Shown here piece by piece: positions 1-64,000 of a DNA stretch of 64,000 nucleotides. The notes under the pieces were generated by a model. The model saw nothing but the letters and a program-made list of their open reading frames with translations, had not been told where the DNA came from and searched no databases. The position numbers were made by a program, and so were the translations under genes. Source of the DNA: Isoetes taiwanensis (Eukaryota; Streptophyta; Lycopodiopsida; Isoetales; Isoetaceae); contig JAJEKV010000237.1 in NCBI GenBank assembly GCA_021234155.1, positions 124,001 through 188,000 of the forward strand, in the 5' to 3' direction. The stretch's first letter is position 1; each line of letters opens with the position of its first letter.

Positions 1-1210
1 CACTCAATGGCTTGTCAAAAAAATCATCATTCAAATGTGAAAAGATCTCCTATTGTTTGTTTGTTTGTTGCCACAGCCAATGAAATATAGTTAGAAACAT
101 GTAATCAAGCAAGAATGACCAGAAAATAAGAATGACCAGAATTGTCTTGCCAAAAGAGATTACCTTTGTAAATAGATTAATTGAAATCGGAGTCCTTGAT
201 GCATGCTTCACTTTGTCCTGGCACAACCCTGATGTTATCCGTGGCTCCATTGCATGTATTTGCCATATTCAATGTGCTTATTGTTTCTGCAAGAAGCAGG
301 TCTAAGAGACCATTCTGAGTGAGCACGTATGGTACTGTTGCTCCTGTAATTCAAGTGTGTTGATCGATCTTCATGTTTACATCACTGTGTTTGAAGATTC
401 AATGTATCTCATGAACCAATCTGCCCTTTCATTGACTGCATGATTGACTTGAGACATTAGTCTATAAACCATAGGCTGACATTGGCATTACTGTCATTGG
501 CATTTTACTATACTATTTGGACGAAGGATGCAGATTCATCCATGAAAATGCACAGATAAATGCACCGGATTTAGGGTGCCCGGGTTGTGCTACTTCAGGG
601 ACTCCTATGCATTGCGATTCCTCTGCTTCAGTGATACCGCTGCTTTGAAATCTGCTTCAAAATGCTTCTGATGAGGAACCCTCAAAATACAAAATCCGTT
701 TGCTTGCTTTTGCCGCTTGCTTGCTGGCTCTACCTTCCCTACAAACCTAAAAATCGTCTGCTCTCTGCTGCTGCCGGAATGTCAAATGTGGGTAACCAGT
801 TTAAATCTACTTCTTAATCTTCACCGACTCCCCTGCTTCATTGTGATCAGTGGCTCCTTTGCTCCAGCGACCTCTTAATCAAGGCGAACAGAAGATTCAA
901 GCACAGGGTTGGAAATGCCATGCCCACTGTAACGCCATAGACACGGCCCACCCAGCAAAGAGGGAACCCTGCGTTACCCACGGGCACCGCCCACACCCAA
1001 GAGAGAGAAAGTTGATGCCGGAAAATGGAGAGAAGAAAAAAAAAATGTTGGAAGAAGCGTTTTGGCCGGAAAACGCGTTTTTTTGCCGGAAAAAGCGTTA
1101 CATCCGGCGGCCGGAAAGCGCACATCCGGCGTGAGAGAGAAAGGGCAAAAACTTTTTAAGTAAGTATATAGGAATGAGTACTTGTGTTTAATTTTAATTT
1201 GATAACAAAT
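1..1210. other. Intergenic DNA, no supported gene
   Basis: I see no gene here. Short open frames on both strands around 850-1,290 overlap each other, lack recognisable domains and lie in simple sequence with several GCCGGAAA repeats (about 1,018-1,130). The stretch 640-790 resembles 5'-leader sequence (runs of gcttgctt, then a ttccctacaaacc motif that recurs near 14,549), so it may be a fragment of a dispersed repeat. Confidence 0.4.
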
Positions 1211-1216
1211 AAGAAA

Positions 1217-1288
1217 GTGGATCACACGATGCGAATTTAGTGTGTCCCTTTTGTTTTGCATATGTATTATTCGCTTGGTGTGATCCAT
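1217..1288. repeat. Short hairpin (about 20-bp stem)
   Basis: The arms at 1,217-1,236 and 1,269-1,288 pair at about 17 of 20 positions (core GGATCACAC against GTGTGATCC, and GCGAAT against ATTCGC) around a loop of about 32 nt. It lies in AT-rich sequence away from any gene. It could be a fragment of a miniature inverted-repeat element or a small-RNA precursor; the sequence alone cannot decide. Confidence 0.45.
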
Positions 1289-1940
1289 CTTGAAAAAAAA
1301 ATAGCTTTCAAGTAAAAGGAAAGAAAGAAATATCTTATTTAAAGTGTAAAGTGTTAGTATATAAAGTGTTGGTTTATTAAAATACTATTTGTTTACGCTA
1401 AGTTGTAAGTTCAATATTTGTGTTTCTATTTACTTTTTTACAAAAGGATCACGGGGCAATTTCTTATATGCAATTACTTACAAGCATGAAGATTTCGCAT
1501 CATATGATCCTCTTTAAACAAGGATGGCTTTGACCTTCAATGTTCATAAATTTTATGAATGTTTGCATATAAGAATGTCACATATCATATTTTCTTAAAA
1601 AATGGTCATCAAATGGATAACTAGTCAAAGAGTTCTTCTACTACTTAAAGAGTTTCAAGACTCATTTTTGCTATAATTTAAATAGCAATAGATTTTTAAA
1701 GGAATCTATTGTTAAAAGTAGTCAAAGACTTCTTGTATTAGAGGTATCTAAACACAAACACCATAACCTTTGTACTTCAAGAATGTATAAACCCTTCGCA
1801 TTGCAAAGTATAGTCATTTATTAGCATCTTCACGGACATTTCCCCTTCCTTCGGGAGGCGGCTCATCTCAAGGGCGTATTCGATTAGAATGCCTTCATCC
1901 TCTCTCAATCTCTCACAATATCCTAGGAGGCCGAGTTAAG

Positions 1941-2315
1941 TCACCACAAAAATCGGACTAAACTTGAAACGTCCTGAAATGACGGTTTCTTGCCACTTAA
2001 CGGATCCAATGGATATAAACTGCCATCCGCCCAGATGTCGACACTTTTTGAGCCTGCAAGACACAACACGTCGAGGTCTAAGTTGTTATTTTTTAGACCT
2101 CCTTTTTTGCGATTGAAGACTGGAGCATATTCGTGAGTCAGTTGGATCCTTATCCACACATCATTTGGAGCTTCCATACTGCGTGGATCGCACGGCGCGA
2201 AATGAAGGTGTACAATTTGTATGCCCCAGCACAAATTCGCTTCGTGTGAGCCGAACGTCCGTAATAACCTCGTTTTTGAAATTTGCAACGTGCATATGGA
2301 AATTGAAAAGTCCAT
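1941..2315 (-). CDS. Hypothetical 124-aa ORF, doubtful
   Basis: A 124-codon frame runs from an ATG at 2,315 to a stop at 1,941. A TATA-like TGTATAAAAG lies about 25-30 bp upstream of the start (around 2,340-2,350), which is the only reason to list it. I recognise no domain, signal peptide or membrane segment. Sequence near 2,345-2,405 is loosely repeated at 2,680-2,735, suggesting repetitive surroundings. It may be chance or a fragment of an unrecognised element. Confidence 0.15.
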   Translation of the reverse strand: MDFSISICTLQISKTRLLRTFGSHEANLCWGIQIVHLHFAPCDPRSMEAPNDVWIRIQLTHEYAPVFNRKKGGLKNNNLDLDVLCLAGSKSVDIWADGSLYPLDPLSGKKPSFQDVSSLVRFLW

Positions 2316-3019
2316 TCTCCTACAATGTACAATCCATGCTTTTATACATTAAGCAAATTCAAATTTCGAATTGTAGGGGGCGGGAAGCCTGTATTGGGAT
2401 GAAGTAAAGATCATTAATCACGCCGGGTTCACATGGACGAACTAGAAGTCTTGGCTTAAAATTTCTTTGAACTTTAATGAGGCAAAAAATTCAGCAGCGT
2501 TTTGGAAAATCAGCCCCTTGCAAGATCCAACTTACGTAGGATGATGCAAATGCTGAATTTTTAATCGATCGACTCGCCCGAGAACTTCACGGGAGGGCCT
2601 AAACTTCTCCATATGAACCACCCATAAAGTAGCGCGTAATGGCGCCTCAAAATGAAAGTCGATACAAAGCTTCAACCTACACATTCAAATTTTGAAATGT
2701 GGAAGGCGGGAAGCTTGTATGGCCATGGCCTCTAAATGAAAAAATAAGCAAGAATCGGTGACACGCACGCTTGGTATCTGACAAACCAAGAGACACCGTC
2801 ATGAGTTGCCGGTATGCTATAATGCAAGTGGCTTTTTAGAAGCGCCACATGTTGCATCAGCCTGTCTGACAACCAACAGAATTAAATACATATGGCGCCA
2901 TGAATGCGCAATCCCCCTTATTCCGGGAGAATATTCCAAGTAAATCTGTAATGATGAGATTTTGGTATCCTAGGTGGCATGGGAAAAAAGGAGCGAAAAT
3001 ATGACGTGGAATGGCTGAT

Positions 3020-3055
3020 AGGAGGCCATTTTTAGACCCCAAATCCGCCCTAATG
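3020..3055. repeat. Single end of the CATTAG inverted-repeat family
   Basis: The 36 bases ending CCGCCCTAATG match the right terminus of the complete element at 52,631-53,177, including the GACCCCAAAT block. An upstream ATGACGTGGA is also shared with that copy. No matching left end is visible about 550 bp upstream, so this is a truncated or strongly diverged copy. Confidence 0.6.
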
Positions 3056-3059
3056 AAAG

Positions 3060-3340
3060 GTATTCAAAAGAGGGTAAATTCTTAACTAATGTAAGCACAT
3101 GATTTACATTTGAGCATTGTTAATCCTGTTTAATGTAATTGTCAAAAATCAATACCATTTAGTTAGTTAGGCACCTGACAGTTAGGTTTTCCCGTTTTTA
3201 TATACCTCTTCAGTCTTTCCTTTTCCTTCATCAGCGCATCTTCATCTCCACGCTTCTGGCTTTGATTCCCCACATCCCACCCACCCTCACTCTTACTGCT
3301 AGTCTGTTGGATTTTGTGAAAGGCCTTTGTGTCTTGGGCC
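3060..3340 (+). repeat. Dispersed leader-like repeat, copy 1
   Basis: The segment around 3,125-3,250 shares an ordered set of short blocks with 14,415-14,540: aatgtaattgtcaaaa, then cagttagg plus ttttc, then tttttata, then tctcc/ttcc pyrimidine runs with catcagc. A TATA-like tttttatata sits at about 3,196, followed by pyrimidine-rich sequence. This looks like two copies of one promoter or LTR-derived repeat rather than a gene. Confidence 0.4.
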
Positions 3341-3599
3341 TGTTTATAAACTTGATTAGTTAATCTAGCACGGGGCCAACATAAGCATGCTCAAGAGAGA
3401 TTGAAATGAGATCTTGGAGGAAATGACATATTTGGTCAAGGAACAAATTAAACCTTTTGCTCCTCAGCTACAAAATGTCATGTTTGAAGTAGCTGCAAAA
3501 GTTCATCTCATATGCAAAAATATGTAGCTTGAAAGATAACCACATTATCTTATATGTTTGTCTTGTAGTTATGTTGTTCTTTCATAATGTTGCCATGCA

Positions 3600-4080
3600 G
3601 TTGGCAGTCTTCGATAGGGAATAAATTACTAATCCCATATTTCATATTAGCCAAAATGGCTTTAGCAAAACTTTCCCGAAACTAATCCCAAACTATCTAT
3701 GATTCAGCTAAACTCTACAAATTTTTTCTCTCATCTGGCATTTAGCTAAACTAGCCTAAAATTCATCCAAAAAAATTCTATAGTATGGGCATGAAAAGTG
3801 TTAAGCTAAAGTCATTATACTTTTTCCCAAGTGTTTTCATTTACTTTAGATTTTCTTTGTGGAAACAGGTAAAGGAACCAGTTAGCTAGATCTCAATTTG
3901 TTCCATAAATGTTGGAAAACAAATTACTACTCATATATTTCTTATAGTCTAGAATTACTTTAGCTAAACTAGCTCAAACCTCATTCCATAATTTTCTATG
4001 GTTTAGCTAAACATTACAAATTTTCACTCTCTTACTTTCTAGTGTTTGGCTAAAGAGCTTGAAGGTTGGTGCCAGTGCAA
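3600..4080. repeat. Diverged direct duplication rich in AGCTAAA
   Basis: About 150 bp at 3,618-3,765 is repeated with many changes at 3,905-4,060. Both copies run aaattacta, then ctcata/cccata, then tttagctaaac, then tacaaatttt, then ctctca/ctcttac, then a final ggctaaa/tagctaaac. The direct order and spacing of about 295 bp suggest an old tandem duplication of non-coding repeat sequence. The stretch from 4,081 to 4,880 shows two short unrelated open frames and nothing I can name. Confidence 0.45.
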
Positions 4081-4887
4081 AAAAAAATTACTAAAATTAA
4101 TATTTTTTCTTTTTTTTCCATTTTATTTTAGCCAACATTCTTAAAAAATGTGCTAAAATTTTGCCAAATAGCTAAATTTAGCTCTTAAATTATTCCATGG
4201 TCTCTGATTAATAATTAGCATGCTTTTTTGAAGTACAAGGGGTCTTTCAACTTTCCATACATTAGGATGTGATTTTATTTGTTTAGATTCTTGTCATTTT
4301 GTGCTTTGGTTTAAAAGATGACATTCTGGTCCTTTCTAAAGTTTTCTTAAGGTGGCACATAGATTGGAAGACACTTTGATTGAGCTCTGCCATGCATTTT
4401 TGAAGCACAGGTTTATGGCTAATGATACAACAATGTTATGGAATACAAAATGTGGCATTTCTATTACGCAAAAAAAGGAACTTTGTAACAACTTCAATGG
4501 TTTTGACTATCAAGATGTTAGCAGAGTGGGCTTTCATTCTTTGATTAGCAATGTTTCTGACTCATCTAGTAAATGGTAGACCAAACAAGTGCATAGTAAC
4601 CTCCAGATGTGAGGTTATCAAAGGTAAATCCACAGGCATCGTGGCAAAGCGAGGAGCTATGTTTATCGCAATTGGAAGGAATATATGCAAGATTAGTTCC
4701 GGAAGATTCATTTTGGAGTTGCGGCATAGGTATTTTCAATGTTTGTATAACAATGAAGTCATGACTCATGCAACACTGTCAATGTCGGAACAAGGCTGTA
4801 TTGGTAGAGCCAAATATTTATAGTTAAACCCACAAATAGTATATAAGGTTCGACCCTCAAATTTATATTTTCCTAGTGCTTATGGAA

Positions 4888-5240
4888 TTTTGTAACGTTC
4901 CTTAACCACCCCGGCCTAACCCATTGCCAAAACATTCGGATGTTTATGGAAAATCCATCCCACCCAAGATCTACTCAAGCGGTCTTCCATGGGTCCGTTA
5001 CAATCTCTCTCATTAGAACTATGCTTGTCCTCGAGCATCACAAAACCATAGACCACACCATCCCATGGTACCGAAGACCAAACCAAGACCATACCATCCA
5101 ACAGTATCCAACTCATACATGTTCCCATGGAGACTCGAACTCGAGCCCTGCTCTGATACCAAATGTAACGTTCCTTAACCACCTCGCTCTAACCAACTGG
5201 CCAAAACATCCAGATGTTTATGGGAAATCCATCCCACCTT
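4888..5240 (-). mobile_element. tRNA-derived SINE-like element with partial tandem copy
   Basis: On the minus strand the sequence near 5,212-5,195 reads TGGCCAGTTGGTTAGAGC, an excellent RNA polymerase III box A. It is followed about 55 nt later by GAGTTCGAGTCTC (about 5,126-5,138), a box B. The element head at 5,164-5,240 is repeated at about 4,890-4,966 (same order: taacgttccttaaccacc, gcca, aaacat, ggatgtttatgg, aatccatcccacc). Spacing between the boxes is tRNA-like, but no cloverleaf is preserved, so this is a SINE and not a tRNA gene. Confidence 0.6.
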
Positions 5241-5726
5241 CTTATGATGGTATTAGGAAATGCATACTAAGAGCTACTCGGGCGGTCTCTCCATTACCAA
5301 TTTTGACAAGTGGTGAGTGTTTTAAGAAGGTGTTTAGGCTTAACCCATCTTTTATCTAGAAGTTTGGAAACGTTCAAGCGAAAACAACAGCCCCTTTTGC
5401 AAGATATGAGTGTAGAAACAATAGTTTGAACTGCAGATAAGCTTGTGTGTGAATGGTAAAGTTATTTAAAGTCTGATGATCATCCTAGAGAATTGGAGAC
5501 CGACGAAATGTTATGAACACATTCTAGTGGTTAGCAAGTTATGAAAAGTCCACACTTTTAAAGAACCCATGGCATTAGAATTAGCTATTCTAATTGTTAT
5601 GCCAATCATGTACACCCTAAAATTTAGAACGCTACTCTATCTATTTCTAGTTAACTATGATTGGAGGAGGTTAAGGAATAAGATGATGCTAATTTAATGT
5701 GGTATGTTGCAGGAGCAAGAGGTAAG

Positions 5727-5988
5727 AATGGATGTGAGCCAACAATGGATAACGTCAATAATGGATGAGGAGACGAGAAAGAATGGATGTGAGCCAATAA
5801 TGGATGAAGTCAATAATGGATGAGGAGACGAGAATATATCTGATGATTTAAAAGGACATGGATGTGAGCCAACAATGGATAAAGTCAATAATGGATGAGG
5901 AGACGAGAAAGAATGGATGTGAGCCAATAAGGATGAAGTCAATAATGGATGAGGAGACGAGAATATATCTGATGATTTAAAAGGACAT
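5727..5988. repeat. Minisatellite with about 131-bp dimer units
   Basis: A unit beginning ggatgtgagccaa and ending ggatgaggagacgag occurs four times. Alternate copies are extended by atatatctgatgattt plus aaaggacat, giving a higher-order dimer of about 131 bp present twice. One copy has lost a few bases (at about 5,930). A minus-strand open frame across this array is an artefact of the repeat. The following 6,000-6,300 is unremarkable non-coding sequence. Confidence 0.7.
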
Positions 5989-6424
5989 GGCTTGGAAGTA
6001 AGGAGGATCATTGGTGGCTTCTCAAAGATTGGCCCTGAGTTAGCATGATTTGTTAGGGGAGGAATTAGGGGCGGAGTCACGAGTCTTCTTCATATTTATT
6101 TCTTATGTAGAAGTGCTCTTCTGTGGTTGGGTGGTTTGAATAAACCTACCTCTTGTTGTGTATTTATTCTTTCAATAACTTTCTTGTCTCGAGTTCAACC
6201 AATTGTTTTTAATAGTGTTGAGATCAATTTGACTTCTGCACGAACGTCATGAGGTATTGCCAATAGCAAGCACAGGGGTATTTCCAACACTCATGATTTG
6301 GTTCAAAGTTACTGGAAAACTATGAGAATAATTTGTAGAAAAATGTCTGCATCAAAAAACAAAGAATTCCCCCGCAGTGGCACTAAGTATTTCAAAAAAG
6401 TCTTTTCAGCATATTAATATGGAC

Positions 6425-6809
6425 TTTGTTGTTCCATGGAGCCAAAGATGGCTGCTCAGATAAGCATCAGGAACCTGCCCTGGAAGCAGCCAAGCAGGGT
6501 ATGGTCCTCCTCAAAAAACCGTGCTAATGCCCTGCATTTCACCAAAGGCAAAATAGGCAACATTGCTGTTATTGGTACCCCATGCTAAAGCTACCAGATC
6601 TACGATATGAAACTATGAAGGTAAGCATCCTTTTTTATTGCCTATGTTCCATATTTTGCATTTGCATCATCTGAAACATTCTTGGTGACCTCACTTCAGG
6701 TATCCCATGTAGATATGTATCACCATTTGATGCAGGGCCCTTGACGCATTGCAGAGCTATGCAGCTGCAGTTTATTCTCCAGGTTGCGCAGATGTTGCCT
6801 GTAGTTCAG
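6425..6809 (+). pseudogene. Beta-D-xylosidase (GH3) gene fragment, decayed
   Basis: Two neighbouring exon remnants resemble the middle of plant beta-xylosidases of glycoside hydrolase family 3. The first (about 6,425-6,620) reads GAKDGCSDKHQEPALEAAKQ followed by GMVLLK. After a one-base shift it gives RANALHFTKGKIGNIAVIG and, after another, an NYEG-like end at a GT donor (6,621). The second begins after CAG at 6,700 with GIPCRYVSPF. A further shift then gives DALQSYAAAVYSPGCADVAC before a GT at 6,810. At least three frameshifts and one stop interrupt it, and both the N-terminal catalytic barrel and the C-terminus are absent. I read it as a relic of a cell-wall glycosidase gene with two exon boundaries retained, so it arose from genomic DNA rather than by retrocopy. 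Confidence 0.8.
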
Positions 6810-7097
6810 GTAATCTCATTGGGGGTGCAAAATCACCAGTGATTCTTTGATTCGTCTAAGATGTACATGTGATTTGATTCTAACACTATATTAGAACAGG
6901 AGGCTTATGTTCCATTCTACAATTATTTATAAGAGCACTGCAAAGAAGAGTTCAACCAGAAACTCTCAATCATAAATCCCGATTTAGGAATTGTTGGAAA
7001 TTATTCCATTTGTACCATTAAGAAAATGACAATATAGCCAACCATATTGTAAACCATTAAAAACAACTTAATTCTTCGTAAATTTCTAATGCTACTG

Positions 7098-10000
7098 CTA
7101 AACAAGTAGCTCTTCAGTTGCAATTGCCACAGATTTTGACGCTCCTGGAGAAGACGACAGTACCATCTCATGGCCAATGTTGCAGTGTTTTTTAGCAAGT
7201 TTTTGGAGTTGCTCTCTCATCCCATCAAGATGCGTATCCTCCATTAGATAACTGGCAGCCACTATAGCAACTTCCTCAGGTTCAATTTCACCTATTAATT
7301 CAGGGACCACCTTTTTGCCTGCCCACCTGTAAGAAAAGGATGCATCAGTCAACGCAGGTATGCTAATTTCCAGAGTATAAGTCTTACAACCTATTAGGCC
7401 ATGCAAAGTAATCGATGGAATGAATGACCGATGCATTAACCATGCGTGCAACCATATTTCCAAGCCATCCTGGAAAATTGGTCATCATACCCAAAATGCC
7501 ACCAGCTGCTCCTTTAAACGCCTTAAAAACGATACATTGTTAGAAACGACACACTTCAGTTAATTATGTTTTTACATATTTGCTAGCTCTAAGAATATAC
7601 GATAAAGCATGAGCGTGCCCTAAACCAAGTGGCAAAATACACGTCTCAAGGATCTAATAGTATAAAGCATGAACGTGCTCTAAGTCGAGTGGCAAAATAC
7701 ACGTATCAAGGATCATGGCTGTAGATCATATGGTAGAAGAGTTCAAGTGAAAATATGCAAATAATCGAATATATTTTAATTTTAAAATAGGAGTTGAAAG
7801 GGTTTACATCAAGAGCAAAAGTTGGAACAACTACAATCATAGGTATTGCCAGATTCCCGAGCTCAGCTGTGTTTGCACCCACCTGAAAACAAGAAAAAAC
7901 AACGTGCATGAGTCCTGCACTTTGAACATATCTAGTAGGGTTAGTCTTCAAATTCAGCACATATGCATAAAACATAGGCGCTAGGGATTTTTTTTATATT
8001 GCATCCATTCTGAAATTTGAAATACATGTCATCTTTGATATTGTCCCCATATGTATTGTATCTGTCCATTTTCTCTGTTTAAGAAGCTGCCATTCATATT
8101 GGCAAAAAGGCATAAACTATCAGCACAATACCCTGAAAAAAAACTGCACCTAGCACAAAAGCCTACCACGAAAGCCATACAATACTAGTAGGGATCTTAG
8201 CTACGATCTAACAGCAGCTGGAGAATAGTAGTGCCCTGCTCAGACAGATACTAGGAGGAATTACTCTAAAACTGGAAACTAACCAACAGTATATTAGAAA
8301 TGTGGAATGGCGAAAAGCTCATCAGATACCGTGGTCAAACATAAGGTACACCGCTTATACAGATGATATGGTGGAAATTGTTGAAGTATCTCGATTTGGA
8401 CACCATTATGCGTCACCAACATACCCTTGCATTGCTCCTTGGCTTCCAATTTACCATTAAGAACTTTGGGTTGTTGAACTACTCCACAACCCCAATTAAA
8501 TCGGGAAATAAATGGGTTGCAATTCGAATCAGCAAACTTAGCAAGCATCTCTAAACTGACAGTGGAAGCCATTGGCAGTAAGAACCGGACATTTCCATCC
8601 ATCCTAACTGAGACAATGCACATAATTCCAGAGTTAGTTGAGGAAAATGGAACCATAAACAGGACTATCACTAAAATACAAAGATAAAGCATTGCAAATG
8701 TGAATCCTTTGAAGTCTGCTATTAACAGAGTAGAGTTTTCTCTAGTATTTGGCAAATCATTACAAGCAGCAGCATTTAAGGCATTCTACAAATCCTCAGA
8801 AGACGAATGCATTCAGATAAATTTTCACAGAAAAATAATGTACATCTCCTGCATGCATCATAGGGAGGAAGACATCTTCCTGTTTCTGCCATTTTTGCAG
8901 AAAATGCCCCAATCAATGCCCAAACGTGTAGGGCCACGGCAGAAAGTGTTTATTACTTTACTAATGTGCTGTGCAGGCCTCTAAGCAATCAAATATTTTT
9001 TCTTATATGACATTTAAACACCTCTAATCTAGGGAGAATTTTTACCTTTGAAAGAGATCTTCAGCTACGGAAATAAAATAAGGGACGCCTATGCACAATT
9101 TTGCTGCCTGAAATGATGTAATCAAATAGATCAAGTAAAAAACTACACTAGATAGATGCAGAGTTATACACCATACCTTGGAACCAGGTAGGAGCCCAAC
9201 TAATGGCACCAATGTGCCTTGATTATTTGTGTCTTGTACTGTATTATACACTGAACAGGTGCTGTCTGGACTAGCAATTGCATCCAGAAAGAGGTCACCA
9301 ACAATTTTGCACTTCCTCCGTGCCCATTTAGGCAACCCTTGCAACAAGTAGTTGCTCCGAAGTAAATACATATCCATCAACCTGAAAGAGAAGAAAACTT
9401 AAGCTTGGGTACATCATAAACCAGCACCAACATTAGCCTTTCTAACAAGCTACTTGGTCTGCAAATTATATCAGATGTCTTCTTAATTATTGGCAGCTGA
9501 ATATGTTACAAGTACAATCAATGAATAAAATTGACTGCACAAACAACTGCAGCTCCCCTTGTTTATAACCGATAATATCAGTGCCATCCAATGAAACTTT
9601 AAAGCAAATGGCCATACATTGTCCTTTACATGCTTCATTAGCTAGGCTGTTAATGATCACCTTTTCAGTTCCTCGCATGGAATATTTCTAACTACTGCAT
9701 TACATCAATAAGTGGGGAAGAATATCCTTACCCTGGCCAGCGGACAGAACATTCAGCATATGCAATTGTCTTATAACCAAGCATTTTACCAATAGCCACC
9801 TGTGGCAAAACAATGACAAAGTTGGTAAGATATCCCTATTACTTGAGAAAGTTGAGGAACTTACGGTGTAAAATTGATCCCCACCAAGAAAGATGCATAT
9901 CCCCTTTTTATGCCAATTCCATTCTTTGGTCTTCCCAAAAAGGAGGAATTGCCAAAAACGTTCGGGCTCCTAACAATATTAGGTAGAGAATAAGAACAGA

Positions 10001-10837
10001 AGGCAGATAGGATTGATGCTATAAGCATACACCCCGACAACTCTCACATATTGATTTATTCATATTTCATACAATTGTCTGACTCCAAATTTGATGAATG
10101 TTTCCTTTTATTCGTACAGCATACGAAGGTGTACAGACTCTTTCCAGAGACATTTCCTCATTTAACACTGCCACCATTTAGTTTCTGTTGCTGATCCTGA
10201 GCCTATCCAACTACTATTGTTTCATGCATCAAAGTCATCAACTAACTGTCTAGTCTGCCTAGCTCGGCACTTGGAAATAAATTTCTACATTTGAATGCAT
10301 ACCAGACACCTATCAACTTCTTCAAATCTTTTAACAAGCTCCAGCTCCCCGCCAGAGGCATGAGGACAAGGTGTAAGCACAACCTGCTCAATTTACAAAA
10401 ATGTCATCACAGTCACTGGTCAAACAATGGGAAGAAATCAGAGATTAATATTAACTTACCGAAATACGAATATCGTAAACACTGTCCTGAAAATGTTCCC
10501 GTAAAGACCTAACAACTGGTCTTACCCACGTTGAAACCTCTCCTGGTCCATTTGACAAAATTACTATATCCACAGGCTGTCTGCTAAAACTCTTTTCTAG
10601 ATTTCCGTTTGAAAACAAATGCCATGGTTTACCAGCATGTCTACAAGGCACCAGCTTTCTGCAGCTGCCCTTTTTTTCCCCTTTTTTCCCAATGGAGATA
10701 TATGATGCTTTGAAGTTTTGACGGAATGAAGAGGACAGATGGAATGAGAAAAACCAATTTTTAGGTGTTGATCCAGCATGAAAAACAGAAGAAATTGCAG
10801 ATCGTGTTTGAATAGGGCTCACCGGAGTAGCATCCAT
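7098..10837 (-). CDS. LpxB-like (cyanobacterial-type) glycosyltransferase, plastid candidate
   Basis: Ten exons join cleanly with GT-AG borders: 10837-10460, 10383-10303, 9969-9865, 9799-9732, 9381-9177, 9107-9046, 8603-8330, 7882-7808, 7521-7391 and 7326-7098. They give 535 aa with no stop. Residues 89-110 contain VDIVILSNGPGEVSTWVRPV, and later blocks are PCPHASGG (131-138), GGDQF (182-186), LLPGSK (274-279) and TTVGANTAELG (about 390-400). These are landmarks of the cyanobacterial and plastid family annotated as lipid-A-disaccharide-synthase-related (LpxB-like, GT19-like fold). The first ~85 residues are Ser/Arg/Lys rich and precede the conserved core, consistent with a transit peptide, so a plastid location is likely. 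Substrate is unknown: canonical LpxB proteins carry a different N-terminal motif, and plants are not known to make ordinary lipid A in plastids. The start is the first Met of the exon; no in-frame upstream alternative was evident. Confidence 0.88.
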
Positions 10838-11079
10838 TCCATTAAAATCTAGGGGCTTTTGGGTTGTGTGTTTGGTTTGGCTTGAACCCTAGTTACGTAA
10901 AAAAACACTTAGATGCCCATCCGCCTATCAGACCATGCCACGTTGCAGTTCTCTTTATCAATGTAGAAATTTGTGAACATTTATTGAGTGTTTTCTGCCC
11001 AGCATTCCGTGAATTTTGCGCTTCTACCCAATATTCTCGCTCACACTATCTCCCCGCGATTGGGGTTATTAAATAAATT

Positions 11080-11180
11080 AATGGAAACCCTTCCGGGGTT
11101 TTGTGTGGAAACCCTTCCGGATTTCCATTGAACCCCGGAAGGGTTTCCATATTAGAACCCCGGAAGGGTTTCCACTAAAA
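11080..11180. repeat. GGAAACCCTTCCGG inverted array, cluster 1
   Basis: Two forward copies of GGAAACCCTTCCGG (about 11,084 and 11,108) face two reverse copies, CCGGAAGGGTTTCC (about 11,134 and 11,157), so the segment can fold back on itself. The same unit forms a larger cluster at 13,250-13,655. It lies between the LpxB-like gene and the V-ATPase fragment, which are transcribed away from each other, so it sits in their shared upstream region. Confidence 0.7.
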
Positions 11181-11369
11181 ATAGAATTTTTTTGGGAAGA
11201 TATCCGCCATTCATGATAGAATTAAATTCTCAACACCGCTATTTTTGAGGAAGCTTCCCTATAATGTTCATAAATATCTGTCTAAAAGGTATGAAATCAC
11301 AGGAATCGGCCGAAAATATCCAAGATCCAGCCTTTTCCAGGGTCGAAAAGGGTCTTCCCTCAGATCCCT

Positions 11370-11378
11370 AAACCCTAG
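11370..11378 (+). promoter_or_regulatory. Telo-box-like motif AAACCCTAG
   Basis: AAACCCTAG lies about 230 bp upstream of the V-ATPase subunit c start codon in sequence that looks like a promoter-leader region. Plant telo-boxes (AAACCCTA) are often found close to transcription starts of broadly expressed genes. Here it suggests that the truncated copy carried its own 5' region with it. Function is inferred only. Confidence 0.35.
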
Positions 11379-11605
11379 AAGCGAGACGAGCGACTTTGGC
11401 GCCCTGCTCCTCTTCCTGCGATGGCTCCGGCGATGGCTCCGATTTATGCAGCGACTCCATTCTTTCTATTCCCGACTCTGGCTGAGCAGAAAAAGAACAG
11501 AGATCTGCGGTCCTCTCGTTGCCCTGTTAGATCGGCGGGGATTGCAAATCCGGCAGATTATTTCCTCCTCTTGTCGGGCTAGTCTAGTTCAGATCTTGAT
11601 CCAAG

Positions 11606-11863
11606 ATGTCGGATGCTTTCAGCGGAGATGAAACTGCACCTTTTTTTGGCTTCATTGGTGCTGTCGCGGCCCTCGTTTTTTCATGTATGGGAGCCGCCTA
11701 TGGAACTGCTAAAAGTGGTGTTGGGGTAGCTTCAATGGGTGTAATGAGGCCAGAGCTTGTTATGAAGTCCATTGTGCCTGTCGTCATGGCTGGAGTCTTA
11801 GGTATATATGGTTTGATCATTGTTGTCATTATCAGCACAGGCATCAACTCCAAAGCAAAATCT
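11606..11863 (+). pseudogene. V-ATPase 16-kDa proteolipid (subunit c) gene, N-terminal half only
   Basis: The frame from ATG 11,606 encodes 86 residues that closely follow plant VHA-c. [15 protein letters not shown] leads into the first membrane helix, then [20 protein letters not shown], then the second helix ([20 protein letters not shown]) and [10 protein letters not shown]. The family is about 165 aa with four helices. The third and fourth helices, with the essential proton-carrying Glu in helix 4, are missing. After KAKS the frame runs on for 55 codons into unrelated sequence (to 12,031). No GT donor follows the break directly and no YYLFDGYAH-type continuation is visible within about 1 kb. 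It may be a partial gene copy broken near an exon border, or an assembly join. A complete V-ATPase c gene must exist elsewhere. Confidence 0.75.
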
Positions 11864-12090
11864 ATTCTTCCCGACTCTGTTTTTTTTTTGTGCAGCGACA
11901 ATGTTGTTTCTGTTCCCGATTCTGTTCTATTTTGTTGTGCAGCGACTCTGTTCTTTCTGTGCAGCGACTACGGCAATGGCGTAACAAAGCTTTCTTCCTT
12001 TCGAAGCGTTTCTTTCTTTCTTTCTTTCTGAAGCTTTTCTTTCTTTCTTTCTAAAGCTTTTCTTTCTTTTCTTTTCTTTCTTTAAGGTTT
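11864..12090 (+). repeat. Leader-derived short repeats and CTTT microsatellite
   Basis: The motif gcagcgact followed by ttctttct and cccgactctg occurs once in the presumed leader of the V-ATPase fragment (11,450-11,483). It recurs several times right after the coding break (11,867-11,970). It is followed by a (CTTT)n tract with AAGCTTTT interruptions (12,000-12,085). Confidence 0.6.
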
Positions 12091-12119
12091 TCCTGTGTTG
12101 AGCAATGCAAATGATGTAC

Positions 12120-13200
12120 AACCGTGATCCAACTCCTATTTTTCCATGAGGCTAAACAAACGTTCGAGCGCTTTACTGTTTTCCGGTGATGACAAGCGAG
12201 GCTGGCTTGCTGGCCACTCTGAAGTAAATTGAGGCATTTGTCTGAGGAATTTTATATGCACTTAACTTCCTCTGGCCAAGAGCTGAGGCACTGGCAGATA
12301 CACTTGAAAAAATAGTAGAGAAGATGGATCCTTTATGGTTATCCCTGCAGTTGTCTATGTCTGAAAAGCATTAAGGCCAGTTCTTGTTTATTGAATATAG
12401 AATTGTCTTTGAAGAGGCCCTCTCTCCCTTGCATTTTGGCAACTCCATTACAATGTCTGTTTTTGCACTTATTGCAATAGGTTTTGAAGGTCCATTAGGC
12501 AGAACACAATCCAACTTTTCATTTGACAAAGTCTTCCCTTGGCCAACACTTTTTGCTACATTGATATTAACTTGTGTTGCCTAAGAACTAAATGCTAAGA
12601 CACAATAGAAAAACATGGACAGTATTCAAGTGCAAATAGAACCTGCTCTTTAATCATTATCAAAGATTCAAAAAATCAAAGGTTCTGTTGGAGCTTTTTT
12701 TTATTCAAAGTTTTCCTTATGATCAATCAAAGTTCAAATAGTCTTTGGGATTGCCACCTTCTGGCCACATGGGGATCACAATATAGACAGAAAACCATTG
12801 TCTACTCCCGATTTGGAATCGAGCTACTTCCATAGCAATCAAATGGATGTGCTAATGTTATAGTCGAATGTGCTAGCAATCAAATGGATGTGCTAATGTT
12901 ATAGTAGAATGTGCTGCATGGAAAACCCTTGGGACTCATATGTATCAAAACACTTGTCACATTTATCAAGTACTTGAGTTTGCTTACATTTATCAAATAC
13001 TTAAGTTTGTTCTTTCATGTTACATTTATCATTTACTTAAGTTTGTTTCTTTTTTTCTTTTGGTCTCTCGCATGTATGACGGAAGAATATTTAACAAAGA
13101 CAAAGGTTATGCAATAGAGATTATGTAGAGCATAGTGCCATGATGCAACATAATAGAGTGCAACTTCACACGTACGCACTATCGAGTTTCTAACTGCATG
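12120..13200. other. Non-coding stretch with two small tandem repeats
   Basis: No gene is visible. A 43-bp unit beginning agcaatcaaatggatgtgc is duplicated at about 12,834-12,915 and differs mainly by one base. At 12,955-13,045 a unit of about 30 bp with acatttatca and acttaagttt/acttgagttt occurs three times. The overlapping open frames here are products of these repeats. Confidence 0.5.
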
Positions 13201-13207
13201 TGGAAGC

Positions 13208-13655
13208 CTAACCTATTTTCCTCCTCATATGGAAACCTAACAATGTTTTCCTCCTCCTGTGGAAACCCTTCCTATTTTCCTCCTCCTGTGGAAACCCTTC
13301 CCAATTTCCATCATGCAAGGAAATCGGGAAGGGTTTCCACTCAAAATTTGAATTTTGAGTGACGTGCACTCGATGGACGTGCGCCTTAATGTGGGGCGTC
13401 CGTGTGGAAAGGCGTGAGCCATAAAGGCTCACGTGTGTAAATATTTAAAAAATAATAATTTTGTGGAAACCCTTCCGGGTTTTAATGGAAACCCTTCCGG
13501 CTTTCCAATATGGAAACCCTTCCGGCTTTCCATGGAAACCCTTCCAGGTTTTAGAGGAAACCCTTCCGGGTTTTCAAATTCTGGAAAACCGGAAGGGTTT
13601 CCATGGAAACCCTTCCGGGTTTTATTGAAAACCGGAAGGGTTTCCGTGGGAGGCC
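13208..13655. repeat. GGAAACCCTTCCGG array, cluster 2
   Basis: The segment carries at least ten copies of GGAAACCCTTCC in direct and inverted orientation. One reverse copy near 13,327-13,340 and two at about 13,587 and 13,632 face forward copies at about 13,464-13,615. Spacers are variants of GTTTT/CTTTCC of 6-15 bp. At 13,205-13,300 the unit degrades to an alternating ttttcctcctcctgtggaaaccc form. Open frames on both strands (repeated KPGRVS and RKGFH) come from the repeat itself. Confidence 0.75.
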
Positions 13656-13734
13656 AACCCAAATCGGGCGTACTTAGAATCATCGCAATATTCTGGCCCT
13701 TTGAATTGCACCTAAATTTCCCAAACGTTGCAAG

Positions 13735-13805
13735 AATGGTGATTTACTTGTCATCGCTGGGATGTCGCCCAGGAATGGCAAGTAAATCGTCATCATTCCT
13801 GTATA
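13735..13805. repeat. Compact hairpin, 21-bp stem and 5-nt loop
   Basis: GATTTACTTG pairs with CAAGTAAATC, and CATCGCTGGG with CCCAGGAATG, at about 18 of 21 positions. The same sequence block (cccaggaatg plus caagtaaat) occurs at 27,480-27,580, upstream of the reductase gene, so this is a dispersed repeat. Confidence 0.5.
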
Positions 13806-13869
13806 GGGAAAACAAAAACAAAATTAAAACGACAAGTCAATTTTTTGAAAACGAAAAACAAAAATAGCA

Positions 13870-14370
13870 ATAAAATGAAGACGTATACAAAAAATATAGA
13901 ATAATATCATTCTACTAGAAACTGCTTTTAAATTACTCCAAAATGGCATACAATTGTGTTAGAGAACTCATATATTCTCAATAAGGTGAGATGAACTAGC
14001 AGATGCTCAGAAAGCTTTCTCTGCTATTGTGTGACGGGCATGGCCAGTTAACCTCTTGATAACTGGAGATCCCATCAATCCCAACTGTTGGATCTACTTA
14101 AGCCTGGGAACTCAAGAAATTAACACGTGCATACTTAGGTAAAGAATTTAATCTTTGTGTATATTCTAAGGTCCCAAAATATCCTTGGCCATTACTCAAT
14201 CCTTGGCCCTCTTGTTGGACTCCGCTTACCCTCCCCCTCCCCATAGGTGACCCGTGACTCGGCTGCCTCTTTTTTTTCAGCAGTTGTGTATCTTGTTATT
14301 ATTAGTGGAGATGCCCAGATGTGGCTTTCTTTCTCTTGTGCTTTCTTCTACCCTTTACCTCTTCTAGTTA
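13870..14370. other. Non-coding, nothing recognised
   Basis: AT-rich then mixed-composition DNA with no open frame of note, no clear repeat and no RNA gene that I can see. Confidence 0.4.
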
Positions 14371-14377
14371 GCTTGCT

Positions 14378-14540
14378 GGTTTTGACAATTGAATTTATCT
14401 TCGTATAACGATAAGAAGATAAATGTAATTGTCAAAACCATTGCATGCGGCAGTTTTGGCAGTTAGGATTTTCTATGCCTTTTTATACCCTGCCTTCTCT
14501 CTCCGTCCCCATCAGCTCATCTGCATCTCCTTCCGTTTAG
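14378..14540. repeat. 25-bp-stem hairpin followed by leader-like repeat, copy 2
   Basis: The arms 14,378-14,402 and 14,415-14,439 (outer GGTTTTGACAATT against AATTGTCAAAACC) pair over about 25 bp with two to three mismatches and a 12-nt loop. The right arm runs directly into sequence shared with 3,125-3,250, including cagttagga and a tttttatacc TATA-like block near 14,481. Confidence 0.5.
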
Positions 14541-14589
14541 CGGCCAGTCTTCCCTACAAACCCACCCACCCACCCACCTCATACAACAA

Positions 14590-16812
14590 TTAATGTTCTT
14601 AATAATTATAGCCTCGAGCCAATATATAATAATAATAATAATCAAGTTTATTTAACTGACAATCCACACTTCTACTCTCGCCTTCCTGAAGCATCTCGCA
14701 CTTCTGCTTACACCATCAACCACGGGGTTAGTCACACGGACTAAGTGGGGATCGGGGATCTTAGGACATGTCTAGCATCAACAACACAAAGCATTAACTT
14801 AGAAATAATAACTCAGCCTTACCGTAACCTCGCCCCTGCAATCCAAGTTGCTAGTCCAACAAGCATATCCACAATGCATAATTATACCATGAGTATCCAC
14901 TATAAGTACGACCATTGCAACTTAATTCCAACGTTCAAGACCACATATATAATAACTAAGCAATCATAGCATTAAACATTGCAACCACTATTCCTCTGAG
15001 TCTGAGCAAGGTCAACTCGGCTGATTAGGCCAGTGACATAGAGGCGGGGTAACCACGTGTGTACACACCCATCCATGTTGCGTCCAGCATTGGAGGACCA
15101 CTACGTTATACGCTAAGGTACCAACGCCCGATGTTCCAATAACCATTCACATAGCACTGTGCAGTAACCGTGAGTCTAGACCATCGCACCTAGACTCTGG
15201 CCCCAGAGGTCTATATCAAAGAATTATACTATGTATCATACATGCCAATGCAAGTTCAACCTCTAGGAAATTCCGTAATACACATTTCATGCAACTAGGA
15301 AAGTCCAACCATGGTTCGTATAATTATTTTGACCACCATAATGCAAAAGTGCAACCATCACTCCTAAGTTGAAAATAAAAACATTCCTTAACATTCTTGC
15401 AATATCCAACTAAATTAATTATCTTACCCAAAATTGTTATTTAAGACCTTAATGACCTAGTTTAATGGTTTCGACGCCCATTCTCCAACTCGTAATACCT
15501 CTGCCTTGCATAAACCCTAAAATCTTTTCGGTTTTTGGGCTAGCAACGGGTTGAGGACCTTCGGGAGGACATTTTGAGCTTTAGAGGGTAGAAGTAAGTC
15601 TCAGAGCTCGAGTGGAGCTCGCTTATATAAGGCGCTACTCCAACGCCTTAGTATTTGCTGAAGATCACCATGTCAGTCAGTCTTAGTGGCGATTTGGGCG
15701 ATGCATCAGGTTGGTCATAGAGCTTGTCAATCCTAGCTTACCAGTAGGATTTAAGTTTAGTGTTAGATGACTATAGACCACCAACTCTAAAACTTGACTG
15801 ACTAAGGAACACTAACCCTTGTATTCCTTAGGATTAGAGATGATGTAGTAGAACTGTTGTTCTATGAAGATGATTATGGTTTGATACTTTTTTTTTCACC
15901 TCCTGTGAATGGGGGTAATGGGGGTAGAGATTTAGGAGCCATGTGTAGTATGATCCTAGCAATTAGACCTTTGTAATTCCCATTACAATGCAGTCTGTGA
16001 ATAGAGAGCCCGTCTGATCGTGGGCCTAGGACCTTGACTGGCTTAGAATAGGGGACTTGTTTTGATTGCAAAGGGATCGAGGGTGTGCTTGTCTGCCAGG
16101 GATTCGTAGCAAGCTAGACCTAATACCTTGTGGTTGCATGAGAGCAAGGTATGGGTTTGACCCCTCCTAGATATTGCGTCACCTTAGTGAGGTTAGGTTG
16201 AGTACGAGCGGGGGCAACCTCGTCTCTCTAGCTACCTACTATGGCAAGAACCTCTTGGAAGGAGCAGCCTTCCTGCCTCATCGGACCAAGGGAGATGCAA
16301 CCTTGGGGTAGCCTTAGGATTACATCTCCGGCACGTTACAGACGAGACCCGAAGCTTTTCCATTTATCTACAAAGTATGCACAGGGACGGCGGATGGAGT
16401 GGACTACCCTTGCCATTGTTCTATGCCAGCCAACTCTAGTGTTACTACTTCCATCTATTGTTATCTTGTGGCCCAGATCGTCGATCTTACCTCATGGAGT
16501 CTGAGCTTGGGTTAGGACCTCGCGATGTTGTATTATGATGATGATGTTATGTTGTAGATGGTGCCTCACCCTTCATGGTGAGCATTTATATTGATTATGA
16601 TGTATGTTGCTTGTGCTACGTTTATACGTTTCTGCAGTGAGATTGGCCCGGGGAAGAGGGGCAAGACACGTCCTTCTTCCGCATCAACTCTGGAGCACCA
16701 CCAGTAGCTGATGCCGCATAGATGGCCTCTTCTTGATCTGCCGGGTCGGCAGGAGCAGATCTCTAGGACTTATACGATGGGAGCATCGTATAAGATAGGG
16801 GGACGTCACAAA
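14590..16812 (-). repeat. Possible long LTR or retroelement remnant
   Basis: On the minus strand the block starts TGTGACGTCCCCC at 16,812. That is a start typical of long LTRs of plant Ty3/gypsy-type elements. It continues for about 2 kb with no protein frame. There is a TATA-like cttatataagg near 15,625, and a direct repeat of catcgtataag/atacgatgggag flanks 16,775-16,800. I cannot find the other LTR boundary, a primer site or any gag-pol sequence, so the assignment is tentative. Confidence 0.3.
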
Positions 16813-18700
16813 TGGCATCTTTCTCCATAATAATGGAGTTGATGCCATGATTATAATGTCTACAAAGCATCCTTAATGCGTTCCAACTTGTTGCCAAGAG
16901 CTACTCGAAGTTCTTGAACAGCCAAGCAAACATCTTTCACGACCTCCTTAGCGCTTCCATTAATATCTGCAGCAAATCAGCCCATCTTTCTTCTACCACC
17001 CAAACTATCGCTAATGACAATCATCTCATGCTTTCCCTCAGGTTCCACTCTCCTATAATTCTCACCTGCAACAGTAAAAGACAAAAGTAAGAAATATAGA
17101 TACAACACAATCAATTCATCACACAAAAGCAGACTACAGTAAACCACACTCCATCACAACACATTGAAGCTATAATCGTGTATGTCTAGAGGTATATAAG
17201 GGGCATTGACAATCAGCAGGCTCTGGAGGTGATGGTCTAACACCAGTATCTATATAAGCAAACTCGTCGGCACTGCTGCCCCTCTTTGCACTTCTTCCTT
17301 ATCCTCGAACACTCTTACTGCGTCCCAAAACCTCCGCCGTCTCTTCCCTACATGCTCTACAGGCACTACCCCTGGTTGCAGACCAAATAATGTCATTCTA
17401 ACATCTCTATATGCACACCATGCAGGAACCAGCATGATTTGCCATGCCGCTTGCACACGGTCCAAGGAAATATACGCGGAGTTATTTGGCAACACCCAGG
17501 AACTCGACAGTCTGAACTTCCCAGTCTGCAGCATATGTTTCACAATATGTATAAGAGATGTTGTCTTGAATCTGCCAGCATGGAATAACACATAATGGAG
17601 AGCTCTTGACAACTTAATTTCCCCAGCACCATACATGGTGTAGAGCTCCTTCCCCACAGAAATTTATTCTGCAAACATATTGTGGATGTAGACCTTGAAG
17701 TGCACTTTCCCAATATCCGTCAGGCAAAAACTCACAATTCCTTCAAAAAAGCGGAGCCTGCTTCCTCACAAGGCCTTACACATAATAATGGCTCCAGCAG
17801 GTCCGCTACGGTTCCAGCCAGATGATTCCTAATTGTAACATTCACACTTGCTGGACTCTTTGCATCTAGATGCATCACTTCCTGTATGTGTACGTGATTG
17901 AGTGACAAATCTCCTTCCAAGGCAACCACACCAGTCTTGCAATTCTCCTTTAGAAACTAAATAATTCTATCATACAATGGCTCTAGCACATCACAGCTCT
18001 GGAAAACAATAGCGATAAACACATCTAGCAGTGCTGGCAACTCCACATCTTCTTCGCCAGCCCCACCGCCAATATCAGCACCGACATGCTCCTCTATGAT
18101 GCTGGCCAGCCGTCTCCCTCTTCCACAATCTTGCACTCACTTTTCCAGTTGTTGGGAGCAACATTGACATAATCCCTCCATCCTGCATCATGTTAGCATC
18201 TGTAGATTTAGTAATCGAATCTGGCAACCTCACTTTCTTGGCTCTGTACGTCCAGCACTCGCTCATCTTATACCAAAACCACACCTTCCCCTCACACTCT
18301 TGTCAAACCCACGCCCTTCCACGGGCAAATCTCGGACCATAGAACCTGCATGGTCTTCAAATACCGTAGGCAAATTCGATGGCACTTAAGGACTTTGCTT
18401 CTCCAACATCAGACCGCTTGGATTCAGATTTATATTGTTCCCAACAACAGTTGCCTCCGAAAATCTACGACTGCCACACACAATAATCTCATCTTCCTGT
18501 AGGGAATGTGTGACGATCTTGTATACCAATAATGCATACTTAGTATGTGTTAAAATTATAAAAATCACATGACGAAGTTCTAACCACCCTGGAATTTCAC
18601 CCCTAAACACCCTTTTTTTACAAACTATAATTTTCTGTTCATTGTCTGGTAATTGTGAGCTGATTTTCATTCAAGATTACATCACAGCAATTTACACAAT
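16813..18700 (-). other. Unrecognised minus-strand frames, possibly a decayed element gene
   Basis: Several broken minus-strand frames follow one another (17,657-17,250, 17,929-17,732, 18,284-18,075 and 18,670-18,386). The longest encodes 135 residues rich in basic and hydrophobic residues, with the segment RALHYVLFHAGRFKTTSLIH. I recognise none of them. Their shared strand with the recombinase gene immediately upstream (18,908-21,104) makes a common mobile element possible. Stops and frame changes between them argue against an intact gene. Confidence 0.25.
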
Positions 18701-18734
18701 TTTTGATTCACGATTTACACAATTTCTGATACAC

Positions 18735-18880
18735 AATTGATACACAGAGTTTAAACAAAAAGATCAAGTTCTGATCAAGTCAAAAAGATCAAGTTTCTGA
18801 TCAAGTCACAGCCATACAAACAAGTTTCTGATCAAGTAAAAAAGATGAAGTTTCTGATCAAGTCACAGTCAAGTTTCTGA
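18735..18880. repeat. Short direct repeats of aagtttctgatcaagt
   Basis: The phrase aagtttctgatcaagt, with small variants and spacers such as cacag or aaaaagat, occurs about five times just downstream of the recombinase gene. It follows several atacacaatt/tttacacaatt repeats at 18,690-18,745. This may be a subterminal repeat region of the element carrying that gene. Confidence 0.5.
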
Positions 18881-18907
18881 TAGAAACAGCTCATACACAG
18901 CCAAAGT

Positions 18908-21104
18908 TCAACCCGAATTCTTGTTCAAATTTAAATTGCTCAGAACATTGGCAGCTTCAGTAGGATTTCCACAACTAAGAAAAACACAACCTGAAAGCGT
19001 TGCGCCCATAAAACTCTGACCACCTGTGTTTGTCAATGTGTTTCCTTTCGTCACGTTGAAATTCCCACCTATTAAAGATCTTTGTGCAATTGGATCTGAT
19101 GCCATCAATTTATCTACAACATCATTGTCAATGAAATCAAGGTATTCTTGGGCTAATGGCGCAATATTTTCCTTATCTGCGCCTCCTAATGTGATTGGCA
19201 TGAAGTGACCTGTGGAAATAGTATTCACCTATGGAAATGCATCAAATGAAAACTTGTAGAAATAGAAAAACCAAAAAATAACTTCAATCTAACTACTAAC
19301 CTGTTCATTTACATCACGTTGATTTGCAGCAATACCACTACCACTTGTAGATGCATTTACGACTAAGCCGCTATCAGCAACTTGCTGTTTCAATAGCAGA
19401 ACATCCATATAGAACATAAACAACAAATACAGCAATGGAATGAAACAATCTTTAATAACTAACCTGTCTGGTGGGACGAAGACAATGCTGCTTTCTATTT
19501 TCCGTAACCCCAAGTTCAGCTTTTCTCTTTTTGTTCATCTGATCATTAAGCACTGATGAATACACACGACATGTTCCATCGTCATTAACAGGCTGCGCAA
19601 GTATGTCCATAGCAGCATCAACCTGCACTTCGGTGCTTCTATCATACCTAAAAATATCATTAAAAAACATCAAGCATTAACCATTAAAACAAATAAAGCA
19701 CATAAATTAAATATAATACTTACTGTTTAAATGCATCAAATGTCTTGTGCCCAGTAATTTTCATCCCAACTTCTGCTAGTACGCCAGCCAAAGATAATCT
19801 CCAAACTAGTGTCACTCGGCCGGATTTATTGCAGATATCAGCATGTACAGTATCTCCCATCACTTTTAGCCACTTAGTTATGGTATTCGTCCCTACTCTC
19901 TGTTTATGGTACCAGACCTGAAACAACTACAGATTAGATCTGATGGAACTAAAGAAACAAAAATTGAAGCACAAAATACATAACTTACATTAGTCGTCCA
20001 ACTGTCAATTGGTGTCAAGAACAAAGCACCGTCGGTCTTATCAGCATCATTAAATTGTCTTGCAGGTAAATGTCTACTATACTGCTTGTATGTAAACACG
20101 AAATCCTCTTCATAACTCCACACTTGAGCTCTAAAGTGATGATCTTCAAAGCGTATAACAGAAGGCTGGTTGTTTTTACTCATTGCTTCATCATATTTAA
20201 CAAATTCACCATGCTCACTAGTTCCTAGTGAAAACTGATACACTTTCAAATCCCATAATTCTTTTCAAGCTCTAATACCAAACCTGGAGCATATGTAAAA
20301 ACACAGCCTCTTTTGTACTCCCCTAGGATGAAAAACTTGGTGATCAACATCTGCTAGAATGTCCTGTTCTACACCAAAAGGAATTGTAGGTGCTTTCTTT
20401 TTCTTCCCTGCTGCTCTAAGAAGTCTGGATCTTCTAACAGCAATGACAAATGCATACGTACTCTTTTTGAATACATCAGCCTTTAAAATGTTGAAAGGAG
20501 GTTCTTCAATTCCACTCTCACATACTCTTTTTTCCTGTTTCTTCCTTAAAATCCTGCCAAATGTTCTATAAAGAACACTGAGACTGCATAAATAAATTAC
20601 ACAAGTTAGAAAAAAAAATGCATGTAAAAACAAAAGAAAGGTAAGATCATACCTTCCCGGCGGATAGACTTGTCCATTCTTCTTCTTGACTTGTAGGATA
20701 AACTTCATTAGCATCACAGCCAGTTCTTTGGGTGGAACATCCTCCAATGGTATTGAGCAGTCATGATTAAAGGCAGCCCTCCATGAATCAAACCGCCGTC
20801 TAGCCCAAATAGTTAGCTTTGCAGATGCATCTCTTCCTCCTCCTTCTGCTTCCTTGACCAGATCAAGATCTAGAGGGATAAATTCGTCCTTATCATTAGA
20901 AACTTGCTGTTCATGGAACCAAGAACTCTCCTCTATTTCTTGAGCGAAGTTCTCAAGTTCTGGACCTTGAAACTCAGTAATCAGCTTATCAAGGTTAGAA
21001 AAACCGTCATCCAAGACATCAACAGCATGCATGCCCAATTCTTGCGTAATATTCAGGCCAAATGATGGCTCTGGAACATGTATTGCGCTTTCTAAGCCGT
21101 CCAT
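18908..21104 (-). pseudogene. Crypton-like tyrosine recombinase gene (ZMYM/QRICH1/KCTD1-type domain), one premature stop
   Basis: Six exons join in phase with GT-AG borders: 21104-20653, 20583-19989, 19917-19724, 19647-19464, 19384-19301 and 19228-18908, giving 610 codons. Residues about 100-160 (WARRRFDSWRAAF, then PPKELAVMLMKFILQVKKKNG) match the N-terminal SAM-like part of the domain shared by animal ZMYM2-4, QRICH1 and KCTD1 and by Cryptons. PRGVQKRLCFYICSRFG follows (near 237-253). Then VWYHKQRVGTNTITKWLK and GHKTFDAFKQYDRS carry the expected His/Lys and catalytic Tyr (about residue 415). The central HxxR box seems altered to NKSGR. Codon 257 is TGA (20,267-20,265), where relatives carry Arg, so CGA to TGA is likely. 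No intron can remove it. The C-terminal 195 residues are unrecognised. The protein would be a DNA-integrating recombinase; as it stands the gene is probably inactive. Confidence 0.7.
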
Positions 21105-21139
21105 GCTAAATAAACAAATAGATAAGAAAAGAAGCAAGT

Positions 21140-22347
21140 TTCAAATGCATTTGGGTCATACTGTACTGCTGCTCCAAACCTTTTGAGTCCTAGCAGTCCT
21201 CCACGAGATCTACAGATAAAAATCACCTAAATCAGCGAAAAACTCAACACAAATCAACAAAAGAAGATAAATATCATAACAAATTAACCTGGAAGCAAGC
21301 TCAGATCGCAAAATACTTCAATGAACTCGCCATATCATTGGAAAAACCATATCAAAACGGCTCCAGAGCAAGAATGTACCAAGAAACTTCAAATAGCTCA
21401 AAAATGCATCCGGCAACGCAGATTTGCGCTGCCGTAAGCGGAAAAGGGAATAATGTCTGAAACAGGGTAATTTTCTTGTTCATGCCACGTGAGCGCCACG
21501 TCAGCTGACACGTCACTCCTGGTCGAAGAAATTCCAGGCTAGTTAGAATTTCGTCGGGAAATTTTGTGGACCCGGAAATTTCTCCCTGAAATTTCCTGGC
21601 GGCCGCCAGCTGACCGATTACCTCTTCCAAAAGCAAAGGGCATAGATTTTTGTGAGCGTTTCTAGAAGGAGGCAGCATTTTTGCTGGCCGGACTATGGAG
21701 CATCATATCTCGACGACCAGAGATCCTTTTCAGGTGATTTTTACGTTTTTGGAAAGATTTTTGAATGAGGTTTCTGGATTGGGTATGATCAGGCTGATTG
21801 CTCGAGCTAGGAGCTGAAAGAAGGATATTTTTAGAAGAACAACAACTATAAGATGCCAAAGAACCATTCTTGAAGCGGTTCTTAGATGGGTGGTTAAATC
21901 TTACACAGGGATTGCTTTTGAATTGCCTGAGTGGTGTTCCTTGGTTTGTATTTTGTTTTTAAAATGATTTTTTATGCTCTGAAAAATGTGGTACGAAACA
22001 CTTCCATATGTGGTGTTTTTGAAAATTATTTTTGAATGTTTTGAAAACGTGGTACGAAACACTTCCATTCCATTTGTAAAAAATGAGCATCTATTGTAAA
22101 AACATGGAAATTTTGGTAATTCTTAGCATAGAAAGGGCTATTGAGAAAATGCGGAAGAATCAAGGGCATTTTGAGAATTTCAAAATACGAAGGGCTTTTC
22201 AAGAATTACCTCAATAATTATGGTTAATTTGGTAAATTTCCCTAGAAATAATCATCCGATCCCAGAGAGTTCTGCAACCATACGATAAGTGCGAACCTAT
22301 CCTGCTAACTCAAGTAATCCCTCATCTTTTTTCTTTTCACCGAATTT
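21140..22347. other. Intergenic DNA with fragment of the TTTCGTCGG repeat
   Basis: There is no gene. At 21,538-21,625 lies ctagttagaatttcgtcggg followed by gaaatttctccctgaaattt and a ggcggccgccagctgac block. This resembles 23,885-23,990 and is probably a diverged copy of that hairpin-forming element. From 21,955 to 22,080 the phrase acgtggtacgaaacacttcc is given twice, about 60 bp apart. Confidence 0.45.
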
Positions 22348-22351
22348 AGGG

Positions 22352-22985
22352 TGAAATCACACTATGTGCCCTTCCCTCTGCTCAGATGGAGAGTTCGGAT
22401 GGGCATTGGGCAAGCTTGGTATCACACTACAGCATATGTCATCAATCTGTGCATAAAGGACAAATTGTACTACTGTTTTAAATCGTTTTCAACCTGAAAG
22501 CATATCCACGGAACTTCAATACAACCCCAGAAACAGATCTCCAGAAACATATTCTTGGAACAGATTTACGCTTCAAGGATTTGATGTACGCTAGCAGATT
22601 TAGGAGCTTCAAAAGGCTTGAAGGCGAAACATCAGGTTAAGACAAGCAAGCTTTCAAACGGGAGATCACTTCAAGCTTTTGCTCCTTGATTTGTTGGTGA
22701 AAAGCGAACGCAGGATAGAAAAGCGGCTCAATCAAAACATGATTTCAAGCAAATCTAACCCTAAAATGCATTTCTTCGATGAATCAATGCTGAGTCGGAT
22801 GAGTGATGGCCGGAAATCCGGAGGGATAGGCACAATCGCCCCTCCCTCATATTTCCCTCGTAGGTGTGCCATGTCACTCTGGGGCAGCGGTAATGTGATA
22901 GGAACTGCGCATTCCTCGCTTGCATGGAAGAAACATATTGGCTAATATTTTATGAAGTTGGGGAAGGGAAGATAGTGTGATTCCA
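22352..22985. mobile_element. PIF/Harbinger-like MITE candidate with TTA target duplication
   Basis: The left end GGGTGAAATCACACTAT is mirrored by ATAGTGTGATTCCACCC at the right end. The inverted similarity extends for about 27 bp (left TGTGCCCTTCCC against right GGGAAGGGAAGA). TTA lies directly outside both ends, as expected for the 3-bp TWA duplications of PIF/Harbinger elements. The interior of about 600 bp has no transposase frame. Boundaries are accurate to a few bases. Confidence 0.6.
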
Positions 22986-23014
22986 CCCTTACATGCTAAT
23001 CCTCATCTTTTTCT

Positions 23015-23916
23015 AAACGAAATTTTAACCACCTTAAAATTTCGCCCTATTTCAGCTAAATTTTAAAAGGTGAAATTTCATGTTGACGTCGTGGCGGCGT
23101 TTTGGGCGGCGCCGCCTTCTCCCTCTGTTTCTGCCGATCTGTTTCTGCCTGCTCCCTGTTTCTTCCCCGCTAAAACCCACAGGCCTCGGCTTCTTGTTCA
23201 TAAGAAAGGGAAGACGAAAGAGGATCCAAGAGAGAATCGATGGGCTTCTTTGGATAAGTTGTGGGGCGATGTTCTTGGGGGCGCCTCAGGCGGGCCTTGG
23301 CGCCTCGAGAAAATCTCGCACCATCGCGACCACGCACCTCGACCTGTTTCTCCTTAGGTAACTAAGCTTAACTACCCAAATCGTTTAAATTTGCAGCCCG
23401 GATCTTCAATATTCTCTAAGCATTTGTTGTTTGCCCCTTGTTTTAAGACATGACAAGGAGGAAAAGTGGTGACTTCTCTGGGAAGAAATAGAACGAGTGA
23501 ACCGGGCGATTAACGTAAAACCCCCTCTGCTAAGGACCGCTTGCTCCCGTTGTGAAGAACCTCGAGCCCATCTGAAGCTCTGAGGCAATGAATGAAGCTT
23601 TGATGCCGATCTTGCCGTTCTTAAGACAAATCCGGTGGCCCTAGACAGAAACGAGCTCCCCTTTTCTCATGATCAAGGTTGGATCATGATTCACGGCTTG
23701 CTTCTCTCATTTTCTTTCTTCAGTGCATGAATCCGGTTGAAGTGGAGGTATTTCTTTCTGTCTTGAATCAGATATCTCAAGAACAGGCTGATTTTCTGAT
23801 TTTTTCTTCTTTCGTGCATGAATTTGGCTGAATCAGAGGTGTTTTTTTCGGGCCTGAACCAGAGATCCTCATGAACGGGCTAAAATTTTAAGGTAGTTAA
23901 AATTTCGTCGGAGAAT
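23015..23916. repeat. Inverted-repeat pair ACGAAATTTTAAC...GTTAAAATTTCGT
   Basis: About 30 bp at 23,019-23,050 (acgaaattttaaccacctta and aaatttcgccc) is repeated inverted at 23,880-23,910 (gggctaaaattttaaggtag and ttaaaatttcgt). The enclosed ~830 bp has no convincing gene; the open frames at 23,070-23,361 are GC-rich and overlap on the same strand in different frames. It could be a non-autonomous element or part of a larger foldback unit with the hairpin at 23,914. Confidence 0.5.
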
Positions 23917-24028
23917 TTCAATCGCCATGAAATTTCTTGTGGAAATTTTCAGCTGACCTGGCGGCGCCGCTCGTGGCCCGCCAGGTCTGCTGAAAATTTC
24001 CACAAGAAATTTCAAGGCGATTGAAATT
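23914..24028. repeat. Near-perfect hairpin, 51-nt arms
   Basis: Arms at 23,914-23,964 and 23,978-24,028 pair at about 49 of 51 positions around a 13-nt GC-rich loop. Mismatches are limited to the ccat/cctt and gctga/gcaga positions. The hairpin sits about 300 bp downstream of the reductase gene end. Such a long, nearly perfect stem could generate dicer products if transcribed, or it could be the centre of a young foldback element. Confidence 0.75.
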
Positions 24029-24332
24029 ACTCCTTCCAAAATTCCCTTTCCCCAAGTTTGTATGCTGGAGGCCATGACCCCATATCGGTCTAATCCTCGA
24101 TCTCTCATATTATTTATTATTTTACTTAAGCATGTCATCTGACCTTCTGAGGAATAGGCATCCAGTTGCCTTTTGTGGAAATCCGGTTGGTTATCATGTC
24201 CTAACTATCGTTATACACAAAGAAGGAGCCCATTACTACGTCAGTTTTCTGTGCCAAGAATACTTACTTCATTTTGCATTCTCTTCTTAACAAACAAGTT
24301 AAAACTACCGTTCCAGATATATAATACAAAGT

Positions 24333-27255
24333 CTAGTTAACTATGCCCATTTCCTGCAAGCTCACCACAGTTTCTGTAATTGCCTGCTCAACAGGTGTGT
24401 AAACGAGTCCCAGTTGTTGCAACTTGCTTGATGTCAAACTAGATGGACGCAAAGATCCACTAAGCTCATCAGGGAACCTGTAGCAAATACATAAATATCA
24501 GGCTTACTGAGATAAATTATTTTCCTTTTGAGAACAAACATAGATGGACTACAGATAAATGGACTATTGTTTCTTTCCAGATTGTCAAGGAAGAACAGGA
24601 GCTAAGAAGCAAGATGCTTGAGTTTGTTGTGCACTGGTCCAATAGCTAGCTCTTTATGCGTGAGATTGCTAGCTATATTATAATTTAATCTGCATACATC
24701 TTTACTGAATATCTTTTCCACTCATTTCAAATTGAAAACCCATACATCAATGATATATCAACTTTAGGACGTACTTGTATGGCAAAGTGTACTGTGTAAA
24801 TCGTTCCTTTAAAAAACCAATGATATCTTTCATGTGGATTATTTCTGCACAGCAAGTATAGCGACCAGAAGCTTCAGGCTTTTCATATGCTAGCAAATGA
24901 GCATCAGCTACATCCTTCACATGCACCAATGCTTGGTACATATTTGCATATGTATCAGATGAACCTGCAGCCAGCAAAGAACTTATTTAATAGAACCTAA
25001 CTGCAATTCTAATGGTATTTACAAATTTTTGGACCACAAATATTACCATCTAGGAGCCGTTTGAGAACTCCATTGCTTGCACTAAGCGTCGGTGAAAGAG
25101 AAGGTCCCACCACGAGTGTTGGCAATATTACGACAAGATCCACTTGAAGATCCTTAGAAAGCTTCCAAGCTAATTTTTCTGACACCGTTTTTGCATAAAA
25201 ATAGTAATCCTGGATGTAAAATGATGGTTTTCAGATAGGCTTTAAGTGCAAAACTTCAATATTCCATCCTGGGGTAGTCAATGGGAATGGTTCTCTTTCA
25301 GGTTGCTGGTGTAACCATTTGTGGAATGCAAAGATGAGAAGCTTCTTAGCTATTGCTTTAATGATCCCTATTACATATCCTTGACGTTCATATATTACGT
25401 CGAAATAGGCAATTTTACCATAACCGCAAAGGTCTGCATATTTGACAATTTGAGAATGGGTATAAAAAGGAAATATACAAGGCAACAGCATATAGTATTT
25501 TTTGTAGAGACATTGTTATGAACACAGAACATGCAATGGACGTTTTGAACAACAGTACATCGTTTGTATTAATGATGGGATTACATAAAAATAAATGGAG
25601 CTTACCTTGTTCTGCAAACAATAATCTGCGTCACTCCAGCACTCATCATCTAATCTTGCAATTGGTCTGCTAGGATCTGCAATTACAGCTGCGCTTGACG
25701 ATGTCATGACAACACGCCTGACCTTTGCCTCTGCAGATGCTCTAATTACATTATCTACCCCTTTAAGAGCAGGTTCTACCACCTCCTGTCAGGTACAAAA
25801 AGCACGCTTAAAATCACAATATAGTTCTGCTTGAAGGACCATTTCATGCGTCTATTTCCTATGTAAAATGTGCATGGTCTTTTCGGTACCTGATTGGATA
25901 GCTATAATTTTTTATGAAAATGTTAATTAATCTGCCAACAGCTAGTTGTATATGGGTCTGACATTCATCTAATTCCAGAACTGTTATTATCTCTTCTTTC
26001 TCTTAGTCAATTTTGCTACTAATTGAAAAATTGTCCCCTTTCCTGCCAATTACTAATCACTCGAGTTGCAACAATGACTCTTTCTTCTTTCCCAGCAATT
26101 CAATGCTTTGCTTGAGACAATAAATTTAACATCCTGTTATAAGAATACCCTTCTTCTAGGTGAGATCTTAAGTAAATAATGCTGTCTAAGAAAATGGATC
26201 AAATAAGAACCATTTGTACAGGAGCGTTCACGTAGATCTATCTCACATCCTGACCACTTGATATTTCTTGGTCATTGCCAACCTCAGTCAAAGTCAATAA
26301 GAATAAGTGAACACTTGCAACATCTGTGCACAACTGCACGTTTGTTAAGGATCAGACCTTTTTGTGTCAGCTTGTAACGATAGAACAGCATGAAACAAAG
26401 AAAGGATGGAGGAGGGAGGAAAGAGGGAGAAGGTTTTTCTTTGAAAGATTACTAAAATTTACCCATGAAGTCTATGAAAAAAACCTATGAGAATTACATA
26501 GTTGGATATGAACAAGACTTATGTACAGGTAATATGTTAATCATCAATCATATTGTAGGTTATGATAGTAGAGTTATATTTGTGCTGCTGCTTGATAGTG
26601 TAAATGTGAAACTTAAACTTTTCTAGCATGTTATCTTTCACAATCTCCTTATAAGTAAAAATGGCGCCACACTATACAACCATTCTTTTCCAGCTGATTT
26701 ACTCAGTCAAGGGTTTAGTTTGGCTTTCATATTTAATTCGTGATCGATTAACTTACAGACATTAATTATAACGCGTAAATATGCAAACTACAATCATTCT
26801 ACTGAGCCGAGCTTATTTTATAAGACGGACACATAGCTCAGTTTGAAACAGTTTAAGAAGGTAATTATGCACCTTGGGGTCTTGAAATATGCCGGCAACA
26901 GGGCAAGCAGTATGGAAAACTCCTTCACATCCATCAATGGCAGACTGCACGGCAACGTAATCCATAATATCAGCCTTAACGAGTGTGAGTCTGTCAGAAG
27001 CTCCTTCCAGCTTTTGCAGATGCCCAACCTTCTTCTCATCGGCTAAAGAAGTAGAAGAATTAGAATGTCAAAAAAGAGAGGAACAATGATAAAAATTTTA
27101 ACGTTGAATGGGACCACAAGGGCCATGGGACGAAGCATACTTGGATCTCTGACGGTAGCTCGGACATGGTAGCCACTCTGAAGAAGGCGGCAAACGATCC
27201 ACGAAGCTATAAACCCATTTGCTCCGGTAACACACACAAGCTTGTTAGATGCCAT
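24333..27255 (-). CDS. Cinnamoyl-CoA-reductase-like NADPH reductase (extended SDR)
   Basis: Six exons with GT-AG borders (27255-27141, 27042-26873, 25785-25606, 25209-25047, 24964-24775, 24477-24333) give an uninterrupted 320-aa protein, normal for the CCR/DFR family. The N-terminus [15 protein letters not shown] holds the Rossmann nucleotide-binding motif (GANGFIA, residues 11-17), followed by VRATVRDP. The catalytic Ser lies in [10 protein letters not shown] (about 124-126) and the Tyr-Lys pair is YFYAK (158-162). The bona fide CCR signature NWYCYGK is replaced by DYYFYAK, so this is a CCR-like enzyme and substrate should not be assumed. [16 protein letters not shown] (about 222-237) is the usual C-terminal family block. 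Family members reduce cinnamoyl-CoA, flavonoid or polyketide carbonyls with NADPH in the cytosol. Exon number and phases look ordinary, and nothing indicates decay. Confidence 0.9.
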
Positions 27256-28532
27256 AAATACAAGACAAAATTAGCCAAAAGAAGCACTTTTTGTTGAAGA
27301 ATGTAGGATACAATTTAGCAGGTGCAGTTTTACATAAATTAACTTACAACGTATTCGTATTCTGCTCTTTCCTCCAATCGCGTCTCTTTCCTATCTCTTT
27401 CCTACACTCGTCTTTCGCCACATGTCATAATTTTATTTCCATGAATATCGAAGGCAGTTTCTTTGGCAATTTCCATATACATGAATGTCAAAACATTCCT
27501 GGGATGGAAAGCAAGCGACGCGTGGTAGCGCAGAGCCTGGTTGACATCCCAGGAATGTCAAGTAAATTGACATTCCTGTTACGTGGACGACACTTACATG
27601 TCACCCTGCGTGGCCCAAAAATCTCATGGTTCCCCTTTCACTCTTTCTTTCTTTCTTACCTCGTCTGGCCGTGAAGAAGAGGCATTGCCGGATCGTTTGG
27701 TCGAGCGCCAGTGGCGCTTGGGGCATGCAATGTCCGTCTTTGCGATTTTGATTTGGTGCTGGCAATTTTGGGACAATTTTGGAGCAGTTTCAAGGTTCTA
27801 TTTTTTAGGTATCTTTTGGCGACTTTCATCAGTTTCTTGTTGATTCTAGCGAGTTTCTTGTTGATTCTGGCGAGTTTGACTCTTTATTTTTTCGATTTTG
27901 GCAGTTTCAGTGAGATCTTAACTTTTGGAGCATCCTGCCGGCTGCATTCTTCGTCAAGATTGGTTTGAAGTCGATCTTTACTCGATATTCTATCTGTTTA
28001 AGGTTAAGGTTCCTTGTTTTTTACTATAGGCTTTATGTTTAGCGTTTTTTTATAACTGTAGTTCATATCTTAGTCTTAGATTTATGTTTTTTCCATATCT
28101 CAGACTTATTCTCCTTGTGTAGGTTGAAGATTCTTCTGTGGGAGTTCTGGAGGTTGGATCATGGGTTTCACTATGATTATTATCTTGCATGTAATATATT
28201 TCTTGTTTGGAGGTCCTGAAAGTAGTCATTGGAGACTTGCAGGCATGGAATTGACTGATCTGCATATGTCTGAGGTTGATGGCAGTTCTAAAGGTTCAGT
28301 TTTATCTGATATTACTAACATGCAGGATGAAGAGATATCTTTTGAAGAGGAATTTTGTGATGAAACCATTACTAAATATCTGAAAGAAGCAGAATCGAAA
28401 GGGCATTTAAATGTGGTTATTCCATGTATTGCATCTGAGATTGATAAAGAGAATTCAGGTAAAGCATGAGTTCTCTTTCTAGAATTGGATCAAGACTTGT
28501 TTGAGGAAGTTCGCGAGGGAGGAATCAGCAAA
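27256..28532 (+). other. Upstream region of the reductase, with hairpin repeat and a doubtful 102-aa ORF
   Basis: At 27,480-27,580 ACATTCCTGGGATG pairs with CATCCCAGGAATGT, and the flanks resemble the hairpin at 13,735. From 27,770 to 27,960 the phrase ttcttgttgattctggcgag is nearly duplicated in pyrimidine-rich, leader-like sequence. A plus-strand frame at 28,161-28,469 (102 aa) has a hydrophobic start, then an acidic stretch (MQDEEISFEEEFCDE). It could be an exon of an unknown gene, but I see no homology and no clear splice partners. Confidence 0.3.
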
Positions 28533-29082
28533 CATTAGGGATTTTTTGAGATCATAAAAGGGCCTTCTAAGAACTGCTGACTAAGCTATATGAACTACCA
28601 ATCAGAAAACAGAACTGGTAATCCAGTCAGCAAAACAGTTATAACTAACTCACTGGATCACATTTTCTAGCATAAGTGTTGATAGAAAAGTCCAAATGAG
28701 CTCTTGTTTAGTGCAATAGATAGATCTCATTGAGATCTTTGCAACCTTGGGTGGTTTGCATATCTTTTAGCCCCGTAGGATAGTAAAAAATGGTAAAAAC
28801 TATATTTTTTGGAGTTTTGACAATCATAAGTGGTTAAAATATGTGCAAAGCACCTAAGGTTGGAAAGATCTCAACGAGATCTATCTATTGCACTAAACGA
28901 GAGCTCATTTGGACTTTTCTATCAAGAGTTATGTTAGAAAATGTGATCCAGTGAGTTAGTTATAACAGTTTTGCTGACTGGACCCGTCAGGCTCTGATTT
29001 CTGATTGGTAGTTCATTTATCTTCATTTGGCTTAGTTGGCATGTTTTGAAGGCCCTTTTTTAATCTCAAAAAAACCCTAATG
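28533..29082. mobile_element. CATTAG foldback element, copy 1 (about 550 bp)
   Basis: The termini CATTAGGGATTTTTTGAGAT and ATCTC(A)nCCCTAATG form inverted repeats of about 35 bp, with AAAAGGGCC/GGCCCTTTT just inside. The interior also folds: GATCCAGTGAGTTAGTTATA and GAAAAGTCCAAATGAGCTC on one side are mirrored on the other (28,640-28,760 against 28,850-28,970). The whole unit is therefore an imperfect palindrome without coding capacity. The length agrees with the two other complete copies. Confidence 0.75.
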
Positions 29083-29339
29083 TTCGAGACAAAAATACAG
29101 TGGGCTAGGAGACGTTTTGATAGTTAAAAGGCTCATGTGGAGCATTTTGTTGATAAAAAATAGAGGAACTCGATTTGAAGCAATTTGCAGATATGTTGGA
29201 GATCTTTATGCTTCAGATTGTGAAGTTAGACGGCAGCATGTTCCCTTCTAAAACATAATTATTTCACTACAAGAGAATAGGCAATTCAAGTCATTAGTTT
29301 CATCATTTATATACCTAAAATCATGACTTGAAATTTTTT

Positions 29340-30160
29340 AGAAACTGATACAATGAGTGACTATACCCATTGACGTAATAGCATCAGTGATATCGTCATC
29401 TATAACGTCAATAATAGTATCATTGCTCGTGATATCATCATCTATAACGTCAATAATAGTATCATCGCTCGTGATATCGTCATCTATAACGTCAATAATA
29501 TTATGTCATCCATCTTGACATAATAGTGTCATCTATTGTATCACTTTTATATCACCATTAGCACCACCTGTAGCGTCGACAATAGTATCAATGCTTGTGT
29601 CATCCATGATACAATAGTATCACCTGTGGCATCACTCTTATATCACCATTAATACCACCTATAGTGTTGTAATTAACATCATCTATCATGTCAATATATG
29701 TACCATAGCTAGTATCAACTATATTGTTATCAACAATGCCACATATAGTATCACTTGAAAGGTTATAAATTATAACATTAATAGTGTCAAATATAACACC
29801 ATATATAATCAGAGATAGTATCAAATATAATAGCATCTTTTGTCATTAATAGGACTGCCCATAATGCCATATATAGGGTCACAAATTATATCATTCCTAA
29901 AGCTATACTAGCCTCTAATAGTATCACATTTATAATCATACTAATCTTTGTGTCACATATAATATCATTTAGTTAGGCCAAATAATATCATCTCTAATAC
30001 CATTTTAATTACAAATTTTTTTATATATATAATACTCTTATTTTTGTTTTATGATTTTCCATTTTTTATTTCTATTTATTTTTATTGTTTATTCTTTTCT
30101 TTTTATTTTTCAAATTATATTTTTTTTTGTCTTTTTTTTTTTTTTTTTTTTTTATACAGC
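29340..30160. repeat. AT-rich degenerate satellite with 42-bp repeats and poly-T
   Basis: A 42-bp unit (gtgatatcgtcatctataac plus gtcaataatagtatcatcgct) is repeated about three times at 29,386-29,505. It then decays into several hundred bases of gtatcac/atatcacc/atcatc words up to about 30,000, ending in T-rich sequence with a run of more than 20 T near 30,130. Nothing here appears coding. Confidence 0.6.
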
Positions 30161-30314
30161 CCAAGATTTTGAAACCACAATATATTGCCCCAATATCAAA
30201 ACTTTTATTAATGATTTAGAGTTGATGGCAACTTTATATTAACTCAAATTCTCGAAACAAACATATAAAATTGGAAAGCAAGTAGCACAACAAAATTAAA
30301 ACTAAATATGTTCG

Positions 30315-32136
30315 AGTTATATAGCCGGCTCAGATTCTCCACGTCGAGAATAGATCTCCCATGCAATATCATTACATGTTTTCTTTTTCTTTGGTGGTGA
30401 TTGTCTTACACGTGATCCTTCATATTCATCTCCGCTACTTGAGTAGCTTCCAGGTGATGCACTTGACGAACTAGTGTTGCAGTCACTATCAGATGATTCA
30501 CTTGTTTCTTTCTCCTATATATCAACATCAAAAAGTTTTTTACAATAAGATACTATGAATTCAGAAATTTAATTTTGGTAATATATACCTCTTCATCGAC
30601 ACCAATTATGTCCAACTCCTCTTCTGATGCCTCCTTATCTTCTTATTCTTGATTATCAATATTTTTGTCATTATCCTGCATAGAAAGAAGACGACATCAT
30701 TAAAAAGCTATTTAAACCAAGACAAAAGACTACTTCCCTTCCTATCTACTTACCTTCTCAAAAAACTACTTTGGACTTAAAGGTGTATTTTGTGGCACCC
30801 TTGCCCACAAAATCCCTTGCATCATGCAAAAAGCACAACAGTAACAGTGTCAACATAAAAGACAAGACAATGCACATGACAAGAATAACAACATGATTAA
30901 TATTTAAACTTCTTTTTGGCTGCATCAGAAGAACAAAAATGATAATACATTAGCACTTAGAGTTTGTAAGTTGGTCTTATTTAACCTTCTCATATTGTTA
31001 TTATATCTTGGAGTGAATTGGAAGATTCTAACCATTATAATAAAGTGTTTGACATAAGATGATTCAGGCTGGAGCTTCATTAGCAATTAATTACATCTAT
31101 TCTACAAGCAATATCAGATTGGTATAGATATACCTATAATAGGAAGATGAGGTCTGCCATGATAGGATTTGTTTTTTAGTAATCCCTTGCAAAGTTATAT
31201 GCAGCCAAGTCTAAGTTATATTTCCCAGGCAGATGCATTGAAGCATGAGATAGATCAGATCAAAAGCAGGAGTCCAGATCAAAGCCAACATCACTTCCAT
31301 GAGAATAACAGACCTTGTAACAGATCAGATCTGATAAAGCAGATTATGGGGCTCACTACATTGGCACCTATAAGAAAGGGGCAAAGAGTAGGCTAAGGTG
31401 AACGTAAATCTTAATGGATATTAAAGCTAAGAAGAAGGCGCGCTTAGTACTTTTGGCTTTTAGAACTAGATTAGAAATAGAAGTAAAATTGTACCTTCTT
31501 ATCGGAGACTTCTTGATCTTTGATCCATCGCTGAAAACCATCCGCTTTTTTATCCCATCAAGTTGTGCGTCTGTGGGATAACCACTGGAGTGTTTGAACT
31601 GCATGATTATTTAAAACTAGAAAGAGCTAAAATATAAGATGCATATTTAAAGACATCATACAAATTCTGTTTTGATGTAATCGTCTTCACCAGAGCATGT
31701 GCTTTGCTTCCCCTTCCTCGCAGCAGCAGCTCGTATAGAATGAGCATATACCTTTTTACTATCTTCTAAAAACAGGTCTCAAGAATCTTGCCTGACCTCA
31801 TTGGGCTTATCTGTGGTAGGATCTTCTCTTACTTCTTTCCTCAATTTAGTTCTGCAAAAAACACAAGCATGTAAGATCCAAAAGAAAGATTTATAATACA
31901 AATCTTATAATGCGATATGCTATCCTGTAATGGTTCCATCTACGGCCAAGTTTTTTTAAGACATGATGTTTAGAGAACCCAACACCATAATGCACCTTCA
32001 ACTCCGAAATTACGCGCGCCTTATGGCTCTTCTTCACATGATCATGACAATGAGATTTTATATACTCTGCTACTGAAATCAGAAACTTCTTTCCTGCACT
32101 AGCCATATGGATTTGCCTGGCTCCATTTACACACAC
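30315..32136 (-). pseudogene. Unidentified multi-exon gene remnant, possibly transposon-derived
   Basis: Minus-strand pieces line up with plausible splice borders. 32,136-31,891 encodes MASAGKKFLISVAEYIKSHC and ends KKLGRRWNHYR. 31,855-31,680 encodes KKVYAHSIRAAAARKGKQS. 31,604-31,500 encodes SGYPTDAQLDGIKKRMVFSD. Then come acidic segments (30,680-30,590 and 30,515-30,325) with a Ser-rich SSSSASPGSYSSSGDEYEGS and a basic PPKKKKT before a TAA. In-frame stops occur near 31,780 and 30,640. The LGRRWNHYR phrase is reminiscent of the basic region of plant En/Spm-associated transposase proteins, but the match is too short to rely on. An acidic, serine-rich C-terminus is typical of nuclear proteins. 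Confidence 0.35.
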
Positions 32137-32433
32137 CTAATAATAAAAAACATTGTAACTTACTAAAGCATATGTATAAGAAGAGCAGCAACATCACAGT
32201 AAAATAGTATAACAACATGTTACAACTTTATAATATGGTATGAGCATGTCCTTGGTTTCCTCAATGACTTGTCCCTTGCGGTGAACAGTTGTAGTACTTG
32301 GATGGCACTTTCATACCATTGGTGTCAAAAGTAATTACATGTACTACCATTGGTGTTGTCCAAAAAACAAAGGTCACAGTAGCAATCCTTGCAAACAAGT
32401 ATTTAAAAGACCAAAGTAAAGATTTTTGGTACC

Positions 32434-32984
32434 AGAGGTAATTTGAGATCTCCTTTTGTCCCCATAAGAATCCTCCAATAGAATGAGTACTCTACATCAA
32501 ACTGCAATTAATGCAGCATTAACAACTTCATTGCTGTCGTTTTTTCCCTATAACTTTTGATCTACTCATGAAAATGCTGCGGCGTTTGTTGCATTAGATG
32601 CAGAATGAAAAGATCTTTCAAGTGATATATGGTTATGATGTATTTCAATACAAGCCATATGTGTTAACCTTAAAAAATATGGTTTTTTGCTCTTTTCTTA
32701 TATATTTACATCCCAAAAGATATAACAATGGATTGTCATTAGAAAGATCTTGAGGAGACGAATCTATTGCCACAAATAGTGTTCGAATCGGAGTTTTTGA
32801 TCAAAAGTTATAGTAGAAAAATGACACTGCAAAAGTTAGTTAGAACTGCATTAATTACTGCTGCCACATAATACTGGAATAAAATACACTGGAGCCCTTC
32901 TCTTATTGGACAGTTTAAAAAGCTGATGTGGCTTTTTAAGCATCCCTTAATGGGACAAAATGAGATCTCAAATTACCTCTAATG
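32434..32984. mobile_element. CATTAG foldback element, copy 2, inserted in copia-1
   Basis: The inverted termini AGAGGTAATTTGAGATCTC and GAGATCTCAAATTACCTCT (then AATG) align with the ends of copies 1 and 3, and AAAATG/GACAAAA blocks lie just inside. Inner arms around ATAACTTTTGAT (about 32,551) and ATCAAAAGTTATA (about 32,799) mirror each other. The insertion cuts copia-1 pol at the start of its reverse transcriptase. The right terminus supplies the stop codon that now ends the pol frame at 32,979. Confidence 0.75.
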
Positions 32985-35725
32985 CATGGCCTTTTTCCAT
33001 TCTTCTGCATTAACACTTTCTAAGGCCTGTTCAACTGTTTTGGGTATTTCAGTATCTTCGATTATTGCCATAATTTGTTCTATTTCATCCTCTGCTTGAT
33101 TTGGTTCCAACCTTTTGCTGCCACCTAAAAGGTTTCTTCCATAAGCCTCTTTGTCAAAATTAATTTCATCGTGCAACCTTTGTGCTTCTGTTCTCCTTTT
33201 TCGAGACTTTTTCTCTGGTGCTTTATCTGCTTCAGGGGCTTCTGTTTCAACTTCAGATCTCTGAGTTTGAGGTATTTGATGTGCAGCTGATCCATTTATT
33301 TTATCCTCCTCCCCATTTATTTTATTCTCCTCCTCCTCTTCATAATCAATTTGATTGTTAGTCATTTCAGAAGCTTGAGTAGTAGGCAGTTCCTTTTGAA
33401 CTTGATGTCTATGTTTGTACAAAACATCTTCACAGAATATCACATCCCTACTAATCACAATATTTTTATTTTCTGGAATAAAAATTCTATAGCCTTTTGA
33501 GTGGCTATCATAGCCTACAAGAAAACCAATCTCAGCTTTAGCATCAAGCTTTTTCCTGAGCTCATCTGGTTTATGAACATAAGCCAAGCAGCCATAAACC
33601 TTAAATTTTTCATAATTAATTTCTGAACCTTCTCCATACCACATTAAATCAGGAATATTCCCTTGCAAGCTTGAGGAAGGCAACTTATTTTGTATGGTAT
33701 TGGTTGTTAATAAGGCTTCTTCCCATAAATAATTTGGCAATCCACTGTTTTTAATCATTGACCTGACTGCATTCATGAGTGTCCTATTTCTTCTTTCTGC
33801 TACTCCATTTTGTTGGGGACTGTATCTACATGTTAATTGTCTCCTGATGCCATTTGCAACACAAAAGGTTTTAAACTTGGCTGAAAGATACTCTCCCCCT
33901 CTGTCAGATCTTATGCATTTTAATTTCTTACCTGTTTGCCTTTCTGACTCTGCAACAAACTGTTTGAAGGCTATCAAAGCTTGAGATTTGTTGGCTAACA
34001 AATAACATTTGCATTTTCTGGTATAGTCATCAATGAATGTGATAGAATACCTTTTGTTTGTCCTTCCTCTGACATTTAAAGGTCCACATAAGTCAGTATG
34101 AACCAATTCCAGTATCTCCTTACTTTTTTTCTTTGCTCTGAGAAAAGGTAATCTATTAATTTTGCCAAGCATGCACCCTTCACATATATGTCCCTTTTCC
34201 TGATTTTCATATTGAATGAATCCTTTCCTTGCTAAAAGCTTTAGATTGTTTGAATGAGTATGAGCTAGTCGATTATGCCATAGCTCAAATTCAGATATCA
34301 TTAAAACATTGCAAGATGGGCTATTGTTATGATCCAACTGAAAAAGTCTACCAACTCTTTTGGCATGAAACTTAATTTTATTATCAAAACAAATATTACA
34401 ACCATCATCATCAAAGATGACTTTGTAGCCCAAGTCTACTAACTGACTAACTGATATTAGATTTTTAATAATGCCAGGTACACACAAAACATTTTTGATA
34501 TCTACAAGATTTCCATGCAAATCCCATAATTGCAGCAGCCCTCTTCCTTCAATCCTTTGCAAGGCTCCATTTTCTACTTGGACACTCCTAGCTTCTCCTT
34601 GTTCCAAGTTTTTAAGTAGCTCAGCAGAGTGGACTACTGATCTTTCAGCTCCACTATCAACTACAAGAGCATGAGATAACTTATTAGTATTGACTTTATC
34701 TTCAAGAACAGAATTTAACAAGTTTACCTCATCTTCATCTATGATTTTTCCAGTTTCTTCATGCTCTTGTGCAATAAAGGTGCTAGCAGGTTTCTTTGCT
34801 CCTCCTCGACCTCTACCCCTGCTAGAACTACCCCTTCCTCTTTCAAATTCCTTAGGTGTAGGACATTTAGAAGCAAGATGTCCTTGGCCACCACAAGTAT
34901 AGCAGAAAAATTCATTTCTTTTGAGCTTAGGGCAATTATTTTTTGACATGGCGGGCTCATGACAAAAATAACAAATAATCCTATCCGACCTTTTTCTTGT
35001 TTTTGCCAAAGATACAAAATTTCAGTTTCTTCTTCAGTTCCTTTGGTCACTTTTTTCTGCTCCACTTCTGTTCTAATGATAGTTTCAGCTTCTTCTCTGT
35101 TCTTGGCAACATTTCTAATAAACAACCCTAGTTGTTCATTATCTACAATACCCCTTGCAATTGCCAAAACCTGATACCTATCAGTGAGCTCTACTCCAGC
35201 TCCTCCTAGATCAGCCACTATATTGTCAAATTTATTAAAGAAATCTGACACATCATCCTCCTCATGCAATTTAAGATTTCTGAGTTCTTTGTCCAGTAAA
35301 TCAATTTGTGAAGAAGTTTTCTCCTCATAATGCTTAAGCATGAACAACCACATCTCTCTAGGACTCTTATTTCTCAACTTCAGCCTAATTGTAGGACTAA
35401 CCTTTGAGGCAATAATCCCTTGTGCTTCTTTGAGCTTGGCCAAATTTGGACGGCTTCTTGCTCCAGTACTGGCAGTGTCTGCCACACTAGCAGAATATGC
35501 ATCTCCTCCTGAACCTTCTGCAGTGGATGCAGCAGCAACAACTCTTCTGCTTGTAGTTGCACCAGCTACTCCTGCACTACTATCAGCAGCATTAGGGTCA
35601 ACTAAATCCCACAAATCCTCAACTTCAAGTATATGCTTTATAGCATCCTTCCAGATCTGAAAGCCAGGCCCTCCTTTATAGACTTCAACAGTGGCCAAGA
35701 GGCCAGCACCAAATTGGCTAGACAT
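32979..35725 (-). pseudogene. Copia-1 gag-pol (Gag, protease, integrase), frameshifted and truncated
   Basis: Gag begins MSSQFGAGLLATVEVYKGG at 35,725, with the usual DLVDPN and KSPREMWLFMLKHYE blocks of copia Gag. A one-base shift near 35,010-35,030 separates it from the frame that carries the zinc knuckles. The first knuckle (CYFCHEPAMSKNNC) has lost its His; the second (CYTCGGQGHLASKC) is complete. The protease active site is VVDSGAERSVV. Integrase shows its HHCC finger (HNRLAHTHSN to CEGCMLGK). The DDE residues are in VHTDLCGPL, FIDDYTRK and QQNGVAERRNR. After a long linker the frame ends at EEWKKAMH plus a stop contributed by the inserted element. Copia Gag-Pol is normally one frame, so this copy is dead. 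Confidence 0.9.
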
Positions 35726-35747
35726 ATCACCTATGAATGATAAACCT

Positions 35748-35759
35748 GCTCTGATACCA
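35748..35759 (-). other. Copia-1 primer-binding site (initiator tRNA-Met type)
   Basis: TGGTATCAGAGC, complementary to the 3' region of plant initiator tRNA-Met, lies two bases from the LTR end and about 25 bp before the Gag start codon. Confidence 0.9.
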
Positions 35760-35761
35760 GA

Positions 35762-36383
35762 TGAGAATATCTAGCAAAGATATTTATCAATCACAATAAT
35801 CCCAAAGCAAAATCTCAACTAGCTTCAAATAAGCTTCGAACAAATCTTTGTCCAACTACACATTCAACAATGTATTACCCTTGGTCAACAATAAGATATA
35901 CAATAGTTTGTCTTAAGACAATACTTCAAACTTTCAAATAAAGAGTAGGATATCGCGCAAGTAAGAAAAACACTGCAGTAAAACTTGTCCTCCCTTTACA
36001 CGATCGATACAACTGCAATTCCGGCTCAAATCCACTGGTGAATGGATCAATCTCTTCAGTGTATACGTCTCTGTCGTTTGCTTGCTCTTATAGCCCCTGG
36101 AGTCTACCGACAAGGCTACAAATCTGGACTAGATAAACTTACCAGTCCCGGAAGAAAGGCCTTGCGATATATCCCACAGGCATACCACTGAAAATGAGAT
36201 TTTTGACCATTGACTTGTATTATTCAATGGTCGAGCTCTCCTTTGCAATTTAAATATGTAACTTCACCATTTAAATTTAACAACTTAATCTCCATTATTC
36301 AAAGAGTGCATCTGCTTCTGCTTTCACCTGCCTGGCACCAGTGGAATGATCACATTATTATGCAATGATTTTATTTTCTAACA
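35762..36383 (-). repeat. Copia-1 5' LTR
   Basis: The 622-bp block starts TGTTAGAAAATAAAATC and ends CTAGATATTCTCA on the minus strand (TG...CA). It is followed after two bases by the primer-binding site. No second LTR exists in the window, so insertion age cannot be estimated from LTR divergence. Confidence 0.8.
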
Positions 36384-37013
36384 CAGTGAAAGGGGTGCAA
36401 TCTCTTCATTGCGTATCATCCATAGATCCAAATGATCCAACAAAGTTAATGTGTAGATCTCTTTCATGTTTTTGTAAGGCATGCATCAATTTTGATTGGC
36501 CTGCTTGTGAGAATGCTGATCATTGTGGCAGGTGGGAGTTGAGAAAACTAGAGCCTACAAACAGGGACAATGTTGAAGAAGATGGGTACGAGGCAGAGGA
36601 CTTGTGGGCAAATGACGTGGACAATGTGGATGAGAGACAGTCAGGTTGGAGATTATTTTGCATCATTCACATCCCCAGACAATTATGAAAGGGTCCCTTA
36701 TTATCTCATCCAGTGCACAGAAGTGAAACATGCCCTCGAAGAAGACACCAAGGATGACTATGGAAATGAATTTTATTGTGGTAATGAAGTTATAGCTGGT
36801 AACTACTTTGAATTGATTCCTGGTTGCCATCAAAAGTACAGGCTTATTCAAGGAAAGAAAGTTCTTGTCCATCCCGAGTCAGTAATTGGGGTGAGATTTC
36901 CATTGGAGCCAGTCAAACATAAGATTAAAGGTACATCTTATGCATATGAACTGACTAACTATTGGCATGAAATGTTGCTGGGAAATTTGCCAGAGATTGT
37001 AGAATCTCTGTAA
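36384..37013 (+). pseudogene. Composite element copy A: C-terminal part of the DDE-like gene
   Basis: The sequence encodes the Cys-rich tail also found at 57,180-57,797: LHCVSSIDPNDPTKLMCRSL, then CFCKACINFDWPACENADHC and GRWELRKLEP. After a one-base frameshift near 36,640 it continues GDYFASFTSPDNYERVPYYL to KGTSYAYELTNYWHEMLLGN and a stop at 37,013. Its partner at 57 kb reads GDNFASFALPGNEEDVPYYV at the same place, so the shift lies in this copy. All upstream parts of the gene were lost where the copia-1 LTR begins. The conserved Cys/His pattern (CFCxACxxFxWxACE...HCGxW) suggests a zinc-binding module. Confidence 0.8.
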
Positions 37014-37795
37014 TACGTTAACCTGTTGTTGAAGTAACTTTTCTATGCACTAAGGCATGGACTTGCAAACCGAATGTGTCGAATGTGAACCAGATTAAAA
37101 CACAAACATTAATATATTGTTTATATAGTTCCAAGATGTTATACTTAGTGTAAGTTGTAAAAAACACCATAGCGAAGGTCTCAAGATTCAAGACTCAAGA
37201 TTCATCCGGAAAGGTCCTGATTGTGAGATCAACAATGGTCCCATTTCCCAAAAATTGTGAGAAGAGTGTCGGGACATTTGTTTGGAAGTTGGTGAAGTCC
37301 AATGAAGCAAGACATGTGCTTCTCGCTCATTGCCATTTATGATAGAGATTGGTAAAGTATGGTTTGAGGCTATTGAATCTCCAAACCTCACCCTTTTCAA
37401 AGACTTTGTTGATTGCTTTTGCATGCACAACTTCCTGTTTAAGTTGAATGAGAATACTCTCTAGTTACGCTTTAGATAATTGGGATTCCTCATCCCCCTT
37501 GTCATTGCTACTCCCATAGCTTTCGATCCATGCTTCCAACATTGTTAAGTCTCCTCTGTGCATCTGTGTAGAACATCATAAGCAATTGTTAGATTAGGAA
37601 CAAAAGCATGTTTAAGAATAGGAGTACCTCTGAACTCGTGACTGCCTCTCCGTTTGATTTTGTTCAATTGGTTTCCCTGCTCGGTATTGATCTCCTCAAG
37701 AATCGGGTGCGCCAGGTGAGTTTGCATTTGAATTGGGGATATGGATTGTGATCTTGAACAATACCATCTGCATGAAATGAACACTAAATTGTTAG
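37014..37795. other. Composite element copy A, interval between genes, nothing firm
   Basis: This interval corresponds in position to the space between the DDE-like and minus-strand genes in copy B. Minus-strand frames at 37,188-37,430 and 37,545-37,886 show no recognisable domain. They may be strongly decayed 3' exons of the minus-strand gene, but I cannot align them to copy B. Confidence 0.3.
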
Positions 37796-38350
37796 GGTGT
37801 GTATACCACATCAAACCATGCACCATACCATGCCCCACACTATCATATTCACCAGAACGAGCACATCCCACCACACACCACACCATTCACCACACACCCC
37901 ACCCACACCACACCATTCACCACACACCATACACCATAGACCATACACCAACTATCATATTCACAGAACAAGCACATCCCACCACACACCACACCATTCA
38001 CCACACACCCCCCACCACACACCACACCATTCACCACACACCATACACCATAGACCATACACCAACTATCATATTCACGAGCAGAGCACATCCCACCACA
38101 CACCACACTATTCACCACACTCCCCACCACACACCACACCATTCACCACACACCATACACCAAATGATGGAGTGTGGAGCGGTGGTGGAGTGGTGGTGGG
38201 GGTGGTGGTGTGTGGTGGTGGTGGGTGTGGGTGGGGGGGTGGTGGTGGTGTGTGTAGTGGTGTGTGGTGGTATGATGTGGTGTGGTGGAGTGGTGGTAGG
38301 GGTGTGGTGGTGTGGTGTTGTGGATTGTGGTGTGGTGTTGTGGGGTGTGG
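37796..38350. repeat. Palindromic CACC/GGTG microsatellite
   Basis: From 37,796 to 38,162 the plus strand is made of ccacacaccacaccattcac units with higher-order copies (tatcatattcac plus about 100 bp, three times). From about 38,165 to 38,350 it switches to gtggtgtggtggtg on the same strand, so the two halves can pair. Long open frames rich in His/Thr/Pro or Gly/Val here are artefacts. The CACTA-like element is inserted at its right edge, with tggtgtggt resuming at 45,270. Confidence 0.7.
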
Positions 38351-38570
38351 CACAACAAGAAAAGGGTCATTTAGCGACGTCTATAGCGGCGATGCGGCGG
38401 CGTCTATCGGCGGCGTGCAGTCGGCGTCGCCGCCGAGCGTCGCCCGCGAGCGTCACGCGCGGTGACGCGTCGCATGCGGCGTCGGCGTCGTCGCGAGCGT
38501 CAGACGCGGCGCGTGACTTCGGGCGTGGCTCGGGCGTCGCATGCGGCGTGGCAAGGCGGCGGCGTGGTGT

Positions 38571-38830
38571 CGAAAAAAAAAAATAAAAAATAAAAAAAAA
38601 AAAATTAAAAAAAAAAAAAAAAAAAAAAGGAAAGAATTTTAATAGTTAGTTACAATATAATATACAAGAGGCAAGAGGCGAGTAGTGGCTATCTTTACGT
38701 GTTCCCTGTTAGGGGAAAACCCTAACAGACCAATATTAGACAATGACATTGACGACCAATATTAGACAATACGACCAATATTAGACAATGACATTGAAAG
38801 TTAACGTGAACTAAGAGTTTATAGCACTTA
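38571..38830. repeat. Poly-A tract and short accaatattagacaat repeats
   Basis: An A-rich run with few interruptions (38,571-38,628) is followed by three copies of accaatattagacaat at 38,730-38,790, within the CACTA-like element. Confidence 0.6.
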
Positions 38831-39344
38831 CGAATCTATGTAAAAAGCCTTTTTCGGCCGCGGAACCCAAGTGAGGCGGAATTCGTTTTGCGAGGAAGTT
38901 GCCTTGGCGATCCGCGGAGGCGATGTTTTTCTTGGAATCCTTTGCATCGCGTTCGAAAGTGATCGATTGCAAGGAATACAACATGACAAGTTAAATGTCT
39001 TATTTGAATTGAGCGAATGGCAACAAATAACAAATACCTTGATATCTTCCTTATGGCCGAGATCAAGTGGTTTAGGGACCTTTGACCAATCGCCTCCCAA
39101 TTTTTTGGCATTCGACTTCAATTTTGCAATCACTCTTTGCCTTTTCTATAAATCGATAGATTAACACAAAACAAAAGAATAAAAATAAGACTATGACTAG
39201 GTCATGTACCTTCTTTTTGGAAGCAGCTCCCCATCATCGAAATGAGCCCCTTCAAAACTGGATTAGTGGGATTAAAAGCTAGAGTTGGCTAACATACGCT
39301 TTAGGGTTATAAGATAGATTTGGCCACCTCTACCTAAGAATTAC

Positions 39345-39640
39345 AAGAAAAGTCGACTTGGACCGAAACACAGGTCGTCTCCACTCGTAGTGGAGCCTCA
39401 CAGTGCCCTTGAACAAGCCACTACAATTTTATTTTAAACCTAAAAAATAACAAGTGGCTGTGGACTTGAACCCGGGTACGTGGCCCTCTCCACTCTAGGT
39501 GGAGCCGGCCGTGCCCTTGAACAAGCCACTCCTTAACCTAGGAAAAATATATGATCGTAGTGAAGTGGACTTCGAACCCGGGTACATGGTCCTCCCCACT
39601 CTAGGTGGAGCCGACCCGTGCCCTTGAACAAGCCACTCCA
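39345..39640 (-). repeat. Three tandem tRNA-like/SINE-like units
   Basis: A unit of about 110-120 bp ending cccttgaacaagccact is present three times. On the minus strand two units contain GGTTCAAGTCC or GGTTCGAAGTCC, exact RNA polymerase III box B sequences, about 65-70 bp after GTGGCTTGTTCAAGGG, a weak box A-like stretch. The leftmost unit has lost its box B. They may be fragments of a tRNA-derived SINE amplified inside the element. Confidence 0.45.
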
Positions 39641-39769
39641 TCAATTTTTTTTAACCTGCTTAAAATTATAAAAATAAAATGCAAGCGCGATCAACTTACC
39701 AAAAGAAGGACGTGTGTAACAAGATCCTGACGGGTCCAAATCGAAATAGAAAGCAACAAAGAGTTAGAA

Positions 39770-40105
39770 GAATAAGAACAACGGAAAAAAAGATCGAAGA
39801 AGAAAAAAAAAAAAAAAAAAAAAAGATGAAGAAATAGTAAAACAAGAAAGAAAAAAAAAAATGAATGAATCAAAGAAGAAGAGAAGGATGGGAGAAAAAA
39901 GAGAAGGGGAAAGAGGAGAAAAAAGAAATTAGGGGAAGAAAGAGAAGAATGGAAGAAATAAGAGAATGAAATGGAAGAAGATAGAAGAATGGAAGAATGG
40001 AAGAGTGAAATAAGGGAAGAATCGAAGAAAGAAATGAGGAAAGAAGGAAAAAGAAGAAGAATGAAGAAACAAGAAGAAGAAAAAGAAATAGAAAAAAAAA
40101 ATTGA
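39770..40105. repeat. Purine-rich GAAGAA tract
   Basis: About 330 bp of the plus strand is almost entirely A and G, in gaagaa, gaatggaaga and aaaagaaa words. Open frames on the minus strand are poly-Phe/Leu artefacts. A tract of this kind can form triplex DNA. It sits just before the GC-rich junction at 40,260. Confidence 0.65.
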
Positions 40106-40589
40106 AATCTACACTAAATCATTCAATCCAAAAAACCATTCAATCCAAAAACCATGATCTACTAACCTTAAAAAGAGTGCTTGCAAGTCGTTCAAGGTAA
40201 ATGAATAGCGAAGATCGCCCAAAATAGTCGATAGAAGGAAGCCTAGGAATGGTCCCGGAAAAGACGGCCCGCGGGACTGTAAAAAACACACGGCGTCGCA
40301 TGCGACGTCGCGACGTCGCATCACGGCGTAATTTGAAATCGTATATACGATTTGAATCGATATATATCGATTTCAAAATCGTATATATGGTTTAACGTCG
40401 CATGCTTAATATCCATGACGATATTTTGTTATAGTGACGTCTAACACTTTTAATTTTTTGGTGCCTTTTTTTTCATCCGATGGTCATGAAAGTTTGTCCT
40501 TATGCTAATTTGGACATTCCCGAGCCATATATGTCATCAAAATCGCATTCGGATTTAACCAATCTTCTATTGCTACTACTTACGAATGT

Positions 40590-43500
40590 TTGAGCCCAGG
40601 GGTGGCATGTTTGAGCCAGGGTGGCGGTTTGATAAGTTCTCCGGGACGGATGTTGGATTTTTTTTGGCCCTTATCGAGCGAGGGCCCTTGAGCGAAGGAT
40701 TCAATGGTGGGATAGGGGGAACCGAGATCCCGGAGTGTGTTCTTTAGCGTCACGGCCCCCGGGAGCCGCCGCCAGAAAGGCTACCTTGGGAAACTTTTTG
40801 GGGCTCGCCTCTTGGGGTTGGACTCTCCCCTCTAATGAGACGGCCTTGCAAGGTCCTCGGCCTTGTTTGACTTGGGCAAGTGTGCCAGCTACTGCCCAAC
40901 AACATTTCGCCCGGACCGTTCTAATGCAAACACTTTGATCTAAACCTTGTCCGAAATTTTGAAAACTGGCTGTATGTTGCCGATGACTTAGGGAAGCCTG
41001 CCGACAAAAATCAGAATTTAATTCCGTACTATATGCATTAATTACTTAATTTATGAATGTCTTTACTCACGCAAAAGTCGCCCTTTACTTCTAATCGCCG
41101 CCACAGAGGGAGTATGGATCCAAACTCCATTCATCGGTTCCCTTGCTTGGCGTTCTCAAGCATCTTATCGGCCAAGTCCCAAGTGCAAAAGACCAAAACC
41201 GGCGGCACCCAAAACGCAAACCCCGCTAGAACACGGCAACTCATGCGGGGGTTTTCGTTTGGAGGCTCTATCCTTGTCGATTCGGGACTAGGACCTTGCG
41301 TGTCTTGACGAGGGGGGTGTTGACACCGGCGGGGACCTAAAAAACCATCCAGGGGCGGCTTGCCCCAAAAGTCCTCTCCAGAAGGCGTCAGCGGGCGACG
41401 GACGGGCAACTTCCCCTCTCCGGAATCATGATTCGGCTCTGCCAATGGACTCGAAACGTCGACATTGCCCTGGGGACCAAGTTTCATGGCCAGAAGACCA
41501 CCCCTTCTCGAGGAAGCGTCAAACTATCTCATGTCCAACACACTCGTAGTCAATTGGCCTAGGAGGTGGCTGTCGAATACTGCAACGTAGGGCGTAAGTG
41601 TTTCTTTCTTTTGCAAAAATGACCGTGCAACTTGGTCTCTAGGGTAATTTCGGCCTCCCGGACGATGTGGCGAAGTCAAATCGCCATTCCGGAGCCTCCG
41701 CAATGTCTGAACGACAAAACACTTTGGTTTCTACACGGCCGCATCGGCGGGACGCCAGCGGTTTGATAAGTTCTCGGGACCGGATGTTGGATTTTTTTGG
41801 ACCTTATCGAGACAGGGCCCTTGAACGAAGGATTCAATGGTCGGATAGGGGAACCGAGATCCGGGAGTGTGGTCTTTAGCGTACGGCCCTCCGGGGGAGC
41901 GCTGCCAGGAAAGGCTGCCTCGGGAAACTTTTTGGGGCTCGCCTCTTGGGGTCCGGACTCTCCCCTCTAATGAGGTGGCCTTGCAAGGTCCTGGCCTTGT
42001 TTGACTTGGGCAAGTGTGCGGCTCTCGGCGCCCAACAACAGGCTGCCCGGACCGTTCTAATGCAAACACTTTGATCTAAACCTCGTCCAGAAATTTTGAA
42101 AACTGGCCTGTATGTTGGCGATGACTTAGGAAGCCTGCTGACAAAAAATCAGAATTTAATTCCGTACTATGCATTAATTACGAATTTATGAATGTCTTGC
42201 CTCTTTTGCAAAAGTCGCCCTTTACTTCTAACCGCCACAACGGGAGGAGTACGTGATCCAAACTCCATTCTCGCCGGTTCCCCTTGCCCAGCGTTCTCAA
42301 GCGCATCTTATCGGCCAAGTCCCAAGTGCAAAGACCAAAACTCGGCACCCAAAATGCAAACCCTGCTAGAACCTGGCAACTCATAGGGTTTACGTTTCGG
42401 AGGCTCTATCCTTGTCAGATTCGACTAGGACCTTGCGCCGTGTCTTGACGTAGAGGGGGTGTTGACACCAGGCAGGGACCCTAAAAAACCATCCGGAAGC
42501 GGCTTGCCCCAAAAGTCCTCTCCGGAAGGCCCTGGCGACGGACGGGCAACTTCCCCTCTCCGGAATCATGATTCGGCTCTGCCAATGGACTCGAAACATC
42601 GACATTGCCCTGGGGACCAAGTTTCATGGCCAGAAGACCACCCCTTCTCAGGGAAGCGTCAAACTATCTCATGTCCAACACACTTCGTAGTCAATTGGCC
42701 TAGGAGGTGGTCAGCCGAATCGCAACATTAAGGGCGTAAGTGTTTTCTTTCTTTTGCAAAATGACCGTGCAACTTGGTCTCTAGGGTAATTCGGCCTCCG
42801 GACGATGTGGCGAAGTCGAATCGCCATTCGGAGCCTCCGCAATGTCCGAACGACAAAACACTTTGGTTTCTACGGTCGGCCGGGCGGCTAGACGCCAGCG
42901 GTTTGATAAGTTCTCGAGGGACGGATGTTGGATTTTTTGGACCTTATCGACGGGGCCCTTGAACGAAGGATTCAGCGGTCGGATAGGGGAACCGAGATCA
43001 GGAGTGTGGTCTTTAGCGCACGGCCCTCCGGGGGGCCGCCAGGAAAGGTGCCTCGGGGAAACTTTTGGGGCTCGCCTCTTGGGGTCCGGACTCTCCCCTC
43101 TAATGAGGTGGCCTTGCAAGGTCCTCGGCCTTGTTTGACTTGGGCAAGTGTGCCCGGCTCGTACGCCCAACAACAGGCTGCCCCGGACCGTTCTAATGCA
43201 AACACTTTGATCTAAACCTCGCCCGAAATTTTGAAAACCGGCCTTGTATGTTTGGCGATGACTTAGGAAGCTCTTGACAAAAAACAAAATTTAATTCCGT
43301 ACTATGCATTAATTACGAATTTATGAATGTCTTGCTCTTTGCAAAAGTCGCCCTTTACTTCTAACCGCCACAACGGGAGGAGTACAGATCCAAACTCCAT
43401 TCGTCGGGTTCCCCTTGCTTCGAGATTCTCATTTGCATCTTATCGGCCAAGTCCCAAGTGCAAAGACCAAAACTCGGCACCCAAAACGCAAAACCCGCTA

Positions 43501-44650
43501 GAACACGGCAACTCATAGGGTTTACATTTCGGAGGCTCTATCCCTGTCGATTCGACTAGGACCTTGCCGTGTCTTGGCGTAGAGGGGTGGTGTTGACGCC
43601 AGAGCACAGACCCTAAAACCACACGAAGCGGCTTGCCCCAAAAGTCCTCTCCGAAGGCCCCAGCGACGGACAGCAACTTCCCCTCTTCGGAATCGTGATT
43701 CGGCTCGCCAATGGACTCCTAATGTCGACATTGTCACGGGGACCAAGTTTCGCGGGCCGAAGACCACCCCTTCTCGAGGAAGCGCCAAACTATCTCATGT
43801 CCAACACACTCGTGAGTCAATTGGCCTAGGAGGTGGTCACGCCGAATCTTTACCGCAACGTAGGGCGTAAGTGTTTCTTTCTTTTGCAAAACCGGACCGC
43901 GGCAACTTGGTCTCTAGGGTAATTTCAGCCTCCGGACGATGTGGCGAAGTCGAATCGCCATTCCCGAGCCTCCGCAATGTCCGAACGACAAAACACTTTG
44001 GTTTCTACATGGTCGACCCATGGGGAGACGCTTCACGGTTTGATAAGTTATCCCGGACGGATGTTGGATTTTTGGACCTTATCGAGCCGGGGCCCTTGAA
44101 CGAAGGGGATTCAACCTGGCCGGATAGGGGAACCGAGATCCCGGAGTGTGGTCTTTAGCGTGCTGACCCTCTCCCGGGAGCCGGGAAAGGTCGCCTCGGG
44201 AAACTTTTTGTGGCTCGCCTCTTGGGGTTCGGACTCTCCCCTCTAATGAGGCGGCCTTGCAAGGTCCCTGGCCTTGTTTGACTTGGGCAAGTGTGCGGCT
44301 CTACCGCCCAACAACAGTCAGCCGGGACCCGTACTAATGCAAACACTTTGATCTAAACCTTGTCCGAAATTTTGAAAACCTGGGTAATGCGTTGGCGATG
44401 ACTTAGGAAGCCCTGCTGACAAAAAATCAGAATTTAATTCCTTACTATGCATTAATTACGAATTTATGAATGTCTTCTTCTTTGCCCAACAACAACAGTC
44501 GCCTAGACTGCTCCAATGCTATCTATTTGATCGGAACTTTATCCCGGAAATTCTAAAAATTTGCCTGTATGCTGGGATGACCTAGGAAGCCAACCGACAA
44601 AAAATCAGAATTTAATTCCATACCATGCATTAATTACGAATTTATGAAGC
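40590..44650. repeat. Tandem array of a 1.14-kb unit, about 3.5 copies
   Basis: The phrase ggatgttggatttttt recurs near 40,648, 41,780, 42,925 and 44,062, and ctttacttctaa near 41,085, 42,222 and 43,351, giving a period of about 1,130-1,145 bp. A last partial duplication of about 175 bp follows at 44,480-44,648 (gcattaattacgaatttatg repeated). Copies differ mainly by many small insertions and deletions in GC-rich words, and no frame stays open across copies, so the unit is not coding as it stands. Short open frames within it change from copy to copy. Confidence 0.85.
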
Positions 44651-45269
44651 ATGAATGCAAAAGAACGCGATAACTAAAAAAAATTCTCGTGATCGAAAAA
44701 GGTGGAATTTTGACAAGCGTTTGCAACGTAACGCTTGGTGGGCGGACATGAGAAAACATTTCACTAGGATATGCGGTGTTGGTGCACGATGAAATAGCTC
44801 CGAAGTCTTCCGAGCTCACATGTCGCCACAAAAGTTCTCTTTACGAAGGCCCCGGCAATGGACGAGCAATTTCCCTCTCCAAAACCATGATTTGGCTCTT
44901 CCAATGGACTCGTAATATCGACATTACCCCCGGGACCAACTTTCATGGCGAAGACCACCCCTTGTTCTCCAAAAGAACAAAGTACACTAGACGCCCGCCA
45001 GACGCCCCGCGGCGATCACGTCGCCGCGACGGCGACGCCACGCCGCGACAAAAGTGACGACGCTGGGATGCGACGCGGGTCGTAGGCGCGGGCGCACTGG
45101 GCGTGATGATCTCGCGTCGCCGATTTGTCGACGTCGCACCACACGCCGCGATAATGACGTGTTCTGCGACGCGGACGCCGCATTGACGCGTCATGGTGAC
45201 GTTATTTGCGACGCCACGCCGCACAAACGCCGCAAGCCCACGCCGCTAAATGTCCATTCTCTTGTTGTG

Positions 45270-45545
45270 TGGTGTGGTACAAGGTCACAAAATATATCAC
45301 CGAAACAATCAAGTAACCGCTTTGATTGACCAAAAAGGGTACAAGGCTTCTTTAAATCGTAAATCTTTTTCTTAAAAAAAAAAAAAACTTACATAGTCAT
45401 AAAGTATACTATCAAGAGTATACTATTCAAAGATAGTGTCATTTACACATTCCTTATGATAGGAAATGTGAACACAAATGTGAACAAAAGATATATATAA
45501 GCCCTGTTACATAGTTCATCTTGCAAAATCGATACTCGGACTCAT
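45270..45545. other. Non-coding flank right of the CACTA-like element
   Basis: After the remaining tggtgtggta of the interrupted microsatellite the sequence is AT-rich, with an A tract near 45,377 and the word tatactatcaagag/actattcaaagat duplicated. I see no gene. Confidence 0.45.
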
Positions 45546-45547
45546 GA

Positions 45548-47701
45548 TCACCGAGAAATCGAGGAGGGCCGGGGGCCGACACGTTTTTTCGGATTGGCAT
45601 CACAATGCATGACCAAAGCATCTATTAGAAATTGTCGTCGTGGATGTATGTATTCATGAGAGAACCATTTAGATGTAATCCGGTGACATCCATAAATAAG
45701 GTTAGAAATATTTAAAGGAACATGAGATGCAAGACATACAAGGGAAGGCATACAACTTACTTCCATATCTCTACGAGACAAGAGCTTCAACATATTTGTG
45801 CATAAATCCCATCATATACAACCCACATGATGTTAAATCGGCCGCCGTGGCACCTCTACTTTTTGAATCCGATTAACATTATTTCTCTTCATGAAATCGA
45901 CGCCTCTAGATACTTGACCGATCGATGTGGTTAACATTTGTGTGTGCAGCCTACATATCACTTAAATTTAGCAGACCTAATTAGCGAAGAAAAGCAAAGC
46001 AACAACTTAAAGTATTACATACCCTTTGATTGCTTTCTCGCTCGTCGTGATAACCGTAAGAGGATTCAAGACGGAATTTCGTGCGGTAGGATCTTGAATC
46101 GATGGATGGTGCGAGCGAAAAAAACAGCAAAGACAAAATGGTCATTCTCAAGGATAGGTGCAAGGATATGATGGCATTTAGCTACCACAATCCCCTTCAT
46201 CCCCGATTTCACTATTTCAATGACATTCGGTGATCCTTCAACCGATTCACCCTTTCTTTTTGTCTTTGGTAGCTTCTCTAAACCTTATATAGTTGTAAGC
46301 GGGATAAAAAAGATTTTGCTCTTCCACCGAAAGGCAATGTCTCATACAAGCACCTGGATTAGATTAAGATTAATATTAGAGACAAGGAATAGCAACAAAT
46401 ACGGCTTCGGTTACAACCAGGTTATTACCCCGCCATAAAGATCCACTAAGCGGCTACTCATTTTAGAGTTAGTTGCACATAAAATTGCTATGTCAGATGC
46501 AACCACTTTCATTTCAGCCGGCGGATAGTTCTTGAATGGCGTTGAATTCCATAAGTTTATCCTTGTCATCATTTCTGTTGTCAGATCCAAGATGTTAGTG
46601 TCATATTAACAATTGATCCATGACAATAAAGCATAAATTGATACCTTCCAATCTCTGTTTCAATTGGTTTAGACCGCAAAAGCTAGTAGAATATAATAAG
46701 CTACCAAGTATAAGTAAGTCAATTAGTGTCATATTAACAATTGATCCATGACAATAAAGCATAAATTGATACCTTCCAATCTCTGTTTCCAAATGGTTTA
46801 GACCGCAAAACGAGTAAAATATAATAAGCTACTGAAGTATAAGTAAGTCAATGTAAGCTAGCAATTACCGTTTTGCAGCGGATGTCCCTGCTCTAGTTTT
46901 CACTCTCTTTTTTCCAGCTGTTTTGGCATCAGCTTTGACCATAAATTTAGTCGTTGCCTTGGCTGCAATCTCAAGGCTTCTTCAACATCATCTAGCTCCT
47001 TTGAATCGCCGCAAAGTCTCTCAAGACAAGAAAGTGCTTCATTCTAATGTTTTGAAAGCAAGACAAAAAGAAACACGCACACCGCCAAAGAACAAGCCTT
47101 TTCCTCAACTTGAACTTCAACATCAACTTCGGGATTTGTTTTTCAATGTCGCCACCAATATCTTGATAATTTTATCGTAAACACGCCAACGTAAGTTTCA
47201 AAATACAAAAAAAAAAATAGAAACTCGAAAAGGAGAGAGAATTACTTTTTCGGGCTTTCAGCCTAGTTGCTCCAATAATAGCGGCTTCGGCTTCAGCGGG
47301 TGGGATCTCTTTTTGGAAAACAACCTCTGCTGCAAAATATTGAACATTAGTGAACTCTAACTACAACAGATGCAATCTTAATGTAATCGAGAATGTAATC
47401 ACCCTACCTTCCACATACCCCTCTGTCTCCAAATCCCCAGACCGATTGCTTATGAGTTGTTGCAATTCTCAAAGGTGATGTAGATGTGGATGGACTTCCA
47501 ACATCGATAGCGCGAAATCTTTTGTGCCAGTTCAAAGAATTGGGATGTCCGAGAATGGTAAATGCAACCCCTTCCCAATAACATTCTTCTTTTCACCTAC
47601 AACATGAAATTTGGCTATATTCGAACTTAAGCATAGTGCACGAAACATGAATTGTTTAGTTTACCTGCAGTTTTACTTCTTCCTTTCTTGATACTACCCA
47701 T
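45548..47701 (-). pseudogene. Composite element copy A: MGSIKK gene (Ulp1-like), decayed
   Basis: The first exon at 47,701 reads MGSIKKGRSKTAG before a GT donor and parallels MGSIKKPEK at 61,409. A later exon (about 47,520-47,410) has SPSTSTSPLR, matching STPSTSRSPLN of copy B. Further pieces resemble cysteine proteases of the Ulp1/SENP (C48) fold. One is KVVASDIAILCATNSKMSSR (about 46,495-46,440), like the fold's N-terminal segment. Another is KSKIFFIPLTT, and a third is APILENDHFVFAVF, in which the His could be the catalytic one (46,170-46,320 region). Stops interrupt these pieces and a 138-bp tandem duplication lies in an intron-like stretch (46,597-46,870). Assignment of individual exons is uncertain. 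Confidence 0.5.
46597..46870. repeat. 138-bp tandem duplication
   Basis: The block starting agtgtcatattaacaattga is repeated once with an offset of 138 bp and only a few differences (for example a ttcaattgg/tccaaatgg change). It is a recent duplication inside the copy A minus-strand gene remnant. Confidence 0.8.
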
Positions 47702-47704
47702 GTC

Positions 47705-48465
47705 TGCATTGACACAATTGGGTGTCAATAAGAAATGTAAACACTTGATTCAGAATCAAGGGGAGATGTAGAGTAGATAGAAGCAAAATTTGAAGAAAAA
47801 ACAATCAGATGCAAATCAAAACAGAACAAATGTTAATTACATGCAAGTAGGTTTTACTACTTGTGCAAACTTTCTCGCGATAATGTAACGACAAAATAGA
47901 AGTACATTAGTGTACATAGCTATCACAATGTAAAGGAAAACCAAATACTAAATTCAAATGCATTTTGAGAACAAAATATTTTATCAATACACCTATCAAA
48001 TACATCATTCAAAGATTGAATGTAAAGGAAAGTCAAATACCAAATTCATATGCATTTACGATCACATGTAAATGCAAAGTCCGATCAATGCAATACACCC
48101 CGTAAAGGAATTCGAGAAAAGCACTTCATGGCACATGTAAATGTAAAGTATGAAGCAAATACATTTCCTCTTTACGGTAAAAGACAAAACCACGCCAAAT
48201 CAAATGTTAATACGATTATGTACATGATGGAAACTAACTACATCTAAGTACACTCAAACTAATTATGTAATCAAAATAGAAATAGATGTACCCTAGGAAG
48301 GGATTCCTAAGCGTGATATCGGAGTCCTCGGACCATGAACAATCATGTACACATGTATTCGTCGTTGAAACCCGAATATAAGACAAAATAGACAATATGT
48401 ATGACCACAAAGTGGAGATATTACCATGGTCGAAGTCAAGGCAATCATTGCAACTGCTGCAAGTA
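47705..48465. other. Spacer between the two minus-strand genes of copy A
   Basis: AT-rich DNA contains near-repeats of aatgtaaaggaaa and catgtaaatg words (47,925-48,150). There is no gene-like frame. The matching interval in copy B (61,410-62,420) is also non-coding. Confidence 0.45.
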
Positions 48466-48470
48466 TTGCT

Positions 48471-49513
48471 TTATATGTGAGAATGAAGCGCTCCCGCCTT
48501 TTTGTGAGTATGGGAGGCGGGCTGCAGGCCTATCGGGTCTGATCTTTCCAAATGCTTAGTCATCTCCTTTATTCTATTCTCACAGTTGGAATTAACTTCC
48601 AAATCCTTGCTGATTTTTTCAATGGCAGCTTCTAATTCTTGCAAATCAGTCTTTAAACAATCAATGGGAATCATTAGAGCATCTAAGTCGATAACTTGAT
48701 TTCTCCTCCTCTAAATGGGATGCCAAAGCCATTTGCACATCAGTTGGCTTCCCGCTTGCTTTTAAACCTGCCATAATCTTTGAATTGCTCACATATTTTT
48801 GCATCTTTACTCTGCACAAGTCTTGTCAAGAAGCTCTTATCACTCTCATGCTTCAACAGTTCAATTTCCATTGTTTTCCTTTTCTCTTTTAAAGTCTGTA
48901 TTTCATCAAGCATGGAGGCAGAATCTAATGCTCTTGTTTCCCTCCACCTTTTCATCATTTCCAATTGCTACCCCAATTCTACCTGAGGCATACATTTAAT
49001 AGCTTTAACATTGGAAGACTTTACTGTAGCTAATTCTATCATGTCAGATTCTTTTTGAGAGCCTTTTGAATGAAGACTTGCACTTGCTTTCACCTCATCC
49101 CAATCAATGCTTACTCCTTTGTAATGAAGTGCATATGCTCGGGCAAAATACAATGGAATGTGATGATTTGCAATGCCCCTCCTACAAAAAACATGCTCAT
49201 ATACAGAAAAAAAATCTGCCATCCAACCAGGCTTAATCCTGCACTCTTGATAACCCCTAACAGCAGGGGCTTCAGAACCCCAAACATCCTGCACTGTTTG
49301 CACTAGCCCTGGAAACATGCTATCAAAATTGTTGCTCCTAAGCTGCCTGATGCTTACCTTGTCAAACTCGGGCGGCAAGACCTCCCGATCTAAAGAAGAC
49401 CCACTCTTGAGTTTTCGGGCGGCAGTTCTAGTGGGAGACCTTGGCATGGGCTTTAGAGGTTTGTTGCGAGGAGATTTCCTTGGATATGTCTTTGTTCCAA
49501 GCTGCTTCGTCAT
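48471..49513 (-). pseudogene. Composite element copy A: coiled-coil protein gene
   Basis: The frame from ATG 49,513 starts MTKQLGTKTYPRKSPRNKPL, a basic Ser/Pro/Arg-rich head. It continues through VWGSEAPAVRGYQECRIKPG and YFARAYALHYKGVSIDWDEV to VATVKSSNVK-type sequence. These blocks recur in the same order at 63,642-62,784. A TAG at 48,968 interrupts the frame, which then goes on as a coiled coil (LDEIQTLKEKRKTMEIELLK). Two further frame changes near 48,740-48,670 lead to LKTDLQELEAAIEKISKDLE and a final stop at 48,471. I do not recognise the family. The conserved head plus coiled coil suggests a DNA- or partner-binding accessory protein of the element. Confidence 0.6.
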
Positions 49514-49559
49514 GATCTCTTCCCTGGTGCTTCAGCTCTCTGAAAATGCAAGCTTTTGG

Positions 49560-49917
49560 CTATGGAAGTCCTGATCTTGGCTATGGAGGTTCGAATATAG
49601 ATGTCAAGCTTTCAGCTATGGAGGTTCGAATATGGATGTCAAGCTTTCGGCTATGGAGGTTCGAGCGGGAGGAAGGTTGAACAGAGCACGGGAGGAGAGT
49701 TCAAAATTATTTGCCCTATTAATGATTCATTCCAAGAATAATAATTTCTGGGGGGGAGGGATTTCCTTACATTTTGAATTTGTAAATGTAAAATACAGGC
49801 ACTTTTTTTGCCCACCCTTTCATGCTTCTACCCTGCTCCTGCCAAATATATCAGGCAACCAATCAGTCTTCTGTATGGTACATTCTTTATATAATCTACT
49901 TCTTCTTTTGTTGCAGG
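49560..49917. repeat. Terminal region of copy A with 36-bp repeats
   Basis: The unit ggctatggaggttcgaatat plus ggatgtcaagctttc occurs about three times at 49,557-49,665. The following 250 bp is AT-rich with a G run (49,752) and no gene. The truncated 3' side of copia-2 begins at about 49,918, so the right end of the composite copy A lies here. Confidence 0.55.
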
Positions 49918-52900
49918 TGACATCTTCTCACTGATCTTATGTCCAGGCACTAATGGTGTACTTGCAGCATTACAGTTCTCCATCTTAAATCTTTCCAATA
50001 CTCCCTGAATATAACTTCATTGTGTCAAATTCAAAATTTTGTTACTTTTGTCTCGATCAACTTTTATTCCCAAAATTTTTCCCAATTCACCTAAATCAAA
50101 CATTCTGAACCTTTGCTTCAACAGCCTTTTGCATGTCTCAAGATAGTCCATATCATTTTGAGCTTCTTAAAACCTTGTCCAGCAAGTATTTGTCTATGCA
50201 AGTGTACCATGCACGAGGGGATTGTTTAAGACCATACACTGCACGTTTAAGCCTCCAAATTTTTCCTTCTTCATTTTCATAACCAGCTGGTGGTCTCATA
50301 TAAATTTCCTCCTCAAGTTCAGCATTTAAAAAAGCTGTACTTACATCCATGTGGTGTATTTCATAACCTAACGAATTAGCCAATGCTAATAACATTCTTA
50401 TGCTTGCCATTTTTACAATAGGTGAGTATGTATCATTATAGTCAACTCCTTTTTGTTGCGAGAGTCCTTGTGCAACCAACCTAGCCTTAAACTTCTTCTC
50501 TCTATCTGACAATTCTTTGCCTTTGAAGATTCATCTATTTCCTACAATGTTTTTCAGACTCGGTTTATTCACTATTTCATATGTTTCAGTTTTCTGGAAA
50601 GCTTTTCGTCCATAGCAGATTTTCAATGCTTTCTATTTTCAGTGCTCATTGCTTCTTCATATGTTTGAGGTACATGAAGCTCCACTACTGACATTAATGC
50701 AGGTATGTTTGTTTCCTCTTCTCGTTCTAATCTTCTACTCCTTCCATCTATTTCTCTTCGATGGTTTTCCATGACAATACCTTTATCTTCTAATTCTCGT
50801 TTCAATCTCTGAGCTTTGGCCATTCTTCTTCTTTGCCATCATGTTCAATCTCAGGTCTGTCTTCACTCCTATGTTCTTTTATATCAGCAAAAACAGGTGG
50901 CTTTATAGCTAACTCATCGTCATCATCATTTGTATATGCACTCTCCTGATCCTTTGCAATAATTTTATTTCCCTTTTTTTGATTCTTATGGCTGCAATTT
51001 TCGATGTCTTTGTACAACTTATTTTCTACAAACACTACATCTCTACTTACTAATATCTTTCTGCAATGATGATCAAACAATTTGTAATCCTTTGCCTCTT
51101 CATCATATCCAATTAGATATGCTATTATAGCCCTGTCATCAAGCTTTTGTCTCATTTCCTGAGGTACATGTACATAAGCTAGACAGGCATAGGCTTTAAA
51201 TTTTTCATATTCTGGTATTCGTTTAGACCACAAAGTTTCAGGAATATCTCCATTTATGCTTATACTTGGCAGTCTATTCTGTATGTATATGGCAACCTTT
51301 AATGCTTCTTCCCAAAACTTATTTGGTAACCCAGAATATTTAAGCATAGCTCTTAGAGCATTCAAACAAGTTCTGTTCTTTCTCTCTGCAACTCCATTCT
51401 ACTGAGATGTAAATCTACAAGTTAATTGTCTTTTGATTCCATTTTCTACACAAAAGTCTTAAATTTTCTAGAGATGTACTCTCCACCACGATCTGATCTT
51501 AAGCACTTTATTTTGTTTCCAGTTTCTCTTTCTACTTCTGCTACAAATTCTTTGAATGCTTTTAATGCTTCACTTTTTCTTTCCAAACAATATACTTTTG
51601 CTTTTCTAGTGTAATCATCAACGAAAGTAATGAAGTACCTCTTTTTTATATAGCTCCTAACATTGAGTGGTCCACAGATATCTGTGTGCATAAGTTCCAA
51701 TGGTGCTTCAGCCCGTTTGGTTCGTTTTTGAAATGGCAGCCTTGTGCTTTTTCCAAGCATGCATCCCCTGCAAATGAAATTCTCGTATTCTGTTTTATCA
51801 CTTGTATTATATCCAAGCTTGCTCAATGTTCTTATATTATTAATATTTGTGTGATCAAGACATTCATGCCAGGTTCTTAAATTTGAAACTGTCACATTGT
51901 TAATTATTGGCATATGTTCTGTCACATCCAATTCAAACAAGTCTACTCTTTTTGCCCAGAAACAAATTGTATTATCCTTTTCAACAGTACAAAAGAGTTT
52001 AAACCTAGGTCCACTAACTGGCTCATTGAAATCAAATTTTTAACTATTCCAGGAACACATAGCAATTTTTCCAACTCTACTGGCTCTCCTTGTAGATTGT
52101 ACAATTTCAGCACTTCTTTGATTCTTCCATCTCCAAGTCTGATCCGTCTTAAAAATTGCTTCTCATCCTTCTTTGTAAGCAAATTTGAATCCCCTAGGAT
52201 TGTTCTTTCAGCTCCTGAATCTAAAACAAATGATGATTTAGAATCTTTATCTTTACTTGAAATACTAGAAACAGCATTGATTACCTCTTCTTCTGAGTCA
52301 CTTCTTCATTTTCTTTCACAACAATATTTGTACTTGCTGCCCTGATACCTTTGCCTTTCCTTTCTCAACAACCCTCCAATTACCTTTGCATCTACCTCTT
52401 CCTCAGCCTCTTCCAAGATCCCTTGGGCTGGGACACTTTGTAGACAAGTATCCTATTCCACCACAAGTATAGGTTTGCTTCCATTTCGGACAATTAAATT
52501 TCAAGTGTCCTACCTCTCCACAGCCATAGCATGGCCCAACCTGTCTATTTCTACCTTCAACAGAACTCTTCCCCTTTCTTACCATCAGCACCTCGGCTGT
52601 ATCCTCATCTTCTTCATCAACCTCCTCCATCATTAGGGCGGATTTGGGGTCTCAAAATGGCCTCGAAAGAAAAATTCCATGTCATATTTTCTCTTGCTTA
52701 TTAATTGTACTTTCCTTCTCTTTAATCGCAATAAATACTCAAAAAGTAACTTCATCAATTAGTTTTTGGGCCATAACTTTTGATTCATAGCTTCAAATCG
52801 CAAGATTTTTGTTTCATTGGATGCGGAATCAAAAGATCTATCCAACAATATATGGGTTGAATGTATTTTAATCTAATTTAGATGACCAAAAGTTAAAAAA

Positions 52901-53823
52901 CGAGAAAAAACCTGGTTTTTTGCATTTTTTTTAGTCTTTCCTTTTATCAAAAGCATATCAAGGCTATACTCATTGGAAAGATCTCGCCATGAGCTATCCA
53001 ACGCAACAAACGGCGTGCAATTTGGATATCACAATCACAAGTTATAGCCAAGAAACGATGCATTTGAGTTAAAAAGTGCAATTATTACAGTACTATTTAT
53101 TGGCTTGAAGGTACTATGACGTGGATATTAGAAATTAAAGTTAAGGGCCATTTTGAGACCCCAAATCTGCCCTAATGAACATACTTCTGCTCAATTTCTG
53201 TTTGGGCTATATGTGCAGCCTCCTCTCTTGTTTTAGCAATAGTACGTACAAGTTTAGCCAAATGTTCAAACTTAGAAAACATTCTAGAGATGGCTAAAAT
53301 CTGATGATTTACTGACATGGTTACACCAACAGCCTCCAAGTCTGCACATAGTGAATCAAACCTTTGAACATATTTATTAACGACATCTTCTCATCAAATT
53401 TAACTTTTCTGATCTTCTTTTCTAATACATCTATCTGAGATGAGCTTTTATCTTGATATGTCTTTATTAAGTATTTCCACCTTGCTTTTATTAAGTATCA
53501 AGATATGCTTTTATCTCAATTTCAGCGTTATACTTGGTGCCACCTTGCACATAATAATTGCTTTGGCCTGTCCTACTTTCAGCTCTTCACTGAGCAAATC
53601 ACTGCTATGACTTCCTTCCTTTGATTTAGCAGTAGACTCACCTGTTGGAGTTGTTGCAGGACTGCTTGCTTCTTCTGCTATAGTAGCATTTGGCTCAATG
53701 ATGTATCATAGTCCTTCAAATTGTAGCACTTCTTTCACTTTCTCTTTCCATATTTGAAAGCCTCCAACACCCTGAAACACTTCAACTGATGCCAATAGAG
53801 TTGCTCCAAACCTTGTGGACATT
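49918..53823 (-). pseudogene. Copia-2 gag-pol, multiply disrupted
   Basis: Gag starts MSTRFGATLLASVEVFQGVG (53,823) and is split by a CATTAG element. It resumes with a CCHC knuckle, CYGCGEVGHLKFNC, and a second damaged one, CGGIGYLSTKC. Protease is recognisable only by VLDSGAERTI-like sequence near 52,225. Integrase has HECLDHTNIN, CRGCMLGK, MHTDICGPL and FVDDYTRK, then a stop near 51,460 before NGVAERK. Reverse transcriptase is present from KARLVAQGLSQQKGVDY through MDVSTAFLNAELEEEIYMRP and VYGLKQSPRAWY. The frame then jumps from DKVLR straight to MDYLETCKRL. The segment that should hold the catalytic YVDD is therefore deleted, and another stop follows at about 50,020. It cannot be functional. 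Confidence 0.85.
52631..53177. mobile_element. CATTAG foldback element, copy 3, inserted in copia-2 gag
   Basis: The termini CATTAGGGCGGATTTGGGGT and (reverse complement) CATTAGGGCAGATTTGGGGT are almost identical for about 35 bp. They continue CTCAAAATGGCC on both sides. The interior contains CATAACTTTTGATTCATAG on the left and ATCACAAGTTATAGCC on the right, equivalent to copy 2. The flanking Gag codons can be joined across it, showing a simple insertion. I find no convincing target duplication. Confidence 0.8.
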
Positions 53824-53846
53824 GTTAGATAGAGCTCTGATACCAA

Positions 53847-54265
53847 TGAAAGATAATGATCAATCTAACTAGAGTTTACTCTTATGCAAACAACTTCACA
53901 TAATATTTATTCATATGAACCAGCAACAATGTCACACAAAGGAGTATATATATCACGAAGTATTTAACATGGAAAGCAAAGTTATTCAATGAACTCAGAC
54001 TCAACTTTGCACAGCTGTATCTGCCGACCTGCTTACCCATTGGAGCCGATTCTGCTTGTATATATTGTAGAGGACCACCGCTTTCTAGTGATCCTCCAAT
54101 CTTCTTCATTGATAAATCTAGCAAGTAGCTAGATCTTTGTTTTCGCAAGCACTGGTCTAGTGCTACTGTTCATCGTCCCATATATTGCTATATCTGTATA
54201 TAACCAATGGTTCAATAATGTAACTTCAAAACTTATTCACAATACCATATAGAATATTCAATGAC
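53847..54265 (-). repeat. Copia-2 5' LTR (outer edge approximate)
   Basis: The inner edge is clear: the LTR ends ATTATCTTTCA one base before the primer-binding site. The outer edge is taken at a TGTGTCATTG start near 54,265, but TGTGAATAAG near 54,242 is also possible. Length is therefore about 400-420 bp. Confidence 0.6.
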
Positions 54266-54289
54266 ACATCAACCTAGGTTGGGTAAAAG

Positions 54290-54769
54290 CACGTTAGGGT
54301 GTCATACATTAGGGGGCAATTCATGTAAACTTTTGAACGGGTTGCTGAATTTTAAATGTACTTATTTCATGTATAAATCTTGTCTTATATATTTAAAAAG
54401 GGGCAAAATTCCCGTTTGTTTGTAATTATGACGAGTAGAGGCCGGCGGTTGATGCGAAACTCCTAGAGGAAATTCCTCCCTCCAATTTCCTCCAGGAAAA
54501 TTCCCTCCAGAAAAATTTCCTTCCAAGAAAATTCCCAAATCGAACCAAGAAAGTAGAACACAATTTGAATTTTTTCGGGAGAGGGAAAACATGCAACTGG
54601 GTGATTTTGAAACCGAATGTGGCGATCGTGAAAACATGCAATCCGGTGATTTTGAAACCGAATGTGGCAAACATCGATGGCATCCGGTGAATTCAAAATT
54701 GTGAAGAGTAAACAAGGGTGGCATGCATTAATTTCGAAAAGTGGGAGAGATGAGAAAGGGAAAAAGAAG
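54290..54769 (+). other. Left terminal region and leader of composite element copy B
   Basis: Before the DDE-like start codon lies about 480 bp with tcaggaaaattccctcc-type repeats (54,465-54,535) and a near-duplicate gtgattttgaaaccgaatgt (54,602 and 54,647). The far end of the window (63,915-63,945) carries ggagggaattttcc in the opposite sense, so these may be inverted subterminal repeats of the element. Overlapping minus-strand frames here are repeat artefacts. Confidence 0.4.
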
Positions 54770-57700
54770 ATGGCGAGCATGATAGCGAAATTGAAAAGGG
54801 TAGTACATCCTCAAGGTATGTTACCAAAAAAATAAGGACCGGTGTGCAAAAATGTTACATTGTTATGAGAAAAGAGAAATTTGAATCTCTCGGCCCTAAT
54901 CAAAGGTACTTATTTGCTTCTAGATTCTTGCAAGATCACAGGCTATTGGAGCTTTTTGAACCTGTGATTGGCTTGCCTTCACAAGCAGTGGTCAAGCATG
55001 CAATTTTAGAAAACCTTAAAGATGGATTGGAAGAGGTAAAATGCTCTAATAGTGGTGATAAATTGGTTGCCAAGCATTCAGTTTTATCAATGGTTGTGGG
55101 GAAAAATGGTGATTTGAAGCAAAAGGGAATTGCTTGCAAGATGCTCAAATGCCATCCCCGAAATCTTTCATATGCTGCTAGCAGAAGAAAGAGAATGGAA
55201 ATTGCTGGTTCAAGCATTTGGGTATTAGCAGGCAGGAAGGCTAGATCTGATTGTTTGGATGAAGAAACCAAGCTAAAAGTCATCCAGTTCTGGCTTAACA
55301 ACACCAAGGTTTCACCAAAGTACAGGGATGTGAGGAAAAAAAGAAGCGAGGCAATCCAGTATCTTGACATTCCTCAGATATTAAAGCTTTTGTCAAAGAA
55401 ACTATTACATTTCAGTTTCTTTTTAGTTTTCATGTACATTTTTATGCACATATGTGAATTCCTCTACCAATCTTAGTTTACTTGCTTTGATGTAGCCTTT
55501 TTGGTCTGTTTTGCTTACTGTATTATACATGTAAATGAGGTTTATAGGATCAACTACTTGCTCTTAGAAGTATTTCATGTATATTATGTGATATATATGT
55601 ACATAGTGTAAGGACGTAAGATTAAATGTGCAGAAGTGAACTCCTTTGCCTTAGTTTACTTGCTTTGATGTAGCCTTTTCGGTCTGTTTTGCTTACTGTA
55701 TTATACATGTAAATGAGGTTTATGGGGTCATCTACTTGCTCTTGGAAGTATTTCATGTATATTATGTGATATATATGTACATAGTGTAAGGATGTATGAG
55801 TAAATGTGCTATAAATTGATACTATACATAATCTACTGTACATATGTATTGAATATGTATAGATTCAATCAAATCTTTTTACATGTACAACTGATATGTA
55901 CTGGTATACATAGTATTTCTTACTTATGTACTGGATATGTAAGGTATTCAATGCAATCTTCTCCAACTTACCTATTTTCTTTTTGCAATGTGCAAATTTT
56001 GTATGAGCACTTTGTGGAGGAGAATCCAGATCTGAGATGTTGGTATTAGAATGTTCGAATACCTGAAACCAAGTTGCATAAGGAAATTGAAGGAGAGAAA
56101 CACTTGCTGTTGTGTCAAGCATGAACAAGCAGAGAATTTCAGAAAAGCTTTCAACTCTATGAGACTGAAGTTTCACATAAATTGCAGTTGCAATTGTGAT
56201 GTATGTGCTGTTGGTACACATGATGGGGTTTGTCAGGCATAAAAGCGTACATTTTGTAATGTTAGCACTCTTTGGAGAGAAATGGTTTGCCAAAAAGAGG
56301 AAAGGGAAGAGTGGCACAATCTGAAGTGCATAAGGGGGGATTGTGAAAAATGTGGTAAACAAAAGATTCCCTTATATCCAAAAGAGACTGATCAGAATAA
56401 TGAAGATGATGCTAAATGGCAGGCTTACTGTTATATGGACGAGAAGTCAAGGAAGGGCACTTCTAGAGGTCTAAGATTGGTGGAGAAGCAAATATATGCT
56501 CCTTTCATGTTATCTGCCATGTTTGATCACATGAAAAAGTTTGTGCATCACAACTTTGCAGCTCATTGGCAGAGCAAGGAATTTAGGAGAAGCATTCAGA
56601 GTCTAAGAGATGATTCTGTGATATCAGTAGTAGACTTTGCAGAAAATTACACATTGCAGCCCTTCAAAGAAGTGCAGTCTGAACATTGGAATGCCACTAT
56701 TTTGGTACACATCACTCTCTTCAAGGTAAATGGTAAGTTGCAGAAGACTGTTCACTTATATGTTTCTGATGATAGAAGTCATGACACACATTTTGTACAG
56801 CATGCATTTCAACTTCATCTTCAGTGGTTGAAAGGGAATGGAGGATCTCACATGCGGTATTATCTCGTGTGGTCAGATGGTTGTGCTGCTCAGTTCAAAT
56901 CCAGAAGATCATTCTACTTCAGATGCAGGTACCATTGTCAGCATGGCATTCGTGTACAATGGAATTTCTTCGGATCAGGACATGGGAAGGGGGAACATGA
57001 TGGAGAAGCTGCCAAGGCCAAGCAACTCTTGGCCAGTGAGCAAAGAAGAGAGCATGGAATTAAAATAAAGGGTGCTCATGATGCCTGTGTTGTTTTGAGA
57101 AACAAGAAATCTCAAGTTCGTAGAGTGTGTTGGGAAGTGAAGGAGGCTGAGATTGACAGGACAAAGCCATTTGATGTGCAACCCCTTCCTGGTGTCCAAA
57201 ACTGGCACTGTGTATCTTCCATAAGTCCGGAGGACCCAACCTTACTGATGGTTAGACCACTATCTTGTTTTTGCAGTGCCTGCATAAACTTTGAATGGCA
57301 GGCATGTGAGTCTATTCAACACTGTGGAAAGTGGACATTGAAGAAGCTAGTCCCATGTGCACATGCTGAAGGTACAGAATTGGAATCAGAAACTGCAATG
57401 TTTGCAAATGAGGTAGAGGAGTTACATGATGTGATACAGTTTGGTGATAATTTTGCTTCTTTTGCTCTTCCTGGTAATGAGGAAGATGTGCCATATTATG
57501 TTCTTGCTTGCACTAGAGAAAAGCATGGTCATTGATGCTTACAAGAATGAGCATCATGCAGGTGACACAGTCATATCAGCTTACTATTATCTGAAATTGC
57601 CAAGTTGCCATAACAAATATAAGCTGTTGGATGATAGAGAAGTATTGGTACCAGTAGAGTCTATTATTGGAGCTAAATTTCCCATGAAGAAGATAAATCA

Positions 57701-57797
57701 CAGGGTTAAAGGTGCTAGTGCAGCTTTTGCATTGTCTGATGATGTGCATGAGATGTTGCTAGGACGTCTTTCCGAAATGGTGGATGCCTTGGATTAG
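54770..57797 (+). pseudogene. Composite element copy B: DDE-like transposase candidate
   Basis: The ATG at 54,770 opens MASMIAKLKRVVHPQ, and the frame breaks at a run of seven A. The first large block (54,844-55,370) includes RYLFASRFLQDHRLLELFEP and IQFWLNNTKVSPKYRDVRKK. After an intron carrying a 178-bp tandem duplication comes FVEENPDLR and, one frame over, MFEYLKPSCIRKLKERNTCC. A TAA (56,240) precedes the main frame (to 57,533). The core shows VVDFAENYTLQPF, YVSDDRSHDTHFV, VWSDGCAAQFKS and FGSGHGKGEHDGEAAKAK, with Asp, Asp and Glu spaced as in an RNase H-like DDE fold. A Cys-rich tail, CFCSACINFEWQACE, follows. A last frameshift (about 57,525) leads to a stop at 57,797. I recall similar uncharacterised proteins in cnidarians and other animals; the catalytic assignment is inference. 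Confidence 0.65.
55470..55825. repeat. 178-bp tandem duplication in intron
   Basis: The block starting ttagtttacttgctttgatg at 55,473 is repeated at 55,651 with few differences, through atatatgtacatagtgtaag. It lies in the intron between the first and second coding blocks of the DDE-like gene. Confidence 0.85.
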
Positions 57798-58009
57798 GTG
57801 AAGGCTTTGAATTTGCAGTGGTTTGTATTGTGTTACTTTTTATATTTATGTAATGGATGTATGAAAATAAATTTCCATTCACTGTGTGAACTACCTGGTT
57901 TTTGTAACTTATAGCATGGAACATATTGAAGTTCAAATTGTAGACAAGTGCAAAGGGTACACATAATTATATTTCTGAAGCAAATAGTACAGTGTACACA
58001 CTTAATAAC

Positions 58010-59395
58010 TTAAGAAGCAGGCCTAATCACTATGTCATTTGGAACATAATATCTCAGTACTATTGCATCATGCAAGCCTTTCTTCCAACGGTTTTGAGGA
58101 TTTACATCTGCTACAACAGTAGCACTTGCTGTTGGACATTCTCTGGCTATTGGAAGGCCGGTCCACCCTATTGGCTGATCATCTACTTCTGCAAAGGATG
58201 GTCTCCCCCAAGGATTATGTAGTAAACCTTGGACTGCAAGTAGATTTAGCAAATTGCTTCGAGTATCTGAATCACTGATTCTCTCAACCATTTCCCAAAG
58301 CTCAGGAAGCATGGTATTCGACCTTGGATTAGTCCCCCGGCCAGCATATTGGGAACTTAGATTTGTTTCTTCTATATCAGTTGGTTGAAGATCTACTTCA
58401 GCTGGTTGAAGACTTTGACATTTGTTTTGTAGATCATTACAATGCATACAAAATTATTAGCATATCATGTGAAGGCTTAACTGTATTACCTAAGTTATGT
58501 ACATACAGCCTGTATTGCAAAAGCTCTACAACATACAACATCTAAGCATAATTGTATTACCTAAGTTAGATACATACACGAAGATGTGCCCATGTCCTCG
58601 ACTTGTTTACTATCTGATGTACCAGCACACTCATCTTGTACCCGACCTTCTACAAACTTCGAATGTTTACTATCAGATGTACCAGCACAATCATCATCTT
58701 CACTAGATTCTTCTATTACTGTGAATCTCTTCACTGTGATGCTAGACTTCTTATTTAGCAAGCAACCTCTATTGCAAAAACTCCATAAACTATCAATGTC
58801 TTCACCATATTGAGATTTTATGCATTGAACTACTGTGTCATTGTATGCACGAGAAGTATCAAATTGATGCTCTTGGACATAAGTGGTAAAGTCATTTGCA
58901 TTCTTCAAGCCTACAAACCAGTCAAATAGCCAACACAAATCTTTGTCTTCGCCAGTTAGCCTGGGATGTCATACTGGTATGCAGCAAGAGCAACCCTCAT
59001 TGAAGATACATTTGAAAGGAAGGTCAGTAATCATAACACATTTATTTCCGTATTTTGGATACTTGAGGAGAGGAATATCCAAAGGGAAAAGAAATATGTA
59101 TGTCCCATCATTGACCTCTAAGAAGAGGGTCCAACATCTATTGCCACCATAAATGAATTTAAATCTTGGTATGCCTTGCTCATACAACTTGTCTACAATG
59201 ACTGTCAGAACATCCAAGGGAAAATCTGACCAAACAGCCAAATCCCAATGGTTGGAACACCAGTACAACAATGATTTCGACAATGGACGACAAAAGAAGA
59301 CTCCATCAGGTAATTGGATTGGCACTTGAGTGCCATTATAGTCACTGGGTGCTGATTGATAATAGTAACCCAAAATGCCTTGGCACTCTTCTGCC
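58010..59395 (-). pseudogene. Composite element copy B: FCP1/SCP-like phosphatase domain block
   Basis: From about 59,373 downward the frame reads QLPDGVFFCRPLSKSLLYWC, then NHWDLAVWSDFPLDVLTVIV, then KYPKYGNKCVMITDLPFKCI. A TGA at 58,971 follows. In the same frame comes LTGEDKDLCWLFDWFVGLKN with ANDFTTYVQEHQ. The order matches the second half of FCP1/SCP-type HAD phosphatases: RP plus aromatic helix, vWS segment, nucleotide-like DDSPxK-like loop and final helix pair. The N-terminal catalytic DxDxT segment is not found, and the DDSP loop is TDLPFK. Even without the stop it may be a non-catalytic relative. The tail (58,447-58,010) is hydrophilic and unrecognised. It may be the 3' part of the Ulp1-like gene, because the strand and spacing fit, but the frame changes near 59,375-59,420. 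Confidence 0.5.
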
Positions 59396-59419
59396 CAGTG
59401 ACAACTTGTTTTGTCTCAT

Positions 59420-61409
59420 CTCTTCTTCTCAAACCATGTTCAATCATGGCTTTTATTAATACATTTCTTCTGCCAAGTGTAAAATCCTTGTCGAACCAGG
59501 TTGATGAAAACTGCAACAAACACAAGAATTAAGATCCGCTACATTAAAACATCCCAAAGGATTTATGTGAAATATAAGAACAACTCACCATGCTTTTAGA
59601 ATTCACTTGGGCATCCACAAAAGCTTGCATAAAGGCCATCACATAAAGACCACAGCTTACACTATCTGGTTGTTGTGGAACCTCTGGAATAGTTTCCTTC
59701 TTCACTGCATTCTTCACATATAATTCAACTCTACGTGAGCTAGAGTTGGTTAGATATGTGATGACATCCTTATGAAGCCTGCACATACAAATGAGAACAT
59801 GCAACTAAGATTTAAGCAAGCACGAGTACATATACTGAAAGAACATGCTCACATATTTAGGAGTTTGCTGTCCACTGTTATACCAGTCATGGAGTTCAAC
59901 ACAATAATTGCAAGAGAAGCCATTGAGGTGGTACTGCAATTTTTTGCAGACTCTAAAACAAAAATCACCAAAACATGATGGGCAGGGTCCTCAACTTGAA
60001 CTGGAACCATAATATACTAGCATTTACTAACAACAATGCCTTGTAGCCCTTTCTCAATCGCACTCTGCCGACCGTCCCCATCTTGTTAGCATCCGGGGCT
60101 AATCTTTTTAAATCTTTGCCCGACAAGTCAAAAGTTTTTTCTGAAGGAAGAAAAGAAGACATCTCGCCATTTGGATGTCAATGTGCTGCTCACATACCTT
60201 CCGATGTCTAAATGTCTGTTAGACATGTGCCTATCTTTAAACAATGTCTCCACACAATATTTCGTGATCTTAATCAGAGGTTCAGCTTGGAACGGATAGA
60301 ATAGAACCATTGTATGAAGGTTATCCATGTCACTGCAAACCAAGCATCAATGGTAACTAGCATAAAACACATATTTACTAATCCAATTACACTTACAGTT
60401 GCTCAACTGATGTCTGGCTTCTAGTTCTCTTAGCTGGCCGCGACACATTTGTATCTTTTCTTTTTCTTGACTCTTTCACGTTCACACCACTATCTGTATC
60501 TGTTCTATCCTCAGATTCCTCCTTCTCTTGCTTCACCACAACCACCTGCTTCATATCTGTAGCCACATTCTCCACTAAAATTTCTTCAGTACTAGTTGTA
60601 TATGTTCCTGTCTTATGTGATCGATTGTAGTTCCAACTAAGGCCATAGATCCACTAGTTTCCTCTGTTTCTGCGAATAATAAAATGTATGAACATGCAAT
60701 AAATAAATGCAATAAGTAGTTTTTGACTTACCATTTGAAAACTTGACATTTCAAGTTGACTTGATGATGTGGCATTGGCTTTAGAATTGGTATCTTACGC
60801 ACCTTGTCTACAATCGCTTTTTTTTCTTGAGTGTCGAAGACCTCTACAATAATATCTTTTTTCTTTAGAGTGTCAGAGACGGCTTCATTGTTCTCCTCGC
60901 TCGCTGGTTCCAGTACTACAAGATAATTCATTGTCAACAGCAGCATAAACATCAAGAAAATGTAGAAATTAAACTAATATGGACACATACCTGTGTTGCC
61001 ACATTCAGCCCTTTGCTTCAGGAGCTCAATTTGTTGTGCATATGAAGCTACAATTGTAGCTTTGCTTGTGACAACTGTATTTATTATTAAAATAATGAGC
61101 TCAATTTGCTTCCTTATAAAATCCAGCAAATTCATTTAAAACTAATTACTTACTTGATGTTCCTTTTCCTCCTCTCTCATGCTCTGCTACAAATGTGTTC
61201 AATGTGTTCAGAGGTGACCTAGATGTGGACGGGGTTGACTTATCATGCTTCCCTCCATAATAATCATCTACACAACTTGAAAAATCAAGTGTCTTTGGGA
61301 GGATCTACTCGTTTCTTGCGGCATCGCATACAAGGTGAAATTGAAATACATATGAAGAGACCATAACCACATATCACATACCTTTCTCTGGCTTCTTTAT
61401 ACTACCCAT
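59420..61409 (-). pseudogene. Composite element copy B: MGSIKK gene with Ulp1-type protease sequence
   Basis: Exons with fitting splice borders run from 61,409 (MGSIKKPEK), 61,268-61,150 (DDYYGGKHDKSTPSTSRSPL) and 61,075-60,990. They continue with 60,915-60,730 (an acidic/basic stretch) and 60,645-60,402 (a Lys/Arg-rich, nuclear-localisation-like KESRKRKDTN and RPAKRTRSQ). Next come 60,334-60,200 (MVLFYPFQAEPLIKITKYCV), 60,160-60,010 and 59,955-59,860. The exon at 59,780-59,590 has VPQQPDSVSCGLYVMAFMQA, the Gln-x-Asp-x2-Ser-Cys-Gly motif with the catalytic Cys of Ulp1/SENP proteases. A final STWFDKDFTLGRRNVLIKAM follows. The His-Trp motif that should precede the Cys is not intact: the equivalent segment (SMASLAIIVLNSMTGITVDS) has Ser-Met there. 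Ulp1-like domains are common passengers of plant DNA transposons. Activity is unlikely here. Confidence 0.6.
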
Positions 61410-62060
61410 GTCACCTGCAAGAATGAAAGCATTACCAATAGTAACTAGATGACTGAAAGAATATTAGTGCCCACTATAAACCAAAACCAGAAAAGCAATG
61501 TACAATCCAATTCCAAATGTACTCCATGTATCTCAGATTGCGTAACTATGTACGCTTTTATGTACCCACATCCAAATGTAGAAAGCTTCCTAGAAAAAAA
61601 AAGAATTCATAAATGCATTCCATGTAGTTGTATTAGATATATTAGATATATGTATTTGGAGCCAAGTGTAGAAAAGCTTCTGGAAAATTGTAATTGCATT
61701 AAAATGTATCATAGAGTACAGCAGGTATCAAAATGTCCCCCCAGTAGAAGACCACATGTTATACAAATGTACACACAGGCAGTTACCTACTTATCCTATT
61801 TTCTTAGTACATAAAAGTAACTCCTCAATAATATTTGGCAACACTGTACATCATGCACATTAATAATATGCATGTATTAACATGATGTTTACACCAGCCT
61901 AGAAAAGCAAAACGATCCAACCCTACAAATCTTCACTTCAACCTACATTTTAAAACCCAAATGTAATTAATATACTACAGAACAATTAATGCACAACCAA
62001 CGCACAACTTCTAACTAATATCCATCTACCAATCTTACACCTGAACTAATCAAGAAAGAC
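61410..62060. other. Spacer between the minus-strand genes of copy B
   Basis: AT-rich sequence has no supported gene. It corresponds to 47,705-48,465 of copy A. Confidence 0.4.
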
Positions 62061-62065
62061 ATCAG

Positions 62066-62410
62066 TGTTGTCCCGTACGCGTACCGTACCGTACGTACTG
62101 TACGTATTTTTTAAAAAATACGTTTTTTTCAGCCATACGTACCTTACGTACGTTTGGAGTATTTTTTAAAAATAAAAAAACAATGGTTAAATAAAACAAA
62201 ACAGTGAAATAAAACATAAAACTGATGTAGGGGAAGTTGGTTAGCATGTTAGTTTGCTATCTAGGAGGCTCAGGTTCAATTCCTGGTAAGTGCAAGTTTA
62301 TTGTTTTGTGAAAAACAAGTAGTATTTAAAAAAAAAAACGTCAGGAGTATTTTTTAAAAATACATACGTACGTACAAGTACGGTACGGAATGGATCCTTT
62401 TCAAAAAATA
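62066..62410. mobile_element. TACG-rich inverted-repeat element with inserted SINE-like core
   Basis: The left edge cgtaccgtaccgtacgta, followed by tattttttaaaaaatacg, faces the right edge attttttaaaaatacatacg with tacgtacaagtacggtacgg. The two edges form inverted repeats of about 40 bp made of tacgta/gtacgg words. The tRNA-like core at about 62,228-62,300 lies between them, suggesting an insertion. Confidence 0.5.
62226..62300 (+). mobile_element. tRNA-derived SINE head with boxes A and B
   Basis: TAGGGGAAGTTGGTTAGCAT resembles a tRNA D-arm (box A). GGTTCAATTCC, about 35 nt later, is a perfect box B, and cctgg/caggt pair around it as a T-arm. A complete acceptor stem is not formed, so I read it as a SINE or tRNA-like relic, not a functional tRNA gene. 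Confidence 0.5.
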
Positions 62411-62426
62411 CGCGTAAAGAAATTGA

Positions 62427-63642
62427 TTATGCATGCTTACCTTTTCCAATCAGCCCCAATGCACGAGGTTGATTCACATCCCATGTGCAGCCTGGTACCG
62501 CGCAGTTGTTCCTTGTGCTAGCAAGATAGGAGATATATGATAGGCAGTAAGGATATCTGCAAGATGCCAATACCACTGGGGAGGAACCAAAACACTGCTC
62601 GCAATTTGTGCAGGACTGAAAATCAGCATTTGGTTGCTCTGCAACTGAAACCAAAGAAAGAGGAGGAGGCTGCAAGCTAAGGACCGACGAGTGATCTAAG
62701 AACTTCCTCAACTCCAAAATCTTTGTGTCCCCCTCCTCAATTGCTTTCTTTTTTGAAGACCTTAAATTAAGTTCAGAATCTAGCTACCTCAACTCAGATG
62801 CTTTTGCTTCCACTTCCTTGCTAAGCTCAGCTAGATCCCGCCCCCGTTTGCTCTTCTGTGCAATTGCATCCTCCACCTTCCATTTTATGTGCTCAAACTT
62901 CATAGCACTACCGTCACTTTCATCCATCTGCTGTTGAAATTCCTGCAACTCTGACATTAGATTCAAGTAATTAGTCTCGGCCTCATGGACTAGCTTAGAA
63001 TATACTGCCCTTTCCCCTTCCCTACGCTTCAAAGTCTCATATAGCTGCAGTCTTGTCTCCTGTAAATTCTGCATCTCCTTACATATGCTTTCCTTTAAAG
63101 AGGATCTGCTCTCAAGAAATACATTCAAACTGTCCAGATCTTCTTTTTTGTAGAAATTATCATCGGACTTGTGGCCCTTGGCATTGCTCGACTTAACTGT
63201 TACAACTTCAGTCAAAACCTCGGATTCTTTGACCTTGCTTTTAGCTGTGGCTGTTTTTTTCACATCATCCCAATCAACTGATTCACCTTTTAAGTGTAAG
63301 GCAAATGCTCGAGCAAAATACAATGAAACATAGTGATTCTGTACATCTTTCCTACCGAATGCAAACTCGTACTACTTGAAAAATTATGCCTGATCTTCCA
63401 ACTTCACCAGCTCATCCATGTACCCGTACCTGGTAGGTTCCTTAGAGCCCCAAACTTCTGTCACTAAAGAGTTGTATTCTGCAAATTTTTCCTTGAATTT
63501 CATATTTGCCAGATCCCTTGCAGAAAATACTGTGTCCTCATTTCGGTTCTCCTTGCTACAGCCAGGACTTCCAGACTTCAAATGTGTCCCTGCTTTGGAA
63601 GCCCTGGGAGATTTTCGGACTGATGCAGAGTGTCTTTGCCAT
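62427..63642 (-). pseudogene. Composite element copy B: coiled-coil protein with Cys-rich C-terminus
   Basis: The gene begins near ATG 63,642 with a basic head (RKSPRASKAG). It continues VWGSKEPTRYGYMDELVKLE, then TAA and TAG within a few codons (63,391-63,375). In the same frame comes YEFAFGRKDVQNHYVSLYFA and LHLKGESVDWDDVK, matching copy A. A coiled coil follows (KEMQNLQETRLQLYETLKRR, LMSELQEFQQQM, RDLAELSKEVEAKASELR). A TAG at 62,784 is read through in frame to LDSELNLRSSKKKAIEEGD. The end has a Cys-rich segment (SCTNCEQCFG, ASCRYPYCLSYISYL, NNCAVPGC) that resembles a RING-type or related zinc finger with one Cys replaced. Copy A has no such tail in recognisable form. Three in-frame stops but few frameshifts suggest recent loss of function. 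Confidence 0.6.
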
Positions 63643-63649
63643 TGTCTAT

Positions 63650-64000
63650 ACCTGCAATGCAACAACAAATATCTTTTAATTGTCCTAAAGGTGCAACAAT
63701 CTGAGCTTGCACATGTAAGCAAAAACCTAAAGTAATAAATTAAAAGCAGAAAGAAGAAAACTAGGGAAGAAAACGATTGTACCTTTGATTTGTTGAGAAT
63801 GACCAAGCGACTTCGGAAGAGCGTGCTTTAGTCGCTTGTAAGAGATCAAGGTGCTGGATCGTAGGGTAAAAGCAAAGGGATCAAAGGACCAAAGAAACAA
63901 GAACGGGGAAGAAAGAATTGGAGGGAATTTTCCACTGCCTATTTTCGGTCGAAAAAAAAACTAAAAGTCACATGTATTAAAATGACCCAATATTTTATCA
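63650..64000. other. Right edge of the window, promoter side of the coiled-coil gene
   Basis: This is upstream sequence of the minus-strand gene, with a purine-rich stretch (63,880-63,925) and ggagggaattttcc (about 63,921), which echoes in inverted form repeats at 54,465-54,535. The right terminus of the composite element is either here or just beyond the window. Confidence 0.4.

Follow-up and report, generated by a model that had tools for sequence, protein, structure and literature searches.

The window, a stretch of 64,000 nucleotides of Isoetes taiwanensis DNA, holds two copies, A and B, of an element in which a plus-strand transposase gene is followed by two minus-strand genes. Copy B is a DNA transposon with both ends defined; it extends from 54281 to 64019, with its right end 19 bp beyond the window end. 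It is preceded by a 4-bp target site duplication (TSD), GGTT, at 54277..54280, whose partner at 64020-64023 lies outside the window, in L029. The left terminal inverted repeat (TIR), the 21-bp sequence GGGTAAAAGCACGTTAGGGTG, occupies 54281..54301 and is perfectly matched (21/21) by the right one at 63999-64019, of which only the first 2 bp (63999..64000) fall inside the window. An earlier note on this DNA had placed the element at 54290..64000, which is the right region but misses the true ends. TIR guesses from the window sequence alone gave just a 15-bp inverted match and failed.

Genes of the element

The transposase gene of copy B starts with an N-terminal part at 54754..55473 (plus strand), an open frame conserved in genome copies, and continues with a DDD core of RNase-H fold and a Cys-rich tail at 56243..57532 (plus), recognised by homologs, invariant Asp residues and predicted fold. 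Its C-terminus lies in a shifted frame at 57435..57794 (plus) and is supported by the protein match between copies A and B; in sister copy c2 one open frame, 563 aa long, holds the transposase. This protein is one of a DDD family spread across eukaryotes, with 172 homologs at E<=1e-3. Taxus and several animals are among the named homologs, and the description of the protein as animal-type in the earlier note was therefore too narrow. Three Asp residues are invariant in 59/59 family members and sit at RNase-H positions by secondary structure, and the predicted structure of the core has an RNase-H/DDE fold, from which we infer that these residues are catalytic. Pfam searches with 59 members found no family above the cut-off over the core, DUF6597 appearing under the cut-off in two of them, and neither the Gypsy-like integrase (rve) nor the MULE transposase domain was matched in these members at E<=0.01. 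A weak Foldseek match to NurA in the PDB (E 1.1e-4, TM about 0.1) was set aside.

The first minus-strand gene, Ulp1-NIF, was assembled mainly from frame readings and comparison with sister copies. Its putative first coding exon, starting with MGSIKK, is at 61382..61409, the exon end being inferred, and an upstream exon at 60131..60334 was recognised by frame reading and genome copies. The next exon (59852..60010, frame reading) carries a His that we take to be catalytic, as well as an Asn at the place where the motif usually has Asp; the Asp to Asn change is read in the frames of copies B and c9. The Ulp1 peptidase exon at 59589..59777 contains QQPDSVSCG, presumably with the catalytic Gln and Cys of Ulp1, and its frame (59547-59804) matches PF02902 with E=7.8e-8 and 32.8 bits against a cut-off of 20.7. 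After the last Ulp1-side exon (59379..59510), from which in-frame splicing to NIF is possible in sister copies, follow an FCP1/NIF-type HAD domain that lacks the motif I segment here (58972..59379; alignment A2) and a C-terminal extension (58564..58968), which in L031 and L032 shares one open frame with NIF. A conserved 3' piece at 58013..58438, either a last exon or separate, has minus-strand counterparts in c1, c2, c3, c4 and c5.

The FCP1-like block of copy B by itself gave no relevant match in Pfam or the PDB, and neither did the NIF fragment of c9 in like searches; the FCP1 identity of the window block, proposed in the earlier note, was settled by the NIF matches of sister copies alone. 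PF03031 (NIF) is matched above its cut-off of 21.8 bits in four of six related proteins (45.8-51.6 bits; best match L038, E=1.1e-13), with L032 (21.5 bits) and L033 (19.6 bits) slightly under it, and L035 matches the UBLCP1 phosphatase 3shq in the PDB with E=8.9e-5. The element gene thus has the HAD domain in common with FCP1/NIF CTD phosphatases of the UBLCP1 type, from which it differs in being fused to Ulp1 and carried by a transposon. Motif I, in its complete form DxDx(T/V), has changed from DxD to DxN or DxQ in two element lineages: it reads DID in L030 and c9, DLN in L035, D(L/I)Q in the copy-B lineage and EIQ in L033.

Since the Ulp1 frames stop ahead of NIF, Ulp1 and NIF were also considered as two genes. 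The stop falls inside a potential splice donor, GTAGTTAA, at which splicing would be in frame in c2 and c9 and is possible in five of nine other loci, the exact donor being absent within 700 nt in the other four (L033, L035, L036, L038). Judging by these reading frames, the gene joins a Ulp1 protease domain to an FCP1-type phosphatase domain, with a possible splice junction to maintain the frame between them. A joined Ulp1-FCP1 query, built from the broken window copy, found no relative at E<=0.001 among 3192 candidates of the protein database.

The protein of the second minus-strand gene has a coiled coil followed by a RING-like tail. It comprises an N-terminal part in an open frame at 63387..63827, with the coding start somewhere inside, a conserved block with the coiled coil at 62787..63371, supported by the A/B match and fold prediction, and a Cys/His tail at 62430..62783, read from the frame and degenerate here. 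The RING assignment is only suggestive: seven RING models matched the L016 piece with E 0.0019-0.73, all under the cut-off, and the fold prediction for the protein had a pLDDT of 62.9, falling below 50 in the RING-like part. The intact protein matched none of 5870 database candidates at E<=0.1.

Copy A has its transposase C-terminus, truncated at the 5' side, at 36350..37010 (plus), Ulp1 remnants at 45605..45949 (minus, by protein match), an MGSIKK start at 47684..47701 (minus, by frame reading), a coiled-coil gene at 48333..49531 (minus; 67% to L028, C257:172266-173525) and a right TIR at 49813..49833, so that its right terminus is 49833. Transposase frames 36350-36685 and 36552-37010 match frames 56243-57532 and 57435-57794 of copy B (E of 1.3e-24 and 2.0e-27), the coiled-coil gene at 48971-49531 matches 62787-63371 (E 5.9e-20), and the Ulp1 pieces match at 45949-45774 (8.4e-5) and then 45676-45605 (0.002). 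These protein matches bear out the gene order that the earlier note had read in both copies, and the words it listed as shared, CFCxACINFxW, MGSIKK and YFARAxALHxKG, are common to them. Copy A repeats the genes of copy B in part: its FCP1 part was sought and not found, and we rejected it as a full copy because there is no left TIR within the window. Both copies are decayed, copy B by a frameshift close to the end of the DDE gene, the loss of the motif I segment from the FCP1 domain and changed Cys/His positions in the RING-like part.

A many-copy family in the Isoetes genome

The 1.66-gigabase genome of I. taiwanensis contains a many-copy family of these DNA transposons, about 9 to 12 kb long (8.8-11.6 kb in six elements with both ends located). 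Each of these six copies has a 4-bp TSD, with six different sequences, the 21-bp TIR is perfect (21/21) in copies B, c2 and c3, and the end of the element reads GGGTA. Kolobok elements duplicate TTAA, which occurs in 0/6 of the TSDs; MULE and KIU elements have TSDs of 8 to 11 bp, unmatched by the 4 bp here, and Chapaev and Academ have their own transposase families, with TSDs of 4 bp or 3 to 4 bp.

The genome copies, by their termini, TSDs and gene order, show a composite mobile element, as the earlier note had proposed, and the transposon reading of the family is almost certainly correct. Across the genome contigs, a NIF match lies within 15 kb of the DDE locus at 24 of 97 loci, well above the 0.24 expected by chance, and the linked NIF is downstream and on the opposite strand in 24/24. 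This linkage, together with matching TSDs and termini around the genes in all six copies with both ends, makes it extremely unlikely that separate elements became nested by chance, even in a window rich in copia and other repeats.

The minus-strand genes might instead be host genes caught by chance through transduplication and hitchhiking; plant MULEs capture Ulp1, according to a review (PMC13317346), and host proteins commonly have NIF and RING domains. This origin is improbable, however, given the purifying selection between diverged copies on the transposase, the NIF part and the coiled-coil gene, the same gene order in c9 at about 31-33% identity to copy B in the NIF part, and the absence of database protein matches to the cargo at the thresholds applied. 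A cut-and-paste transposon family with two further opposite-strand element genes in recurring order is, in our judgement, the probable explanation of the data.

Relation to known transposons

Sola elements are described as having a DDD transposase, a 4-bp TSD, TIRs of 11-1124 bp and sizes mostly of 2-9 kb, some exceeding 15 kb, and as occurring in Physcomitrella (PMC10741241); in slime moulds, Sola2 is reported with TIRs of 12 to 21 bp and AT-rich 4-bp TSDs (PMC3627910). The 4-bp TSD and DDD triad make Sola a possible home for the transposase, a comparison made on described features. That the family is Sola with lineage-specific cargo and nothing new in its transposase has about an even chance of being right: the DDD triad, 4-bp TSD, short 21-bp TIR and 8.8-11.6 kb size fit the general description, whereas the TSDs here are not AT-rich like those of Sola2, and the Ulp1-NIF and coiled-coil/RING cargo is without mention in the available parts of these Sola accounts. 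Somewhat less probable is an undescribed DDD superfamily spread over eukaryotes, to which the 172 homologs, the lack of a transposase Pfam family over the core of 59 members and the missing hallmarks of Ginger, MULE and Kolobok all point, although a family that Pfam lacks may still be listed in transposon libraries such as Repbase and Dfam.

Ginger1, as described (PMC2836005), has TSDs of CCGG or CCGT/ACGG, a 5' end TGTNR, a Gypsy-like integrase and a Ulp1 or OTU domain, the Ulp1 being fused to the transposase. The element shares its 4-bp TSD length and Ulp1 domain but has six other TSDs, the end GGGTA, no rve and a Ulp1 outside the transposase. KIU/Vandal (Kaonashi) elements are likewise plant DNA transposons with a Ulp1-bearing accessory gene, linked to anti-silencing, but they are non-TIR MULEs, whereas the present element has TIRs and no MULE domain; the word phosphatase is absent from the review that covers them (PMC13317346).

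The new part is the cargo. Within the searches made, we found no earlier description of a transposase with a Ulp1-NIF fusion and a coiled-coil/RING-like gene. Of the two outcomes that the earlier note had named as refuting its reading, neither came about: the genes are linked, and profile searches did not assign all the proteins to a described family. Open papers searched with our wordings gave none combining FCP1 with Ulp1 in a transposon, DDE or plant context, and none among the matches listed combined NLI interacting factor or CTD phosphatase with Ulp1 and a DNA transposon. Viral and prokaryote collections yielded no relative, with 63 and 12 pattern matches of which none was confirmed, and a fold search of BFVD had no match at E<=0.001.

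Proposed function and significance

In the mechanism we propose, the DDD protein would bind the termini, excise the element and reinsert it with a 4-bp stagger. From its domains, the Ulp1-NIF fusion would strip SUMO, or a related modifier, off host or element proteins, and would bind or dephosphorylate phosphoserine/threonine targets, e.g. the RNA polymerase II tail; the NIF catalytic motifs are eroded in the copy-B lineage, and NIF there may therefore only bind. The coiled-coil/RING-like protein may act as a ligase or scaffold. By analogy with the Vandal VANC (KIU) genes with Ulp1, the likeliest joint role of the cargo would be accessory, in opposing silencing by the host or adjusting the action of the transposase; anti-silencing itself we advance tentatively, as a role the cargo might have but perhaps does not. 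Less likely still is the fullest version, in which a new eukaryote-wide DDD superfamily would include a plant lineage whose SUMO-protease/CTD-phosphatase fusion and RING-like ligase form a SUMO/ubiquitin and Pol II-tail kit for escaping silencing.

Ulp1-carrying transposons have long been familiar, and what the domain does in them is still described as unknown in a 2026 review (PMC13317346). The analysis brings to light a large DDD protein family outside the coverage of Pfam, and a many-copy family of elements in a deep-branching vascular plant. In these elements a Ulp1 and FCP1-type fusion beside a separate coiled-coil/RING-like gene would connect transposons with SUMO and the transcription machinery in a concrete way that experiments can test.

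Ends, Target Site Duplications and Copies of the Element

Copy B (54281-64019) is a complete transposon with terminal inverted repeats (TIRs). Its sharp left end, GGGTAAAAGCA, is common to four other genome copies (c2, c3, c4 and c5), and its right end, found in genome piece L029, lies 19 bp beyond the window. B, c2 and c3 have in common a perfect 21-bp TIR, diverged versions of which occur in c6, c7 and c9 (13 to 16 of 16 fixed positions). Among the ten fetched copies, both ends were found in five (c2, c3, c6, c7 and c9), the left end alone in c4, c5 and c10, the right end alone in c8, and neither in c1; copy A (36350-49833) has the right end only. All six copies with both ends found, 8.8 to 11.6 kb in length, are flanked by a 4-bp target site duplication (GGTT, ATGT, AGTG, CACT, TCTT and TGTT), that of c7 being obtained with one of two possible right ends. 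An exact 15-bp inverted match, GGAAAATTCCCTCCA, lies near both ends of B (54495-54509 and 63919-63933), at the left end among several GGAAATTCC-like repeats; these repeats may be sites of protein binding.

Other repeats lie in or near the two copies. A minus-strand Copia-type retroelement with gag and integrase domains (32982-35770) lies just upstream of the truncated copy A, and related minus-strand remnants occupy 50805-53864. Copy A contains a 114-bp minisatellite rich in CACCA with a GGT-rich array after it (37815-38344) and, between its DDE and Ulp1 parts, a GC-rich stretch (about 0.46-0.53) with diverged direct repeats offset by ~2.3 kb (40559-45015); a long DDE-to-Ulp1 gap is also present in c10. 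Pieces that match a 178-bp tandem duplication within the transposase gene of B (55472-55809) occur in c1, c2 and c3.

Linkage of the Element Genes Across the Genome

The earlier note had proposed that the DDE-like gene and the minus-strand genes travel together, and their linkage is borne out in the genome (1,658,258,908 bases, 1110 contigs). Merging the top-scored matches (best 98 of 11696 DDE and best 150 of 1471 NIF candidates) gave 97 DDE and 135 NIF loci. In these lists a NIF match lies within 15 kb of 24 of the 97 DDE loci, copy B included, against 0.24 expected under random placement, and is downstream and on the opposite strand in all 24. For the top-scored coiled-coil loci (at least 107 matches merged to 100 places, from the best 100 of 2479 candidates scored), eight pairs within 25 kb of a DDE locus were found, with 0.29 expected: in six the coiled coil is downstream on the other strand, in one the two loci share a strand, and one joins the copy A coiled coil with the copy B DDE gene. 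All ten fetched copies, which were selected by good DDE matches rather than at random, have at least one minus-strand gene piece downstream of the DDE gene. Odd arrangements are plus-strand NIF matches, which precede the DDE gene in c1 and lie past the right end of c6, and a plus-strand coiled coil in c4. The c4 locus (L015/L016), with two minus-strand Ulp1 blocks and three plus-strand coiled-coil blocks, is rearranged or nested.

The Ulp1-NIF Gene

The Ulp1 domain is clear in the window copy (PF02902, 7.8e-8). The FCP1-like block recognized earlier holds up through its relatives: searched by itself the window block had no match, though related copies match NIF (L038, 1.1e-13; L030, 4.4e-12; L035, 4.8e-12; L036, 6.9e-12), with L032 and L033 slightly below the cut-off, and the sole PDB match of L035 is UBLCP1 (8.9e-5). 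In the NIF alignment, motif I reads DID in L030, DLN in L035, D(L/I)Q in the copy B lineage and EIQ in L033; the later DD pair is retained in L030 and L035 and changed in the copy B lineage. Judged by breaks in the alignment with c2 and c3, the motif I segment is missing from copy B, as is the intron that precedes it. In c2 and c9 the last Ulp1 exon can end at a possible donor, G|GTAGTTAA, from which the NIF exon continues in phase 1; the junction is also possible in five of nine further loci, and the other four lack this exact donor. We infer that Ulp1 can be spliced in frame to NIF in such copies. In an open frame at L039:1067-1597 the RING-like tail and the last Ulp1 exon adjoin each other, which suggests a derivative formed by internal deletion.

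The Coiled-Coil Gene and Selection

An intact 420-aa coiled-coil frame is present in c10 (L028:228-1487). The gene's C-x2-C...CGHxxCxxC...CxxxC motif is intact in c9 and c10 and has degenerated in both copies in the window, A and B. RING identity of this Cys/His tail is a lead rather than a finding, because RING matches are weak (Pfam 0.0019 at best; PDB TRAF2 0.073 and RNF4 0.12) and the structure model is confident for the coiled coil and not for the tail.

Nei-Gojobori analysis covered three parts, DDE, NIF and coiled coil; its values are rough, given the high dS and the use of mostly open frames. Among ten DDE pairs, four diverged pairs gave 0.15-0.16, c4/c5 0.31 and the recent window/c2 pair 0.81, with four saturated; 15 NIF pairs gave 0.32 and 0.38 (diverged) and 0.52 and 0.45 (close), with 11 saturated; ten coiled-coil pairs gave 0.19, 0.15 and 0.21 (diverged) and 0.23 (close), with six saturated. 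These values still argue that the NIF and coiled-coil cargo has been maintained and is not dead weight.

Relation to Known Transposons and Proposed Role

Sola transposons, which occur in Physcomitrella, have a DDD transposase, 4-bp target duplications, TIRs of 11-1124 bp and lengths of mostly 2-9 kb, according to PMC10741241, and slime-mould Sola2 elements are described with 12- to 21-bp TIRs and 4-bp, AT-rich duplications (PMC3627910). By description, the present element has the general features of Sola. It resembles Ginger1, as described in PMC2836005, in its 4-bp duplication and in the Ulp1/OTU domains, but differs in duplication sequence, ends and integrase. A related DDD protein, P0095, carries an OTU cysteine-protease domain (PF02338, 1.4e-5), and protease cargo may therefore recur in this protein family. 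None of the open-licence papers listed by the literature searches describes a transposon with NIF/FCP1 cargo.

The best functional parallel is with the Ulp1-carrying VANC (KIU) genes of Vandal elements. According to PMC13317346, these genes are reported to cause related elements to become hypomethylated, and what their Ulp1 domain does is given there as unknown. For the present element, the ends, target duplications, domains, gene order, multiple copies and constraint are observed. In the proposed mechanism, the DDD protein would carry out cut-and-paste transposition, the Ulp1 part would remove SUMO, NIF would bind or dephosphorylate phosphorylated targets, and the coiled-coil protein would act as a scaffold or ligase. 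Most tentatively, the cargo might counter silencing or tune transposition.
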